Positions 1 through 64,000 of a stretch of 64,000 bases of DNA are shown here, piece after piece. The position numbers were made by a program, and so were the translations under genes. Position 1 is the first letter of the stretch, and each line of letters opens with the position of its first letter. Source of the stretch: Microbacterium caowuchunii (GTDB taxonomy: Bacteria > Actinomycetota > Actinomycetes > Actinomycetales > Microbacteriaceae); assembly GCF_008727755.1 (NCBI RefSeq), contig NZ_CP044231.1, forward strand, positions 1,302,001 through 1,366,000, read 5' to 3'. The notes under the pieces were generated by a model, which was given only the letters and a program-made list of their open reading frames with translations, was not told where the DNA came from and did not search any database.

Positions 1-22
1 CGTCTTCCAGGGTGACGGACAT
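1..22 (-). CDS. 5' end of an unidentified CDS (partial)
   Basis: Seven codons (MSVTLED) read leftwards off the window edge. The ATG is preceded at good distance by an AAAGGAA ribosome binding site, which supports a real start. It lies 41 nt after the fdhA stop on the same strand, so it is probably co-transcribed with fdhA. Too little is present to name it. Confidence 0.5.
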
Positions 23-63
23 GATGTTCCTTTCCAGAACGTTCGGGATGGGGACGGCGTCGC

Positions 64-1281
64 TCACACAGCGATGTAGCCGTTGGGGTTCAGCACGTAC
101 TTCTTGGCGGCGCCCTTGTCGAAGTCCGCATAGCCCTGCGGGGCATCGTCGAGGGCGATGGGGGTGGCGTTGACGGCCTTCGCGATCTGCACCCTGTCGT
201 GCAGGATCGCCATCATCAGCTGCCGGTTGTAGCGCATCACGGGGCACTGCCCGGTCGCGAAGGAGAGGGACTTCGCCCACCCGAGGCCGAGGCGCAGGGA
301 GAGCGATCCGGTCCGCGCGGCCTCGTCGACGCCGCCCGGGTCGCCGGTGACGTAGAGCCCGGGGATGCCGAGTGCACCTCCGGCAGCGGTGATGTCCATG
401 AGGGAGTTCAAGACCGTGGCGGGCGCTTCGTGATCGGCATCCGCGCCGTGTCCTCGGGCTTCGAATCCGACGGCGTCCACCCCGCTGTCGACCTCCGGGA
501 CACCGAGGATCTGCTCGATCTGGTCCTTCGGGTCCCCGTCGGCGACGTTCACGGTCTCGCAGCCGAACGACCGCGCCTGCGCGAGGCGGTCCTCGTTGAG
601 GTCGCCGACGATCACCACTGCGGCGCCGAGCAGCTGCGCACCGACTGCGGCGGCGAGCCCGACCGGTCCCGCCCCGGCGATGTAGACGGTGGAACCCGGT
701 CCGACACCCGCCGTGTAGGCGCCGTGGAATCCGGTCGGGAAGATGTCCGAGAGCATCGTCAGATCGAGGATCTTCTCGAGCGCCTGGTCACGGTCGGGGA
801 ACACCAGGAGGTTCCAGTCGGCATAGGGGACCAGCACGTACTCGGCCTGCCCGCCGACCCATCCGCCCATGTCCACGTAGCCGTAGGCACTGCCCGGGCG
901 GTCGGGGTTCACGTTCAGGCAGATCCCGGTCTTGCCCTCCTTGCAATTGCGACAGCGTCCGCAGGCGATGTTGAACGGGACGGAGACGATGTCGCCGACC
1001 TTCACGAACTCCACGTCGGGGCCGACCTCGACGACCTCGCCGGTGATCTCGTGTCCGAGCACGAGACCCTCGGGCGCGGTGGTGCGCCCACGGACCATGT
1101 GCTGGTCGGATCCGCAGATGTTCGTGCTGACCGTGCGCAGGATCGCCCCGTGCGGCACGCGCCGGCCGACGTTGGCGGGGTTCACCCCGGGGCCGTCCTT
1201 CAGGACGAACTCCGGATAGGGGGTGTCGATGACCTCCACCACGCCCGCCCCCTTGTACGCCACTGCTCGATTCCCAGACAT
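64..1281 (-). CDS. fdhA: glutathione-independent formaldehyde dehydrogenase (zinc-type, NAD-dependent)
   Basis: Oxidises formaldehyde to formate with NAD and without glutathione, a cytosolic detoxification reaction. The 405-residue protein follows the Pseudomonas putida FdhA pattern from its first residues (MSGNR). The catalytic zinc region has C56 in CGSDQH and H77 in the GHE motif. Cys107, 110, 113 and 121 form the structural zinc lobe, and GAGPVG near residue 203 is the NAD-binding turn. Two ATGs stand side by side (1284 and 1281). The second has better spacing from the GAGAGGA ribosome binding site and matches the family N-terminus, so it is used here. The gene is divergent from a LuxR-type regulator that may control it, and a further gene follows 41 nt downstream. 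Confidence 0.93.
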   Translation of the reverse strand: MSGNRAVAYKGAGVVEVIDTPYPEFVLKDGPGVNPANVGRRVPHGAILRTVSTNICGSDQHMVRGRTTAPEGLVLGHEITGEVVEVGPDVEFVKVGDIVSVPFNIACGRCRNCKEGKTGICLNVNPDRPGSAYGYVDMGGWVGGQAEYVLVPYADWNLLVFPDRDQALEKILDLTMLSDIFPTGFHGAYTAGVGPGSTVYIAGAGPVGLAAAVGAQLLGAAVVIVGDLNEDRLAQARSFGCETVNVADGDPKDQIEQILGVPEVDSGVDAVGFEARGHGADADHEAPATVLNSLMDITAAGGALGIPGLYVTGDPGGVDEAARTGSLSLRLGLGWAKSLSFATGQCPVMRYNRQLMMAILHDRVQIAKAVNATPIALDDAPQGYADFDKGAAKKYVLNPNGYIAV

Positions 1282-1408
1282 CATCGTCCTCTCGCCGGAA
1301 TTCCGGGTGCGGTCACACCTCCCTGCCCAGCCTCGCCTGTGCAGGAGGATGGCTCAATGACCGCATCGTGCGGGTCGACCACTCCTTTCGGGTAGCCGGC
1401 GAGCGGCC

Positions 1409-1414
1409 TACAGT
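1409..1414 (+). promoter_or_regulatory. -10 box of a leaderless promoter
   Basis: TACAGT is followed by exactly 6 nt and the GTG start of the LuxR-type regulator. There is no ribosome binding site. TANNNT with a 6-7 nt gap to the start codon is the usual layout of leaderless actinobacterial transcripts. Confidence 0.55.
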
Positions 1415-1420
1415 GGGCGC

Positions 1421-2683
1421 GTGAGCAGCGCGCACCCGGCGGAGCAGATCGCCCTCCTGCGACGCCTGTCCACCGTGCTGGACGCCCCGAGGTCGGCGGT
1501 GACCCGGGAACTGTCCGCGCTGCTCGCACCGATCGCCCCGCACACGGCACTCGTGGTCGTGACGGCCGACGCCGGGGGAGGGGAGCGGCACGGCACGGGC
1601 GATGCAGCGTTCGTGGACGCCGTCTCCGCCCTGCAGCTGGATCACCTGCGCCGCATCGTCCTGCGTCCGGGCAGCGTCGGACGGGACGCCCTTCCGGTGG
1701 CGGGCGTCGCCCGGCCCACGCTCCAGGTCCTCGCCCGCAACGGAGCGCTCCTCGTGCTCGCGGACCCGGTCGGCGAGCCGGCCACGGACGAGTTCGCGCT
1801 GCATCTGTGGAACGTCGTCGCCTCGCACCTGCAGAAGGTGGCGGATGCTGCCCCGCCCGACTACCTGCACCTCGCCCGCGCGACCTCGGGCGTCCGGATG
1901 GACGCCCTCACCGAACTGGCCGACGAGTACTCGACGACCCTGGAGTCCGTGCTGGCCACCCTCCGCTCCGGGGTGCTCGACGACTCCTCCGCCCGGCGCC
2001 GCGCGACGGTGACCGCTGCGGACGGTCTCGTCCATCTCCGCACGGCGAGCGATCGCGTCCGCACCTACACAGAGGAGCCGGTGACCACCGCGTTCGCGCG
2101 GCTGCGTGACGACCTGCATCCCCTGGTCACCTACCGCGATCTGCAGGTGCAGTTCGTCGAGCCTCCGGCGGACGGGCGACCACTGCCCGGCGAGGTCGCG
2201 CACGGAGCGCGGGCCGTGGTGCGCGGCGCGGTCCTGGCGCTCGTCGACGTCGCGGACGTCTCGCGGGTGCGCGTGCAGTGGGACTGCGACGGGACGAACC
2301 TGCTCATCAACGTGCGCGACGACGGACCGGGGGACCTGTCGGAGGCCAACACCCTGCTCCAGCTGGTACGACAGCGCATCCACGCGCTCGACGGACGGAT
2401 GTCGGTCGCGGCCACCCCGGGCTGGGGCACCGAGATGGCGATCGTCATCCCGCTCGACCCGCCGCACGCGGTCTCCGCCCCCATGACCGCCGCGGGGCTA
2501 CGGCCCAGGGAACGGGAGGTCATCGAGCTCCTGACCGTCGGTCGCTCCAACCGTGCCATCGCGCAGGAACTCGGCATCAGCGAGAACACCGTGAAGTTCC
2601 ACGTCTCCCGCATCCTCCGCAAGCTCGGTGCCGCGTCCCGCGCCGAAGCGGTCTCCATGCTGCTCTCGCCGCGGCGTCCCTGA
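1421..2683 (+). CDS. LuxR-type regulator with histidine-kinase-like ATPase region
   Basis: A 420-residue putative transcription factor. Residues about 355-412 form a LuxR/NarL helix-turn-helix (LRPREREVIELL followed by NRAIAQELGISENTVKFHV). Before it, residues about 270-345 contain a degenerate HATPase-like segment (NVRDDGPGDL and a glycine-rich TPGWGTEMAIVIPL end), resembling the C-terminus of sensor kinases. No receiver domain, phospho-acceptor aspartate or membrane segment is visible. The N-terminal half is an unassigned alpha-helical, GAF-like region. It starts at a leaderless GTG and diverges from fdhA, so regulation of the formaldehyde dehydrogenase operon is a reasonable inference without direct proof. 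Confidence 0.8.
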   Translation: MSSAHPAEQIALLRRLSTVLDAPRSAVTRELSALLAPIAPHTALVVVTADAGGGERHGTGDAAFVDAVSALQLDHLRRIVLRPGSVGRDALPVAGVARPTLQVLARNGALLVLADPVGEPATDEFALHLWNVVASHLQKVADAAPPDYLHLARATSGVRMDALTELADEYSTTLESVLATLRSGVLDDSSARRRATVTAADGLVHLRTASDRVRTYTEEPVTTAFARLRDDLHPLVTYRDLQVQFVEPPADGRPLPGEVAHGARAVVRGAVLALVDVADVSRVRVQWDCDGTNLLINVRDDGPGDLSEANTLLQLVRQRIHALDGRMSVAATPGWGTEMAIVIPLDPPHAVSAPMTAAGLRPREREVIELLTVGRSNRAIAQELGISENTVKFHVSRILRKLGAASRAEAVSMLLSPRRP

Positions 2684-2703
2684 GGCGGGCGCCCGGGCTC
2701 GCT

Positions 2704-5107
<2,404 letters not shown>

Positions 5108-5112
5108 ACGGT

Positions 5113-5424
5113 TCAGGTCTGCCGCCCGGTCACGGCCGACGACCAGACCCAGCATCGGTACTCGGTTCCGGAGGCATGGAACCGGATGGCGACCGCCGTC
5201 GCCGTCCACATCACCGCCTCCGCCCGTACCCGCAACGGCTCGTCGCCGAACCGCACCCAGGCGCGCACGCGTTCGGGGCGGGGATTCGTCGTGACCGGGA
5301 GGACGTCCAGTTCGAGCTCGGCACGCGTCAGGGTGCGCAGCGGACCCGCCGCAGCCGCCCGGGCGACGAGCCGTTCTTCTCCCACGGCGTCGTAATGCTC
5401 GGCATATCGCTTGCTCGCTCCCAC
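5113..5424 (-). CDS. conserved hypothetical protein, 103 aa
   Basis: I do not recognise a characterised family. The protein is soluble, without signal peptide or cysteine-rich motif. The central part (RVRAWVRFGDEPLRVRAEAVMWTATAVAI) and the aromatic C-terminus (EYRCWVWSSAVTG) suggest a small beta-rich fold. It starts at GTG behind a GAGAGAGGG ribosome binding site, and a TAGGCT -10 box lies at 5453-5458 on the same strand. It converges on the HNH nuclease gene with only 5 nt between stops. Confidence 0.7.
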   Translation of the reverse strand: MGASKRYAEHYDAVGEERLVARAAAAGPLRTLTRAELELDVLPVTTNPRPERVRAWVRFGDEPLRVRAEAVMWTATAVAIRFHASGTEYRCWVWSSAVTGRQT

Positions 5425-5493
5425 GACCGATCCCTCTCTCCGGCCGGGGACCAGCCTAGCAAGACTCGAAGAAGTGTTCTAATCTAAGGACTC

Positions 5494-5757
5494 ATGGCGA
5501 GCCAAGAGATCGAACAAGACCTCACCATCTGGATGGTGGACGAGGTCCCGGCCCGGATGTACTACGCGGGTCGGCGCTGGCGCGTCACGGACCGGCCCAC
5601 GCGCCTGCGGGAGAGTGTGTGGAGTGCCGCGCTCGAGGAGCACGGACCGGGGCTCTACGGCTGGCGCTTCCAGGCCACCGATGACCGGGGGAGCAGCGTC
5701 GTGTTCGACGTGTACCGGGGCGCTGCGCAGTGGCACGTCCACCGCAGCTACACCTGA
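5494..5757 (+). CDS. small conserved protein, probably DUF6504-like
   Basis: An 87-residue protein with a run of beta-strand-like segments (MYYAGRRWRVTDRPTRL, then GWRFQATDDRGSSVVFDVYR). This resembles short actinobacterial DUF6504 proteins that often sit near DNA polymerase IV genes. The family call is from pattern memory and is tentative. A TAATCT -10 box at 5480-5485 lies 8 nt before the ATG, so the mRNA has almost no leader. No function can be given. Confidence 0.6.
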   Translation: MASQEIEQDLTIWMVDEVPARMYYAGRRWRVTDRPTRLRESVWSAALEEHGPGLYGWRFQATDDRGSSVVFDVYRGAAQWHVHRSYT

Positions 5758-5813
5758 GTGAGGGGGAGGGGAGTGCGCCGTCAAGCCCCGGTATCCGCGG
5801 CAGCCGGGGAACC

Positions 5814-5819
5814 TAGGGT
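5814..5819 (+). promoter_or_regulatory. -10 box of a leaderless promoter
   Basis: TAGGGT followed by GGGCGC and then ATG at 5826. The same 6 nt gap and the same GGGCGC spacer occur before the regulator at 1421. Confidence 0.5.
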
Positions 5820-5825
5820 GGGCGC

Positions 5826-6002
5826 ATGGACTCCACCGATGGGATGAGCGACGCCGAGAAGCGTCACGATCAGTTGACGAGCGCACCGGACGCGACGGAG
5901 GAGGACGCGAGGCCCCGCATCGTCGTCAGTGAGCATGACGGGAACACGCGCATCGACATCGCCGAAGACGCTCCGGTCCGCCCGAGCGATCCTCGCGACT
6001 GA
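5826..6002 (+). CDS. small acidic protein, 58 aa
   Basis: This short open frame codes for a charged, acidic protein (MDSTDGMSDAEKRHDQL at the start, then RIVVSEHDGNTRIDIAEDAPVRP). The second half has an alternating beta-like pattern seen in small Actinobacteria proteins of unknown role. There is no signal peptide or membrane segment. Support comes from the leaderless -10 box just upstream and codon use with GC-rich third positions. The function is unknown. Confidence 0.5.
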   Translation: MDSTDGMSDAEKRHDQLTSAPDATEEDARPRIVVSEHDGNTRIDIAEDAPVRPSDPRD

Positions 6003-6020
6003 AGCGGCTCGCGCGGCCGG

Positions 6021-6593
6021 TCAGGCCTGGGGGCGCTGGATCAGCACGAGACCCTGCTTCGTGTCCGCGAGCATCACCCAGCCGTCGCCGAACTGGTAGG
6101 TCATCCCGTACCCGTCGTGCGTGGCCACGGCCGTCTCGGGGTTCTCGGTGATGTAGTCGTCCTCGCCCTCCACGAGCTGCCAGCCCGAGCCCAGCAGCTC
6201 GACGCGCGCGTCCTGGGCCTCGGAGGGCGAGATGGGCGCCCACCCGAAGATCTGGACGTTGTCGCTGGCGATCGAGTAGTCGCCCCAGACGCACTGGAGG
6301 CCTTCGCGCAGTGTCATGCTGCCCACGCGCAGGGCGTCCTGCTTGTAGGACCAGTTGTGGGACTCGAACTCCTCGACGAGGGATTCCGGGATGAGGGTCT
6401 CGCAGGTGGGGGCGGGCGCGTCCGGCGTGGGCGTCGTGCTCGCCGCGGGGGCGTCGGTCGGACGGCTCGCCGCGGGAGGAGCCTCCGTCGGCGTGTTCTC
6501 AGGCTCGTTCTGGCCGGCGCATCCGGAGAGCAGGACGGCGGAGGCGGCGAGCAGGGCGGCCACTCGGGCGGAGCGAGCGGGTGCGGTCGTCAT
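6021..6593 (-). CDS. putative lipoprotein, 190 aa
   Basis: The N-terminus is a classic type II signal peptide: a short basic region, a hydrophobic run and the lipobox LLSGC near residues 21-25. A proline/threonine/alanine-rich linker follows (about residues 29-62), as in surface lipoproteins. The globular part has two cysteines (in CETLIP and LQCVWGD) that may pair, and looks like a small beta-rich sensor or ligand-binding domain of unknown kind. The ATG overlaps the stop of the phosphatase gene (ATGA), so the two are translationally coupled. Confidence 0.85.
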   Translation of the reverse strand: MTTAPARSARVAALLAASAVLLSGCAGQNEPENTPTEAPPAASRPTDAPAASTTPTPDAPAPTCETLIPESLVEEFESHNWSYKQDALRVGSMTLREGLQCVWGDYSIASDNVQIFGWAPISPSEAQDARVELLGSGWQLVEGEDDYITENPETAVATHDGYGMTYQFGDGWVMLADTKQGLVLIQRPQA

Positions 6594-7432
6594 GCGGGGG
6601 ACTCCGTTGCGGGGGTCTGCTCGAAGAAATCGAGGAACGGGCCGTGCAGGGTGCCGTTGGTGGCGAGCACGGACAGGGTGGAGAGGGATTCCGAGCCGTC
6701 GAAGGCGGTGAGCCGCCCGCCGGCCTCGGTGACGATGGGGTGATGCGCGGCGATGTCGTAGACCTTCACGCCGAACTCCGCGACCATCTCGATGCGACCT
6801 TCCGCCAGCAGCATGTACGGCCAGGCGTCCCCGTACCCGCGGTCGCGCCACACCCGGCGGGACAGCCGCAGGAGATCGTCGGTACGACCCACCTCGTCCC
6901 ACTGCGCGATGCTCTGGAAGCTCACGCTGGCGTCGTCGAGGGTCGAGACGTCGGACACCCGGATGCGTCGCGGAGCGCCCTGCGTCGCCGTCCAGGCGCC
7001 GTGACCCTCCGCCGCCCACCAGCGCCGGCCGATGGCGGGCTGGCTGACGACGCCCACGCGGGGCACGCCGTCGACGGCGAGCGCGATGAGGGTCGCCCAC
7101 ATCGGGACGCCGCGCAGGTAGTTCGCCGTCCCGTCGATCGGATCGATGATCCACTGCCGGGAGCTGTCGCCCTCCGATCCGAACTCCTCGCCGAAGACCG
7201 CGTCCGCGGGACGCTCCGCGGCGAGGATGTCCCGGATGGCGCGTTCGGTCGCGAGGTCGGCCTCGGTGACGTGCGTCGCGTCGGCCTTCGTGCGGATGTC
7301 CAGATCGGCCGCGTCGAAGCGCGACATCGAGACGGCGTCGGCGGCGTCGGCGAGACGCAGCGCGAGGGCGAGATCGTCCGGGAAGGACCCCTTCGCACGC
7401 TCGGGTGGACCGGCGGGGGGATCGGGGGTCAT
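6590..7432 (-). CDS. hisN: histidinol-phosphatase, inositol monophosphatase family
   Basis: Predicted to remove phosphate from L-histidinol phosphate in histidine biosynthesis; in Actinobacteria this step is done by HisN of the inositol monophosphatase superfamily. The 280-residue protein has the metal-binding motifs of the family: GEEFG near residue 81, DPIDGT at 97-102, and GDAWPYMLLAEGR near 201. Other family members (inositol or fructose-1,6-bisphosphatases) are hard to exclude by eye, but the WPYMLLAEGR segment favours HisN. A TATCCT -10 box 6 nt before the ATG marks a leaderless start. The lipoprotein gene follows with an ATGA overlap. Confidence 0.85.
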   Translation of the reverse strand: MTPDPPAGPPERAKGSFPDDLALALRLADAADAVSMSRFDAADLDIRTKADATHVTEADLATERAIRDILAAERPADAVFGEEFGSEGDSSRQWIIDPIDGTANYLRGVPMWATLIALAVDGVPRVGVVSQPAIGRRWWAAEGHGAWTATQGAPRRIRVSDVSTLDDASVSFQSIAQWDEVGRTDDLLRLSRRVWRDRGYGDAWPYMLLAEGRIEMVAEFGVKVYDIAAHHPIVTEAGGRLTAFDGSESLSTLSVLATNGTLHGPFLDFFEQTPATESPA

Positions 7433-7438
7433 GAGCCC

Positions 7439-7444
7439 AGGATA
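7439..7444 (-). promoter_or_regulatory. -10 box of a leaderless promoter (hisN)
   Basis: On the minus strand TATCCT is followed by GGGCTC and the hisN ATG, a 6 nt gap with no ribosome binding site. Confidence 0.55.
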
Positions 7445-7535
7445 CCCGGCGCCGGATGGGCCGATTGGCGTAAGTCGCGGCAGTGATGGTAACGTTTTAC
7501 CTCGGTTCGGAAAGCGGAAAAAGCGCCCGAATCAC

Positions 7536-7608
7536 GCACCTCTAGCTCAATCGGCAGAGCAACTGACTCTTAATCAGTGGGTTCAGGGTTCAAGTCCCTG
7601 GGGGTGCA
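7536..7608 (+). tRNA. tRNA-Lys (CTT)
   Basis: The 73-nt cloverleaf is complete. The acceptor stem GCACCTC pairs with GGGGTGC (one G-T pair), discriminator A. The D arm contains AGCTCAATCGGCAGAGC. The anticodon loop in CTGACTCTTAATCAG carries CTT. The T arm is CAGGG-TTCAAGT-CCCTG. CCA is not encoded. Confidence 0.97.
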
Positions 7609-7614
7609 CGGATC

Positions 7615-7658
7615 AGCCCTGCAGAGCTCTCGCCAGCGCCTGCGGGGCTTTTCTCTTT
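7615..7658 (+). terminator. rho-independent terminator after tRNA-Lys
   Basis: AGCCCTGCAG pairs with CTGCGGGGCT over 10 positions (one T-G wobble) and is followed by TTTCTCTTT. It starts 7 nt after the tRNA. Confidence 0.75.
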
Positions 7659-7768
7659 CCTCGGCGGAGGGTGTGGAACGGCTCGTCGCGACGCGGGATC
7701 AGCGCGGCGCTGCGTCGCCGCACGTCAACCCCTCGACGCCGTCGGGTGGCGGGGCGTGTACTGAGGAC

Positions 7769-7894
7769 ATGATGAGTCTTCCCGACACGAATCCGCCCGA
7801 ACCGCTCGCGCCGAACCCCGGTGAGCCTGCCCCGCCCACTCCGGACGAGCCGCTCGCGCCGAATCCCGTCGAGCCGACGATCCCGCTCGACTGA
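7769..7894 (+). CDS. proline-rich small protein, 41 aa
   Basis: A short frame behind a GAGGA sequence, with two adjacent ATGs. About a third of the residues are proline, and the unit EPLAPNP occurs twice. It has no membrane segment. Proline-rich mini-proteins of this type recur in Microbacteriaceae, but I know no function. The frame could be chance in GC-rich DNA, so confidence is modest. Confidence 0.4.
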   Translation: MMSLPDTNPPEPLAPNPGEPAPPTPDEPLAPNPVEPTIPLD

Positions 7895-7904
7895 GCGCGG
7901 CGGG

Positions 7905-8285
7905 TCAGCCGAGCGGCGTGCCGGCGCGCAGGTCGTCGAGCATGGCCTTCGGGATCGCGAACGCTCCGCCACCGAGGTTCACGAGCACGGCGAGTTCGGG
8001 GTTCATCCCTTCGACGAGGACGCGTCCGTCCATGGGAACCGCGAAGCGGGCGACGTCGATCGTCTCCTCGAGCGCGTCCACGGTCGAGGCGATCACGAGG
8101 TAGTCCACCTCGTCGATCCGCGAGATGACGGGGTCGATCGGTCCCGCCTCGGGATCGCTGATGGAGGGCACGTAGATCGTCGCCTCGAGGAAAGCGTCGA
8201 TCAGTTCGATGTGGGTGATCTCACCCGCTTCGGCGCGCGCAGCCAGGATCGCGAGGTCGTCGGGGGTCTGTTCGGCATCCGTCAT
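7905..8285 (-). CDS. SseB-like N-terminal domain protein, 126 aa
   Basis: A small acidic cytosolic protein whose layout (helix with a conserved ALEAT-like segment, then beta strands ending in FAVPMDGRVLVEGMNPELAVLVNLGGG) resembles the SseB N-terminal domain. That domain is widespread in Actinobacteria as stand-alone proteins of unknown role. The ATG follows a GAGAGGAT ribosome binding site. It converges on the proline-rich small ORF with a 10 nt gap and is followed on the same strand by the SDR gene's end. Confidence 0.65.
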   Translation of the reverse strand: MTDAEQTPDDLAILAARAEAGEITHIELIDAFLEATIYVPSISDPEAGPIDPVISRIDEVDYLVIASTVDALEETIDVARFAVPMDGRVLVEGMNPELAVLVNLGGGAFAIPKAMLDDLRAGTPLG

Positions 8286-8308
8286 GATGCCTCGATCCTC
8301 TCATCCCG

Positions 8309-9172
8309 TCAGGAGCTCGTCCGTGCTCCGGCGCGGCCCGTGAAGTGGTCCATCGAGGAGTAGACGCCGAAGACGCGGTCGGCGACGACGTCCCAGACCC
8401 GGGTGGGCAGGACTCCGCGCAGCGCCATGGCCAGCTTCACCGTCCAGGGGCGGGTCACGACCGGGGTGCCGCGGAGCATCCCGTTCCAGGCGGCCCGAGT
8501 CGCCTGCCGCGGCGTCATGATCGGCGTGAGCAGCGGTCCACGCGCGCCCTCGAACATGCCCGTGGACACGTAACTCGGGCAGAAGGTGGTCACTGCGATG
8601 TGACGATGCCCGTTCTTCGACAGTTCCAGTCGCAGCGAGTCGCTCCAGCCGATCATCGCCCACTTCGAGGCGGCGTAGACGCTCATGTTCGGGTTCGCGA
8701 GCGTACCCGCCGCGGAGGCGATGTTGAGGATGCGCTTGGGTCGGGATCGGTCGGCGAGCATGTCCGGCAGCACCTCGCGGGTCAGCCACATCGCGGCCAG
8801 CGTGTTGATGCGCATGATGGCCTCGATGTCGCGCTCCGGGTCGTGCTCCCAGAACGGCGCGCCACGGACGATGCCCGCATTGTTGATGAGGACGTCCGGT
8901 GCCCCGAGATCTGTGCGCACGGCGGCGACGCCCCGCTGGATCTCCTCCAGGCGCGACACGTCGACGCGGTAGGCACGCACGTCGCATCCGGAGCGGGACA
9001 GATCCTCGGCCAGCGCGGTCCCGGCCTCCGCGTCGATGTCCCACAGGGCGACGGCGGCCGCGCCCGCGGCGACCGCGCGGCGGGCGTAGAGCTCGCCCAT
9101 CCCGCGCGCTGCGCCGGTGATGAGGACGATCGCACCCCGCACGGGCGATCCGGCGTCCGGTCCAGTGGTCAT
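8309..9172 (-). CDS. short-chain dehydrogenase/reductase (classical SDR)
   Basis: A 287-residue NAD(P)-dependent oxidoreductase. The Rossmann turn is GAARGMG (about residues 20-26), NNAG is near residue 110, a serine lies in NIASAAG, and the catalytic YxxxK is YAASK. The C-terminal 60 residues extend the fold and may set substrate or membrane contact, as in SDR family 7 enzymes. The ATG has a GGAGGAG ribosome binding site. It is divergent from the CocE-like hydrolase with 174 nt between starts. The substrate is unknown. Confidence 0.88.
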   Translation of the reverse strand: MTTGPDAGSPVRGAIVLITGAARGMGELYARRAVAAGAAAVALWDIDAEAGTALAEDLSRSGCDVRAYRVDVSRLEEIQRGVAAVRTDLGAPDVLINNAGIVRGAPFWEHDPERDIEAIMRINTLAAMWLTREVLPDMLADRSRPKRILNIASAAGTLANPNMSVYAASKWAMIGWSDSLRLELSKNGHRHIAVTTFCPSYVSTGMFEGARGPLLTPIMTPRQATRAAWNGMLRGTPVVTRPWTVKLAMALRGVLPTRVWDVVADRVFGVYSSMDHFTGRAGARTSS

Positions 9173-9346
9173 GTCGTTCTCCTCCGGTCGATGGGTGCCG
9201 TCGTGCGGCGCCGTCCGTACCATCATCACCCGCGCCCGCCCCCGTCGCCGGAATGGCAGCGGCCGCGGGGTCGGCCGGGCGGCGCCGCAGCTGTGTATCG
9301 TGGGCGCGACGCGCCGGCGGTGGCCGGCGGATCGCGAGGGGGCGGG

Positions 9347-11023
9347 ATGACATCCGTGCGGGGACGGGTCGTGCGATGGCTGGACGAGCGTGCGCGCACC
9401 GGCGTCGTCCTCGGGCCCCACGAGGTCGAGGTCGTGCGGGACCTCCGCGTCCCGATGCCCGACGGGGTGCACCTCCTGGCGGATCTGCATCGTCCCGTCG
9501 GTGCCGACGGCGCGCTCCCCACCATCGTCATCCGGGGGCCGTACGGACGGCGCGGGACCCTTGGGCGCGTCGCCCGGATGCTCGCCTACGAGGGGTTCCC
9601 CGTGCTCTTCCAGAGCTGCCGGGGGACGGGTGGTTCGGAGGGCGTCTTCCGCCCGCAGCTCGACGAGCAGCAGGACGGGATCGCTACCCACCGGTGGGTG
9701 CGCAGGCAACCGTGGTTCACCGGGAGGCTCGCCACTTTCGGTGAGAGCTACATGGGCTACACCCAGTGGGCCGTCGCGGCGGAGATGCAGCGCAACGACC
9801 CCGATCATGCGCCCGAGGCCTACGTGCTGCAGATCACCATGCCGGACTTCGGTGTCGTCACGTGGGACAACGGCGCGTTCGCGCTGCAGAACGCCTTGGG
9901 CTGGAGCCGGATGATGGACCGGATGTCGCGAGGCCCCGCGGCCAGGCTGGCGATGCTGCTTCCCGACCCGCGCCTGGGGCGTGCATTCGACGTCCTCCCG
10001 CTGAGTACGGGCGACACCGCCGCCGCAGGGCGTCCGATCCCGTGGTACCAGGACTGGGTCTCCCACGAGGACCTCACGCATCCGTACTGGACGCAGCAGT
10101 CGTACACGGACTCGGTCGGCGAGGTGACCGCGCCGGCGCTGATGATCACCGGGTGGTACGACATCTTCCTGCCCTGGCAGCTGCGGAACCACGCCGCGAT
10201 GGTGGCGGCGGGGAACTCGCCCCTGCTGACGGTGGGGCCCTGGGGGCACATGACCCCGGAGAAGGCCGCGCCGGCGCACCAGGACACGGTCGCGTTCCTC
10301 AAGCGCACCTTCGCCGACGAGCCGTCGTCCCGGTCGGCGCCCGTGCGCGCCTACCGGACGGGCAGCGAGGACTGGCACGACCTCCCCTCGTGGCCGCCCG
10401 CGGGCACGGCGATGGCCGAATGGTTCCTGCACGCCGACGGCCGGGTCTCCGAGCAGGCGGCGGCCGCCGGGGTCACGGAGTACGTCTACGACCCGGACCA
10501 CCCCACGCCCGCGATCGGGGGGCCGAGTCTCGGCCCGGACACGGCGCCCGCCGACAACGCCGCCCACGAGCGTCGGGGGGATGTGGTGGCCTTCCGGTCC
10601 GAGGAGTTGGACGCGCCGATCGACATCGCCGGCGAGCCTACGGCGCGCGTGCGGATCCGCTCCTCCGCCCAGAGCTTCGACGTGTTCGTCCGCATCACCG
10701 ACGTGCACCCGGATGGGAGGGTCATGACCGTCTGCGACGGCATACGTCGCGTCGGATCCGTCGCCACCCGCGCGTCGGATCCAGAACCGGACGGGGAGGG
10801 TTTCCGTGAGGTGGAGGTCACCCTCTGGCCGACCTTCCACCGCTTCCGGCGCGGCCACCGGATCGGCGTGCAGTTGAGCTCCGGGGCGCACCCCCGGTAC
10901 GCGCGCAATCCAGGCACCGGGATCGCCGCCGCGACCGCCGCGCGCACCGTGGTCGCCGAGCAGGTGCTGGCGCACGGTGGCGAGCGCGGCACACGGATCG
11001 GGCTGCCCGTCCGGCCCGGCTGA
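9347..11023 (+). CDS. CocE/NonD family alpha/beta hydrolase
   Basis: A 558-residue serine hydrolase of the X-Pro dipeptidyl-peptidase (S15)/CocE group, which includes cocaine esterase, glutaryl-7-ACA acylases and related acyl hydrolases. The nucleophile elbow is GESYMG with S134. Y66 in GPYGRRG is the oxyanion tyrosine expected here. GWYDIF and VGPWGHMT supply the catalytic aspartate and histidine. The C-terminal third (from about residue 420) is the jelly-roll X-Pro domain. There is no signal peptide. The start is ATG after GGGGGCGGG. The stop falls within a tandem 23-bp repeat. Confidence 0.9.
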   Translation: MTSVRGRVVRWLDERARTGVVLGPHEVEVVRDLRVPMPDGVHLLADLHRPVGADGALPTIVIRGPYGRRGTLGRVARMLAYEGFPVLFQSCRGTGGSEGVFRPQLDEQQDGIATHRWVRRQPWFTGRLATFGESYMGYTQWAVAAEMQRNDPDHAPEAYVLQITMPDFGVVTWDNGAFALQNALGWSRMMDRMSRGPAARLAMLLPDPRLGRAFDVLPLSTGDTAAAGRPIPWYQDWVSHEDLTHPYWTQQSYTDSVGEVTAPALMITGWYDIFLPWQLRNHAAMVAAGNSPLLTVGPWGHMTPEKAAPAHQDTVAFLKRTFADEPSSRSAPVRAYRTGSEDWHDLPSWPPAGTAMAEWFLHADGRVSEQAAAAGVTEYVYDPDHPTPAIGGPSLGPDTAPADNAAHERRGDVVAFRSEELDAPIDIAGEPTARVRIRSSAQSFDVFVRITDVHPDGRVMTVCDGIRRVGSVATRASDPEPDGEGFREVEVTLWPTFHRFRRGHRIGVQLSSGAHPRYARNPGTGIAAATAARTVVAEQVLAHGGERGTRIGLPVRPG

Positions 11024-11074
11024 GCGCCCCGTTCCGGCGCGTCTGAGCGCCCCGTTCCGGCGCGTCTGAGCGCC
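11021..11074. repeat. tandem 23-bp repeat, 2.3 copies
   Basis: A 23-nt unit that begins TGAGCGCCCCGTTCC and ends GGCGCGTC is present twice without a mismatch (11021-11043 and 11044-11066). It is followed by 8 nt of a third copy. The first copy begins with the stop codon of the CocE-like gene, so each further copy carries another in-frame-looking TGA. Confidence 0.9.
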
Positions 11075-11089
11075 TTCCGGGCGGGTGGT

Positions 11090-11659
11090 TCAGGCCTGGT
11101 CGCGAACCAGGTGCTCCGGCCCGATCAGCACCCGCCACATCCAGTCGACTCCGGTCTCCACCGGGGGGAGGGGATCGCGTGACAGCCATGCGGTGAGGAC
11201 CCCGAGGGCGGTGCCCGCGATGCCGGCGGCCACGACGTCCAGGGGAAGGCCCGCGAAGGCCCCCGGGTTGGCGGCGGCGACGGCATCGCGCACGATGTGC
11301 TGGATCTGTTCGCGCAGTCTCGCCGCCACGAGCGCCGAACCGTGATCGCCCAGCACGCGCCGGTACACCGCCGCGTTGTCCGCGATATGGGCGAGATACA
11401 GGAACAGCTCGGCAGGGGGACCGTCGTCCCCGGACGGGAGGGAGGCCAACAGACTGTCCGAGACGGAGGCGAGGGCGTCCTCGAGGGCCTCAGCGAGGAG
11501 CATCTCCTTACCGGAGTAGTGCTGGTAGAAGCTGCTCCGGTTGACCTCGGCCCGCTCCACGATGTCGGCGACGGTGATGCCGTCCAGATCGTTCTCGCGG
11601 GCCAGGTCGAGCAGGGCGGACTGCAGCCGCTCGCGGGTGCGGGTCGCGCGGGGATCCAT
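11090..11659 (-). CDS. TetR/AcrR family regulator (of the MMPL exporter)
   Basis: A 189-residue repressor with the TetR helix-turn-helix at residues about 8-53 (ITVADIVERAEVNRSSFYQHYSGKEMLL). The ligand domain is helical with no special motif. It is divergent from the MMPL exporter with an imperfect 22-bp palindrome between the two starts, the usual arrangement of an autoregulated repressor and its pump. Confidence 0.9.
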   Translation of the reverse strand: MDPRATRTRERLQSALLDLARENDLDGITVADIVERAEVNRSSFYQHYSGKEMLLAEALEDALASVSDSLLASLPSGDDGPPAELFLYLAHIADNAAVYRRVLGDHGSALVAARLREQIQHIVRDAVAAANPGAFAGLPLDVVAAGIAGTALGVLTAWLSRDPLPPVETGVDWMWRVLIGPEHLVRDQA

Positions 11660-11716
11660 GCGCCGATTGTGCCAGCACGGCCAGGAATCCGCTGAGAGTC
11701 CGCTCGGTGCCCTCGT

Positions 11717-11738
11717 TTGTCCGACATCTGTTGGATAA
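11717..11738. promoter_or_regulatory. probable TetR operator
   Basis: TTGTCCGACA and TGTTGGATAA form an inverted repeat with a 2-nt centre; 8 of 10 arm positions match. It lies between the divergent TetR and MMPL genes. Confidence 0.55.
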
Positions 11739-11792
11739 CGTGGTCCCGGCCCGACGGTGCGCCGTCCTCGCCCGTCCCCCGGAAGGCATCTC

Positions 11793-14270
11793 GTGGCACA
11801 GCTCCTCTATCGGATCGGTCGCTTCGCGGCCCGTCGCGCCTGGCTCGTCCTGAGCGGATGGATCCTCGTCCTCGCCCTGGCGGGCGGCGCGTTCCTCGCC
11901 TTCGGCGGCACCCTGGCCCAGAGCTTCAGCATCCCCGGCACCGAGACGGAGCGGGTCAACGACCGGCTCGCCGACGCGCTGCCCGACCTCACCGGCGCCA
12001 CGGCGTCGGTGGTGTTCTCCGCGGAGGACGGATCCTTCGATGCGGGGCAGGAAGCGCGCATCGCCGAGGTCATGGACGAGGTAGCGGAGGTGGAGGGCGT
12101 CGCCGGGGTGGTGGACCCGTTCTCCGCCGAGACCCAGCGCGCCGACCAGGCAGCGCAGCTGGATGCGGGACGCGCCCAGCTCGACGCCGGCCGGGAGCAG
12201 CTGGAGGCGGCGCAGGCACAGCTGGACGCCGGTCAGGCGCAGCTCGACGCAGCGATCGCGCAGGCTCAGGCGGCGGGCGTCGCCCAGCAGGCGGCCGCGC
12301 AGTTCGCGGCACAGCAGGCGCAGCTGGACGCGGGCCGGGCAGAGATCGCGCAGAACCGCGCGACCCTGGAGGAGCAGTCCGCCGCACTCTCCGACGGCAC
12401 GGCACTCCTCGACGCGGCAGCGGAGATCCGCACCGTCTCCGCCGACGGGGGCACCGCCATCGGCACGATCATGTTCGACGACGACATGTTCACCCTCGCC
12501 CCCGAGGTGAAGAGCGAGGTCGCCGCTCTCCTGGATGACGCCGGCATCCCCGGCGTGACGCTCGACTACTCCTCGACGATCACCTCGACGGTCGACGGGC
12601 TCATCGGCCCGGGCGAGATCGTCGGCGTGCTGATCGCCGCTCTCGTGCTGCTGCTGATGATGCGGGCGTTCCTTCCCGCCGTCACCCCCCTCATCAGCTC
12701 GGTCATCGGGGTCGGGGTGGGCGTGGCCGGTTCCCTGGCGTTCTCCGATGTCGTCGACATGGCCTCGGTGACGCCGGTGCTGGGCGTGATGCTGGGGCTC
12801 GCGGTGGGCATCGACTATTCGCTGTTCATCCTCAACCGGCACCGCAAGCAGGTGCTGGCCGGAATGGATCTGCAGGAGTCCATCGGGCTCGCCAACGGAA
12901 CGGCCGGCAACGCGGTCGTCTTCGCCGGGTCCACGGTCATCGTTGCCCTCGTCGCGCTCCTGGTGACCGGTATCCCGTTCCTCGGGGTGATGGGCATCGT
13001 GGGCGCCGCGTGCGTGCTGATCGCCGTACTCGTCTCGATCACCGTCACCCCCGCCCTGCTGGGCCTGATGAAGGTGCGCGTGCTGCGCCGCGGGCTGCGG
13101 GACCGCATCGGACACCCGGACCACGCGCCCGCCGAGATCCACCCGATGCGCACGGGGCGCACCCTGGGTGCTGCGGCGCTCGCCATCATCGCCCTGCTGG
13201 TGATCGCCATCCCCGCACTGTCCATGCGGCTCGGCCTTCCGGACGGGTCCTCCGAGGCCACCGACACGACGCAGTACCAGGCGTACAAGACCGTGACCGA
13301 GGAGTTCGGGCCCGGTCAGAACGGTCCGATCCTGGTCGTCGCCGAGATGCCGCAGCCCGTCGCCGAGGACGAGCGCGTGGCGACGCAGGTGGACGTGGTC
13401 GAACAGCTCATGGCGCAGGACGGCGTCACGGCGGTCGCGCCCGCAGCCGTCTCGGAGGACGGCGCGGTCTTCGCCTTCCAGGTGCTCCCCGAGGACGGTC
13501 CCTCCAGCGCGGGTACGGAAGCGCTGGTCCACGAGCTGCGGGCGCTGTCCCCGATCGACGGGGGGATCGAGCTCGGCGTCGCAGGGCAGGCGTCCGGGAA
13601 CATCGATGTCTCGGAGAAGCTGGCGGACGCCCTGCCGATCTACCTCGTCGTCGTGGTCGGTCTCTCACTGATCATCATGATCGTCGTGTTCCGGTCCCTC
13701 CTCGTCCCCGTCATCGCGACCGCCGGTTACGTGCTCTCGTTGTTCGCAGCGCTGGGTGCGGTCACCGCGATCTACCAGTGGGGTTGGCTGGCCGACGTCT
13801 TCGGCGTCCACGACCCGGGACCCGTGCTGAGCTTCGCGCCGATCATCATCATGGGCGTACTGTTCGGCCTCGCCATGGACTACCAGCTGTTCCTGGTGTC
13901 CGGGATGCGGGAGGCGTACGTGCACGGGATGTCCGCCCGCCGGTCCGTCGTCGCGGGCCTGCGCAACGGGCGTGCGGTGGTGACCGCGGCGGCGATCATC
14001 ATGGCCGCCGTCTTCGGCGGGTTCGTCTTCAGCCACCTCGGCATGGTGCGACCCCTCGGCTTCGGCCTCGCCATCGGCGTGCTCTTCGACGCGTTTGTCG
14101 TGCGGATGGTCATCGTGCCCGCGCTGATGCACCTCTTCGGTGACAAGGCCTGGTGGCTGCCGCGCTGGCTGGACCGCATCATCCCGGACGTGGATGTGGA
14201 GGGGGCCGCGCTGGAGCGCGCGCATCCCGTCCCGCACAGCGAACCGGTTCTCGGCTCGGGCGTGCGCTGA
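11793..14270 (+). CDS. MMPL/RND family exporter
   Basis: An 825-residue proton-driven membrane transporter of the MMPL type, which exports lipids or drugs. It has one N-terminal membrane helix, a large external loop, five helices (about residues 270-430), a second external loop and a matching five-helix block. The GxxxDY-like motifs are VGIDYSLFIL and LAMDYQLFLV. The first loop holds a heptad-like coiled coil (residues about 128-200) built from QLDAG and QLDAA repeats, typical of actinobacterial MMPL proteins. The start is a GTG behind GGAAGG. Regulation by the divergent TetR gene is likely. Confidence 0.92.
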   Translation: MAQLLYRIGRFAARRAWLVLSGWILVLALAGGAFLAFGGTLAQSFSIPGTETERVNDRLADALPDLTGATASVVFSAEDGSFDAGQEARIAEVMDEVAEVEGVAGVVDPFSAETQRADQAAQLDAGRAQLDAGREQLEAAQAQLDAGQAQLDAAIAQAQAAGVAQQAAAQFAAQQAQLDAGRAEIAQNRATLEEQSAALSDGTALLDAAAEIRTVSADGGTAIGTIMFDDDMFTLAPEVKSEVAALLDDAGIPGVTLDYSSTITSTVDGLIGPGEIVGVLIAALVLLLMMRAFLPAVTPLISSVIGVGVGVAGSLAFSDVVDMASVTPVLGVMLGLAVGIDYSLFILNRHRKQVLAGMDLQESIGLANGTAGNAVVFAGSTVIVALVALLVTGIPFLGVMGIVGAACVLIAVLVSITVTPALLGLMKVRVLRRGLRDRIGHPDHAPAEIHPMRTGRTLGAAALAIIALLVIAIPALSMRLGLPDGSSEATDTTQYQAYKTVTEEFGPGQNGPILVVAEMPQPVAEDERVATQVDVVEQLMAQDGVTAVAPAAVSEDGAVFAFQVLPEDGPSSAGTEALVHELRALSPIDGGIELGVAGQASGNIDVSEKLADALPIYLVVVVGLSLIIMIVVFRSLLVPVIATAGYVLSLFAALGAVTAIYQWGWLADVFGVHDPGPVLSFAPIIIMGVLFGLAMDYQLFLVSGMREAYVHGMSARRSVVAGLRNGRAVVTAAAIIMAAVFGGFVFSHLGMVRPLGFGLAIGVLFDAFVVRMVIVPALMHLFGDKAWWLPRWLDRIIPDVDVEGAALERAHPVPHSEPVLGSGVR

Positions 14271-14301
14271 TCCGGGCGGTCGCTGCGCGCGCCGAGCGTC
14301 C

Positions 14302-14601
14302 TCACGCCTCCGGGCGGGGGACGTCGAGCTGGGCCAGCGCAGCGACCGAGAGCGTGACGCCCGATCCGGTGCGCAGCACGGTCAGCAGGGTCCGGCTGCA
14401 GTGCCGGCACCGGACGATCGCCCCGACGCCGTCGTCCTCCACGTCGGTCCCGCCGAGGGGGCCGGCGGTTCCGCACTGCCGGCAGGTGAGGACGAGCATG
14501 GACGCGTCGCTCACGAACACCTCGGTCAGGAGCCCGGCGAGCGCGTTGCCGTCCACGTGACGGACGCGTTCGTCCGGGGCACCGGGGTGGGATGCGTTCA
14601 C
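14302..14601 (-). CDS. DUF6510 family zinc-ribbon-like protein
   Basis: A 99-residue protein with two CxxC pairs (CRQC and CRHC) about 25 residues apart, a likely zinc ribbon. Its N-terminal segment (DGNALAGLLTEVF) is typical of DUF6510. It is the last gene of a three-gene operon. Its GTG overlaps the stop of the flavin reductase (GTGA), and GGAGGA lies 6 nt before it inside that gene. The constant pairing with the oxidoreductase pair upstream suggests a role as partner or assembly factor. Confidence 0.8.
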   Translation of the reverse strand: MNASHPGAPDERVRHVDGNALAGLLTEVFVSDASMLVLTCRQCGTAGPLGGTDVEDDGVGAIVRCRHCSRTLLTVLRTGSGVTLSVAALAQLDVPRPEA

Positions 14602-15323
14602 GACAGTCCTCCGAATCGCTCGGTGCGCACGCGCGCCGGATCGTAGCCGCTGCGCACGAGCAGGTCGGCGGCGTTCTCGACGAAGCCGGTCGGGCCGCAC
14701 ACGAAGGCGAGCGCGTCCGACTCCGGCGGCCAGACCGCCTGGGCGACGGAGTCGGGGGTCAGGCGTCCCACGTGGCCCGCCCACCCCGGGGGCGCGGATC
14801 TCGTGTAGGCCCACGTCACACCGAGCACGCCCATGCCGAGCCGGTCCACCTCGTCCCGGAACATCGCGTCGGCGGGGGAGCGCACCGAGTAGAGCAGGCG
14901 CATCGGGGCGCCGGAGAGCAGCGCCGCACGTGCCCGGGCGATCGCGATCAGCGGCACGATGCCGGAGCCTCCCGCCACCAGTTGCACGGGTGCCGGGTCG
15001 TCCGCATCCCAGACGAAGTAGCCGCCGAGCGGCCCCTTCACCTCGAGGGTGTCGCCGACCCGCATGTCCTGGGTGAGATAGGGCGAGACCTCCCCGTCCG
15101 GCACCAGGTCGACGCCGAGCTCCACGGTCGTCCCCGCGCCGGAGCTCGCGATGGAGTAGGAGCGCTCCGCCTGATAGCCGTCCTCCGCGGTCAGGCGGAT
15201 GTCGAGATGCTGACCCGGGCGGTTGCCGGGCCAGTCCGGGACCGCGAGCCGGAGGATGCGGGCGTGCTCGGTGCTGGGGAGGATCTCGGCCACCCGGGCG
15301 GGCAGCCAGCCGCCGACGATCAC
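14598..15323 (-). CDS. ferredoxin-NADP reductase-like flavoprotein
   Basis: A 241-residue oxidoreductase of the ferredoxin reductase fold without an iron-sulfur domain. RSYSIASS (near residue 55) is the FAD site, GGSGIVPLIAIAR the NAD(P) phosphate-binding turn, and CGPTGFVENA the C-terminal nicotinamide motif. The gene starts 4 nt inside the end of the molybdopterin enzyme gene (ATGA) and ends in overlap with DUF6510. It probably carries electrons between NAD(P)H and the upstream molybdoenzyme. Confidence 0.88.
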   Translation of the reverse strand: MIVGGWLPARVAEILPSTEHARILRLAVPDWPGNRPGQHLDIRLTAEDGYQAERSYSIASSGAGTTVELGVDLVPDGEVSPYLTQDMRVGDTLEVKGPLGGYFVWDADDPAPVQLVAGGSGIVPLIAIARARAALLSGAPMRLLYSVRSPADAMFRDEVDRLGMGVLGVTWAYTRSAPPGWAGHVGRLTPDSVAQAVWPPESDALAFVCGPTGFVENAADLLVRSGYDPARVRTERFGGLS

Positions 15324-15913
15324 CAGTAGCGCTCCTCCTTCCAGGGGTCGCCGTGGAGGTTGTAGCCGTTCTGTTCCCAGAACCCCGGGTCGTCACGGTC
15401 CTGCAGGGTGATGCCGTTGACCCACTTGGCGCTCTTCCAGAAGTACAGGTGCGGCACGAGCAGGCGTGCGGGACCGCCGTGCTCGGGCTCGAGCGGCTCG
15501 CCGTCGAACTCGAACGCGACCCACGCCTTGCCGTCGAGGAGGTCTTCCAGGGGGATGTTGGTCGTGTACCCGCCGTAGGAGTGCGCCATCGCGTAGTCGT
15601 CGTCGGTCTCGACGTCGGCGAAGAGGGTGTCGAGCGAGACGCCGCGCCAGGTTGTGCCGAGCTTGGACCATCGGGTCACGCAGTGGATGTCGGTGTGGAC
15701 CTCCTCGATCGGCAGCGCCATCAGCTGGTCCCACGTCCAGGTCGCCGAGATGCCCCGCTCGGTGAGGATGCGGAAGCTCCAGTCCTCGCGGGCGATGCGC
15801 GGCGTGGGCCCGGCCGAGAGCACCGGGAAGTCCTCGGTGAGGTATTGCCCGGGGGGAAGGTCGGGCACCGGTTCGCGTCGTCTCGCTCCGAAACCCCGTG
15901 AGAACCCGGCCAT
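15320..15913 (-). CDS. sulfite oxidase-like molybdopterin oxidoreductase
   Basis: A 197-residue protein formed by the oxidoreductase molybdopterin-binding domain alone. C78 in DIHCVTRWSK is the molybdenum ligand position. SYGGYTTNIPLEDLLDG and GGPARLLVPHLYFWKSAKWV are conserved further on. There is no heme domain, no dimerisation domain and no Tat signal, so it is probably cytosolic and uses the flavin reductase encoded next to it. The ATG has a GGAAGGAA ribosome binding site. Its substrate is unknown; sulfite or an S-/N-oxide are candidates from the family. Confidence 0.87.
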   Translation of the reverse strand: MAGFSRGFGARRREPVPDLPPGQYLTEDFPVLSAGPTPRIAREDWSFRILTERGISATWTWDQLMALPIEEVHTDIHCVTRWSKLGTTWRGVSLDTLFADVETDDDYAMAHSYGGYTTNIPLEDLLDGKAWVAFEFDGEPLEPEHGGPARLLVPHLYFWKSAKWVNGITLQDRDDPGFWEQNGYNLHGDPWKEERYW

Positions 15914-15995
15914 GACCGTTCCTTCCGCCGCCCGCCGACACGCCCACCCTAGAGGCGAGCCCGTCCGCGCGATACCCCCGTAGCCCCCCTCCTCC

Positions 15996-16064
15996 GCGAG
16001 ACTGCATCCCCCGCACGAAACCGACCGTGCCACGCGCTGTCTCGTGCGTAGCATGCAGTCTCGC
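15996..16064. repeat. long intergenic hairpin
   Basis: The outer arms GCGAGACTGCAT and ATGCAGTCTCGC (15996-16007 and 16053-16064) are perfectly complementary. Four further pairs with one T-G extend outwards. The inner arms CGCACGA and TCGTGCG (16012-16018 and 16042-16048) also pair. It lies between iclR and the molybdoenzyme operon, both transcribed leftwards, so it could act as a terminator or be a dispersed repeat element. Confidence 0.75.
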
Positions 16065-16108
16065 GGGGAGAGGGGGGAGAGGGAGGAGAGGGGGGAGGGG
16101 AGAGGGGG
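16065..16108 (+). repeat. 44-nt homopurine tract
   Basis: Only G and A occur, with many runs of three to six G separated by single A residues. It abuts the iclR stop codon on one side and the hairpin on the other. G-quadruplex or triplex formation is possible on base composition. Confidence 0.8.
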
Positions 16109-16891
16109 TCAGCGTCCGCCGGCGGCGATCCGGGTGGAGAGCTGGTGGGCGTGGGCGAGCAGGATCCGGCCGAGCTCCGCCCGCCGTTCGGCTGCGAAGC
16201 GGAACTCCACACCGGTCAGGCTCAGCGCCCACTGCGGATGCCCTTCCCGGGTGAAGACCGCAGCACCCAGGCCGTAGCTGCCCTCGACGATGAGTCCGGG
16301 GTTGACCGCATAGCCCCGCTCCGCGGTCTCCCGCAGCCGGGCGCGCAGCCGCTTCTCGCCGTGTGCCGCGCCGTACCGGTCGGCCAGCTCGGGATGCCGG
16401 TCGAAGTACGCGTCCACATCGTGGGGCTCGAGGAAGGCGAGGATCGCGAGCCCCGCCGATGCCACGCCCAGGGGGAACCGGACACCCTCGGACAGGACGA
16501 AGGAGCGGATGGGGAAGCTCCCCTCCTCGCGCAGGAGGCAGACGGTCTCGTCGCCGCGTCGAACCGAGAGGAACGCGCTCTCCTCCGTCCGCACGGCCAG
16601 CGAGCGGACGATGTCGCGGGCGATGTCGGTGATGTCGTACCGTGCTGCGGCGACGGTGCCCATCAGGTAGAGCTCCGGTCCGGTGACCCAGCGCCCGGTC
16701 CGCTCGTCCTGGTCGACGAGCCCTTCCCGGCGGAGCGCCGCGAGGAGTCGGTGCGCGGTGGGGCGCGTGAGGTGCGCATCGCCGGCGAGCTCCACGACGT
16801 GCCGCCCCTCGGTGCCCGCCGCGCTCACGAGCCGGAGCAGCCGGGCTGCGCGGGCCACGCTCTGGGTACCCGGGATCGCATCGTTGTCCAC
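16109..16891 (-). CDS. IclR family transcriptional regulator
   Basis: A regulator of 260 residues from the chosen GTG. The winged helix is at residues about 8-65 (SVARAARLLRLVSAAG and THRLLAALRREGLV), followed by the IclR effector domain with GVASAGLAILAFL and GYAVNPGLIVEGSYGLGAAVF. An in-frame ATG at 16921 would add 10 residues but lacks a ribosome binding site. The GTG at 16891 lies 7 nt after TAGTGT, giving a leaderless start, and an inverted repeat covers this promoter. Divergence from the CoA-transferase/thiolase operon suggests it controls acetoacetate use. Confidence 0.85.
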   Translation of the reverse strand: MDNDAIPGTQSVARAARLLRLVSAAGTEGRHVVELAGDAHLTRPTAHRLLAALRREGLVDQDERTGRWVTGPELYLMGTVAAARYDITDIARDIVRSLAVRTEESAFLSVRRGDETVCLLREEGSFPIRSFVLSEGVRFPLGVASAGLAILAFLEPHDVDAYFDRHPELADRYGAAHGEKRLRARLRETAERGYAVNPGLIVEGSYGLGAAVFTREGHPQWALSLTGVEFRFAAERRAELGRILLAHAHQLSTRIAAGGR

Positions 16892-16901
16892 GATATGGAC
16901 A
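16885..16901. promoter_or_regulatory. IclR operator candidate
   Basis: TGTCCA-CGATA-TGGACA, a perfect 6-bp inverted repeat with a 5-nt centre. It covers part of the -10 box and the GTG start of iclR and lies about 100 nt upstream of the CoA-transferase genes. Confidence 0.6.
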
Positions 16902-16904
16902 CTA
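16899..16904 (-). promoter_or_regulatory. -10 box of iclR (leaderless)
   Basis: TAGTGT on the minus strand, 7 nt before the GTG at 16891; it overlaps one arm of the operator candidate. Confidence 0.45.
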
Positions 16905-16998
16905 GGTGCGTCCGCATCCACATCGCAAACACGGATGCGGCGAGCCGCCGCGCGCGGCGCGAGGCTGGAGGCGGACCACCGAGACGAAGGAGCCGTCC

Positions 16999-17778
16999 AT
17001 GATCGACAAGGAAGTGGGGAGCGCGGCCGATGCCGTGCGCGACATCCCCGACGGAGCGAGCCTGGCCGTCGGCGGGTTCGGCCTCTCCGGCAATCCCATG
17101 GCCCTCATCGAGGCCCTCCATGCGCAGGGGACCGGGGGCCTCTCGATCGTCTCCAACAACTGCGGCGTCGACGACTGGGGGCTCGGGATCCTCCTGAACG
17201 CCCACCGCATCCGCAAGATGACCTCCTCGTACGTGGGAGAGAACAAGGAGTTCGAGCGCCAGTTCCTCTCCGGTGAGCTCGAGCTCGAGCTGACCCCGCA
17301 GGGGACGCTCGCGGAGAAGCTCCGCGCGGGCGGATCCGGCATCGCCGCCTTCTTCACACAGACCGGCGTGGGCACCCAGGTCGCCGAGGGCGGTCTGCCG
17401 CGCCGCTACGACGGCAGCGGCGGGATCGCGGTGGCGTCCCCCGTGAAGGAGGTGCGCACCTTCGCGCTCGGCGACCGCGAAGGCCAGTACGTCCTGGAGG
17501 AGTCCATCGTCACCGACTTCTCGCTCGTGCACGCCTGGAAGGGCGACCGCCACGGGAACCTGGTCTTCCGCAAGGCCGCCCGCAACTTCAACCCGCTCGC
17601 GGCGATGGCCGGGCGCGTGTGCATCGCCCAGGTGGAGCACCTGGTGGAGCCGGGGGAGATCGAGGCGGATGCGGTGCACCTGCCCGGCGTCTTCGTGCAC
17701 CGGATCCTCGAGGTCGGCCCCGACATCGAGAAGCGCATCGAACGGCGCACCGTGCGCGCCGCAGCGGAAGGACAGTGA
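16999..17778 (+). CDS. 3-oxoacid CoA-transferase, subunit A
   Basis: Alpha subunit (259 residues) of a heterodimeric CoA-transferase that moves CoA from succinyl-CoA or another acyl-CoA to acetoacetate. The GGFGLSGNP segment near residue 30 is the glycine loop. [26 protein letters not shown] and [15 protein letters not shown] are typical of ScoA/AtoD proteins. The ATG has an AAGGAG site. It is the first gene of a three-gene operon with subunit B and a thiolase. A beta-ketoadipate (PcaI) role cannot be excluded, but the thiolase favours acetoacetate. Confidence 0.92.
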
Positions 17779-17780
17779 CC

Positions 17781-18434
17781 ATGGCACTCACCCGCGACGA
17801 GATGGCCGCCCGCGCGGCCCGCGAGCTCGCCGACGGCTCCTACGTGAACCTCGGCATCGGACTGCCCACGCTCGTGCCGAACCACGTTCCGGAAGGCGTG
17901 ACGGTGGTCCTGCAGTCCGAGAACGGCATCCTCGGGGTCGGGCCCTACCCGGTCGAGGCGGATGTGGACCCCGACCTCATCAACGCCGGCAAGGAGACCG
18001 TCACGATCCTGCCGGGGGCGGCGTACTTCGACTCGGCGACGAGCTTCGGGATGATCAGGGGAGGGAAGATCGACGCCGCCATCCTGGGGGCCATGCAGGT
18101 CTCCGCGACCGGTGACCTCGCCAACTGGATGATCCCCGGGAAGATGGTGAAGGGCCCGGGGGGCGCCATGGACCTCGTGCACGGTGCCGGACGGGTGATC
18201 GTGCTCATGGAGCACGTCGCGAAGGACGGCACGCCCAAGATCGTCGACGCGTGCAGCCTGCCCCTCACCGGGCGGGGCGTCGTCGACCGGATCATCACCG
18301 ACCTCGCGGTGATCGACGTGACCCCCCGGGGCCTCGTCCTCGTCGAGACCGCCCCGGGCGTCACCGTGGACGAGGTCGTCGCCGCCACCGAACCGCCGCT
18401 GACCGTCTCCGACATGCTTAGGGTTGAGTCATGA
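17781..18434 (+). CDS. 3-oxoacid CoA-transferase, subunit B
   Basis: Beta subunit, 217 residues. The catalytic glutamate is E47 in [24 protein letters not shown] and [18 protein letters not shown] are family signatures. It begins 2 nt after subunit A with a GGAAGGA site inside the end of that gene. The stop overlaps the thiolase start (ATGA), so the three proteins are made together. Confidence 0.93.
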
Positions 18435-19615
18435 ACACCGACGACGTCGTCATCGTTGCCGCCGCACGCACGCCCCAGGGGCGCCTGAAGGGGCAGCTCT
18501 CCTCGTTCTCCGCCCCCGAGCTGGGGGCACTCGCCATCCGCGGGGCGCTGACCCGCGGCGGCATCCCCGCCGAGGCGGTGGACGCCGTGCTCGTCGGGCA
18601 GGTGCTGCCGGCGGGATCCGGGCAGAACCCGGCCCGCCAGGCCGCGATCGCGGCCGGCATCGGCTGGGACGTGCACGCCGCCTCGGTCAACAAGGTCTGC
18701 CTGTCCGGCCTGACGGCCATCATCGATGGAGCGCGGATGCTGCGCACCGGCGACGCGACCGTGGTCGTCGCCGCCGGGATGGAGTCCATGACCCGGGCTC
18801 CGCACATGCTGATGGGGTCCCGCGAGGGCTGGTCCTACGGCACCGTCGAGGTGCTCGACCACATGGCGTACGACGGGCTCACCGACGCCTTCGACCGGGA
18901 GAGCATGGGCGCGTCCACCGAACGCCTGAACCCGGTGTACGAGGTCACCCGCGCGGAACAGGATGCGGTCGCCGCGCGATCCCACCTGCGCGCTGCCGCG
19001 GCAGCGGAGGCGGGCGTGTTCGCCGCGGAGATCATCCCCGTCGAGGTGCCGCAGCGCAAGGGCGAGCCGCTCGTCCTGACCGCCGATGAGGGCATCCGTC
19101 CCGATACGACCGTGGAGACGCTGGCGAAGCTCCGCCCCGCGTTCGCCGAAGGGGGGACCATCACCGCCGGCAACTCCTCGCAGATCTCCGACGGGGCCTC
19201 CGCCGTGGTCCTGACCACGCGCACCCACGCTGATGAGCGGGGCTGGCCGGTCCTGGCCGTGCTCGGCGCGAGCGGTCAGGTCGCGGGGCCGGACAACTCG
19301 TTGCACGCCCAGCCGGCACGGGCGATCGCGAAGGCCATCGAGAAGCAGGGGATCACCGCATCCGACCTGGATGTGGTCGAGATCAACGAGGCGTTCGCCG
19401 CCGTGGTGGTCCGCTCGCAGCGCGAACTCGGCCTCGACGACGACGTGGTCAACATCCACGGCGGCGGCATCGCCATCGGTCACCCGATCGGGGCGTCGGG
19501 CAACCGGCTCGTCGTGCACGCGGTCCACGAACTGCTCCGTCGCGGCACCGGCACGGCCGCGGTCGCGCTCTGCGGCGGCGGGGGACAGGGCGACGCCCTC
19601 ATCCTGATGCGCTGA
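18431..19615 (+). CDS. acetyl-CoA C-acetyltransferase (thiolase)
   Basis: A 394-residue thiolase that would split acetoacetyl-CoA into two acetyl-CoA. The acyl-accepting cysteine is C90 (NKVCLSG). The catalytic histidine is in the C-terminal GHPIGASG and the second cysteine in [22 protein letters not shown] matches actinobacterial acetoacetyl-CoA thiolases rather than beta-ketoadipyl-CoA thiolase (PcaF). Together with the CoA-transferase this makes a complete ketone-body degradation route. Confidence 0.92.
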
Positions 19616-19644
19616 TCACGTTCCGGCGCGTGGGCGCGGGCGCG

Positions 19645-19902
19645 TCAGCGGCGCAGGTGCTTCTTCAGGAGCTTCTGCTCGTCGCCCGAGACGGGGGAGT
19701 CCCCCGCCACGGTGTGCCCGCGTCCCGCGCGGAAGGTGTCGGTGATCGCCCCGATGGCCAGGGCCAGGGTGATGCCCCAGTTCAGCCACGCGAGCGCCGT
19801 ACGCCAGGTGAACGTCTCGTCGCGGTCCCGGAGGCTGCGCAGCAGCGTGGTGCCGGCCACGATCGCGCTGAACAGTCCTGAGCCGAAGAGGTACTTGCGC
19901 AT
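19645..19902 (-). CDS. small membrane protein, 85 aa
   Basis: Two hydrophobic stretches (residues about 5-20 and 37-55) with a charged loop (LRSLRDRDETFTW) between and a charged C-terminus ending in KKHLRR. No family is recognised. It has a leaderless start (TAACGT, 6 nt, ATG) and converges on the thiolase gene. Confidence 0.65.
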   Translation of the reverse strand: MRKYLFGSGLFSAIVAGTTLLRSLRDRDETFTWRTALAWLNWGITLALAIGAITDTFRAGRGHTVAGDSPVSGDEQKLLKKHLRR

Positions 19903-19908
19903 GCAGCC

Positions 19909-19914
19909 ACGTTA
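19909..19914 (-). promoter_or_regulatory. -10 box of a leaderless promoter
   Basis: On the minus strand TAACGT, GGCTGC and the ATG at 19902 follow each other, a 6 nt gap. Confidence 0.45.
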
Positions 19915-20015
19915 GCGGTCGGAAAGCCGGAGGATAGTCCGCTTGACGGCGTCGGCGTGGCCGTGCGACACCCCCTGTAGCCTGAGGGAACCCCGCGAAC
20001 ACAAGGAGTCGCCGC

Positions 20016-21413
20016 GTGTCCCAGGCTGAATTCGTCGTCGTCGCCAACCGTCTGCCCGTCGATCGTGACGCGGAGGGAGGATGGCGCAGGTCCCCCGGAG
20101 GCCTCGTCACCGCTCTCGAGCCGGTGATGCGCAAGAGCGAGGGAGCCTGGGTCGGGTGGCCGGGCAAGGCCGACCTCGTCGTCGAACCCTTCGAGTTCGA
20201 GGGCACGCAGCTCGTGCCGGTGACCCTCTCCGCGGAGGACGTCGAGCTCTACTACGAGGGCTTCTCCAACGACACGATCTGGCCGCTGTACCACGACGTC
20301 ATCTCGGCACCCCGGTACAAGCGCGAGTGGTGGAACGCCTACGTCACGGTCAACCGCCGCTTCGCGGACGCGGCCGCCGAGGCCGCGGCCCCGGGCGGCA
20401 CCGTCTGGGTGCAGGACTATCAGCTGCAGCTCGTGCCGAAATTCCTGCGCGAGGCGCGCCCGGACCTGACGATCGGCTACTTCCACCACATCCCGTTCCC
20501 CGCGTACGGGCTGTTCTCGCAACTCCCGTGGCGCCGCCAGGTGCTCGAGGGGTTGCTGGGCGCCGACGTCATCGGATTCCAGCGCGTCGCCGACGCGGGC
20601 AACTTCGCGCGTGCCGTGCGCCGGCAGCTGCGGTACGAGACCAAGGCATCCGGCATCCGGGTCCCGCTGGCGGACGGCACGAGCCGCGTCGCCCTCGCGA
20701 AGGCCTTCCCCATCTCGATCGACGCCGAGTCCTACGTGCAGCTCGCGCAGCGGCCGGAGATCCAGGCGCGCGCGAAGGAGATCCGCGCGGAGCTGGGAAA
20801 CCCGGCCCGCGTGCTGCTGGGAGTCGACCGCCTCGATTACACCAAGGGCATCCGGCATCGTCTGAAGGCCTTCGGCGAGCTCCTCGAGGACGGGAAGCTG
20901 TCGGTGGAGGACGTCACCCTGGTGCAGGTGGCCAGCCCCAGCCGGGAGCGCGTCGAGGCCTACATGCAGCTGCGTGACGAGATCGAGCTGACCGTCGGCC
21001 GCATCAACGGAGGATTCGACACCACCAGTCACTCGGCGATCAGGTACCTGCACCATTCCTATCCGCGCGAGGAGATGGTCGCGCTGTACCTCGCCGCCGA
21101 CGTCATGCTGGTCACCGCGCTCCGCGACGGCATGAACCTCGTGGCGAAGGAGTACGTGGCCAGCCGGATCGACAACCGCGGGGTGCTCGTGCTGAGCGAG
21201 TTCGCCGGCGCGGCGGATGAGCTCTCCAGCGCGCTGCGGGTCAACCCGCACGACATCGAGGGGCTCAAGGACGCCATCATGCGCGCGATCGAGATGCCCC
21301 CGGCAGAGCAGGGCCGCAGGATGCGGTCGCTGCGCCGCCGTGTGCGGGACCACGACGTGGAGGACTGGTCGCGCGAATTCCTCGGCGCCCTGGCAGCCAA
21401 GAAGGGGGAGTGA
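20016..21413 (+). CDS. otsA: alpha,alpha-trehalose-phosphate synthase
   Basis: GT20 enzyme (465 residues) that joins UDP-glucose (or another NDP-glucose) and glucose 6-phosphate to trehalose 6-phosphate. NRLPV at residues 9-13 and the GGLVTAL loop start the N-domain. WVQDYQLQLVP, the HIPFP segment, the GVDRLDYTKGI motif and LRDGMNLVAKEYVA are all present. The GTG is preceded by AAGGAG, and a TAGCCT -10 box lies about 35 nt upstream. otsB follows 4 nt after its stop, completing the OtsAB trehalose pathway for osmotic and desiccation stress. Confidence 0.95.
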   Translation: MSQAEFVVVANRLPVDRDAEGGWRRSPGGLVTALEPVMRKSEGAWVGWPGKADLVVEPFEFEGTQLVPVTLSAEDVELYYEGFSNDTIWPLYHDVISAPRYKREWWNAYVTVNRRFADAAAEAAAPGGTVWVQDYQLQLVPKFLREARPDLTIGYFHHIPFPAYGLFSQLPWRRQVLEGLLGADVIGFQRVADAGNFARAVRRQLRYETKASGIRVPLADGTSRVALAKAFPISIDAESYVQLAQRPEIQARAKEIRAELGNPARVLLGVDRLDYTKGIRHRLKAFGELLEDGKLSVEDVTLVQVASPSRERVEAYMQLRDEIELTVGRINGGFDTTSHSAIRYLHHSYPREEMVALYLAADVMLVTALRDGMNLVAKEYVASRIDNRGVLVLSEFAGAADELSSALRVNPHDIEGLKDAIMRAIEMPPAEQGRRMRSLRRRVRDHDVEDWSREFLGALAAKKGE

Positions 21414-21417
21414 CGAC

Positions 21418-22242
21418 GTGTCCGACGACCTCGCACCGATCGCGTCCACCGCGCGGCTCCTGATCGCGCTGGATTTCGACGGGACCCTCTCCCCGCTGCA
21501 GGACGAACCGATGGCCGCGCGGATGCTTCCTGCGGCCCGCGAGGCGCTGAACGCCCTGGCCGCTCTGCCCGACACGACCGTCGCTCTCGTGTCGGGGCGG
21601 ACCCTGGGTGATCTGCGGGTGATCAGCGAGCACGGCGACGACTCGGTGTTCCTGCTCTCCGGCTCCCACGGGGCCGAGTTCTGGCATCCCGGCAGCGGTG
21701 CGCAAGCGACCGCCGACGACGCCGAGGCCCGTGCGCTGCGGGACGACCTGCAGGCCGCAGCCGAGGACGCCGTGGCCGGTCTCGAGGGCGCCTGGATCGA
21801 GCCGAAGACGTTCGGGCTCGGACTGCACACGCGGCTGGCGTCGGATGCGGACTCCCGCGTCGCGGAGGAGCGTGTCGACGCGCTCCTCGCCGAGCGGGCG
21901 CCGCACTGGCGCCGGCGGAGCGGCCGGAACATCGTCGAGTACGCCTACCGGCATGAGGGCAAGGACAGCGCCGTCGCGGCGCTCCGGGAACGCGTCCGGG
22001 CGACCGCCGTCCTGTTCGCCGGTGACGACGTCACCGACGAGGATGCGCTGGCCAGCCTCGCACCCGGCGATCTCGGCGTCCGCGTGGGGGAGGGCGAGAC
22101 GGCGGCGAGAATCCGCGTGCCCGACGCCGACGCCCTCGCGACCCTCCTGCTCGAACTCGCCCGGCGGCGAGCCGACGCGCTCGGCGTGCGCGCCCCGGCG
22201 GCGCCGGAGGGTGCCCCGGGCGGGAATAGACTGCATCCGTGA
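21418..22242 (+). CDS. otsB: trehalose-phosphatase
   Basis: HAD-superfamily phosphatase of 274 residues releasing trehalose from trehalose 6-phosphate. [10 protein letters not shown] holds the nucleophilic aspartate, SGRTLGDL and GSHGAE follow, and GDDVTDEDA near the C-terminus is the metal site. The GTG follows GGGGGAG at the end of otsA. Its own stop overlaps the GTG of ilvD (GTGA), an unexpected link between trehalose and branched-chain amino acid genes, although ilvD also has its own promoter. Confidence 0.93.
22227..22232 (+). promoter_or_regulatory. -10 box of a leaderless ilvD promoter
   Basis: TAGACT inside the end of otsB, then 6 nt, then the ilvD GTG. It would let ilvD be expressed apart from otsAB. 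Confidence 0.5.
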
Positions 22243-23945
22243 GCCACCCCGACGAAGCCATCGACATCAAACCCCGCAGCCGAGCCGTCACCGACGGCAT
22301 CGAGGCGACCACGTCCCGCGGCATGCTGCGCGCCGTGGGAATGGGCGACGAGGACTGGGACAAGCCCCAGATCGGTATCGCGTCCAGCTGGAACGAGATC
22401 ACCCCCTGCAACCTGAGCCTCGACCGCCTGGCTCAGGGCGCCAAGGAGGGCGTCCACGCCGGCGGGGGATACCCGCTGCAGTTCGGCACGATCTCCGTCT
22501 CCGACGGCATCTCGATGGGCCATGAGGGGATGCACTTCTCGCTGGTCTCCCGCGAGGTCATCGCCGACTCGGTCGAGACGGTCATGATGGCGGAGCGTCT
22601 GGACGGCAGCGTGCTGCTGGCCGGCTGCGACAAGTCCATCCCGGGGATGCTGATGGCCTCGGCGCGCCTGGACCTGTCCAGCGTCTTCCTGTACGCCGGA
22701 TCGATCGCTCCCGGCTGGGTCAAGCTCAGCGACGGCACCGAGAAGGATGTCACCATCATCGACTCGTTCGAGGCCGTGGGCGCCTGCATGGCGGGCAAGA
22801 TGAGCGAGGCGGACCTCAAGCGCATCGAGTGCGCGATCGCCCCGGGGGAGGGTGCGTGCGGCGGGATGTACACCGCGAACACCATGGCTTCGGTCGCCGA
22901 GGCGCTGGGGCTGTCGCTCCCGGGCTCCGCGGCCCCGCCCGCCGCCGACCGCCGTCGCGACTACTTCGCCCACCGCTCCGGCGAGGCCGTCGTCAACCTG
23001 CTCAGGCAGGGCATCACGACCCGCGACATCCTGACCAAGGAGGCGTTCGAGAACGCGATCGCGCTGGCGATGGCTCTCGGCGGTTCCACGAACGTCGTTC
23101 TGCACCTGCTCGCGATCGCCAACGAGGCAGAGGTCGAGCTGAGCCTGCATGACTTCAACCGCATCGGCGACAAGGTTCCGCACGTGGCCGACATGAAGCC
23201 TTTCGGTCAGTACGTGATGAACGACGTCGACCGCCACGGAGGCATCCCGGTCATCCTCAAGGCCATGCTCGACGAGGGTCTGATCCACGGCGATGCACTG
23301 ACCGTCACGGGCAAGACGATGGCCGAGAACCTCCGGGAACTCGACCCGGACCCCGTGGACGGCAACGTCATCCACCGCTTCGACGACCCCATCCACGTCA
23401 CGGGCGGGCTGACCGTGCTGCATGGAACGCTGGCCCCCGAAGGAGCCGTCGTCAAGTCGGCGGGCTTCGATGCCAACGTGTTCGAAGGACCTGCGCGCGT
23501 CTTCGAGCGCGAGCGTTCGGCGATGGACGCGCTGGAGGCCGGCGCGATCAACGCCGGAGACGTGATCGTCATCCGGTACGAGGGTCCGAAGGGCGGTCCC
23601 GGCATGCGCGAGATGCTGGCGATCACCGCCGCCATCAAGGGCGCCGGGCTCGGAAAAGATGTACTACTGTTGACGGACGGACGATTCTCGGGCGGCACAA
23701 CCGGCCTGTGCATCGGCCACATAGCACCCGAAGCGGTGGACGCAGGTCCCATCGCCTTCGTGCGCGATGGTGATCTGATACGGGTCGATATCGCCGCTCG
23801 CACTCTCGACCTACTCGTCGACGACGCAGAGCTGAGTTCCCGCCGTTCCGGCTGGGAACCCCTTCCCCCGCGCTATACCCGTGGCGTCCTGGCCAAGTAC
23901 TCCAAGCTCGTGCGCTCCGCTGCGGAGGGCGCGGTCACGGGGTAA
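22239..23945 (+). CDS. ilvD: dihydroxy-acid dehydratase
   Basis: Dehydrates 2,3-dihydroxyisovalerate and 2,3-dihydroxy-3-methylvalerate in valine and isoleucine synthesis. The protein has 568 residues. Three cluster-ligand cysteines lie in [22 protein letters not shown] and [15 protein letters not shown]. The C-terminal signatures [12 protein letters not shown] and [16 protein letters not shown] are intact. The GTG overlaps the otsB stop and also sits 6 nt after a -10 box. ilvB follows after 48 nt. Confidence 0.95.
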
Positions 23946-23993
23946 TCCCTGGCACTCGACATCCAACTCCGCTTCTTCTCGAGGTCGATCATC

Positions 23994-25796
23994 ATGTCAT
24001 CCGACATTTCCGCGGCCGTGCCCCGGCCGCCCGCCCGCACCCCATCCGCACCCGTGCTCACGGGCGCCGAGGCCGTCATCCGTTCGCTCGAACTCCTGGG
24101 CGTCACCGACGTCTTCGGTCTGCCCGGCGGCGCCATCCTTCCCGTGTACGACTCGCTCATGGACACCGAGGCGCTCCGGCACATCCTGGTCCGTCACGAG
24201 CAGGGTGCCGGTCACGCCGCGCAGGGTTACGCGTCGGCATCCGGCAAGATCGGGGTCGCGATCGCGACCTCCGGTCCGGGTGCCACGAACCTCGTCACCG
24301 CGATCGCCGATGCCTACATGGACTCGGTTCCGCTCGTGTGCATCACCGGTCAGGTGTTCTCGACCCTGATGGGTACGGACGCCTTCCAGGAGGCCGACAT
24401 CGTCGGCATCACGATGCCGATCACCAAGCACTCCTTCCTGGTGAAGCGGGCGCAGGACGTCCCCGGCGCCATCGCGGCGGCCTTCGAGATCGCCGGCACC
24501 GGCCGCCCGGGCCCCGTGCTGGTGGACATCACGAAGGACGCGCAGCAGGACCAGGTGCCGTTCGTGTGGCCGCCGAAGATCGAGCTGCCCGGCTACCGGC
24601 CGGTCACGAAGGCGCACGGAAAGCAGATCCAGGCCGCGGCCCAGCTGCTGGCCGAGGCGAAGAAGCCCGTGCTGTACGTCGGCGGCGGCGTCATCCGCTC
24701 GAAGGCCTCGGCCGAGCTGCTGACCCTCGCCGAGACCACCCACGCACCCGTCGTCACCACCCTGATGGCACGCGGCGCATTCCCGGACTCGCACGAGCAG
24801 CACCTCGGCATGCCCGGGATGCACGGCACGGTCCCGGCCGTGCTGGCCCTGCAGGAGGCCGATCTGCTGATCGCTCTCGGTGCACGTTTCGACGACCGGG
24901 TGACGGGCAAGGCTGCGCTGTTCGCCCCGCACGCCAAGGTCGTGCACGTCGACATCGACCCGGCCGAGATCTCGAAGATCCGCACGGCGGACGTCCCCAT
25001 CGTGGGCGACGTGCGCGAGGTGCTGATCGATCTCGAGGGCGCGTACCGCACGCAGGTGGCGGGGGAGGCCCCCGACATCTCGGAGTGGTGGGCGTACCTC
25101 GACGGTCTGCGCGACGAGTTCCCGCTCGGCTACGCGCCGACCACGGACGGGCTGCTCGCGCCGCAGTACGTCATCCAGCGGATCGGCGAGCTGACCGGCC
25201 CCGAGGGGATCTACACGGCGGGCGTCGGTCAGCACCAGATGTGGGCTGCGCAGTTCATCAAGTACGAGCGCCCGAACGCGTGGCTCAACTCCGGCGGTGC
25301 CGGGACGATGGGATACGCGGTGCCGGCGGCGATGGGCGCGAAGGTCGCCGAACCCGACCGCGTGGTATGGGCGATCGACGGCGACGGCTGCTTCCAGATG
25401 ACCAATCAGGAGCTCGCCACCTGCGCGATCAACAACATCCCGATCAAGGTCGCGATCATCAACAACTCGTCGCTCGGGATGGTGCGACAGTGGCAGACGC
25501 TGGTCTACAACGGCCGGTACTCGAACACCGACCTGAACACGGGCCACGACACCATCCGCATCCCCGACTTCGTCAAGCTCGCGGAGGCGTACGGCTGCCT
25601 CGCGATCCGCGTGGAGAAGGAGGAGGACGTGGATGCGGCCATCCGCACCGCGCTCGAGACCAACGACCGCCCGGTCGTGATCGACTTCGTCGTCTCGGCG
25701 GATTCGATGGTGTGGCCGATGGTCCAGCAGGGCGTCAGCAACAGCTATATCCAGTACGCGCGCGACCATGCGCCGGCTTTCGACGAGGAGGCGTGA
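23994..25796 (+). CDS. ilvB: acetolactate synthase, large (catalytic) subunit
   Basis: ThDP enzyme (600 residues) condensing pyruvate with pyruvate or 2-oxobutyrate. [11 protein letters not shown] and [14 protein letters not shown] carry the catalytic glutamate. The central domain is FAD-binding. [15 protein letters not shown] with the later [12 protein letters not shown] forms the ThDP/Mg site. The regulatory subunit gene starts 1 nt after the stop, so the two subunits are made together. Confidence 0.96.
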
Positions 25797-25797
25797 G

Positions 25798-27433
<1,636 letters not shown>

Positions 27434-27468
27434 TCTCCGCAAGACCAGCCGGCCCAACCGGCCGTGCT

Positions 27469-27520
27469 CCCGCCCGCCCGTCGGCGTCCACATCCTGGAC
27501 GCGGGCGGGCGGGCCCTTTT
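27469..27520 (+). terminator. rho-independent terminator after ilvC
   Basis: A very GC-rich stem (arms at about 27469-27480 and 27501-27513, plus an inner GCGTCCA/TGGACGC stem) ends in a TTTT run. It closes the ilv block. Confidence 0.85.
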
Positions 27521-27558
27521 CGTCCGGCCGGAGGGCGGAGGACGCGCGGGGTGGACAG

Positions 27559-27564
27559 TACGCT
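27559..27564 (+). promoter_or_regulatory. -10 box of a leaderless promoter
   Basis: TACGCT followed by GGAGGGT and ATG at 27572. The 7-nt gap itself contains a ribosome-binding-like GGAGGG. Confidence 0.4.
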
Positions 27565-27571
27565 GGAGGGT

Positions 27572-28132
27572 ATGGCCGGACGCGACGACGACGCCCTCAG
27601 CTGGGACGGGGACGACGACCCCACCCTCGACACGGGCACCGCCTCGCCGGCGGGGGACGACCCGAACCCCGCGCGCGAGGAAACGGGCGTCACCGAGCGA
27701 TCCGTCCCCCGGACGCCGGAGGGCACCCCTCCCATCACGAAGCCGCCGGCGGGGTCCCCGCCGCCGCGCCGTCCCGTGCCCGCCGCGTCCGCTCCCGCGA
27801 CGGCTCCCGTGCCGGCGACGGCGTCGGCACCGGCACCCATGGACAACGTGACCCTCGTCTCCCTCGGCGTGCTGGGCGGGATCTATCTCCTCCTCGCGAT
27901 CGGGTGGTTCATCGGCGGATCCCGGCTGCAGGTCATCGCGCAGCTGTTCCTGGATCCCGTCGGGTACCTCGTGACCTGGTTGATCGCGGTGCTCGCCCCC
28001 GCGATCGTGTTCGTCACCGTGTTGGTGACCACCCGTGGACGTCGCACCTGGCTACGCATGGTGCTGCTGGTGGCGGGGGCGATCGCGCTGCTGCCGTGGC
28101 CGTTCCTGATGGTGGGGGTGGGGATCCGATGA
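27572..28132 (+). CDS. membrane protein with disordered N-terminus
   Basis: A 186-residue protein. The first 90 residues are acidic and then proline/alanine/threonine-rich, so probably unfolded in the cytoplasm. Three hydrophobic helices follow (about residues 94-112, 128-150, 160-182). No family is recognised. Proteins of this build are sometimes mislabelled as DNA polymerase III gamma/tau because of the Pro/Ala-rich part. The stop overlaps the next start (ATGA), so it may form a complex with that small membrane protein. Confidence 0.75.
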   Translation: MAGRDDDALSWDGDDDPTLDTGTASPAGDDPNPAREETGVTERSVPRTPEGTPPITKPPAGSPPPRRPVPAASAPATAPVPATASAPAPMDNVTLVSLGVLGGIYLLLAIGWFIGGSRLQVIAQLFLDPVGYLVTWLIAVLAPAIVFVTVLVTTRGRRTWLRMVLLVAGAIALLPWPFLMVGVGIR

Positions 28133-28482
28133 CCCGTGGCAACCGGGCCGAGACGCGCCAGGGGACGACCCTCCCGGTGGCGCTCATCGTCACGATCGCC
28201 GGCGGGTTCGGCCTGTTCTACGCCTACGCGGTGTGGACGGCCCTGGCCTTCCTCCTGCAGCAGGCGAACGGTGTGGAGGGGCTCACCGGCTTCGGCTGGT
28301 TCGTCCTGCTCCTGCCGGTCGTGTTCCCGCTGATCGCCTACGGCGGAGCGTTCGCCCTCGGCTGGCGCCGCCGCGCGATCCCGTTCTCGCTCGTGATGCT
28401 GAGCGGCCTCGCGCTGGTCGCGGTCTTCTGGCTGAACGTCCTCGCCTACGCGTCGGTCACGGCCTCCCTCTACGGCTCCTGA
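28129..28482 (+). CDS. small membrane protein, 117 aa
   Basis: Three predicted membrane helices (residues about 15-40, 54-75, 85-110) separated by short loops with an RRR cluster (GWRRRAI). It is translationally coupled to the preceding membrane protein. No family or function is recognised. Confidence 0.75.
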   Translation: MTRGNRAETRQGTTLPVALIVTIAGGFGLFYAYAVWTALAFLLQQANGVEGLTGFGWFVLLLPVVFPLIAYGGAFALGWRRRAIPFSLVMLSGLALVAVFWLNVLAYASVTASLYGS

Positions 28483-28529
28483 GCCGTCCGCGGGGCGTCA
28501 CACGGTCAGGAGGCGGCGGCGCCACGCGG

Positions 28530-28535
28530 TAGGCT
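28530..28535 (+). promoter_or_regulatory. -10 box upstream of serA
   Basis: TAGGCT, the same hexamer seen before the genes at 34746, 36880 and 60671. A leader of roughly 90 nt would precede the chosen serA start. Confidence 0.4.
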
Positions 28536-28634
28536 GGCCTCGTTCCGCCGAGGCCTCCCGTGGCGTGCGGCGGCAGCTTCCCACCCCTCGCCGTCGTGCC
28601 CTGCACGTCGTCCCGCATGCCTAAGGACACCGTC

Positions 28635-30239
28635 GTGACCAAGCCCGTCGTCCTCATCGCTGAAGAGCTCTCACCCGCCACGATCGATGCTCTCGGCCCC
28701 GATTTCGAGATCCGCCACGTGGATGGCGCGGACCGCGCGGCGCTGCTGCCGGCCCTCGCCGACGCCCACGCCGTCCTGATCCGGTCGGCCACCAAGATGG
28801 ACGCGGAGGCCATCGCCGCCGCGCCCTCGCTGCAGGTCATCGCCCGCGCCGGCGTCGGGCTCGACAACGTCGACATCAAGTCCGCGACCACGGCCGGTGT
28901 CATGGTCGTCAACGCCCCCACGTCCAACATCGTGTCGGCCGCGGAGCTCACGATCGGTCACATCCTGAGTCTCGCCCGCCGGATCCCGGCCGCGCACGCG
29001 TCGCTGGCATCCGGTGCCTGGAAGCGCAGCTCCTACACCGGCACGGAGCTGTTCGAGAAGACCGTCGGCATCATCGGCCTCGGACGAATCGGTGCGCTCA
29101 TCGCGTCCCGGCTGCAGGCGTTCGACATGCGCGTGGTCGCCTACGACCCGTACGTCACGAGCGCGCGCGCTCAGCAGCTCGGTGTCGAGCTGCTGTCGCT
29201 CGACGAGCTGCTCGAGCAGAGCGACTTCATCAGCATCCACATGCCGAAGACGCCCGAGACGACCGGCATGATCGGCATCGACCAGATGCGCCGCATGAAG
29301 CGGAGCGCCTTCGTCGTGAACGTCGCACGCGGCGGCCTGATCGACGAGGACGACCTCTACAAGGCGCTGACCACCGGTGAGATCGCCGGTGCCGGCCTCG
29401 ATGTCTTCACGAGCGAACCGCCGCAGGAAGGCGGCTCGGCCGCGCGTCTGCTCGACCTCCCGAACGTCGTGGTGACCCCGCACCTGGGCGCCTCGACCGA
29501 CGAGGCGCAGGAGAAGGCCGGCGTCGCCGTCGCCAAGTCGGTGCGACTCGCGCTCTCGGGCGAACTGGTCCCGGATGCGGTCAACGTCGCCGGCGGCGTG
29601 ATCGACCCGTACGTCCGCCCGGGCATCCCGCTCGTGGAGAAGCTCGGCCAGATCTTCTCCGCGCTGGCGGTCTCACCCGTCACGAGCATCGACGTCGAGG
29701 TGCACGGAGAGCTGCAGGAGTACGACGTCAAGGTGCTCAAGCTCGCCGCTCTGAAGGGCGTGTTCACCAACGTCGTCAGCGAGTCGGTGTCCTACGTCAA
29801 CGCGCCCCTGCTGGCGGAACAGCGCGGCATCGAGGTGCGGCTGATCGTCGACGGCGTGAGCGAGGAGTACCGCAACGTCATCACGATCGCCGGAGCGCTC
29901 TCGGACGGTTCGCAGATCTCCGTCTCCGGAACCCTCACCGGTACGAAGCAGATCGAGAAGATCGTCGGGATCAACGGCTACGCCGTGGAGATGCCGATCG
30001 AGAAGTTCCACCTCGTGATGCTGTACACCGACCGGCCCGGCATCGTCGCCGTGTACGGCCAGAAGTTCGGCGAGGCGGGCATCAACATCGCCGGCATGCA
30101 GATCGCGCGCCGGAGCGCCGGCGGACAGGCGCTCTCCATCCTGACGGTGGACTCGCCGGTCTCGGATGAGCTGCTGACCGAGGTCGGATCGGCGATCCAG
30201 GCGGACCTGTTCCGTCAGATCGAGATCACCGAGTCCTGA
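28635..30239 (+). CDS. serA: D-3-phosphoglycerate dehydrogenase
   Basis: First step of serine synthesis. From the chosen GTG the protein has 534 residues in the long actinobacterial form: substrate- and NAD-binding domains (GLGRIGALIASRL near residue 147; arginine, glutamate and histidine catalytic positions in NVARGGLIDED, ISIHMPKT and TPHLGAST), an intervening allosteric (ASB) domain from about residue 320, and a C-terminal ACT domain for serine feedback (MLYTDRPGIVAVYGQKFGEAGINIAGM). The GTG follows TAAGGAC at good distance. An ATG at 28617 would add six residues but has no ribosome binding site. Confidence 0.94.
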   Translation: MTKPVVLIAEELSPATIDALGPDFEIRHVDGADRAALLPALADAHAVLIRSATKMDAEAIAAAPSLQVIARAGVGLDNVDIKSATTAGVMVVNAPTSNIVSAAELTIGHILSLARRIPAAHASLASGAWKRSSYTGTELFEKTVGIIGLGRIGALIASRLQAFDMRVVAYDPYVTSARAQQLGVELLSLDELLEQSDFISIHMPKTPETTGMIGIDQMRRMKRSAFVVNVARGGLIDEDDLYKALTTGEIAGAGLDVFTSEPPQEGGSAARLLDLPNVVVTPHLGASTDEAQEKAGVAVAKSVRLALSGELVPDAVNVAGGVIDPYVRPGIPLVEKLGQIFSALAVSPVTSIDVEVHGELQEYDVKVLKLAALKGVFTNVVSESVSYVNAPLLAEQRGIEVRLIVDGVSEEYRNVITIAGALSDGSQISVSGTLTGTKQIEKIVGINGYAVEMPIEKFHLVMLYTDRPGIVAVYGQKFGEAGINIAGMQIARRSAGGQALSILTVDSPVSDELLTEVGSAIQADLFRQIEITES

Positions 30240-30248
30240 GGCTCGCGC

Positions 30249-30794
30249 TCACGCCCTCGTCGCGCGTTCGACGAGGGCGATGAGCGACGCCATCGCCTCG
30301 CCGGTGGGCACGGGACCGGCGACGCCGTCCCCGCCCAGGGCGTTGTTGAAGTACAGCCCGTCGCTGACCAGCATGATCAGATCCAGCGCTGCGCGGTCGG
30401 CCGCGTGCGGCCGGAGGGCGTCCGCCCATCGTTCCCGGACGGCGCGCAGGGCGGTGCCCGCCGCGGCGTGCCCGCCCTGCGCGAGCCGCGACACGGCGAT
30501 GAGCACGCGGTCGAGCGGGTCGTCGTTCATCGCGGACGTCCGCACGAAGTAGGCGATGGGCCCGTCGGGGGAGTTCTCCATGGCGGCGAGGTCTGCATCC
30601 GCCAGCGCGTCGAGGCGTTCGATCAGTCCTGCCTCGAGAGCCTCCTTCGTGCCGAAGTGGTAGAGCAGGCCCCCTTTGGAGACCCCGGCTGCGCGTGCGG
30701 TGGCGTCCAGGGTCGCGGCCCGCTCACCCTCGTCGATGAGTAGCGTCTCGAACGCGTCGAGGACGAGTTCTCGGGCTCGGGGGGGACGGCTCAT
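30249..30794 (-). CDS. TetR/AcrR family regulator (of the DHA2 exporter)
   Basis: A 181-residue repressor. The helix-turn-helix is at residues about 8-50 (AATLDATARAAGVSKGGLLYHFGTKEALEAGL). The C-terminal domain resembles the TetR_C type found beside multidrug pumps. It diverges from the MFS exporter, and a perfect palindrome lies in the 64 nt between the genes. It converges on serA with a 9 nt gap. Confidence 0.9.
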   Translation of the reverse strand: MSRPPRARELVLDAFETLLIDEGERAATLDATARAAGVSKGGLLYHFGTKEALEAGLIERLDALADADLAAMENSPDGPIAYFVRTSAMNDDPLDRVLIAVSRLAQGGHAAAGTALRAVRERWADALRPHAADRAALDLIMLVSDGLYFNNALGGDGVAGPVPTGEAMASLIALVERATRA

Positions 30795-30832
30795 GCGCTC
30801 GATCGTATCCAGGGGGGACGGGAGGTCTGTTA

Positions 30833-30854
30833 CTATACCAGCTGGACGGTATAG
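30833..30854. promoter_or_regulatory. TetR operator in the exporter promoter
   Basis: CTATACC, 8 nt, GGTATAG: perfect 7-bp arms. It ends 4 nt before the exporter ATG, so bound repressor would block both promoters. Little room is left for a leader on the exporter mRNA. Confidence 0.75.
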
Positions 30855-30858
30855 AAAC

Positions 30859-32409
30859 ATGATGACACTCACGCAGGAGATCGAGATCGCCGACGCCCGG
30901 GGACGCCGGGTGGGTTGGCGCGGCTGGGCGGCGCTGGTCGTGCTGATGCTGCCGGTGCTGCTCGTCTCGGTCGACAACACCGTGCTGAGCTTCGCGCTGC
31001 CGGCGATCGCGCTGGATCTCCAGCCCACCAGCGCGCAGCAGCTCTGGATCATCGACGCCTATCCGCTCGTCTTGGCGGGGCTCCTGGTGACGATGGGGAC
31101 GCTGGGCGACAGGTTCGGCCGGCGTCGGATGCTGCTGCTCGGCGCAAGCGGGTTCGCCGCCGTGTCGGCGCTCTCGGCCTTCGCGCCCAGCGCCGAGCTC
31201 CTGATCGCCGGGCGGGCGCTCATGGCGGTCTTCGGGGCGATGCTCATGCCTTCCACCCTCTCGCTGCTGCGCAGCATCTTCACCGACCGCGCACAGCGCC
31301 GCTTCGCCATCGCCGTGTGGGCGGCGATGTTCTCCGCCGGCGCCGCGCTGGGGCCGATCGTGGGCGGCATCCTCCTCGAGCACTTCTCCTGGGGATCGGT
31401 GTTCCTGATGGCGGTCCCCGTCCTCATCCCGCTTCTCGTCCTGGCGCCGCTGCTGGTGCCGGAGAGCCGGGACCCGAAGCCCGGGCGCATCGACCCGGTG
31501 AGCATCCTCCTGTCGATGGCCACCATGGTGCCCATCGTGTACGCCATCAAGGAGGTCGCCGTCCACGGGCCCACCCTCCCGATCGGCGGGCTCTTCCTGG
31601 CCGGCGTCCTGTTCGGTTTCCTGTTCGTCCGCCGCCAGCTGCGTTCTGCGACTCCCATGCTCGACATGCGGCTGTTCCGCCGGGCCACGTTCAGTGGCGC
31701 CCTCCTGGTGAACCTGCTCAGCGTGCTGGCCCTCGTCGGTTTCCTCTATTTCGTCGCACAGCACCTGCAGCTGATCGTCGGACTCTCGCCCCTCCAGGCG
31801 GGACTCGCGCTCGTGCCCGGCCTCGCCGCGATGATCATCGCGGGTCTCCTGGTCGTCCCGTTGTCGATGCGCATCAGCCCGCACATCCTGGTGCCCGCTG
31901 CGCTCGCGTTCTCGGTCGCCGGCTACGCGACCGTGGCGCTGTCCACCGATCCGGGCGCGGTCGGCGTGCTCGTCGCGGCGTTCATCTCCCTCGGCATCGG
32001 CATCGGCATGGCCGAGACCATCTCCAACGAGCTGATCCTCTCCAGCGCCCCGCCGGAGAAGGCCGGATCGGCCAGCGCCGTCTCGGAGACGGCGTACGAG
32101 ATCGGTGCGGTGCTCGGCACCTCGCTGCTGGGTGGTCTGTTGACGGCCTTCTACCGCTCGAATCTCGTCATCCCGGACGGTGTGCCGGCGGATGCCGCCG
32201 CAGCCGCACGCGAGACGCTCGCCGGTGCCGTCGCCGCCTCCGGTGAGCTCCCCGCCGGGACGGGCGATGCGCTCCGTGCCGCGGCCGCGCACGCCTTCGA
32301 CGCCGGTGTGGGGGTCACGTCGCTGATCGGCGCAGGACTGGTCGTCATCGCCGGCGTCATCGCGGCCAGTACGCTGGGATCGAACCGCACCACCACGCCG
32401 CGACGCTGA
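30859..32409 (+). CDS. MFS multidrug exporter, DHA2 (14-helix) family
   Basis: A 516-residue drug:proton antiporter. Motif A is [16 protein letters not shown] (residues about 76-91). Motif C is in [15 protein letters not shown]. Hydropathy fits 14 helices. [18 protein letters not shown] in the first helix is the DHA2 D1 motif, and the [15 protein letters not shown] segment follows. Relatives export quaternary ammonium compounds and dyes. Two ATGs stand together (30859 and 30862), without a ribosome binding site. Confidence 0.92.
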
Positions 32410-32441
32410 CCACACGCGCGGCGACGTCAGCTAGGAGTGTC

Positions 32442-33494
32442 ATGTCGCGCGTCGTCAAGCTTGCCCTCATCCCCGGTGACGGCATCGGTCCCGAGGTCGT
32501 CGCCGAGGCCGAGAAGGTCCTGGATGCGGTCACCGCGGACTCCGACGTGACGTTCGAGAAGACCCGTTTCTCCCTGGGCGCGGCGCGCTACCTGGAGACC
32601 GGGGACACGCTCTCCGACGAGGACCTCGCCGCCATCTCCGCGCACGACGCGATCCTCCTCGGCGCCGTGGGCGGCGTGCCGGGGGACCCGCGGCTGAAGG
32701 ATGCGAACATCGAGCGCGGCCTGCTGCTGAAGCTGCGCTTCGCGCTCGACCACTACGTCAACCTGCGTCCCTCCAAGCTGTACCCGGGCGCCCCCGGTCC
32801 GCTGGCGGAGCCCGGTGAGATCGACTTCGTCGTCGTCCGCGAGGGCACCGAGGGGCCGTACGTCGGCAACGGCGGCGCCATCCGGGTGGGCACGCCCCAC
32901 GAGGTCGCCAACGAGACCTCGGTCAACACCGCCTACGGCGTCGAGCGGGTCGTCCGCTTCGCGTTCGACCAGGCCGCGCGTCGTCGCAAGAAGCTCACCC
33001 TCGTGCACAAGACCAACGTCCTCGTCCACGCAGGCGGCATCTGGAAGCGCATCGTCGATGAGGTCGCGGCAGAGCACCCCGACGTGGCCGTAGACTACCT
33101 GCACGTCGACGCGGCAACGATCTTCCTGGTCACGAACCCGGGCCGCTTCGACGTGATCGTCACCGACAACCTCTTCGGCGACATCCTGACCGACCTGGCC
33201 GGCGCCGTCACCGGTGGCATCGGCCTCGCCGCATCCGGCAACATCAACCCGGACGGCGCGTTCCCCTCGATGTTCGAGCCCGTGCACGGTTCGGCGCCGG
33301 ACATCGCGGGTCAGCAAAAGGCCGACCCCACCGCCGCGATCCTCTCCGTCGCACTGCTGCTCGACCACCTCGGGCTGAGCGACGAATCCGCCCGCGTCAC
33401 CCGCGCCGTGGAAGACGACATCGCCGCACGCGGCGACTCCGGCCGCCCCACCGCTCAGATCGGCGACGCCATCGTCGGGCGCCTGCAGGCGTAA
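32442..33494 (+). CDS. leuB: 3-isopropylmalate dehydrogenase
   Basis: Oxidises and decarboxylates 3-isopropylmalate in leucine synthesis. The 350-residue protein is of the actinobacterial type. [12 protein letters not shown] opens the chain. The [23 protein letters not shown] and catalytic TLVHKTNVL segments follow, and the metal/substrate aspartates lie in [17 protein letters not shown]. The NAD-binding [15 protein letters not shown] is present. The ATG has an AGGAG site. leuA, leuC and leuD are not in the window. Confidence 0.95.
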
Positions 33495-33564
33495 TCTGGA
33501 CGCGCAGCATCCGTCGCCGATCCGAATACCGCGCACGTCGTGCGCAGATGAAGCGAGATTTCCC

Positions 33565-34671
33565 ATGACACTCCTCGACACCGATCCGGACGCCGGCCTC
33601 GCGCCGCTGCAGTTCACGGTCACCAAGAACCTCGCCGCGAAGAGTGCGTCCGAGCGTGACCAGGTCCTGCAGAACCCGGGGTTCGGTACCCACTTCACCG
33701 ATCACATGGTCGACATCTGCTGGTCGGTCGGCGGAGGCTGGCACCGCCCGCGGGTCCAGCCCTACGGGCCCATCTCCCTCGATCCCGCAGCCGCGGTGCT
33801 GCACTACGGCCAGGAGATCTTCGAGGGCATCAAGGCCTACCGGCACGCGGACGGCTCGATCCACACGTTCCGTCCGGACCAGAACGGCCGTCGGCTGCAG
33901 CGCTCGGCGCGCCGCCTCGCCCTGCCGGAGCTGCCCGTCTCGTACTTCCTGCAGTCGATCCGCGAGCTCGTCGCGGTGGACGGCGCGTGGGTGCCGAACG
34001 GAGACGACCAGAGCCTGTACCTGCGCCCGTTCATGTTCGCCAAGGAGGCGTTCCTCGGGGTGCGTCCGGCGCACAAGGTCGCCTACTACCTGATCGCGAG
34101 CCCGGCGGGGGCGTACTTCAAGGGCGGCGTCCAGCCCGTCTCCATTTGGCTGAGCGAGGACTACGCGCGCGCCGCGAAGGGCGGCACCGGCTCGGCGAAG
34201 ACCGGCGGGAACTATGCGGCGAGCCTCCTTCCGCAGTCCGAGGCCTACGAGAACGAGTGCGACCAGGTCGTCTTCCTCGACCCGGAGGGCAACGTGGAAG
34301 AGCTCGGCGGGATGAACATCGTCTTCGTCATGAAGGACGGCACGCTCGTGACCCCCCAGTCGGAGTCGATCCTCGAGGGCATCACGCGCGACTCGATCCT
34401 GCAGCTCGCCGTGGACCGCGGGCACAAGGTCGAAGGCCGGGCGATCTCCCTGGCGCAGTGGCGCGAGGGCGTCGCATCCGGGGACATCGTCGAGGTCTTC
34501 GCCTGCGGGACCGCCGCCGTCGTGACCCCGATCGGCGTGCTGAAGGGCAAGGACTTCTTCGACGTCCAGCCGTCCGGCCCGCTCGCGCTGTCGCTCCGTG
34601 AGGAGCTGACCGACATCCAGTACGGTCGCCGCGAAGACCGGCACGGCTGGCTGGTCCGCCTCGACGGCTGA
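33565..34671 (+). CDS. ilvE: branched-chain amino acid aminotransferase
   Basis: PLP enzyme (368 residues) making valine, leucine and isoleucine from their 2-oxo acids. The Schiff-base lysine is K212 in GSAKTGGNYAASL. HYGQEIFEGIKAYR, LYLRPFMFAKEAFLGV and ELGGMNIVFV are family signatures. It follows leuB by 70 nt and is probably in the same unit. A hairpin after the stop looks like its terminator. Confidence 0.95.
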   Translation: MTLLDTDPDAGLAPLQFTVTKNLAAKSASERDQVLQNPGFGTHFTDHMVDICWSVGGGWHRPRVQPYGPISLDPAAAVLHYGQEIFEGIKAYRHADGSIHTFRPDQNGRRLQRSARRLALPELPVSYFLQSIRELVAVDGAWVPNGDDQSLYLRPFMFAKEAFLGVRPAHKVAYYLIASPAGAYFKGGVQPVSIWLSEDYARAAKGGTGSAKTGGNYAASLLPQSEAYENECDQVVFLDPEGNVEELGGMNIVFVMKDGTLVTPQSESILEGITRDSILQLAVDRGHKVEGRAISLAQWREGVASGDIVEVFACGTAAVVTPIGVLKGKDFFDVQPSGPLALSLREELTDIQYGRREDRHGWLVRLDG

Positions 34672-34693
34672 GCCGACCACGGTACGCGTTCCG

Positions 34694-34730
34694 GATCGCC
34701 CGGTGGCCTCGGCCGCCGGGCGATCTCGCT
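34694..34730 (+). terminator. terminator hairpin after ilvE
   Basis: GATCGCCCGG and CCGGGCGATC (34694-34703 and 34716-34725) pair perfectly around a 12-nt loop. No T run follows, so it may be a weak or factor-assisted terminator. Confidence 0.6.
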
Positions 34731-34733
34731 GGG

Positions 34734-34739
34734 TAGGCT
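34734..34739 (+). promoter_or_regulatory. -10 box of a leaderless promoter
   Basis: TAGGCT, 6 nt, then the GTG at 34746. The spacing supports the second of two in-frame GTG codons as the start. Confidence 0.55.
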
Positions 34740-34745
34740 GTGCGG

Positions 34746-35513
34746 GTGAGAATCGCGCGCTTCAGCCATCAGGACGCCATCACCTACGGCATCGTCGACG
34801 GAGGTGAGCTGGTCGTCCTCGCCGGCGATCCGATGTTCGCCGGATACGAGACGACGGGCGACCGGGTCCCCGTCGCCGACGTAGCGCTGCTGGCCCCGGT
34901 CATCCCGCGATCGAAGGTCGTGGCGGTCGGACGGAACTACCGGGACCACGCGGCGGAGTTCGGCAACGATGTCCCGGCCGAGCCGCTGCTGTTCCTCAAG
35001 CCGAACACCTCGGTCATCGGCCCCGGCGACGCCATCGTGCGTCCCCCGCAGTCGCAGCGCACCGAGTTCGAGGGTGAGCTCGCGGTCGTCATCGGGCGGA
35101 TCGCGAAGAACGTCCCCGCCGAGAAGGCGCACGAGTACGTGCTCGGCTACACGATCGGCAACGACGTCACCGCGCGCGACCTGCAGCGCGCGGACGGTCA
35201 ATGGTCGCGCGCGAAGGGCTTCGACTCGTTCTGCCCGCTCGGGCCCGCCATCGAGACGGACTTCGATCCTGCCGGAGCGGCGCGGCTCACCACGAGGGTC
35301 AACGGCGAGGTCCGCCAGGACGCACCGCTGACCGACATGGTCTTCTCGGTCCCGGAGATCATCGCGTATGCCTCCGCGGCGTTCACCCTCCTGCCCGGGG
35401 ACGTGATCCTCACGGGCACTCCCGCCGGGGTCGGCGAGATCCGTGCGGGCGACGTGGTCGAGGTCGAGATCACCGGCCTCGGGATCCTCCGCAACACCGT
35501 CCGCGACGCGTGA
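34746..35513 (+). CDS. fumarylacetoacetate hydrolase family protein
   Basis: A 255-residue FAH-fold enzyme. GRNYRDHAAEFGND near residue 64, LKPNTSVIGPGDAIVRPPQS and the metal-binding ExE in EFEGELAVVIGR are intact, followed by GNDVTARDLQ and TGTPAGVGEIRAGDVVEVEI. Family members hydrolyse or decarboxylate acylpyruvates and 2-oxo-dioates, and some are oxaloacetate decarboxylases; the substrate here is not clear. The stop overlaps the next GTG (GTGA). Confidence 0.88.
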   Translation: MRIARFSHQDAITYGIVDGGELVVLAGDPMFAGYETTGDRVPVADVALLAPVIPRSKVVAVGRNYRDHAAEFGNDVPAEPLLFLKPNTSVIGPGDAIVRPPQSQRTEFEGELAVVIGRIAKNVPAEKAHEYVLGYTIGNDVTARDLQRADGQWSRAKGFDSFCPLGPAIETDFDPAGAARLTTRVNGEVRQDAPLTDMVFSVPEIIAYASAAFTLLPGDVILTGTPAGVGEIRAGDVVEVEITGLGILRNTVRDA

Positions 35514-36763
35514 ACGCGCAGCGGGCGGCATCCGTGACTCTCACCGTCGCGGATGCGGCCGGCGCGCAGCGGCGCACCCTCTGGGTGCTCTCCGTCGGCC
35601 AGATCCTCGGCGGGATCGCGTTCGGTGCCACGGTCTCGCTCGGCGCCGTGCTGGCCTCCGAGGTCGCCGGCAGCGAGGCCTTCGCCGGACTCGCCGCCGC
35701 AGCGGTGACGCTCGGCACCGCGCTGCTGGCGATCCCGCTGGCGGGGGTGGCCCGCCGGTTCGGCCGCAGGATCTCGTTGGCGGGCGGGATGCTCATCGCG
35801 CTCGTCGGTGTCGCCTTCGTTGTCGTCGCCGTGAGCGTCGCGTCGCTCCCGCTGCTCATCGTGGCGTTCCTCCTCGTCGGAGGAGGGCAGGCGGCGAACC
35901 TGCAATCGCGTTTCGCCGCCGCAGACCTCGCCACCGACGCATCCCGCGGGCGCGATCTGTCGATCGTCGTCTGGGCGACGACCATCGGCGCCGTGCTCGG
36001 ACCGAACCTCACCGGTCCCGGCGAGGCCCTCGGTGCGCTCGCGGGCATGCCGCCCCTCACCGGTCCGTACCTGTTCACCATCGCGGGGCAGGTCCTGGGC
36101 GTCCTGCTGTATCTCCTGGTCCTCCGCCCGGATCCCCTGCTGCTGGCCCAACGGATCGTGGCCGAGCGCCGGAGCGGTGCCGGCACCGCGCCCATCGCCA
36201 AGCCGGACCGGCCGGTCGTGGCGCGCTACGCGATCGGCTCCGTCGCCGCAGCGCACGGGGTGATGGTCTCGGTCATGGCCATGACGCCCGTGCATCTCCT
36301 GCACCACGGTGCGGACCTCTCCATCGTCGGTGTCACGATCAGCCTGCACATCGCCGGGATGTTCGCGCTCTCGCCGGTCTTCGGCATCCTGTCGGACCGC
36401 GTCGGCCGGGTGCCGACCATCCTGCTCGGCCAGGCGCTGCTGATCGCCGGCCTGCTGACCGCTTCATTCGGGCAGGACTCGACGACCGCCGTCACCCTGG
36501 GGCTCGTCCTCCTCGGCCTCGGCTGGAGCGCCTCGACGGTGGCCGGTTCTGCCCTGCTCACCGAGGCGTCCGCCGAGGACCGTCGCACACGGAGGCAGGG
36601 ACTGAGCGACTTCACCATGAGTCTCGTCGGCGCAGCCGGCGCGGCGGGGGCGGGACTCGTGCTGGCCTGGATCGGATACGGCGGTCTTGCCCTCCTCGTG
36701 ATGGCGGCCGTGGTCGCGGTCATCGTGCTGTCACCGTTCGGCCGGATCCCGCAGCGCTCATGA
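35510..36763 (+). CDS. MFS transporter, 12-helix
   Basis: A 417-residue permease. Hydropathy gives 12 helices with a central loop near residue 215 (RIVAERRSGAGTAPIAKPDRP). The motif A equivalents are GVARRFGRRISLAGG in the first half and GILSDRVGRVPTILLG in the second. The substrate is unknown. It is translationally coupled to the FAH-family gene, which may point to a shared metabolite. The GTG at 35510 is chosen for that coupling; another GTG lies 8 codons later. Confidence 0.85.
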   Translation: MNAQRAASVTLTVADAAGAQRRTLWVLSVGQILGGIAFGATVSLGAVLASEVAGSEAFAGLAAAAVTLGTALLAIPLAGVARRFGRRISLAGGMLIALVGVAFVVVAVSVASLPLLIVAFLLVGGGQAANLQSRFAAADLATDASRGRDLSIVVWATTIGAVLGPNLTGPGEALGALAGMPPLTGPYLFTIAGQVLGVLLYLLVLRPDPLLLAQRIVAERRSGAGTAPIAKPDRPVVARYAIGSVAAAHGVMVSVMAMTPVHLLHHGADLSIVGVTISLHIAGMFALSPVFGILSDRVGRVPTILLGQALLIAGLLTASFGQDSTTAVTLGLVLLGLGWSASTVAGSALLTEASAEDRRTRRQGLSDFTMSLVGAAGAAGAGLVLAWIGYGGLALLVMAAVVAVIVLSPFGRIPQRS

Positions 36764-36864
36764 CGGCTCTGCGGCGCGGGGCGGACGCAGCGCGCTCCAG
36801 ATCGGCGGGGTCGACCCGTCCAGGTACCACCCCTCAGCGAGCAGGGGCGCCCAGCGCGCGAGAG

Positions 36865-36870
36865 TAGGCT
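36865..36870 (+). promoter_or_regulatory. -10 box of gltX
   Basis: TAGGCT, 9 nt before the gltX ATG. The leader would be 2-3 nt or absent. Confidence 0.5.
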
Positions 36871-36879
36871 GGAGTCCTT

Positions 36880-38394
36880 ATGGCTTCCGCACCAGATTCC
36901 CGTACCACCACTGCCACCGGCGCGGACATCCGCGTGCGATTCTGCCCGTCCCCGACCGGACTGCCGCACGTCGGCCTCATCCGCACGGCGCTGTTCAACT
37001 GGGCGTACGCCCGGCACAACGGCGGCAAGCTGATCTTCCGGATCGAGGACACCGACGCCGCGCGCGACAGCGAGGAGAGCTATCAGCAGCTGCTCGACGC
37101 GCTGCGCTGGCTCGAGATCGACTGGGACGAGGGTGTCGAGGTAGGCGGCCCGCACGCGCCGTACCGCCAGTCGCAGCGGCACGACCTGTACCGCGAGGTG
37201 CTGGAGAAGCTCAAGGCCAGCGGTGCCGTGTACGAGAGCTACTCCACGGCCGAGGAGATCGATGCCCGCAATGCGGCCAATGGGCGGGCGAAGCAGCTCG
37301 GCTACGACAACTACGACCGCGACCTGACCGATGAGCAGAAGGCCGCATTCCGCGCCGAAGGGCGCGAGCCGGCGTGGCGGCTGCGGGTTCCCGACGAGGA
37401 CCTCACCTACGTCGACCTGATCCGCGGCGAGGTCACGTTCCCGGCCGGGTCCTTCCCGGACTTCGTGCTCGTACGTGCCGGTGGCGTGCCCCTGTACACC
37501 TTCGTGAACCCGGTGGACGACGCCCTGATGGGGATCACCCACGTCATCCGCGGCGAGGACCTGATGCCCTCGACGGCGCGTCAGCTGGCGCTGTACCGGG
37601 CCCTCGTCGACGCCGGGGTCACGGACTTCGTGCCGCGATTCGGGCACATGCCCCTCGTGCTGGGCGAGGTGGGCAACAAGAAGCTGTCCAAGCGGGACCC
37701 GAAGGCGGACCTGTTCCTCCAGCGGGAGAAGGGCTTCATCCACGAGGGCCTGCTGAACTACCTCTCGCTGCTCGGGTGGTCCCTGGCACCGGACCGCGAC
37801 GTCTTCTCGCTCGAGGAGATGGTCGCCGCGTTCGACATCGCCGATGTCAACCCGAACCCGGCCCGGTTCGACCAGAAGAAGGCCGAGTCGATCAACGGTG
37901 ACCACATCCGGATGCTGACGCCCGAGGACTTCGCCGCACGCATCGTGCCGTACCTCGTCGCCGCGGGCCTCGTGCAGCCGGAGCCCACCGAGCAGGAGCG
38001 CGCGATGATCGCCGCATCCGCCCCCCTCGTGCAGGAGCGCGTGCAGCTGCTCGGCGAGGTCCCGGGTCTCGTCGGGTTCCTGTTCCGAGATGAGGTCGTC
38101 TACGACGAGGACGCCCTGAAGAGCCTGCCGGCCAATGCCGGTGAGGTGCTCGTCGCGTCGGTCGGGGCTCTCGAAGTGGTCCCCGAGCCGGAGTTCACCG
38201 CCGCAGCCATCCAGGAGGCGCTGCAGATCGCGCTGATCGACGAGCTCAACCTCAAGCCGCGGGTGGCTTATGGTCCGCTGCGCGTCGCCGTGAGCGGGCG
38301 CCGCATCTCGCCGCCGCTGTTCGAGTCCCTCGAGCTCCTCGGCAAGGCGGAGAGCATCCGTCGCCTGGGTGACCTGGTGCAGCGCATCGGGTGA
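36880..38394 (+). CDS. gltX: glutamyl-tRNA synthetase
   Basis: Class I aminoacyl-tRNA synthetase, 504 residues, charging tRNA-Glu. The HIGH signature is in [18 protein letters not shown], and the KMSKS loop is in [24 protein letters not shown] and the [14 protein letters not shown] segments of the catalytic domain are present, with an all-helical anticodon-binding C-domain. It shares the neighbourhood with tRNA-Gln, whose mischarging by this enzyme is normal in organisms using the GatCAB route. Confidence 0.96.
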
Positions 38395-38480
38395 CCCGGC
38401 GCGCCCGGGGCTCGCCGGGTTTGGCGAGCGTGCCGAGGTCGTCTAAGCTTGTCTCTTGGCACCGCTTGCGAGCGAGTCGG

Positions 38481-38552
38481 TGGGGTATGGTGTAATTGGC
38501 AACACGGCGGTTTCTGGTTCCGTTGTTCTTGGTTCGAGTCCAGGTACCCCAG
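38481..38552 (+). tRNA. tRNA-Gln (CTG)
   Basis: The 72-nt cloverleaf has acceptor TGGGGTA pairing with TACCCCA and discriminator G. The D arm is GTGT-AATTGGCA-ACAC. The anticodon loop TTCTGGT carries CTG. The T arm includes GGTTCGAGTCC. The pair closing the anticodon loop is T-T rather than a Watson-Crick pair. CCA is not encoded. Confidence 0.93.
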
Positions 38553-38561
38553 CAAGACAGA

Positions 38562-38600
38562 AAGCCCGGGAAATCCGCAAGGATGAACCGGGCTTCTTGC
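38562..38600 (+). terminator. terminator after tRNA-Gln
   Basis: AAGCCCGG and CCGGGCTT (38562-38569 and 38588-38595) pair around an 18-nt loop, followed by a short T-containing CTTGCATTTC stretch. Confidence 0.6.
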
Positions 38601-38649
38601 ATTTCTCCGCGAGGATCCTGCGCCCGCAACGGCTGACAGAACGCCGGCA

Positions 38650-40062
38650 TCAGAACGGTGGCGGATCGCCGTCGGCGGTCGGGACGAAGCGCACGATCGG
38701 GACGGGTGGATCGTCGATGTAGGTCTTCCCGAGTGGCGAGGTCCATTCCAGCACCCCACCGGGTTTCTGGATGACGGTCCACGGGGTGAACTGCTTCATG
38801 CTGTGGTGGCGCTGGCAGAGATGGGCGAGGTTGCCGGTCTCCGTGCGGCCCCCGAGCGCGAAATCCTGGGTGTGGTCGAGCTCGGAGCGGATGGCGGGCA
38901 TACCGCATCCGGGGAACCGGCAGCGCCGGTCCCGTCCGCGGAGGTACCGGTCCATGGCCGCGGGGCGTTGGTAGGTGTCCACGTGCAGGACGGTGCCGGT
39001 GACGGGGTGAGTGAGGATCCGTTCCCACGGGGACGGGATGACTCCGGCGAGCTCGCGGGCGGTGCCGGGGTCGATGGGGGAGCGGCCGACCAGATCGGCG
39101 GGCCCATCATCCGTGTCGAGGAGCGTGAGCGCCGGCACGACGACCTGCACCTTGCCGCGGATCGCACCGAGCAGCCCAGGCCCGTCGTCGGTGCGGGTGG
39201 GGTCGGCGCCGGGCGCGGCGGTGAGCAGCATGTCGCAGATCAGGTCCGCGCGGAGCTGGTCCATCGTCCGGGTATCGGACGCGATGATCGCCCGCGCGTC
39301 GTCATCGTCGGTACGGACAGTGGCGTCGTCGGTCGGCGAGGTTCCGTTCCCCGTTCCGCCCGGCAGAGTGGTGGCTGCAGCGGCTCGCGGCGCCTTCGCC
39401 GCATCCGCCCGTACATCGGTGATGCAGCGGGCCTGCTGGGTGAGCCGGTCGTAGATCGCGTCGATGACGAGGGTGGGCCCGGTCACGATCAGGTCAGACA
39501 TGCCGTCCGGCAGTGGCGCGACGCGCACCCCGCGCGTCTCCCGCGCCTCCCGGTGACGCTCGCCCATCGATCGGGGATGCATCCGCTCGGCGAGGATCGC
39601 CAGACCGGCTCGCACGCGTCCCGGTGTCTCCCGTGCGCATCGTTCCAGCGCGGCGGCTTCGAACTCGCCCCGCGCCTCCGGGGGGAGGATGACGCCGGTC
39701 TCGACGATCACCCGCACATGCCCCGGGGTGATCGCACCCCGCGCACACGCATCCAGCGTGGCGGGGTAATCGGTGGCGAGTTCGACCGCGTCGCCGATCC
39801 GCCGTTGTACGGACCGGTCCGACAGGTGCATCACCCCGGCCAGTTCCGCCGCGATCGACCGCAACGCCATATCGTGATCCCGCACCCGCTGCGGGCTGCC
39901 GAGGGTCTGTGCCCGGGCGAGCTCCCCGGCCTGCGCGAGCGCGCGAGTCTCCGCAACGAACGCCGCGTTCTGAGCCGCGCGCGCAGCCTGCACCTCGGCG
40001 ACGATCCCGGCGAGCACGGCACGGTGAGCCGCCACCATCCCGACCTCGTCGCGTCCTTGCAT
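38650..40062 (-). CDS. DUF222/HNH endonuclease-like protein
   Basis: A 470-residue protein of the 13E12-repeat group, present in many copies in Actinobacteria. The helical DUF222 region spans residues about 15-230. The HNH nuclease motif is C-terminal: CRFPGCGMPAIRSELDHTQDFALGG, then NLAHLCQRHHSMK, with two zinc-binding CxxC-like pairs. A disordered threonine/aspartate-rich linker (about 235-275) lies between. The start is the ATG at 40062, with an in-frame GTG two codons earlier. The biological role of this family is unresolved. Mobile or defence associations are common, and here it stands at the entry of the accessory region. Confidence 0.85.
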   Translation of the reverse strand: MQGRDEVGMVAAHRAVLAGIVAEVQAARAAQNAAFVAETRALAQAGELARAQTLGSPQRVRDHDMALRSIAAELAGVMHLSDRSVQRRIGDAVELATDYPATLDACARGAITPGHVRVIVETGVILPPEARGEFEAAALERCARETPGRVRAGLAILAERMHPRSMGERHREARETRGVRVAPLPDGMSDLIVTGPTLVIDAIYDRLTQQARCITDVRADAAKAPRAAAATTLPGGTGNGTSPTDDATVRTDDDDARAIIASDTRTMDQLRADLICDMLLTAAPGADPTRTDDGPGLLGAIRGKVQVVVPALTLLDTDDGPADLVGRSPIDPGTARELAGVIPSPWERILTHPVTGTVLHVDTYQRPAAMDRYLRGRDRRCRFPGCGMPAIRSELDHTQDFALGGRTETGNLAHLCQRHHSMKQFTPWTVIQKPGGVLEWTSPLGKTYIDDPPVPIVRFVPTADGDPPPF

Positions 40063-40128
40063 ACCCACATTCTGCTCGGGGCCTCCGACATCGCCGCCGG
40101 GACGTCGGATCGTCCGTGCGAGCCCGAC

Positions 40129-40134
40129 TATCCT
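40129..40134 (+). promoter_or_regulatory. -10 box of the jet operon
   Basis: TATCCT, 7 nt, then the GTG of jetA. The purine-rich GAAGGA between them is too close to the GTG for normal ribosome binding, so a leaderless mRNA is likely. Confidence 0.5.
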
Positions 40135-40141
40135 CGAAGGA

Positions 40142-41605
40142 GTGACGGGATCCCGGGCCGAAGCGGCGTACTCGCGCGCGGTCGCCGCGTTCAGCACGCC
40201 GACCCTCGATCTGCTGCACGGCAGATTCGCGCCCTTCGTCGTCGCCTCCCTCTCGATCCTGTTCTCCGCCGACCGCGCGGCGGTACCGATCGCCGACGCA
40301 CACGCCGAGCTGTCCGAGATCCTCGACGAGCTGCGGCGTGCGGACGAGGAGGACGCCGACCGCCGCGTCCCCGCCGGAAGCGGGCGCGACGTCTGCCGGC
40401 ACTGGGTGCGCCTGGGCTGGCTGGTGCAGCAGATCGATGACGACGTCGAGGTGTACCGTCTGTCCGCACACGCCGTGGAAGCGCTCGAGATCGCCGGTCG
40501 CACCGGTGGGGGCCGGACGCGCGTTTCCAACTCGCGGGTGCGCACGCTGCTCGAGGCGGTGGAGCATCTGTCGGACAGCGCTGAGGCCGACCCCGTCCGC
40601 CGGCTTGCACGTCTTCGCGAGGAACGTGCCGCACTGGATGCGGAGATCGACCGGATCGAGGAGTCCGGTCGGGCCGATCCGCTCGACGATGAGGAGCTCC
40701 TCGAAGAGGCGGAGAACGTCCTCCACCTGGCGCGGGAGCTGCCCGCGGACTTCACGCGCGTCGCGGAGTCGTTGAAGCTCATGCAGCGAGACGTCGTCGC
40801 CCACCTGCGCCGTGACGAGCGGCCGACGGGTGAGGTGCTCCGCGAGTACCTGCAACGGGCGCAGGACGTCATGCAGTCCACCTCGGAAGGGCGGGCGTTC
40901 GCCGGTGCGCTCCGCCTCATCGGCGACCCGGACCGCATCGACGCGCTCACCGAGCAGCTGCAGGGACTGCTCCGGCAGCCGTTCGCGCGGATGCTGGACA
41001 GCAGCCAGCGCACCGAACTCGATGCCATCGGCCGCCGCGTGGAGCTCGGTGTCGAAGAGGTGCTGGCCGCCCAGCGCCGGGCCTCGCACGTCATCACCGG
41101 GCAGGTGAAGACGCACGATCCACTGCGGGACCGGCAGATAGACGATCTGCTGCGCGACGTCATGGCCGGGCTGCACGCCTGGGGCGGGACGGGCACCGTC
41201 GCCGACCCGGTGCGCAGTATGCCGCTCGTCGATGTGGGTCACCTGCGGCAGGCGGTGAGCGACATCCGCCCGCCGGCTGCTCCCGCGCCCCTGGCGGATG
41301 CCGGGGATGTCGAGTTCCTCGACGTCGACACGCGCGCGTGGGGCGGACCGCGGTACGCGGAGCTCGAGGCGTATGTCGCCGGTCTCGGTCAGGAGTTCGA
41401 TCTCGCGCAGGCGTTCACGGATGCCGAGGACGACACCCGCCGCCCGGTCGACCTGGTCGGGTTGCTCGAGATCGCCCACCGGAACGGCATGACGGAGGGC
41501 TCCGAGGTGTCGGTGGTCGAAGCCCTGCGCCCCGACGGCACCACACGACGTTTCGCGTTCCGCGCCGTCACCGCGCGCACGACGAAGGAAGAAGCACATG
41601 ACTGA
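40142..41605 (+). CDS. jetA: Wadjet protein JetA (DUF3375, kleisin-like)
   Basis: The 487-residue protein shows the DUF3375 layout: an N-terminal winged-helix-like part (TPTLDLLHGRFAPFVVASLSILF), a long helical middle with heptad patterns (about residues 155-240, for example LREERAALDAEIDRIEE), and a C-terminal beta/helix part (VDLVGLLEIAHRNGMTEGSEVSVVEALRPDG). In Wadjet systems JetA is the MukF-like kleisin that bridges the JetC ATPase dimer. Those complexes recognise and linearise circular plasmids. It overlaps jetB by 8 nt and starts a leaderless operon. Confidence 0.9.
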   Translation: MTGSRAEAAYSRAVAAFSTPTLDLLHGRFAPFVVASLSILFSADRAAVPIADAHAELSEILDELRRADEEDADRRVPAGSGRDVCRHWVRLGWLVQQIDDDVEVYRLSAHAVEALEIAGRTGGGRTRVSNSRVRTLLEAVEHLSDSAEADPVRRLARLREERAALDAEIDRIEESGRADPLDDEELLEEAENVLHLARELPADFTRVAESLKLMQRDVVAHLRRDERPTGEVLREYLQRAQDVMQSTSEGRAFAGALRLIGDPDRIDALTEQLQGLLRQPFARMLDSSQRTELDAIGRRVELGVEEVLAAQRRASHVITGQVKTHDPLRDRQIDDLLRDVMAGLHAWGGTGTVADPVRSMPLVDVGHLRQAVSDIRPPAAPAPLADAGDVEFLDVDTRAWGGPRYAELEAYVAGLGQEFDLAQAFTDAEDDTRRPVDLVGLLEIAHRNGMTEGSEVSVVEALRPDGTTRRFAFRAVTARTTKEEAHD

Positions 41606-42260
41606 CGTGGACCTCGCGACCGAGGCGCCGACCGACGATCCATTCATCGCGCCGGTGGCCATGGAGGCCGACATCGAGGAGCACTTCCCGGGCGACCGGG
41701 GGACGCTCGACCCGGAGGTACGTCGCGTGCTGGTGCACATCCTGCAGCGTCGCTTCATCGCCGCAGAGCGGAACCGCCGAGAGTGGACCCTCCTCCTCGA
41801 CCACCAGCAGGTGATCGAGTCCCGCCTGAACGATCTGTACCTCCGCCTCGTGGTCGATCACGGTCGGGGCTTCGCCTACAAGCAGCAGCTGCGCTCCGAC
41901 GAGATCGACATGCCGGTCCTGCTCAAGGACGCGCCGTACTCGCGGGCCGAGACCCTGGTGCTCGTGCACCTCCGCACCGTCTACCAACGCGAATCGGCCA
42001 CCGGTGAGGCATCCGTCCGCATCGACATCGAGGACGTCGAGCAGACGGTCCTGAGCTACTTCACCGACGTCGACGGCAGCACCGCCAAACAGCAGAAGGC
42101 CATCCGGCACGCGATGGACCGCCTCGACCGCGAGGGCATCATCAGCGAGGAGACCAGCGGGCGCTACCGGATCAGCGCGCTCGTCGAGATCGTCCTCAGC
42201 GCGGAGACGCTGCGAGAGCTCCGCGATTGGCTGCGTGCGCAGGAGGCGGTGGAACGATGA
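41598..42260 (+). CDS. jetB: Wadjet protein JetB (DUF4194, MukE-like)
   Basis: A 220-residue protein of the DUF4194 family, the KITE/MukE-like winged-helix subunit of the SMC-like Wadjet complex. VRRVLVHILQRRFIAAERNRREW opens the first winged helix. LRTVYQRESATGEASVRIDIEDVEQTVLSYF and AIRHAMDRLDREGIISEETSGRYRISALVEIVLS form the second. The ATG lies inside the end of jetA, and the stop overlaps the jetC ATG (ATGA). Confidence 0.9.
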   Translation: MTDVDLATEAPTDDPFIAPVAMEADIEEHFPGDRGTLDPEVRRVLVHILQRRFIAAERNRREWTLLLDHQQVIESRLNDLYLRLVVDHGRGFAYKQQLRSDEIDMPVLLKDAPYSRAETLVLVHLRTVYQRESATGEASVRIDIEDVEQTVLSYFTDVDGSTAKQQKAIRHAMDRLDREGIISEETSGRYRISALVEIVLSAETLRELRDWLRAQEAVER

Positions 42261-45200
42261 CGATGGTCGACACCCTGTTCGGGCTCATCCCGGCGGGCTC
42301 ACGGGGACAGCAGTGGGTCGCGGAGGACCTGCAGCTCATCAACTGGGGCGGATACGACTCCGGTCCGCACCGCGTCCGTTTCTCACCCGACGCGACGCTG
42401 CTGTGCGGCGGCTCGGGCTCCGGCAAATCCACGCTGATGGATGCGTACATCGCGTTGATGATGCCGCACACCACCCCGTTCAACGGGGCCTCGAACGGCG
42501 GGGTGACCGGTCGGCCCCGGGGTAACGAGCAACGCAACATCCTGTCGTACGGGCGCGGGAAGATCGATGAGTCCCGCACCGCCGACGGCACGAAACTCAG
42601 GGTCCTGCGCGGCGACGGCGAGGACACCTGGAGCGCCATCGCGATGACATGGCTCGATCACGACGGCTCGCGCTTCACGGCGGTGCGGGCCTGGTACATC
42701 CCCGCGGACGCCCGGACCCTCGAGGACACGACCCGAGTCCGGGCCACGGTCGACGACGCCTTCGACCTGGGGCGCCTGGAACCGGCCGCCGCACAGCGCC
42801 TCTCCGACGCCGCGGTGCGGGCTGCCGGCCTGGAGACCCTCGCCACCGACCGGGAGTTCTCGGCGCGGCTGCACGCCGTGCTGGGGATCGGGGCGGCCGG
42901 ATCCGGGGCGAAGGCGGTCAGTCTCCTCGCCCGGATCCAGGCGGGCCAGCAGATCACCACCGTGGACGACCTCTACAAGAAGCTCGTCCTCGAAGAGCCC
43001 GAGACCATGGCGACCGCCGATGCCGTCGTCGCGCACTTCGACGAGCTCGAGAGCACACGGACCCGGATGCTGACCGCCAAGCAGCAGGTGAGCGCGCTGG
43101 AACCCATCCACGGCATCAAGGAGCGGATCGCGTCGGCCGCCGAGCGGGTGCGCGTGATCGACGAGGTGGGGGTGTTCACCGACCCGTCCTCGCTCGCCGC
43201 CCTGTGGAGCGCGCACCGGCGGCTGGACCTCCTCCGGGAGGTGGAGGCCGAGCTCGGTGAGCGGGCCCGTGCGCTGCAGCTCGCCGTACGCGAGAAGCGC
43301 GCGCTCATCGACGCCGCCGACATCGAGCGCGAAGGCCTGCTCGATGTGCTGCGGCAGTCCGGCGGTGACCGCCTGGAGACCGCGCAGCGGGAGCTCCGGG
43401 CTGCGGAGCGCCGGCTGGAGGAGGTCACCCGAGAGCGGGCGAGGTTCGATGCGGTCGTCCGGGAACTCGGGATGGAGGTGACCTCCGCCGCGCAGTTCGA
43501 GGAGATCGTCTCGGGTGCGCGAGGCTCCTCGTCCCAGACCGACGTCCGCGCCGCCCGTGCGGCGTTCGCGGACGCGGAGTCGGCACGCCGGGAAGCCGAG
43601 ACCCGCTTGCGCCGCCTGCGCGAGGAACGCGAGCACACCGCCACGACACGCGGCAGCATCCCCGCGCATCTCGACGAGTCGCGTGCCCTGCTGGCCCGGG
43701 CCGCCGGTCTCGATCCGGCGGACCTCCCGTTCGTCGGCGAGCTCGTCGAGGTGCGCACCGAGTTCGAGCCCTGGCGGGAGGCGTTCAACCTCGCGCTCGG
43801 CGGATTCGCCCGGACGCTCCTGATCGATGCCGCCCGGCTGGCTCCCTTCCGTGCCGCCATCGACTCCGTCCGCACGCCGGAGAGGCTCGCCTACGAGGGC
43901 GCGATCACCGGACTCCCCGAACTCCGGATCGCCGACACAGCAACCCTCCCGGGCCGTCTGGACTTCCGGTCGACGGCCTTCACCGGTTGGCTGCAGCAGC
44001 GGCTGCAGGAGCGCTTCGGCTTTGTCTGCGTGGACAGGTCCGCGCAGCTGGACGACCACGCGAGGGCGCTCACGATCACCGGCCAGATGTCCCACGGGAA
44101 CCGCGGCGCGCACGGCGGGCAGGGCCGGGTCGACATGCTCGGGTTCACCAACGACCGGCGGTTGCGTGAGCTCGACGAGCAGCTGCAGCAGCTCACCGAC
44201 CGCTGCGACGAACTCGCCTCGGCTGCGCGGGACGCGGAGGGAGCGCTCGATCTGATCGGGGCGCACGCGAAGGCGTACGCCCGGATCGAGGACCTCACGT
44301 GGGAGCAGATCGATGTCGCGGCGGTGTCCGCCGAGCGCGATCGTTGGCTCGCCGTGGCGGACGAGGTCACGACGGCCAATCCCGAGATCGCCCGACTCAC
44401 CAGTCAGGCCGAGGAGGTGAGGGTCCGGGCGGGGCGGCTGCGTGACGATCAGGCGCGGCTGGAGAACGAGCTGACGCAGACGCAGGATCGCTGGGCACAG
44501 GTGACGGACGACGTCGACGCCTGCCAGAGCGTCATCGACGCCGCCGATGCGCAGGAGCTCGTGCTGGGCGACGGGCACGCGTCCTTCCTGGACCGGCACT
44601 TCCTGCACACCGAGACCGGTGACACGCTCACCGCCGCAGAGCGTCTCGTGCATCTGGAGACTGCGCTGCGGACCGCCGCGCAGCGTCTCCTCGAGGATCG
44701 ACGTGCGGCGGCCGAGTCCCATGCGGAGCAGCGGGAGGCCATGCGCCGTCTCATGACCGGATTCCTCGAGCGCTGGGACAGCCTCACGATCCTGCCCGAT
44801 CCCGACGAATCGGTCGCGGAGTTCGAGAGCATCCTCGAGGCGCTGCAGACCAACGGCCTGCACGAACTGGAGATCGAGTGGCGGGACAGCCTGCTCAAGC
44901 TCTCCGGAAACGACCTCACGAGCCTGGATTCCACCCTCAGTCGCTCGCTGCGGGAGATCAAGGACCGGATCGAGCCGATCAACCGGATCATGGCGGCGCT
45001 GCCGTTCTACGACGACGATCATCGCCTGCAGATCACACCGCGCGAGAACCAGTCCGAGGCGCGCAGGCGGTTCCGCCGGGAGCTCCGCGAGGTCCGCGGA
45101 CTGATCGATGCCGCATCCACGGATGCTCAGCGCGAGCACGTCTACCGCCGGATGAGTCGCCTCATCGGACGGATGCGGCGTACCGCACCGGAATACGCCG

Positions 45201-45622
45201 AGCTCATCGACGTGCGCAACCATGTGCGCGTGAGTGCCGAGCGGATCGACGCGGCATCGGGGGAGCACGTCGCCCTCTACGACCACATCGGTGAGAAGTC
45301 CGGTGGTGAGTCGCAGGAGCTCGTCGCCTTCATCGTCGGTGCGGCGCTGCGCTACCAGCTCGGCGATGCCGGGGCGGCGCGCCCCCGCTATGCCCCGGTG
45401 TTCATGGACGAGGCGCTGATCAAGGCGGACGCGCACTTCACCAAGCGCGCGATCGGGGCCTGGCGCGGGCTGGGGTTCCAGCTGGTCATCGGCGCCCCGA
45501 ACGACAAGTACAGCGCGATCGAGCCGCATGTGGACGTCGAGTACACCATCCTCAAGGACACCCGGGGCCGCTCGTGGGCGAAGCCCAAAGTGGGGCTTCC
45601 GGATGAGGTGGGCGGGGAATGA
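42257..45622 (+). CDS. jetC: Wadjet protein JetC (SMC/MukB-like ATPase)
   Basis: The 1,121-residue ATPase motor has Walker A CGGSGSGKSTLMDAY at about residues 50-64. Two long coiled coils flank a hinge-like centre (about residues 245-420 and 640-880). The ABC signature is EKSGGESQELVAF, and Walker B is PVFMDEALIKAD near residue 1050. All active-site motifs look intact, so the motor could still bind and hydrolyse ATP. Its stop overlaps an ATG, as expected for a following jetD, but that frame closes after 17 codons. The SbcC/MukB-like loop extruder in Wadjet needs JetD to cut DNA. Confidence 0.92.
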   Translation: MTMVDTLFGLIPAGSRGQQWVAEDLQLINWGGYDSGPHRVRFSPDATLLCGGSGSGKSTLMDAYIALMMPHTTPFNGASNGGVTGRPRGNEQRNILSYGRGKIDESRTADGTKLRVLRGDGEDTWSAIAMTWLDHDGSRFTAVRAWYIPADARTLEDTTRVRATVDDAFDLGRLEPAAAQRLSDAAVRAAGLETLATDREFSARLHAVLGIGAAGSGAKAVSLLARIQAGQQITTVDDLYKKLVLEEPETMATADAVVAHFDELESTRTRMLTAKQQVSALEPIHGIKERIASAAERVRVIDEVGVFTDPSSLAALWSAHRRLDLLREVEAELGERARALQLAVREKRALIDAADIEREGLLDVLRQSGGDRLETAQRELRAAERRLEEVTRERARFDAVVRELGMEVTSAAQFEEIVSGARGSSSQTDVRAARAAFADAESARREAETRLRRLREEREHTATTRGSIPAHLDESRALLARAAGLDPADLPFVGELVEVRTEFEPWREAFNLALGGFARTLLIDAARLAPFRAAIDSVRTPERLAYEGAITGLPELRIADTATLPGRLDFRSTAFTGWLQQRLQERFGFVCVDRSAQLDDHARALTITGQMSHGNRGAHGGQGRVDMLGFTNDRRLRELDEQLQQLTDRCDELASAARDAEGALDLIGAHAKAYARIEDLTWEQIDVAAVSAERDRWLAVADEVTTANPEIARLTSQAEEVRVRAGRLRDDQARLENELTQTQDRWAQVTDDVDACQSVIDAADAQELVLGDGHASFLDRHFLHTETGDTLTAAERLVHLETALRTAAQRLLEDRRAAAESHAEQREAMRRLMTGFLERWDSLTILPDPDESVAEFESILEALQTNGLHELEIEWRDSLLKLSGNDLTSLDSTLSRSLREIKDRIEPINRIMAALPFYDDDHRLQITPRENQSEARRRFRRELREVRGLIDAASTDAQREHVYRRMSRLIGRMRRTAPEYAELIDVRNHVRVSAERIDAASGEHVALYDHIGEKSGGESQELVAFIVGAALRYQLGDAGAARPRYAPVFMDEALIKADAHFTKRAIGAWRGLGFQLVIGAPNDKYSAIEPHVDVEYTILKDTRGRSWAKPKVGLPDEVGGE

Positions 45623-45672
45623 CGATCGGATCGCTTGAACGTCGATCCAGGCATCATCGCGAGAGCATCTAA
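45619..45672 (+). pseudogene. possible 5' stub of lost jetD
   Basis: An ATG overlapping the jetC stop in the ATGA manner used by the rest of the operon opens a frame of only 17 codons (MTIGSLERRSRHHRESI) before TAA. A JetD protein (DUF3322 plus Toprim-like DUF2220, about 400 residues) is expected at this point. No JetD-like sequence is visible in any frame downstream to the end of the window. The stub may be the true old start or a chance frame at the rearrangement junction. Confidence 0.4.
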
Positions 45673-45867
45673 GGACCGAAACCGCTTCTCCCGAAACGTG
45701 TTCTGATAGGGACCGCGTTTGTGGTGGGCGCGACAGCGGAGCTGCCCCGTCTCCATCCGAGCTGCCCAGCGTTGCAGAGTCCGCACCGCAACTCCGGAGT
45801 GCTCCGCGGGACGCGTCCACGGCACCCCTAGATGCTCATTTCGGACACACAGCGGAATGAACCCCAC
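45636..45867 (-). mobile_element. remnant of a DDE transposase N-terminus
   Basis: On the minus strand a frame reads LGVPWTRPAEHSGVAVRTLQRW followed by a basic linker and RSLDALAMMPG. This matches the start of Mu/TnsB-like transposases: a helix-turn-helix with the (V/E)RTLQRW motif, an RG-rich linker, and an alanine-rich EGLAL-like helix. The catalytic DDE part is absent and no terminal inverted repeat is evident, so it is debris rather than a working element. It abuts the jetC stop and probably marks the event that removed jetD. Confidence 0.6.
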
Positions 45868-45985
45868 AATGGCAGCGGGCGCCTACATCGGTTCGGGTTG
45901 GATGATTTATGCGGAATGGGAGACTGGGTGCAGCTCGACATCGAGGGTGATGCTCTTTCCGACCCCCGTGATGAAAGAAGCGTGC

Positions 45986-46633
45986 ATGATCTCGTTGTCC
46001 GCCGCCGTCGGCATTGCTCTCATCGAGCTTGGACTCGCCCTCACCCCCGGGCCGAACATGATCTACCTGGTCTCGCGCAGCATCAGCCAGGGGTGGCGTG
46101 CCGGGATGATGTCGCTTTCCGGCACGGCAGTTGGCTTCGTCGTGTACATGGTGATGGCCAACCTCGGGCTAGCAGCGGTATTCCTAGTTGTCCCATGGCT
46201 GTTTATCGCACTGAAGGTCGCGGGTGCCATCTACCTCCTCTGGCTCGCCTACAAGACGCTTCGCCCGGGAGGGAAATCGCTGTTCGAGACAAGTGACCTT
46301 CCTCGGGATTCGTTCGGCGAACTCTTCCGCATGGGACTCCTGACGAACCTGCTCAACCCGAAGGTGGCGATCCTCTATCTGGCACTCATTCCCCAGTTCA
46401 TCGACCCAGCAGCCGGCAGCATCGTCGCGCAAGGTTTCCAGCTCGGCGCGATCCAAATCCTCGTCGGCGTCGCAGTCAACGGTGCAATCATTGTCGCCGC
46501 AGGTTCCGTCGCCACCTTCCTGCAGCGTAAGCCGACGTGGATGCGGTGGCAGAAGTGGGTCACCGGCACACTCCTCGGCGCGATCGGCGTAAAGCTCGCG
46601 ATCGACGCTCCCGCCCCTGCAGTCGCCCCGTAG
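45986..46633 (+). CDS. LysE/RhtB family amino acid exporter
   Basis: A 215-residue inner-membrane exporter with about six helices. The family signature GLALTPGPNMIYLVSRSISQGWRAGMMSLSG is at residues 15-46, and GLLTNLLNPKVAILYLALIPQFI at about 120-142. RhtB-type proteins export homoserine, threonine, lysine or related compounds; the exact substrate is not predictable. The start at 45986 matches the family N-terminus; an ATG five codons upstream is possible. It lies in the atypical patch that follows the jet operon. Confidence 0.9.
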   Translation: MISLSAAVGIALIELGLALTPGPNMIYLVSRSISQGWRAGMMSLSGTAVGFVVYMVMANLGLAAVFLVVPWLFIALKVAGAIYLLWLAYKTLRPGGKSLFETSDLPRDSFGELFRMGLLTNLLNPKVAILYLALIPQFIDPAAGSIVAQGFQLGAIQILVGVAVNGAIIVAAGSVATFLQRKPTWMRWQKWVTGTLLGAIGVKLAIDAPAPAVAP

Positions 46634-46735
46634 CATCGGAGCGACCGCTTCGCGTACCAGAGGCGTCTGGGGGCGTGACGATCGCCCACGCGTCCGTCTG
46701 CTTATCGCTCCCTCAAGCATCGTCCCGGCCTAGGG

Positions 46736-46788
46736 GCCGAGTGATCTGGAATGGGGGCGGACGCGATTCATCCGCCCCCGCACTCGGC
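46736..46788. terminator. bidirectional terminator between rhtB-like and MFS genes
   Basis: Outer arms GCCGAGTG/CACTCGGC (46736-46743 and 46781-46788) and inner arms GGGGGCGGA/TCCGCCCCC (46753-46761 and 46771-46779) nest around a 9-nt loop. It sits between two convergent genes. No T run is seen on either side. Confidence 0.65.
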
Positions 46789-47999
46789 TATCGCTTCGCC
46801 CGCCCGCCCGCTCTACTCAGCAGCGCGCCGGCGATGAGGAGGGCTGCAGCGCCTGCAGCGATTCCGAACGTGGCTGCGGGCACGGTCACCGCTTGGATGA
46901 TGACGCCGGCAAGAGCACTGCCGAGTGTGGCACCCACGTTGTGACTGGTGTTGGCCCAGGTCGTCGCCGAGTTCTGGCGGTGCTCACCACCGGCTTGATG
47001 GGCAGCGAAGTACGCGACGATCATCACCGGTGAGAAGAACAAACCAGCTGCGGCGAGCACAAGGGAAACGGCGACGGCTCCGGTCAGCACGGCGATGGTC
47101 GAGCTGATGGCGACGAGCGCAGTGGTCAGGATGAGTAGCTGTCGGATAGGAGAGCCGGGAACGCGGAGAGCGCCGAAGACGAGCCCCCCGACGGCGCTGC
47201 CTCCGGCGAACAGCCCGAGGGCTATGCCTGCGGCCGCCGGCCCTCCTGCGTCGGAAACGATGACCGGGACGCTGATGCTGATACTGCCCGAGATCGCCCC
47301 GGCAACGAGAACGGGTATCAAGACCGCGACGAATCGAGCATCGAGAATCAGGGGGCGTTCGCGGGGTGCTTCTTCATCCGCAGGGGGTCGTGGCCCCATA
47401 TCGCCGACTGCTCGGCTCGCGACGAAGAACAGGCCACCGACGAGGACCAGGCCGGCCGGGATGAGAAGCACCGTTCCGGGGGCGATGAACGCGAGGGCGA
47501 GACCCGTGGCGGCTGGGCCGCCGAGATAGAGCAACTCTTCGACGACCGCATCGAAGCTGAGTCCCTTTTTCAGCAGCTCACGTGTGGGTGTGAGCCGCCC
47601 CCATGCGACGCGCATCGTTGGCCCGAGGGGTGGCGCGAACGCGCCGGCGACGGCCGCGAGAATGACGAGCGTCGCGCCGTTCGGTGCGTAGAGAGCCGAG
47701 AGACCGATGACAGCGACCGTGGTGCTGAACATCACGACCAGCAGGGCAAGGATCCGTCGGGCCCCGAAGCGGTCGATGAACCAGGCGCGGAGCGGGGCGA
47801 GGAAGCTGGCTCCCGCGCCGTACAAGCCGACGGCGATACCCGCCAGCCCGATGGAGCCGGTCGCGTCGGTGACGGCGTAAAGCAGAGGGAGGAAGACCAG
47901 GGCGTAAGCGCCCCGGCCGATGAGTGCGACCCCGAAGGTCGGAAGAACTCCGGGCAATCTGAGCACGTCGATATAACGTGCCGTCCGGGTGGACTGCAT
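46788..47999 (-). CDS. MFS transporter
   Basis: A 403-residue permease with about 12 helices. The motif A equivalent is RAWFIDRFGARRILAL near residue 75, and a cytoplasmic loop (VGDMGPRPPADEEAPRERP) lies in the middle. It resembles sugar-efflux or SetA/YdhP-like drug pumps but no substrate can be given. The ATG is preceded by GGAGTCACC. It converges on the exporter gene across a nested hairpin. Confidence 0.83.
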   Translation of the reverse strand: MQSTRTARYIDVLRLPGVLPTFGVALIGRGAYALVFLPLLYAVTDATGSIGLAGIAVGLYGAGASFLAPLRAWFIDRFGARRILALLVVMFSTTVAVIGLSALYAPNGATLVILAAVAGAFAPPLGPTMRVAWGRLTPTRELLKKGLSFDAVVEELLYLGGPAATGLALAFIAPGTVLLIPAGLVLVGGLFFVASRAVGDMGPRPPADEEAPRERPLILDARFVAVLIPVLVAGAISGSISISVPVIVSDAGGPAAAGIALGLFAGGSAVGGLVFGALRVPGSPIRQLLILTTALVAISSTIAVLTGAVAVSLVLAAAGLFFSPVMIVAYFAAHQAGGEHRQNSATTWANTSHNVGATLGSALAGVIIQAVTVPAATFGIAAGAAALLIAGALLSRAGGRAKR

Positions 48000-48258
48000 G
48001 ATGGGTGACTCCAAGCCAGACAGCGCGCTGACAGGGCGCTGAGAAAACGATCGGTGAGCAGACGGCGCCCGAAGGCCGCAGTCACCGCTCAATCACTGGA
48101 AGGAAGCACCCGCTCACTCTACAGAAGTCCGATTCGGACTAGATCGCCCAGTCGAAAGCGATCGTCTCCGGTGCGATCCGGCTTGTATCGCAGGAGCGGC
48201 TGCCGCTAACGTGCCCCGCAACCCTAAGGGTCAGGGCCTTTCGACAGGACGGGTACAC

Positions 48259-48984
48259 ATGAGACGCACGCTCCACATCGATGGTCTCGCGAACGTCCGC
48301 GATCTCGGGGGTCTAGACCGCAACGACGGAACCTTCTCGCCCGCAGGCGTGTTTGTTCGCTCGGAACGGCTGGAACGTGTCGATGACGATGGGTGGGAGG
48401 CGCTCCGCGCACACGGAGTACGCACGGTGATCGACCTTCGTAGGCCAGAAGAGCGCACAGGACAGATCCCCGCCACGATCAAGCACGTTCACGTTGACCT
48501 CGACGGCGGCGACGAGACGGATTTCTGGGCAGAGTATGAAGCAGACGGACGGTGGGGTACGCCGCTCTACTATCTCGCCCACCTTCAGGCGCTTCCGCAC
48601 CGACTCGCGCTCGTGCTGAGCGCGATCGCCGCCGCCGATGAAGGGGCGATTCTCTTTCACTGTTCAGCGGGCTGGGACCGTACCGGCCTCGTTGCCGCGG
48701 TCCTGTTGCGGGCGATTGATGTCACCGAAGACGCCGCAGTAGCCGACTACCTTGACACGTTCGCGAATGCCGACGCCATGGCCGCGCTGCACGAACGATC
48801 CTCTGAGGTCGAAGCACGACAGCAGATCCTCGATCGCTCTGGGCACACCGCGGAGTCAGCGTTCCGCGAGATGTACGCGAACTTGGACCTTGATCTTTGG
48901 TTCGCTGAATCGAATGTCGAACCTGCGACGCGAGTGGCCGTCGAGACGTGGCGTGGGGCCGCTGCCCCACCGGTCAGAATCTGA
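48259..48984 (+). CDS. tyrosine/serine protein phosphatase (PTP family)
   Basis: A 241-residue cytosolic phosphatase with the CX5R signature HCSAGWDRTG (C135, R141). NVRDLGG near the N-terminus and the VIDLRRPEER segment are typical of the bacterial MptpB-like and Y-phosphatase 2 families. The substrate may be protein phosphotyrosine or phosphoinositide. The ATG at 48259 is chosen because the protein then starts just before the NVRDLGG region. A GTG at 48211 would add 16 residues. Confidence 0.85.
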   Translation: MRRTLHIDGLANVRDLGGLDRNDGTFSPAGVFVRSERLERVDDDGWEALRAHGVRTVIDLRRPEERTGQIPATIKHVHVDLDGGDETDFWAEYEADGRWGTPLYYLAHLQALPHRLALVLSAIAAADEGAILFHCSAGWDRTGLVAAVLLRAIDVTEDAAVADYLDTFANADAMAALHERSSEVEARQQILDRSGHTAESAFREMYANLDLDLWFAESNVEPATRVAVETWRGAAAPPVRI

Positions 48985-49278
48985 GCACCCAACAGCTTCT
49001 CATCGAGCGCAAAACCGGTGGCCGCCAGAAACGGTCGTTTTCGGCGGCGTCGGCCAGCCCCGAGAGGTGAGGCGGGGCGGCCATCTGAGCTGCCGGATCC
49101 GCTTCGGGTGTCGTTTTCGCTTCTCACGCCGTCCGGCTTCGCGGGTCGCTCAACTTTCCGACCCATCGAGGCGCACGATAAGAGTGGTGCTCGTTGCGGT
49201 AGCGAGAACCCGATCTGAGACGTCCCGGAGGTCGGCTTCGACGGACGTCGCTTTCGCCCGGCTTTGATCACCCACCCG

Positions 49279-49635
49279 TGGGCGGTGACAAGACCCCGCT
49301 CACCCCCGGGCACGACCTTGCTGGCACCGTCATCCGTACCGGCGCGCGTGCAGGGCTTCCAGCCCGGTGACGAGCTCTACGCTCGCCCGCGGGATCACCG
49401 GATCGGCACGTTCGCCGAACGCATCGCTGTCCACGAAGCCGTGCCGGGGTGTCGTGTGAGTTCCTGCTGATGCGCGCCAGCGGCGACCAGCTGCGGCAGA
49501 TCGCCGAGCTCGTCGACGCCGGCACGATCCGCACCGTCGTCGGCGCGACATTCCCCTTCGACCAGACCCCGCAAGCACTCGCGTCCCTCTCCCGGGGAGG
49601 CGCCCCCCGGCAAATCCGTCATCACCATCCCCTGA
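49279..49635 (+). pseudogene. decayed zinc-less NADP-dependent alcohol dehydrogenase
   Basis: Fragments of a medium-chain dehydrogenase appear in changing frames. The first is GGDKTPLTPGHDLAGTVI, then after a frameshift VQGFQPGDELYARPRDHRIGTFAERIAVHE. The whole cofactor-binding middle (about 150 residues) is missing. The C-terminal part reads IAELVDAGTIRTVVGATFPFDQTPQALASL and, after another shift, GKSVITIP and a stop. At least two frameshifts and one large deletion make it non-functional. Confidence 0.75.
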
Positions 49636-49772
49636 CGCAGCCGCCCGCTCCTCACCGTCAACCGCCACCGACCAAGGACACCCTGCCCGTGAGCCCTATG
49701 GGGTGCAGCCGACGGTCGAGCTCCCGCGGTGCGATCCCCGTCACTCTTGCCACCTGAGCACGTCGATTTGAC

Positions 49773-49830
49773 GTGCCGTCAGTGAAGGATCGCCTCATAC
49801 CAGCAGGCGGCGATCCTTCACTGACGGCAC
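49773..49830. repeat. perfect 22-bp inverted repeat
   Basis: The arms at 49773-49794 and 49809-49830 match exactly over 22 bp around a 14-nt loop; each contains GTGAAGGATCGCC or its complement. A smaller palindrome, CACGTC-GATTT-GACGTG, lies at 49759-49775 and overlaps the outer edge. It sits about 55 nt past the end of the leftward alpha/beta hydrolase gene, where it could terminate transcription, but there is no T run. Confidence 0.85.
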
Positions 49831-49884
49831 CGAGGGGGCTGTCGGCAGATCACGCCCACCGCCGACAGCGCCCTCGGACAGCAC

Positions 49885-50757
49885 TCAGATCCCGGTGAGT
49901 ATGGACGCGACCGTCTTGCTGCGACGGATGAACCCGGCGTGGGAACTGTCGATCGTGTGCACGGCGAACTCGTTGTGCGGCACGGCCCGGTCAGCGTCCG
50001 CGATCATCCGGTCCTGCAGAGCAGGCGGGATGGAGCGGTCGTGGCTGAGCCGGACGAACGTCCTCGGAATCGTTCCCCAGGTGTTCGGGTCGACCGATCC
50101 GTCGCCCATCATCACAAGCACGGACTCATCCGGTTGCATGATGTTCAGGAAAGCCAAGAACTCCGCCTCGGTTGCTTCCGCCATCGTCGCCTCGTGCAGC
50201 AAGCCGAGCTGCGTCCGGTCAGCAGTGCGATAGTTCGCCCGTCCCGTGCCGATCACTGCAGGGTCGCCGACGGCCACGCCGCCCAGCTCCGTCAACATGC
50301 TGGTGGCGAACTCGGGTTCGGCCATCCACTCGATGGGGTTCGCACGATCGACGCACACCCAGGCCGAAACGTAGACGATGTGTGCGAAGAGTTCCGGCGC
50401 ACGGCTCGCCGCAGCGCCGATCGTGATCCCGCCGAGGCTCGCACCGACGAGCCGCACCGGGCCGGTCTTCGCAAGGGCACGCGCGACGGAGAGGACCGCG
50501 TCGACGTTGTCGTCCAAAGTGACCGTCGCCAGAGTGGAGACTTCGGAACCGAAGGCTTCGAGATCCTGAGGTGCCTGGTAGGACACCGGATACTGGGCCT
50601 GAAGTCCATGACCGGGCAGGTCGATGGCGTATGAGCGGTAACCATCGACCGCCAGCTGCCGCTGCAGTGGCGCCCACATGGACGAGCTCGTGCCGGCCCC
50701 GTGGACCAGCAGAAAGGTGGTCGACGGATCGACGGGAGAGGTGGTTCGTGCATTCAT
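49885..50757 (-). CDS. alpha/beta hydrolase
   Basis: A 290-residue soluble hydrolase. The oxyanion HG motif is FLLVHGAGTSSSMW near residue 17. The nucleophile elbow is GASLGG, and the acid and histidine lie in the C-terminal part (DRAVPHNEFAVHTIDSSHAGFI). The closest patterns are esterases and salicylate-esterase-like or haloperoxidase-like hydrolases. The substrate is unknown. The promoter region carries three direct repeats that suggest control by an activator. Confidence 0.87.
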   Translation of the reverse strand: MNARTTSPVDPSTTFLLVHGAGTSSSMWAPLQRQLAVDGYRSYAIDLPGHGLQAQYPVSYQAPQDLEAFGSEVSTLATVTLDDNVDAVLSVARALAKTGPVRLVGASLGGITIGAAASRAPELFAHIVYVSAWVCVDRANPIEWMAEPEFATSMLTELGGVAVGDPAVIGTGRANYRTADRTQLGLLHEATMAEATEAEFLAFLNIMQPDESVLVMMGDGSVDPNTWGTIPRTFVRLSHDRSIPPALQDRMIADADRAVPHNEFAVHTIDSSHAGFIRRSKTVASILTGI

Positions 50758-51297
50758 GGTTGGTTCCTGTCGCTGAGAAAGAGATCTCTTTCATCGGCAA
50801 CTCGTCGTCGGCCACCCGGGAGGGCACACCGATCGATGCCACCGGCAGGGTGGCGGGGAGCGCCGGCTCAGGCCGAGCGCAGGCGAATGTACTGAAGCAC
50901 CATAAGGTCACCATAGCGTCCCCATAGACGAGCTCATTGCAGCTCTACACTCTCGCCCCGGAGGGCAGGCAAGAAAGGCCCCAACGATCACCCATCCGGC
51001 AGCACTCGACGAACAGAGAAGCCGCGAAAGCCCGCGATTCGGCAGCCAGACAGACGGACAACGAGGGGAAGCCGCCGCTCATCGGCTCAGCGGATCGGCG
51101 CAGCGCGAGCACCGATCTGTGGAGTTCTGAAACGGCGCGGATGCGCCGCCTCCAGCGGGATGTCACGTGAATAGGGTGGTGCACACGCTATGACGCGTGG
51201 GCGCCGAGCGAGACAGTGGGATGCCGACTCCCACGCCCTCGGCGAGGGGTCGCCTCCCGCCCGGAACGGGCGGGAGCATCCACCCGAAAGGACTCTC
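50758..51297. other. intergenic region without a convincing gene
   Basis: The 540 nt between the alpha/beta hydrolase and the membrane protein hold a promoter candidate for the hydrolase with direct repeats (50886-50927). The remainder (about 50930-51180) has only short frames with poor codon character. I see no gene, tRNA or element there. It marks the right edge of the atypical patch that follows the jet operon. Confidence 0.5.
50886..50927 (-). promoter_or_regulatory. activator-type promoter with three 11-nt-spaced direct repeats
   Basis: On the plus strand CACCATAA, CACCATAG and CCCCATAG begin at 50898, 50909 and 50920, exactly 11 nt apart. Read on the minus strand they lie just upstream of TACATT (50886-50891), a good -10 box, with a 6 nt gap. 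Direct repeats of one helical turn placed close to the -10 box are the known layout of SARP-type activator sites. The transcript would run to the hydrolase gene after a leader of about 120 nt. Confidence 0.5.
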
Positions 51298-51750
51298 GTG
51301 CACACGCTCGCACCACGCCCCACCACCGTCAGCGTCGCCTTCTGGATCTGGCTGCTGTCCGCCATCGTCGGCATGGTCTCGGTCGTCAACATGCTCGTGG
51401 CCGTGAACCTCCTCGCCACGATGGCCTCGACGGCCACCGAGGACCTGGAACCCTACTTCCTGCTGACCGGGTTCGGCTTGATCATCGGCTGGGTCGCGGT
51501 CGGCGCCGTCGTCGTCCAGGTGATCCTGTCGGTCTTCTTCCGCGACGGCGCGAACTGGGCACGCATCGTGCTGACCGTCATCGCGGTGCTGTCCCTCACG
51601 CTCGTCTTCAGCGCGCCGGGCGAGGTGTTCAGCTGGGTCTACGTCGTCGCCAACGCGATCGCGGTGGCCTGCTCGTTCGTCCCCGCCTCGAACGGGTACT
51701 TCGCGGGTTCGCGCCGCCGGCGCTCGACGGCCCAGCCGGTCGCAGCGTGA
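51298..51750 (+). CDS. membrane protein, 150 aa
   Basis: A four-helix membrane protein (helices at about residues 12-38, 54-78, 85-105 and 108-130) with a basic C-terminal tail (GSRRRRSTAQPVAA). No family is recognised. The GTG start follows AAAGGA. Its stop overlaps the GTG of the MpaB-like gene, so the two are made together. Confidence 0.75.
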   Translation: MHTLAPRPTTVSVAFWIWLLSAIVGMVSVVNMLVAVNLLATMASTATEDLEPYFLLTGFGLIIGWVAVGAVVVQVILSVFFRDGANWARIVLTVIAVLSLTLVFSAPGEVFSWVYVVANAIAVACSFVPASNGYFAGSRRRRSTAQPVAA

Positions 51751-52634
51751 CCGAGGGCAACCGCTCGCCCGCGTACGCGCCGACGGGCCGCCCGTCGGTG
51801 GTGGAGCGTGGCGCGCACACGACGGACGACGGACTGTTCGGACCGGCGAGCCTCACCTGGCGCCTGCACGCCCAGCGCGCCATGATGCTGGTCGGCAGCG
51901 GCGCGGCGACGACGCAGATGCTCAACCCGCGCGTCATGCGGATGATCGACCAGGCCTCGCACTTCCGGCAGAACCCGGAGGCGCGGGCGAAGGGGACGTT
52001 CCAGTACATCATCACGATCACCTACGGCGACACGGCCACGGCGAAGCGCGCGGGCGAGAGGCTGCGGCGCATGCACCAGGCGGTTCTCGCGACCGACCCG
52101 AACACGGGGGAGTCGTACAACGCCGAGGTGGCGGAACTGCTGCTCTGGGTGCACAATACGCTCACCCTGACCGCGGTCCGTGCGTTCCAGCGCTACGGAC
52201 CCGGGCTCACGGATGCGGAGGCCGACGCCTACGTGCGGGAGCAGATCGTCGCCGCCGAACTCGTCGGCATCGACCCCATGCTCGCACCGGAGACGGTCTC
52301 CGAGCTCGAGGAGTACATGGTGCAGGTGCGCTCGTCGCTCGCGATGATCCCCGAAGCGCTCTGGTTCCGGGACATGATGACCGCGCACGGGAAGGGCGTC
52401 GGCGGTCTCGCGGAGAAGTTCGTGAAGGACGCGGCGATCGGGCTCATGCTGCCCGAGCACCGCGCCCTGTTCGGGCTGCAGTTCTCCCGGCGCCGGGACC
52501 GGATGGCGGAGCGTGCCACGAAGGCGCTGTTCGCCCTGATGGACTCCAAGGCCCCGGTGGAACGGGTGATCCCTGATCTCCGGCACCAGGTCGACGTCGC
52601 GGCGTTCGGCGCGCGACGGCAGCCCACCGCATGA
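51747..52634 (+). CDS. MpaB/DUF2236-family oxygenase-like protein
   Basis: A 295-residue alpha-helical protein. FGPASLTWRLHAQRAMMLVGSGAATTQMLNP is the N-terminal DUF2236 signature, and the conserved GTFQYIITITYGD and ELLLWVHNTLTLTA segments follow. In the family, relatives bind heme b and include rubber oxygenase (Lcp) and mycophenolic acid MpaB. The catalytic role of stand-alone actinobacterial members is largely unknown. It is coupled to the membrane protein upstream. Confidence 0.85.
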   Translation: MTEGNRSPAYAPTGRPSVVERGAHTTDDGLFGPASLTWRLHAQRAMMLVGSGAATTQMLNPRVMRMIDQASHFRQNPEARAKGTFQYIITITYGDTATAKRAGERLRRMHQAVLATDPNTGESYNAEVAELLLWVHNTLTLTAVRAFQRYGPGLTDAEADAYVREQIVAAELVGIDPMLAPETVSELEEYMVQVRSSLAMIPEALWFRDMMTAHGKGVGGLAEKFVKDAAIGLMLPEHRALFGLQFSRRRDRMAERATKALFALMDSKAPVERVIPDLRHQVDVAAFGARRQPTA

Positions 52635-52649
52635 CGGGCACCGGGGTGG

Positions 52650-55151
52650 TCACCGCGCGGCGGTGCCCACCCCGGTCCCGGCAGCGCCGCTGAGCGCCGA
52701 ACGGCCGCTCACACCCAGCTTCGTGTACATCCGGCCCAGGTGACCTTCGACCGTGCGCACCGAGAGTACGAGCGCGGCGGCGATGTCGCGGTTCGACAGC
52801 CCGGCGGCGATCATCGCCGCGATCTCGCGCTCCCGCTTCGTCAGCGGCACGGCGCTCGGCTGCGCCGGGCCCGCCGGTTCGCCCAGCAGTGCGCGCAGCA
52901 TCGTCCGGCGGTGCGCCGCCTCCGCCGCGAGGTCCTCGTGCCGCCGCCGCCGCGCGGCGGTCTCGCTCTGCGCGGCCACGTCGGCCGCCACGGCGACCAG
53001 GCCCAGCTCGTGCATCCGACCGCTCATCTGCAGGAGGCCGGCGTCGTCGTCGGCGAGGAACAGTTCGGCGTGCCCGACCTGCGCGGCGTGCACGTCGCCG
53101 TCCAGGTGCGGGGAGAGGGCGGCGAGGCGTGCGGCGGCCTCCGCGTCTCCCGCCCGCACGGCCAGATGCAGGGCGCGCGCGGCGGCACCGAACAGTGACC
53201 GCTGCTCGAGCCGCGCGGCGAGCGCGAGGGCGGACGCGGGCGCACCGCCGGAACCGGCGAGTTCCACGGTCAGCAGGGAGACCTCGTCGTCCGGATGCAG
53301 AACGAAGTTGTCGGTGCGGGGGTGGGCGGCGTACTCCTGCGCAGCGGCCCGCGCCTGAACGAGATCGCCGCGTAGCGCGAACGCCTCGGCGAGCTGCGCG
53401 AGTCCGCGTGGGAGGAAGTCCGCTGGTCCTTCCGTGCGTAGCGTCAGCACCGCGTCGCGAGCGGCATTCAGGGCGGTCGCCGCGTGGCCGGAGGCGAGAG
53501 CCACCTCCGCCTCCGCGATGCGGTGCATGGCGTCGTCGAGCCGGACGGTGTCGGCATGGTGGCGGGCGAGGGAGCCGGCGGCATCCCGCACCGCCGCCGA
53601 GACCCCGGAGGAGCGCAGCACGGCGAGGAAACGCGCCCCGGAGACCTCCTCGGTGACCCAGGCGGACCCGTCCAGATGCCGCGACTCGCGAGCGGCGGCG
53701 CGGAGCGCGTCAGCCGCCTGTGCCGGCCGCCCGAGCTGGACGAGGACGAGCGCATGGATCGCGTCCACGCGCTGCCGCAGGGGGGAAGCGAGCGGTCGCA
53801 CCCGGGCGTGGTCATCGTGCGCCTGGGCGAAGCGCCCGCCGTAGGCCGCATGCAGGACGCGGTGTCCCCGCAGCGCGCGGGCGCCGGGGGAGTCCTCGTC
53901 GCGGGCACGGAGCAGGACGATCGCCTGGTCGAGCACCTCGAACGCGGCATCCACATCGCGCGTGCGCGCGTGCACGACATCTGCTCGAGCCGCCGTGACG
54001 TCGACCCAGAGTTCCTCCACGTCCGCGGGAAGCGGTCCGCTCGGGGGCGTGCGGGCGCGCAGCTCCCGTTCGGCGACGTCGAGGTGGAGCGTCGCGTCCT
54101 CGAGACGGGCGAGCAGACGGGCGGCGATCGCGGCCTGGACGAGCAGGGGGACCGCTGCGTCCGACGATTCCTCTGCCGCGACGCGCGCCGTCGCGATCGT
54201 GAGCGCCGCCGCGTACCGGTGCACGCCGTTCGCCACCGTCGCGGCGGTGAGGGCGAGGGAGGCCGGGATCGCGCGGCCGGTGCGCAGGGCCCAGAGCAGA
54301 GCCGGGATGTCGCCCGGGGCGACGGCCGTGTCTCCGCGGACGAGCCTGCCGAACACCTCCCGGTGGAAGGCTTCGCGCCGATCCGGGGAGGTGGTGCGGC
54401 GGACGCAGTCGCCCACCGCGGGCGGCGTGGTTCGCAGGAAGCCCTCCTCATCGGCGGCGATGAGACCGAGGGTGAGCAGATGCTGCACCGGCGGGGTCGC
54501 GGAGGCCGGCGTGCCGCCGTCGTCCGAGAGGAGATCGCCGGCGGGCATCGGCTCCGTCGCGGCGATCCTCTCCAGCAGGAGGCGCACCTCCGGTCCGAAC
54601 GCGGCGAGCTCGGCATCGATGCGGGTGGAGAGGGTCACCGGGTCGAGATCGGTCTGGAGGTCCCAGGTGCCGCCGCTGCGGATGATCGCTCCGGTCTGCA
54701 GCCCCGCGTCCACGAGCGCCACCAGCACCGCGAAGACCCCCCGGGTGGCACGCCAGAGGGTCCCCGTCAGGCGGGCGCTGGGAGGATCGCCGAGTGCGGC
54801 GGTCAGAGCGCTGACGAGGTGTGCGCGGTCCAGTGGCGCCAGTGCGATCACGGACAGGCGTCCCTCCGCCACCGCCCGGGCGATGCCGGGAGGGAGCGTC
54901 GCGCCGTGACGCGCCGTCAGGATCAGCCGTCGTCCGGCCGGGACAGCCGACGGGGCCGTCGCCGGGGACGTGCGCAGAACCGCCACGCCTGCCGACTCGG
55001 CGGCACGCGCGACATCGTCGGCCAGGCGACTCTTTCCCACGCCCGGCGGACCGGTGATCAGGATGCCGGAACTTTCCGCCGAGGTGAGGGCTGCGAGCGC
55101 CGCATCCTTCTCCCCCGTCCGCCCGGAAGCAGCCCAGTTCGCCCCACGCAT
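52650..55151 (-). CDS. large AAA-type LuxR (LAL) transcriptional regulator
   Basis: An 833-residue regulator. The N-terminal ATPase has Walker A GPPGVGKS (residues 34-41) and a short P-loop domain to about residue 180. A long helical repeat region in the middle (about 320-740) is TPR-like. The LuxR helix-turn-helix lies at residues about 765-825 (LTKREREIAAMIAAGLSNRDIAAALVLSVRTVEGHL). The ATG follows GAGGGAG. It diverges from pepN with 73 nt between starts and ends near the MpaB-like gene. The inducer is unknown. Confidence 0.9.
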   Translation of the reverse strand: MRGANWAASGRTGEKDAALAALTSAESSGILITGPPGVGKSRLADDVARAAESAGVAVLRTSPATAPSAVPAGRRLILTARHGATLPPGIARAVAEGRLSVIALAPLDRAHLVSALTAALGDPPSARLTGTLWRATRGVFAVLVALVDAGLQTGAIIRSGGTWDLQTDLDPVTLSTRIDAELAAFGPEVRLLLERIAATEPMPAGDLLSDDGGTPASATPPVQHLLTLGLIAADEEGFLRTTPPAVGDCVRRTTSPDRREAFHREVFGRLVRGDTAVAPGDIPALLWALRTGRAIPASLALTAATVANGVHRYAAALTIATARVAAEESSDAAVPLLVQAAIAARLLARLEDATLHLDVAERELRARTPPSGPLPADVEELWVDVTAARADVVHARTRDVDAAFEVLDQAIVLLRARDEDSPGARALRGHRVLHAAYGGRFAQAHDDHARVRPLASPLRQRVDAIHALVLVQLGRPAQAADALRAAARESRHLDGSAWVTEEVSGARFLAVLRSSGVSAAVRDAAGSLARHHADTVRLDDAMHRIAEAEVALASGHAATALNAARDAVLTLRTEGPADFLPRGLAQLAEAFALRGDLVQARAAAQEYAAHPRTDNFVLHPDDEVSLLTVELAGSGGAPASALALAARLEQRSLFGAAARALHLAVRAGDAEAAARLAALSPHLDGDVHAAQVGHAELFLADDDAGLLQMSGRMHELGLVAVAADVAAQSETAARRRRHEDLAAEAAHRRTMLRALLGEPAGPAQPSAVPLTKREREIAAMIAAGLSNRDIAAALVLSVRTVEGHLGRMYTKLGVSGRSALSGAAGTGVGTAAR

Positions 55152-55224
55152 CGCATCCACTCCCTCGAACAGATCGATGCTACGGCAGGCGCGTCCGCCG
55201 CTCCGCCGCGTGAAACCATGGAGC

Positions 55225-57717
55225 ATGACCTCTGCGAACCTGACCCGGGAGGAAACGGCCGCGCGATCCGCCGCCGTCTCCGTACGCCGCATCCGCGTCG
55301 AACTCGACCTGAGCGGGGCGCCGGACACGGAACGCACCGGATTCCCCACGACGACCACGCTGGAGTTCGACGCGACGACGGCGCAGACGTGGGTGGACTT
55401 CATCGGCGAGGACGTCCAGCGGATCGTGCTGAACGGTCGCGAGGTGCCCGTCCGGTACGACGGTGCGCGGGTCCTGCTGGACTCGCTCGCCCCCGCCAAC
55501 GTCGCGGAGATCCACGCCACCGGCGCATACAGCCGGTCCGGCGAAGGGCTGCACCGGTTCGTCGATCCGGTCGACGGACAGACCTACCTGTACACGCAAT
55601 ACGAGCCGGCCGACGCGCGCCGGGTGATGGCGTGCTTCGAGCAGCCCGATATGAAGGCGGAGTACACCTTCGTCGTGCACGCGCCGGCCGGATGGGAGGT
55701 GCTGTCCAACCAGCGCGCCGTCGCGGTGCGCGAGCACGACGGCGTGCAGACCGTGGAGTTCGCCCCGACCGCGCCGCTGTCGAGCTACATCACGGCGGTC
55801 GCCGCGGGACCCTACACGCGTGTCACCGGCTCCTGGGCTCGGGACGGGCAACGGATCGACCTCGGCGTGCTGTGCCGTGCGTCACTGGCGCCGTATCTGG
55901 AGGCCGACAAGATCCTCGAGGTCACGCGGCAGGGACTCGATTTCTTCACCGACGCGTTCGCCTTCCCGTACCCGTGGGGAAAGTACGACCAGATCTTCGT
56001 GCCCGAGTACAACCTCGGAGCCATGGAGAATCCGGGACTGGTGACCTTCACCGAGCACTACCTGTCGCGGGGCGCGGCCACGGATGCGCAGCGGGCCGCG
56101 CGGGCGAACACGATCCTGCACGAGATGGCGCACATGTGGTTCGGCGATCTCGTCACGATGCGGTGGTGGGACGACCTGTGGCTGAAGGAGTCGTTCGCCG
56201 ACTACATGGGGGCGCACGCCTCGGCTGCGGCGACCCGGTTCACCGATGCCTGGGTCACCTTCGCGAACCGGCGGAAGGCATGGGCGTACCAGCAGGATCA
56301 GTTGCCGACCACGCATCCGATCGTCGCGGACATCACCGACCTCGAGGCCGCCAAGCTCAACTTCGACGGCATCACCTATGCGAAGGGAGCGTCGGTCCTC
56401 AAGCAACTCGTGGCGTTCGTCGGGGAGGAGGCGTTCTTCGAGGGCGCGCGTCGCTACTTCGCCGCGCACGCGTTCGGCAACACGGAGCTGGATGATCTGC
56501 TCGTCGAGCTGGAGGCGGCATCCGGCCGGGACGTCCGATCCTGGTCCCGGGCCTGGTTGGAGACCAGCGGAGTCTCGACCCTCTGGCTGGAGACCGACGC
56601 GGACGGGACGCGGACGCTCGTGCAGACGGAGCCCCGCCCGCACCGGCTCCGCGTCGGGCTGTACGCGCGCGAGGCGGACCGGCTCGTGCGCCGTGACCAG
56701 CTCGAGCTGGACGTCACCACGGCCCGGACTCCCGTCCCGCTCCCGGATGCCGATCTCGTGCTGCTCAACGATGACGACCTCACGTACGCGAAGATCCGCC
56801 TCGACGACCGCTCGCTGGATACGGTGGCCGCGTCCCTGTCCTCGCTGGATGACGCACTCGCCCGCGGGCTGGTGTGGTCGGCCCTGTGGAACGCGACCCG
56901 GGACGGCGAACTGTCCGCCGCACGATTCCTGGCGATCGTGCGCGCACACGGCCCGGCCGAGTCCCACATCGGGCTCCTCACCGGCGTGACCGCGAACGCC
57001 GCCTTCGCCATGGCGCACTACCTGCCGGATGGTGAGCGCACCGCGCAGCAGGCGGCCTGGCTCCAGGTCACCTGGGAGGCGCTGACCGCCGCCGAGCCGG
57101 GGAGCGATGCCCAGCTGGTGTGGGCGCGTTCCTTCGCAGCGGCGTCGGCCGTGGACGACGCGCGGCTGGAGGACGTGCGGGCGTTGCTGGCGGGGCACGG
57201 CCCCGCCGGGCTGCCGATCGATCCCGATCTGCGCTGGCAGCTGATCACGGCGCTCGCGACGACCGGTCACCTGACGGCGGAGGGCATCTCCGCCGAACTC
57301 GCCCGGGACGACACCGCCAGCGGACGAACGGCCGCCATCCGCGCCCTGGCGTCGCGTCCGGATGCGCGGGTGCGCCAGGAAGCCTGGCGCGCCGCCTGGG
57401 AGGACGACGCGCTGAGCAACGACCACCTGGATGCCGTCATCTCCGGCTTCCGCGCCGGCGGTCGGCGGGACCTCGTCTGCGGGTTCGACGCCGAGTACTT
57501 CGCGCGCATCGAACCGGCGTGGCGATCTCGGAGCATCGAGCTCGCCCGGCGGCTCGTGCTCGGGCTCTTCCCCTCCGCCGAATCGCTGGATGCCGTGGAC
57601 GCCTGGCTCACGGAGCACGCGGACGCGCCGGCTGCCCTTCGCAGGCTCGTGCGCGAACAGCGGGACCACCTGGCGCGGGATCTGCGTGTGCGTGCGGCGC
57701 AGGACCGGCTGCGATGA
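55225..57717 (+). CDS. pepN: aminopeptidase N (M1 family)
   Basis: An 830-residue zinc metallopeptidase removing N-terminal residues from peptides in the cytosol. GAMEN is at residues 265-269, and the zinc site HEMAH is at 299-303 with E322 as third ligand (HExxH-x18-E). The catalytic tyrosine is expected near the GITYAKGASVLKQL segment. A long helical C-domain follows. There is no signal peptide. The stop overlaps the start of the formylglycine-enzyme-like gene (ATGA). Confidence 0.95.
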   Translation: MTSANLTREETAARSAAVSVRRIRVELDLSGAPDTERTGFPTTTTLEFDATTAQTWVDFIGEDVQRIVLNGREVPVRYDGARVLLDSLAPANVAEIHATGAYSRSGEGLHRFVDPVDGQTYLYTQYEPADARRVMACFEQPDMKAEYTFVVHAPAGWEVLSNQRAVAVREHDGVQTVEFAPTAPLSSYITAVAAGPYTRVTGSWARDGQRIDLGVLCRASLAPYLEADKILEVTRQGLDFFTDAFAFPYPWGKYDQIFVPEYNLGAMENPGLVTFTEHYLSRGAATDAQRAARANTILHEMAHMWFGDLVTMRWWDDLWLKESFADYMGAHASAAATRFTDAWVTFANRRKAWAYQQDQLPTTHPIVADITDLEAAKLNFDGITYAKGASVLKQLVAFVGEEAFFEGARRYFAAHAFGNTELDDLLVELEAASGRDVRSWSRAWLETSGVSTLWLETDADGTRTLVQTEPRPHRLRVGLYAREADRLVRRDQLELDVTTARTPVPLPDADLVLLNDDDLTYAKIRLDDRSLDTVAASLSSLDDALARGLVWSALWNATRDGELSAARFLAIVRAHGPAESHIGLLTGVTANAAFAMAHYLPDGERTAQQAAWLQVTWEALTAAEPGSDAQLVWARSFAAASAVDDARLEDVRALLAGHGPAGLPIDPDLRWQLITALATTGHLTAEGISAELARDDTASGRTAAIRALASRPDARVRQEAWRAAWEDDALSNDHLDAVISGFRAGGRRDLVCGFDAEYFARIEPAWRSRSIELARRLVLGLFPSAESLDAVDAWLTEHADAPAALRRLVREQRDHLARDLRVRAAQDRLR

Positions 57718-58457
57718 CCGACGTCGAGATGCGCAGGATCGGCGCCGGCCGCGTCACCCTGCACGACGCCCGGCGCCGGATCCGTCGCGACGTGGAGCTG
57801 GAGGCCTTCGAGATCGGCGTCTACCCGGTGACCGAGGACGTGTTCGCGGAGATGCTCGGCATCGCGGTGTCCCACCCGCGTCGTCCGGTCATCGAGGTGA
57901 GCTGGACGCGCGCCATCCGCTTCTGCAACGCCCTGTCCGAGTGGGAGGGCCTGGATCCCGCCTACCGCTTCGACGGCACGGACGTGACCTGGGACGCGGA
58001 CTCGGACGGCTTCCGTCTGCCGACGGAGGCGGAATGGGAGTACGCCTGCCGGGCGGGATCCAACGCGCCCCAGTACGGTCCGCTCGACGAGGTCGCCTGG
58101 ACGGCGCTCGACGGCGTGCGCTCGCCGCAGAACGTCGGGGGGAAGCTACCGAACCTGAACGGCCTCTTCGACACGCTCGGGAACGTCTGGGAGTGGTGCT
58201 GGGACCTGCTCGACCCGGCGCGATACGGGGACTACCGGGTCTTCCGCGGCGGCGGGTTCTCGGACGACGCGTGGAGCGTGCGCGCATCGGTACGGCGCGG
58301 GGGAGCGCCGGGGGGCGGAGCGGATGACATCGGGTTCCGGGTGGCGCGGGGCGCCTCCGATGATCCGGAGCGCGCACAGGGCTGGTCGCTCAGCGCGGAC
58401 CGGGAACGTGCCGTGCAGGACGGGCCGCTCCCGATCGGCTGGACGCCGCTGCGCTGA
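57714..58457 (+). CDS. formylglycine-generating enzyme (SUMF1)-like protein
   Basis: A 247-residue protein with the FGE/EgtB fold signatures: FEIGVYPVTEDVF, EVSWTRAIRFCNALSEWEGLDPAYR, FRLPTEAEWEYACRAGS, GLFDTLGNVWEWCWD, and FRGGGFSDDAW with IGFRVAR. The two catalytic cysteines of true FGEs in the last segment are absent (SDDAWSVRASVRR replaces the Cys-containing stretch). Activation of a sulfatase is therefore unlikely. EgtB-like iron histidines are also not evident. It is translated in coupling with pepN, and no sulfatase gene is nearby. Confidence 0.82.
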   Translation: MTDVEMRRIGAGRVTLHDARRRIRRDVELEAFEIGVYPVTEDVFAEMLGIAVSHPRRPVIEVSWTRAIRFCNALSEWEGLDPAYRFDGTDVTWDADSDGFRLPTEAEWEYACRAGSNAPQYGPLDEVAWTALDGVRSPQNVGGKLPNLNGLFDTLGNVWEWCWDLLDPARYGDYRVFRGGGFSDDAWSVRASVRRGGAPGGGADDIGFRVARGASDDPERAQGWSLSADRERAVQDGPLPIGWTPLR

Positions 58458-58487
58458 GCGCGCGTCGCGGCAGCCGCGGTGGCGACG

Positions 58488-60497
58488 TCACATCGCCGCG
58501 CCGATGTACGAGTACTTGACGAACACCTCCGAGGCGAACCCGGCCTCGTCGAGCACGCCCTGGACGGCGGTCAGCATGTACTTGGAGTCCCACCCCATGT
58601 AGAGGAAATGCTCGGGATCCAGCTCGTCCCACGCTCCGTTCCAGGACTTCGCGTCGTACAGGGGGCCGCCCCGTCGTGCCGAGAACGACTCCACCGCGGG
58701 ACGGGCGTCCGCCCAGAGTCGCTTGAAGATGCGGTTGAAGAGGTACTTGATGTCGTAGACCTCCCAATGCTCGCCCCGGTACTCCACGTACTCGAACTCG
58801 CGCTGCCAGCCGCGGGGCCAGCCCCGCCGCCGCTTCGCATCCAGGATGGGCGTCAAGCCGTCGTCGTCGATCGCGACGGCGGCAGGCCGGCGCCAGATCT
58901 CGAGGACGCGCCGCGTCAGGTCGGCTGTGCGCGCCGCGATGGCCGCCGTCGACCAGGTGGTCACCTCGGCGAGCTCCCGGGTCGTGGACACGGCGCTTCC
59001 GGGATAGATGTCGTCCCGCTTCTCGGGGAACGAGGCGTCCAATGCGCGCTCGGTGCGGGACTGCTCGAGGAGGGTGATGTTGCCGATGGTCTGTGCGAGC
59101 GCCCGGTGGCTGTTCTGCTCGTCGTCGGTGTAGTCGCGCCAGGCGCGCTCACCGTCACCGCTCCAGTCGTCGGAGGGAGCGAGGGGGAAGACATGCTCCA
59201 CGTCGAGTCCGGCGAGGTCGTCCACGCCCGCGATCCGGCCGAGCACGTATGCCGCGTGCGGCAGGTCGCTGTACTTCAGGGCGACCCGCACCCGCTCGTC
59301 GGAGGGCGTGATGCGCGCGATGGCGTGCTCCAGCGCCTCCTGCCCTCCTTCGCGCGCGCGGCACAGGCGTGCGACCAGACGATCCGTCGGGACACCCACC
59401 GTCGCGCGGCGCAGCAGCAGCGACTGGATGTGTTCGAGCGTCGCCACGAAGGCGTCCTCGGTGAGGGTGCCGCGGGTGTGGTCGCGATACGCGCGCATCA
59501 CGAGCGGGTACATGCCGCGGCCGAAGGTGTTGACATAGGCGAGCTGCCGGGCGATGCGCTCTCCCGGTGCCTGGGCGGGATCGAGGAGGATGCGGTAGAT
59601 GTCGGAGAACGCCCGCCACTCGGCGGCATGGGCGCGCAGCGTCCGGAGGTCCAGTCGGGGGAACTCGGCGCGGAAGGCGTCGTACACGCCCCGCTCTCCC
59701 GCGACGGTGACCTCGCGACCCGTCGTCATCACCAGGAAGTGCCGCCAGAAGCCGCCGATGGCGTCGCCGGTGTTCCTTTCGATGGGAAGCCAGTACTCGT
59801 CCTCGATCTCACGCTGTTCCTCGTGCGAGAGCCCCATCAGGACGTAGTTGTGGATCAGCTCGTGGTCCCGGAGCGGCTCGCCGGTCGAGTTCAGGCTCTC
59901 GAAGATCTGCTGCGCGTTCGCGTCGGCGCCGAGGGTGATGGCCACGTGTTCGAGCTTCTGGAGTCCACGCCAGATCTGTGGCGCCTCGTCGATCCGGATC
60001 TGGCTGCGGAAGAAGGCGTAGTTGTCGTCGAACCGGGACGCCCGCATCCGTTCGCCCTCGGTGCGCCGGTCCAGGACCACGCTCTCGAAGACCTCTGCCC
60101 AGGCGCGATGCGGCCGCAGCTTCGTGCGGGTGGGGTCGTCCCGGCGGACGAGGACGCGCTGCAGTTCGGCGGCGAGGGCGGGATCGCTGTCGCGGACGGT
60201 GTGCTGGAGGGCGGCGACCAGCAGCATCAACGTGGTGATCCGCTGCTGACCGTCGATGAGGACCAGTTCGGTGGACCCGGCCTCGCTGCTCCGGGTGGAG
60301 AGGATGGAGGCGAGGAAGTGGGTGTGCCGGTCGTCGGATGCGGCCACCGCGCGGATGTCCGCGAGCAGCTGCTCGCATCCGCCGATGTCCCACCGGTACT
60401 GCCGCTGGTACACCGGCACCACGATGCTCGTCTCGGTGTCGGACAGCCAGCCGATCGTGTTGACGGCGGTCGCATCGACGTTCGTGGCAGTGACCAT
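58488..60497 (-). CDS. fused GmrSD-like type IV restriction protein (DUF262-DUF1524)
   Basis: A 669-residue fused protein. The N-terminal DUF262 (GmrS-like) half has YQRQYRWD at about residues 30-37 and the DGQQR motif at 82-86, the ParB-like NTPase/nuclease signature. The DUF1524 (GmrD-like) HNH region has DVEHVFPL near residue 430 and QTIGNITLLE about 40 residues later. A further C-terminal part of about 110 residues (from about 560, with IKYLFNRIFKRLW and LYMGWDSKYML) is not part of either named domain. GmrSD systems cut DNA carrying sugar-modified hydroxymethylcytosine. It diverges from the oxygenase-like gene. Confidence 0.88.
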   Translation of the reverse strand: MVTATNVDATAVNTIGWLSDTETSIVVPVYQRQYRWDIGGCEQLLADIRAVAASDDRHTHFLASILSTRSSEAGSTELVLIDGQQRITTLMLLVAALQHTVRDSDPALAAELQRVLVRRDDPTRTKLRPHRAWAEVFESVVLDRRTEGERMRASRFDDNYAFFRSQIRIDEAPQIWRGLQKLEHVAITLGADANAQQIFESLNSTGEPLRDHELIHNYVLMGLSHEEQREIEDEYWLPIERNTGDAIGGFWRHFLVMTTGREVTVAGERGVYDAFRAEFPRLDLRTLRAHAAEWRAFSDIYRILLDPAQAPGERIARQLAYVNTFGRGMYPLVMRAYRDHTRGTLTEDAFVATLEHIQSLLLRRATVGVPTDRLVARLCRAREGGQEALEHAIARITPSDERVRVALKYSDLPHAAYVLGRIAGVDDLAGLDVEHVFPLAPSDDWSGDGERAWRDYTDDEQNSHRALAQTIGNITLLEQSRTERALDASFPEKRDDIYPGSAVSTTRELAEVTTWSTAAIAARTADLTRRVLEIWRRPAAVAIDDDGLTPILDAKRRRGWPRGWQREFEYVEYRGEHWEVYDIKYLFNRIFKRLWADARPAVESFSARRGGPLYDAKSWNGAWDELDPEHFLYMGWDSKYMLTAVQGVLDEAGFASEVFVKYSYIGAAM

Positions 60498-60619
60498 GTT
60501 CCGTGTTCTCGTCCCTCACAACTGCGGTTCCGGTGCGGCGCGACGGCCGACCCCACCTACTGTAGGCCGATGCGGCGACGCACCCCCTGTGACCCACGGC
60601 CCTCTCAGCGGTCCTGGGT

Positions 60620-60625
60620 AGGCTG
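60620..60625 (+). promoter_or_regulatory. -10 box of the oxygenase-like gene
   Basis: TAGGCT lies 45 nt before the first ATG at 60671. A short leader with a GGAAGG ribosome-binding sequence follows. Confidence 0.5.
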
Positions 60626-60670
60626 ACCTCACCTGGGCCTGTAAAAACGCGCTGGCCCCCTACGGAAGGC

Positions 60671-61456
60671 ATGATCCAGATCATGGGTTACATCAAGTCC
60701 GCCGCTCTCGAAGAGACCGGCTACGTGGTCCTCGACCGGTACAACAAGCCGATCGATCCCAAGGAATGGCTCGACATCGAGTACGTCGACTGGAAGTCCT
60801 CGGGCGACACCCGCTTCGCACCCCTCGCCTCACGCGACGGGGAGATCGAATGCGCCGGCTTCTGGAGCGGCAAGAACCCCCGTACCGACAAGGACGGCGT
60901 GTGGATCGACTCGCAGACCGCGATCGCGCCCACTCTCACCGCGCGTGCGAAGGAGCCGGGCGCCAACGTCGGCCGCTGCCGCATCATCGAGCTGCAGCCG
61001 AACACCTACGCGGACTGCCTGTACAACCTGCACCAGGACGACAACAACCGTCTGAACCCGGACGGCACGGGCTGGGTCGTCCGCGGGTTCTTCAACCTGA
61101 CAGACGACAAGGACAGCTTCTTCGTGCTGCGGGAGAACCGCACCGACCCGAGCGGCGAGACCCGCATCGCGCTGCCCGCCGGCGCGCAGCTGATCATCGA
61201 CACCCAGCGTCTGTGGCACGCCGCGACGCACATCGGTGACGAGCCCCGCTACTGCCTCATCACGTCGTGGGAGTCCGGCCCCGAGCTGGATGCGTACATC
61301 GAGAAGTACAACGGCGTGAACCACACCGAGAGCGTCTATGTCCCGCAGGACGAGCTGGACGCCGGCCAGGCCGAGCAGGCACGCCGCCTCGCCGCCCGTG
61401 CGGCCGCGCTCGCCGCCCGCGGCCAGGCCGAGGTCACCATGATGAGCGAGGCCTGA
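60671..61456 (+). CDS. orphan protein with a 2OG-Fe(II) oxygenase-like motif
   Basis: I know no named family for this 261-residue protein. Its middle has the spacing of 2-oxoglutarate/Fe(II) dioxygenases: H121-x-D123 (LHQDDNN), then H183 or H187 (LWHAATH), and R193 ten residues past H183, inside beta-strand-like segments (WVVRGFFNL, FFVLREN, AQLIIDTQ, RYCLITSW). The C-terminal 30 residues are an alanine/arginine/glutamine-rich helix. Two ATGs are possible (60671 and 60683); GGAAGG lies between their ideal distances. It has its own promoter and a strong terminator. Confidence 0.75.
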   Translation: MIQIMGYIKSAALEETGYVVLDRYNKPIDPKEWLDIEYVDWKSSGDTRFAPLASRDGEIECAGFWSGKNPRTDKDGVWIDSQTAIAPTLTARAKEPGANVGRCRIIELQPNTYADCLYNLHQDDNNRLNPDGTGWVVRGFFNLTDDKDSFFVLRENRTDPSGETRIALPAGAQLIIDTQRLWHAATHIGDEPRYCLITSWESGPELDAYIEKYNGVNHTESVYVPQDELDAGQAEQARRLAARAAALAARGQAEVTMMSEA

Positions 61457-61477
61457 GGCTTCGCGCTCGACCCATCA

Positions 61478-61518
61478 GGAGGGGCCCCGATCCGGCTGGA
61501 TCGGGGCCCCTCCCTTTC
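61478..61518 (+). terminator. strong rho-independent terminator
   Basis: GGAGGGGCCCCGATCC and its complement pair perfectly over 16 bp (61478-61493 and 61498-61513) around a 4-nt loop, followed by CTTT. It ends the oxygenase-like gene. Confidence 0.9.
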
Positions 61519-61888
61519 ATCCGCTCGGGTCAGTGGAACGGTGGTGCTGGACGCGGTGCCCCACCCAGAAACCCGCGGCGATGAGGCCCAGCAGGGCGAT
61601 TCCGAGCATCCACGGCACCATGTTCGGTGCCGCGTTGGTGGCTGCCGCCGCCAGCTCGCCGGTACCGTCGGCGAGCTGACCGTCCGCGAGGGAAGCGGCG
61701 CCGTCGCGCAGCTCGGCGTTGCCGTCTGCGAGGAGGGTCGACCCCTCGGCGCGGTCGGCGGCCCCGTCCGCGAGCTGGTCGACGCACTGGGAGAGCGACG
61801 TGGCGCCGGCCGCCGGTGTCTCGGTGCCGTCCGTCGTCTCGGCCGATCTGCCGACGCAGCGGCGCGGCGTGCATCGCTCCGGAAACAG
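61517..61888 (-). pseudogene. 5'-truncated membrane protein with LADG repeats
   Basis: An open frame with no ATG, GTG or TTG for its first 90-odd codons. It contains QLADGAADRAEGSTLLADG and three further LADG/LRDG-type units, then a single hydrophobic helix (MLGIALLGLIAAGFWVG) and a basic tail. Such x-LADG- arrays before a membrane helix are found in YhgE/Pip- and MMPL-like surface proteins. The beginning has been lost, and a TGA in frame closes it upstream, near the fructose operon promoter. A short product from the internal ATG (VPWMLG) is conceivable but unlikely to be useful. Confidence 0.55.
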
Positions 61889-61904
61889 TCAGCAATGGAC
61901 TCTG

Positions 61905-61953
61905 TTTTTTTGGTTGGTTTTGTGTTGTACTGTGTGTGATTTCAGGAGGACGT
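61905..61953 (+). promoter_or_regulatory. AT-rich promoter of the fructose operon
   Basis: A seven-T run (61905-61911), a TG-rich stretch and a TACTGT -10 box (61928-61933) precede a CAGGAGGA ribosome binding site. The local fall in GC content is among the sharpest in the window. TGTG-type direct repeats around the -10 box could be the site of the DeoR-type regulator encoded next. Confidence 0.5.
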
Positions 61954-62739
61954 ATGTACGCGACGGAACGGTATGACGCGATCGAGCGCATCCTGCAGAC
62001 CGATGGCCGGCTGGCCGTGCTCGACCTCGCCCAGCGGTTCGACGTGACGACCGAAACCGTACGCCGGGACCTCGCCGAGCTGGAGCGGCGCGGCGTCCTG
62101 ACCCGTGTCCATGGCGGAGCGGTCGCGGCCGAGCGCTCGAGCATCCGCGAGACCGCGATCGGGGAGCGGATCCGGGAGAACAGCCGGGCGAAGCGAGACA
62201 TCGCCGCGCGGGCCGTGGCGGCGCTCGGGCACGGGTTCACCGGATCGATCTTCCTGGACGCCGGGTCCACCGCCGCGGCCGTCGCCGCTGCCCTCCCTCC
62301 CTATCTGACCGAGACCGCCGGGCACGCGCATGTGGTCACGCACTCGCTCGCGCTCGCGCCCGCGCTGGCCGAGGCGGGCCGGATCGAGCTCTCCGTCGTG
62401 GGTGGACACATCCGCGGCGTCACCGCGGCGGCCGTCGGCGCGACCACGGTGGCGACGATCGCAGGACTCCGACCCGACGTGGCCGTCGTCGGCACCAACG
62501 GCATCTCCTCGGGATTCGGGCTGAGCACGCCCGATCCGGAGGAGGCAGCAGTGAAATCCGCGATCGTCGCCTCCGCCCGGCGGGTCATCGTCGTCTGCGA
62601 TTCCACGAAGTTCGAGCGCGAGCTGCTGGTCGGCTTCGCCCCGCTCGACGCCGTCGATGTCCTCGTCACGGATGCGGCGCCGCCCGAGCCCCTGGCTACC
62701 GCGCTGGCGGAGGCCGAAGTGGAGGTGCTCGTCGCATGA
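61954..62739 (+). CDS. fruR: DeoR/GlpR family regulator (probable FruR)
   Basis: A 261-residue repressor. The helix-turn-helix is at residues about 5-57 (RYDAIERILQTDGRLAVLDLAQRFDVTTETVRRDLAELERRGVL in parts). The ISOCOT-type sugar-phosphate domain has DAGSTAAAVA and VGTNGISSGFGLSTPDPEEAAVK. It is the first gene of a fructose PTS operon and probably senses fructose 1-phosphate. Its stop overlaps the kinase start (ATGA). Confidence 0.87.
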   Translation: MYATERYDAIERILQTDGRLAVLDLAQRFDVTTETVRRDLAELERRGVLTRVHGGAVAAERSSIRETAIGERIRENSRAKRDIAARAVAALGHGFTGSIFLDAGSTAAAVAAALPPYLTETAGHAHVVTHSLALAPALAEAGRIELSVVGGHIRGVTAAAVGATTVATIAGLRPDVAVVGTNGISSGFGLSTPDPEEAAVKSAIVASARRVIVVCDSTKFERELLVGFAPLDAVDVLVTDAAPPEPLATALAEAEVEVLVA

Positions 62740-63680
62740 TCGTCACGCTGACCGCCAATCCTGCCCTCGACCGCTCCCTGCTGCTGGCGGCGCCGCTGCG
62801 CCACGGCGAGGTGCAGCAGGTCGCCTCCGGACGTGAGGATGCCGGGGGGAAGGGGATCAACGTCGCCCGGGTCGTCGCCGGTGCGGGAGAGTCCACCACG
62901 GCGGTGCTTCCCCTGGCGCAGGACGATCCGTTCGCCGCGGTCCTGGCGGGGACGGGGCTGCCCGTGCACCCGGTGCGCATCAGCGGTCATGCGCGCGCCA
63001 ACCTCACCATCCTCGATCCGGACGGGACGACCACCAAGCTCAATCTGCCCGGGCCCCTCCTGGATGCCGGCGACGTGCAGGCGCTGCAGGACGCCGTCGT
63101 CGTCGCCGCCGAGGGCGCGCACTGGCTGGTCCTGGCCGGCTCCCTGCCTCCCGGTGCCGGGGACGACTTCTATGTTCGGGTCATCTCCGCGGTGCGGGCA
63201 CGGTGGCAGGACGCCGCGCCGCGGATCGCGGTCGACACGTCCGGAGCGGCGCTCCGCGCAGTCGTGGAAGACGGGCGGCCCGATCTGATCAAGCCGAACG
63301 ACGAGGAGCTCGCCGAGCTGACCGGAGAGAGAGCGGACCCGCGCGATTTCGCCGAGATCGCGCGCGTGGCCGGGCGTCTGGTGCCGGGGCGGGTCGGTTC
63401 GGCACTCGTGACCCTGGGCGCGGCGGGCGCCCTCATCGTCACCCCCGAGGGTGCCTGGTTCGGCGTCGCCCCCCGGATCACGCCGGTCAGCACGGTGGGT
63501 GCGGGGGACAGCTCCCTCGCCGGGTTCCTGCTCGCCGACGTGGCGGGCAGCCCAGCCCCCGAGGCCCTCCGGCACGCGATGCTCTACGGCGCGGCAGCCG
63601 CCACGCTTCCCGGAACGCAATCCCCCACCCCGGCGGATCTGCCGTCCGCCGAGATCCCCATCCAACGGATATCGCGCTGA
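62736..63680 (+). CDS. fruK: 1-phosphofructokinase (PfkB family)
   Basis: A 314-residue PfkB sugar kinase that phosphorylates fructose 1-phosphate to fructose 1,6-bisphosphate. The opening TLTANPALDRSLLL and the GGKGINVARV motif are typical of FruK. The C-terminal GAGDSSLAGF carries the catalytic base D258. NLPGPLLDAGDVQAL fits 1-phosphofructokinases better than tagatose kinases. It is coupled to the regulator upstream and followed by the PTS gene. Confidence 0.9.
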   Translation: MIVTLTANPALDRSLLLAAPLRHGEVQQVASGREDAGGKGINVARVVAGAGESTTAVLPLAQDDPFAAVLAGTGLPVHPVRISGHARANLTILDPDGTTTKLNLPGPLLDAGDVQALQDAVVVAAEGAHWLVLAGSLPPGAGDDFYVRVISAVRARWQDAAPRIAVDTSGAALRAVVEDGRPDLIKPNDEELAELTGERADPRDFAEIARVAGRLVPGRVGSALVTLGAAGALIVTPEGAWFGVAPRITPVSTVGAGDSSLAGFLLADVAGSPAPEALRHAMLYGAAAATLPGTQSPTPADLPSAEIPIQRISR

Positions 63681-63706
63681 GCGCGCCACGACCACTGGAG
63701 GTCAAC

Positions 63707-64000
63707 GTGTCAGACACCATCGTCCCCACCCTCGTCAGTCTCGACGAGGACCTGGGAGCAGACAAAGCCGCCGTCATCCGCGCGCTGGCCGCGCGGGTCG
63801 TCGCCGCGGGCCGAGCCACCGATGCCGACGGACTCTTCGCCGACGCGTGGGCGCGGGAGGAGAAGGACGAGACAGGGCTCCCGGGCGGGATCGCCATCCC
63901 GCACGCGAAGAGCGCCGCAGTGACCGAGGCCTCCCTCGCCTTCGCGCGGCTCTCTCCGGGCGTCGACTTCGGCGCGGGTGACGGGCCCGCGGACCTCGTG
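63707..64000 (+). CDS. fruA: fructose PTS EIIA domain protein, N-terminal part
   Basis: The frame runs off the right edge after 98 codons. The phosphorylated histidine site is H66 in GGIAIPHAKSAAV, a signature of the fructose/mannitol EIIA domain, and EASLAFARLSPGVDFG follows. In Actinobacteria the EIIA is normally fused to EIIB and EIIC in one fructose permease, so this is probably fruA. The GTG start has a GGAGGT sequence 7-12 nt before it, 26 nt after the kinase stop. Confidence 0.82.
   Translation, partial: MSDTIVPTLVSLDEDLGADKAAVIRALAARVVAAGRATDADGLFADAWAREEKDETGLPGGIAIPHAKSAAVTEASLAFARLSPGVDFGAGDGPADLV

Follow-up and report, generated by a model that had tools for sequence, protein, structure and literature searches.

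The jetABC operon of Microbacterium caowuchunii, located in the stretch of 64,000 nucleotides analysed here (the window), probably encodes a long-lived, selected SMC motor of the MksBEF type that lacks a nuclease and serves as an accessory condensin. That such a nuclease-less motor is being maintained is very likely, and the chances that chromosomal DNA is the main substrate of JetABC are about even. The motor is of an already known kind, the published nuclease-less precedent being MksBEF of P. aeruginosa, for which a role in chromosome organisation was reported (PMC10586767). The operon and the genes preceding it are as follows (L numbers denote loci):

36880..38394, plus strand: gltX, which likewise precedes jetABC in L003, L005, L007, L010, L033 and L042
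38481..38553, plus strand: tRNA-Gln(ctg), beside gltX
40142..41605, plus strand: jetA/mksF (kleisin, DUF3375), GTG start, match to JetA of the PDB with E 1.7e-19
41598..42260, plus strand: jetB/mksE (KITE, DUF4194), 8-base overlap with jetA, match to JetB of the PDB with E 1.4e-05
42257..45622, plus strand: jetC/mksB (SMC ATPase), ATGA overlap with jetB, match to JetC of the PDB with E 1.5e-47

Each of the three genes is a single open frame among the ORFs of the window; for jetC the ATG at 42257 was our choice of start, the mechanically called ORF running from TTG 42227. The products are matched by PADLOC (JetA1, E 8.8e-214; JetB1, E 1.1e-112; JetC1, E 0) and by the Pfam families DUF3375 (JetA), DUF4194 (JetB) and AAA_29/SbcC_Walker_B (JetC), in agreement with the intact, overlapping operon described in a first-pass annotation of this DNA. 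Intact ATPase motifs had also been claimed for JetC, and indeed its translation contains Walker A (GGSGSGKST), signature (KSGGESQE) and Walker B (VFMDEALIKA). The window thus holds the JetA, JetB and JetC of a type I Wadjet, including an intact SMC ATPase, and shares subunits, gene order, overlaps and ATPase motifs with the systems also termed JetABCD or MksBEFG (E. coli GF4-3, P. aeruginosa PA14, C. glutamicum); it matches the solved JetA, JetB and JetC sequences, but operon and genome are without the JetD/MksG nuclease. MukBEF of E. coli has the same SMC-kleisin-KITE architecture and likewise no nuclease, but the match of the window operon to the MukB N-terminal domain (PF04310) stays below the Pfam cut-off (20.5 vs 23 bits). 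Pfam MksE matches JetB with 37.5 bits at a cut-off of 27.

No jetD lies downstream of jetC, as first noted. The genome-wide DUF3322 search suggested at the time was run together with JetD_C, and in the 3.26 Mb single-contig genome neither JetD_C (PF09983, E up to 0.001) nor DUF3322 (PF11795, E up to 1) found a match, nor did a JetD HMM in the window (frames of at least 40 aa). Among 14 control genomes, PF09983 matches one, C. glutamicum, and PF11795 (E up to 1) four including C. glutamicum, one of them over the cut-off. The operon therefore combines SMC, kleisin and KITE without MksG, as in MksBEF, and the DUF3322 plus Toprim JetD_C nuclease of type I Wadjet is missing. The 3' junction of jetC comprises:

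45619..45672, plus strand: frame of 17 codons that starts in the ATGA overlapping the jetC stop (45619-45622) and runs to a TAA ending at 45672
45658..45867, minus strand: N-terminal fragment of a transposase of the DDE type (rve + Mu-transpos_C), recognisable at 45709-45843
45623..55221, no strand assigned: stretch absent at this place in L005 and L010, with the transposase fragment and LysE, MFS, Y_phosphatase3 and alpha/beta hydrolase genes

The ATGA and the short frame that it opens were seen as originally described. A relic of the jetD start was considered and rejected: overlaps of this type do occur in JetD-bearing loci, but in Microbacterium the majority of loci lacking JetD have no ATGA at the end of jetC, and the overlap is therefore judged to be a coincidence. 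The antisense frame, earlier read as the first 70 or so residues of a Mu/TnsB-like transposase, is real, but recognisable only over residues about 9-53, which share 66% identity over 45 residues with the N-terminus of a 478-aa comparison frame with rve and Mu-transpos_C domains; nothing else in the frame matches this transposase. The fragment sits in about 9.6 kb, for which the counterpart in L005 measures only about 1.6 kb, and in L005 and L010 a different frame begins 9 bases past the jetC stop. The transposase had been taken to mark a recent insertion or deletion that disarmed the system. This reading fails, because JetD is absent throughout the clade of the window, including all 15 other members, and relatives carry other DNA after jetC. 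Since many relatives have the same arrangement, the operon looks like an old, still-selected machine rather than a freshly broken defence.

Of 80 related loci, 62 gave no match to the JetD HMM (four of them lie at contig edges), and 31 of the 38 searched genomes behind JetD-less loci have no JetD_C anywhere. Group I, the jetC lineage of the window, is present in 67 of 198 genomes of the Microbacterium sample, and an adjacent JetD_C occurs in two of the 67 (own genome included), while the same profile detects an adjacent JetD at all 22 loci of group III, a divergent Wadjet lineage. In the sample of the phylum, JetD_C is missing next to 10 of the 19 full-length JetA loci; nine of these ten, fetched besides the window, carry jetB as well as jetC but give no JetD match. 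The genomic position varies, with gltX upstream of jetABC in six of the 80 loci (in L005, jetABC begins within about 50 bases of the aligned gltX-tRNA block). Such patchy distribution and varying position would be less expected of a housekeeping condensin than of an accessory or defence element.

Omega is 0.034-0.049 in three JetD-less jetABC clades, whose trees each total between 2.5 and 10.2 substitutions per codon, compared to 0.056-0.090 in two JetD-bearing clades; these are rough figures, since synonymous sites are probably near saturation. The JetD-less operons are at least as constrained as their nuclease-bearing relatives (gltX, with an omega of 0.013, was not used as a yardstick because its tree is oddly long). 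All three genes are at least 85% covered by one frame at 76 of 80 loci, the four exceptions (L046, L048, L053 and L056) being on contigs shorter than 4.5 kb. Of the 66 JetD-less rows in the tree set, every one has the signature motif and 65 have Walker A (all but the partial piece of L165); the Walker B pattern matches 60, two of them first at another place, and misses six group II rows. The operon thus shows the evolutionary stability under selection of an MksBEF; JetD-less relatives under strong purifying selection are what the first-pass annotation had set against decay, and they support its suggestion of a continued use for JetABC by itself. A disarmed Wadjet, in which jetABC would be a relic on its way out after JetD was lost, is very improbable and already largely contradicted, as an omega of 0.03-0.05 gives no sign of relaxation relative to JetD-bearing clades and frames are intact across the three clades, although jetD of L018 and jetC of L151 and of the JetD-less L165 each lie in two frames, L166 is truncated, and in L074 and L078 jetC is followed by what looks by eye like the start of a JetD. 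In G052, jetC is truncated and jetD survives as an N-terminal piece.

Replacement of JetD by another protein, the second option raised initially, found no support near the operon: no conserved replacement gene occurs within 6 kb across the loci, where families present in at least six loci are only JetD with its antisense frames, ABC transporters and local synteny, and a nearby effector was rejected. It is also improbable that a nuclease encoded elsewhere replaces JetD in trans. PF09983 matches in 12 of the 67 group I genomes, eight of them beside a second jetC (group II or III), would allow for it, but the other 55 have none, and the window genome lacks both JetD profiles. A DUF222 gene upstream of jetA in the window has a C-terminus that, read by eye, we take to be HNH-like; however, L005 has no space for this gene between tRNA-Gln and jetA, and no neighbour is conserved.

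Within the motor itself, extra conservation at JetA positions 8-157 (numbered by an alignment row starting five residues before the annotated start) is lost in group I rows without JetD when set against those with it (block-shuffle p 0.001; circular rank 1 of 492), for a region picked after viewing the scan and a comparison of 17 vs 51 rows, from which L018, L150 and L151 were dropped on the JetD-bearing side, L024, L051, L061, L067, L071, L073, L074, L078 and L165 on the JetD-less side, and the 14 group II and III rows altogether. The change is suggestive of a loss of JetD-contact residues; a general JetD contact is disfavoured, since JetD-bearing group III has no extra conservation there (ratio 0.98-1.03). 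A JetB leucine before F-x-G-D, present in 20/20 JetD-bearing group I rows vs 32/60 JetD-less, was rejected as a JetD marker because group II runs the opposite way (absent in 2/2 JetD-bearing, present in 5/6 JetD-less rows).

The JetD state changed at least nine times in the jetC lineage, in a tree that omits L046, L048, L053, L056, L160, L161 and L166 and labels L018 as JetD-bearing despite its broken jetD. Repeated loss is the likeliest account of these changes, judging from the trees. JetD can persist with this motor, as seen at the JetD-bearing tips within the clade (L150, L151 and the broken L018). Monophyly of the group I Micrococcales rows is rejected (p 2.6e-45), as Corynebacterium nests among them; transfer best explains this nesting, so that jetABC has apparently moved between bacterial orders.

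For the preferred MksBEF-like motor, JetD would have disappeared from a type I Wadjet/MksBEFG ancestor before the clade of the window diversified, and selection would then have retained kleisin, KITE and SMC ATPase as a three-gene complex. By homology with other JetABC, this complex is predicted to be a dimer-of-dimers that extrudes loops driven by ATP. Less surely, it may compact DNA or help to segregate it, with no cutting, as an accessory condensin beside the Smc complex of the cell, in the manner of P. aeruginosa MksBEF; Smc and ScpB are present in the genome. Alternatively, JetABC could recognise small circular DNA by total extrusion and, without cleaving it, hinder it by compaction, mis-segregation or polar sequestration. 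This is unlikely: suppression of plasmid transformation in B. subtilis was reported to need all four Jet subunits (PMC10586767), and there is no consistent linkage to other genes. Yet the patchy, apparently laterally moving distribution would suit it, as would the polar location of the C. glutamicum complex, whose MksF and MksG interact with DivIVA (PMC7083940). That this complex, which has MksG, is reported to act on plasmids and not in chromosome folding (PMC7083940) speaks against the preferred reading. Also in favour of the non-cutting alternative, close jetABC relatives were not found in the viral contigs searched, and only four of 72,556 plasmid records matched, all below 60% identity, so that carriage by phages or plasmids was rejected.

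What sets these operons, whose function is predicted, apart from MksBEF of P. aeruginosa is that they occur in actinobacterial lineages with near relatives that carry JetD, that the JetD state has changed there on several separate occasions, and that the genes appear to have passed from one order to another. Another actinobacterial JetABC listed without JetD is the three-gene “Wadjet” of JetA, JetB and JetC in Table 6 of the Paenarthrobacter lasiusi genome paper, the relevant passages of which do not discuss the missing JetD (PMC11719660). Given the phylum sample, JetABC matches in defence-system surveys should not be equated with a working Wadjet unless JetD is checked. A defence system resembling Wadjet has been proposed as the ancestor of MukBEF and MksBEF (PMC10586767, section 7), and the proposed step, in which the nuclease is lost and the motor kept, appears to have been taken several times in closely related lineages; as sisters that bear JetD are available for comparison, this origin becomes directly testable. 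More tentatively, and with slightly less than even chances, Wadjet may repeatedly shed its nuclease across Actinomycetota, leaving a bare JetABC that is self-sufficient, laterally transferred and selected, either as a mobile accessory condensin or as a non-cutting plasmid-handling machine. If true, this repeated shedding would replay the route by which MksBEF and MukBEF are proposed to have arisen from a defence system.

The window lies in a single-contig genome of 3.26 Mb (C1:1302001-1366000) whose nearest named relatives are Microbacterium. Its jetA, jetB and jetC frames are intact and overlap by 8 and 4 bases, the three proteins match the type I Wadjet models of PADLOC and Pfam families and retrieve the solved JetA, JetB and JetC chains in a sequence search, and the translation of JetC has its ATPase motifs in place. 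The first-pass annotation had described an intact jetABC followed, where an ATG overlaps the jetC stop, by a frame of only 17 codons, and both points are borne out. Its statement that jetD is gone holds across the whole genome, in which a profile search found no match to either JetD_C (PF09983) or DUF3322. Canonical Smc and ScpB are present in the same genome. For the alternative that another protein replaces JetD, the 6 kb around jetABC gave no conserved candidate: the families recurring there in at least six loci are JetD with frames antisense to it, ABC transporters and local synteny. The last includes a topoisomerase IB gene that lies downstream of the operon in seven close relatives and has no match in the 64 kb window.

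The loss of JetD had also been tied to a transposase fragment of about 70 residues behind jetC. For about 45 of these the identification stands, since over 45 residues the antisense frame shares 66% identity with the N-terminal end of a DDE transposase frame of 478 residues, in which rve and Mu-transpos_C domains are recognized; as a query the antisense frame matches 3 of 58 genomes, its own included. The fragment is no marker of JetD loss, because the related locus L005 lacks JetD as well. Among the matches listed for L005 and a second relative, L010, window 31713-38577 aligns to L005 1-6865, jetABC to 6909-12381 and 55222-57705 to 14005-16488, so that the window carries about 1.5 kb more upstream of jetABC, where L005 has no room for the DUF222 gene, and about 9.6 kb versus about 1.6 kb after jetC:

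38577-40135: interval of about 1.5 kb from tRNA-Gln to jetA, with a DUF222 gene on the minus strand (Pfam, synteny)
45623-55221: LysE, MFS, tyrosine phosphatase and alpha/beta hydrolase genes, absent here from L005 and L010

Identity to five relatives (L003, L005, L007, L010, L033) is 86-87% for jetA, 86-90% for jetB, 82-84% for jetC and 78-79% for gltX. The latter gene (window 36880-38394), taken with six relatives, has a very low omega (0.013) and an unexpectedly long codon tree, 5.7 where the jet genes give 2.4-3.2 for this set of seven taxa.

A profile trained on 14 actinobacterial JetD proteins recognizes JetD in 18 of 80 loci retrieved with JetC, the training proteins included, and is negative in the other 62, four of which are on short contigs (L046, L048, L053, L056), that of L046 ending within the apparent jetD start. 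Independent checks of its reach gave 46-102 bits for JetD in the most remote Microbacterium lineage and 444, 379 and 467 bits for L150, L151 and L182. For 39 chosen loci (L018 and 38 without JetD), a PF09983 search covered 38 of the source genomes and found no match in 31; of the other seven, that of L018 has one full-length match and one fragment, five (L016, L026, L037, L050, L052) have a long match elsewhere, outside the fetched flanks, and that of L017 has a fragment only. Among the Microbacterium group I loci sampled, four retain jetD or a piece of it, and three of these are broken: jetD is split over two frames in L018, jetC is split likewise in L151, and both are truncated in L166, while L150 is intact.

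Of 198 Microbacterium genomes, 87 contain a JetC match, the window's own counted. By identity to the window the matches fall into groups I (at least 60%, 67 genomes), II (34-39%, 8 genomes) and III (26-29%, 22 loci, excluding one further broken locus in genome G052). In G052 a truncated group I jetC stands beside an N-terminal piece of jetD. Comparing the JetC and PF09983 tables by eye, with totals checked, PF09983 adjoins jetC in 2 of the 67 genomes of group I (G101, G042; perhaps slightly low, since some matches lie at contig ends), 2 of 8 group II genomes (G118, G025) and all 22 group III loci. This sample is not independent of the named loci, as some PF09983 matches share identical coordinates. 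In the fetched loci JetD is absent from 6 of 8 in group II and present in 6 of 6 in group III. Group II (L152-L156, L159) is a second, distant Microbacterium lineage of JetABC, likewise mostly JetD-less.

In a phylum sample of 298 evenly drawn genomes, with at most five JetA candidates scored per genome, 19 full-length JetA loci were found; by adjacency read from tables, JetD_C adjoins nine. The other ten are the window and nine fetched loci, all nine with jetB and jetC and none with a JetD match. Seven of these come from lineages that, judged by JetC score, are distant from group I, so that the JetD-less arrangement is not confined to that lineage. Six loci of another family of the class (L173-L175, L177, L178, L180) form a further JetD-less lineage, whose JetC scores 284-296 bits against the group I model; in L180 alone, a frame of 791 residues that contains the P-loop GKAGTGKST comes after jetC. 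G447, from another genus of the window's family, carries JetD and an intact jetC in a group I operon (L182).

In a JetA+B+C tree of 94 rows, the window's clade (16/16) and a Leucobacter/Corynebacterium/Gulosibacter clade (12/12) are uniformly JetD-less, and the JetD-bearing tips L150, L151 and the broken L018 nest within a largely JetD-less part. At fewest, JetD changes state 10 times, nine of them inside group I; a loss-only history needs 22 losses across the entire tree. The JetD sequences of L150, L151, L018 and L166 cluster at modest support (0.76). They share 28-47% identity pairwise (L150-L166, 73%) and 32-49% with four group I JetDs from other families. This grouping and these identities suit old vertical descent with repeated loss better than recent gain, without proving it. 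A single clade of the 50 group I Micrococcales rows is rejected (p 2.6e-45), under a constraint set after the first tree was seen and with some rows assigned by us from MAG or unnamed records. Corynebacterium nests among these rows, from which we infer transfer of jetABC between orders.

A dN/dS comparison suggests that the operon is maintained. Under a codon model jetA, jetB and jetC of the window's clade (16 rows) have an omega of 0.041, 0.039 and 0.049. The values are 0.034-0.038 for the 12 rows of the Leucobacter/Corynebacterium clade and 0.041-0.043 for the 7 rows of a third clade without JetD, versus 0.056-0.090 for two clades with JetD (7 and 8 rows), a contrast drawn between different clades and at synonymous sites that are probably almost saturated. 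In the window's clade the total tree length reaches 6.8-8.6 substitutions per codon with no broken frame, which argues against neutral drift of its jetABC.

In the open-access literature we found no paper that treats JetABC systems without JetD as a class within Actinomycetota, which is no proof of absence as most subscription literature lay outside the scope; the part of one report consulted lists JetA, JetB and JetC as "Wadjet" without comment on the absent JetD (PMC11719660). By homology, JetA, JetB and JetC would assemble an SMC dimer-of-dimers that extrudes DNA loops, and a complex lacking JetD cannot cut by the known route. Such a complex might control plasmids without cutting, an unlikely reading that we rank second. 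The system of C. glutamicum, which has MksG, acts on plasmids and leaves chromosome folding unaffected, according to the portion consulted (PMC7083940), and this speaks against a condensin role, as does the patchy, mobile distribution of jetABC, which resembles that of accessory systems. A precedent for the condensin is the nuclease-less MksBEF of P. aeruginosa, with a reported role in chromosome organization (PMC10586767, a review consulted in part). We favor, at about even confidence, that jetABC of the window serves as an accessory condensin.
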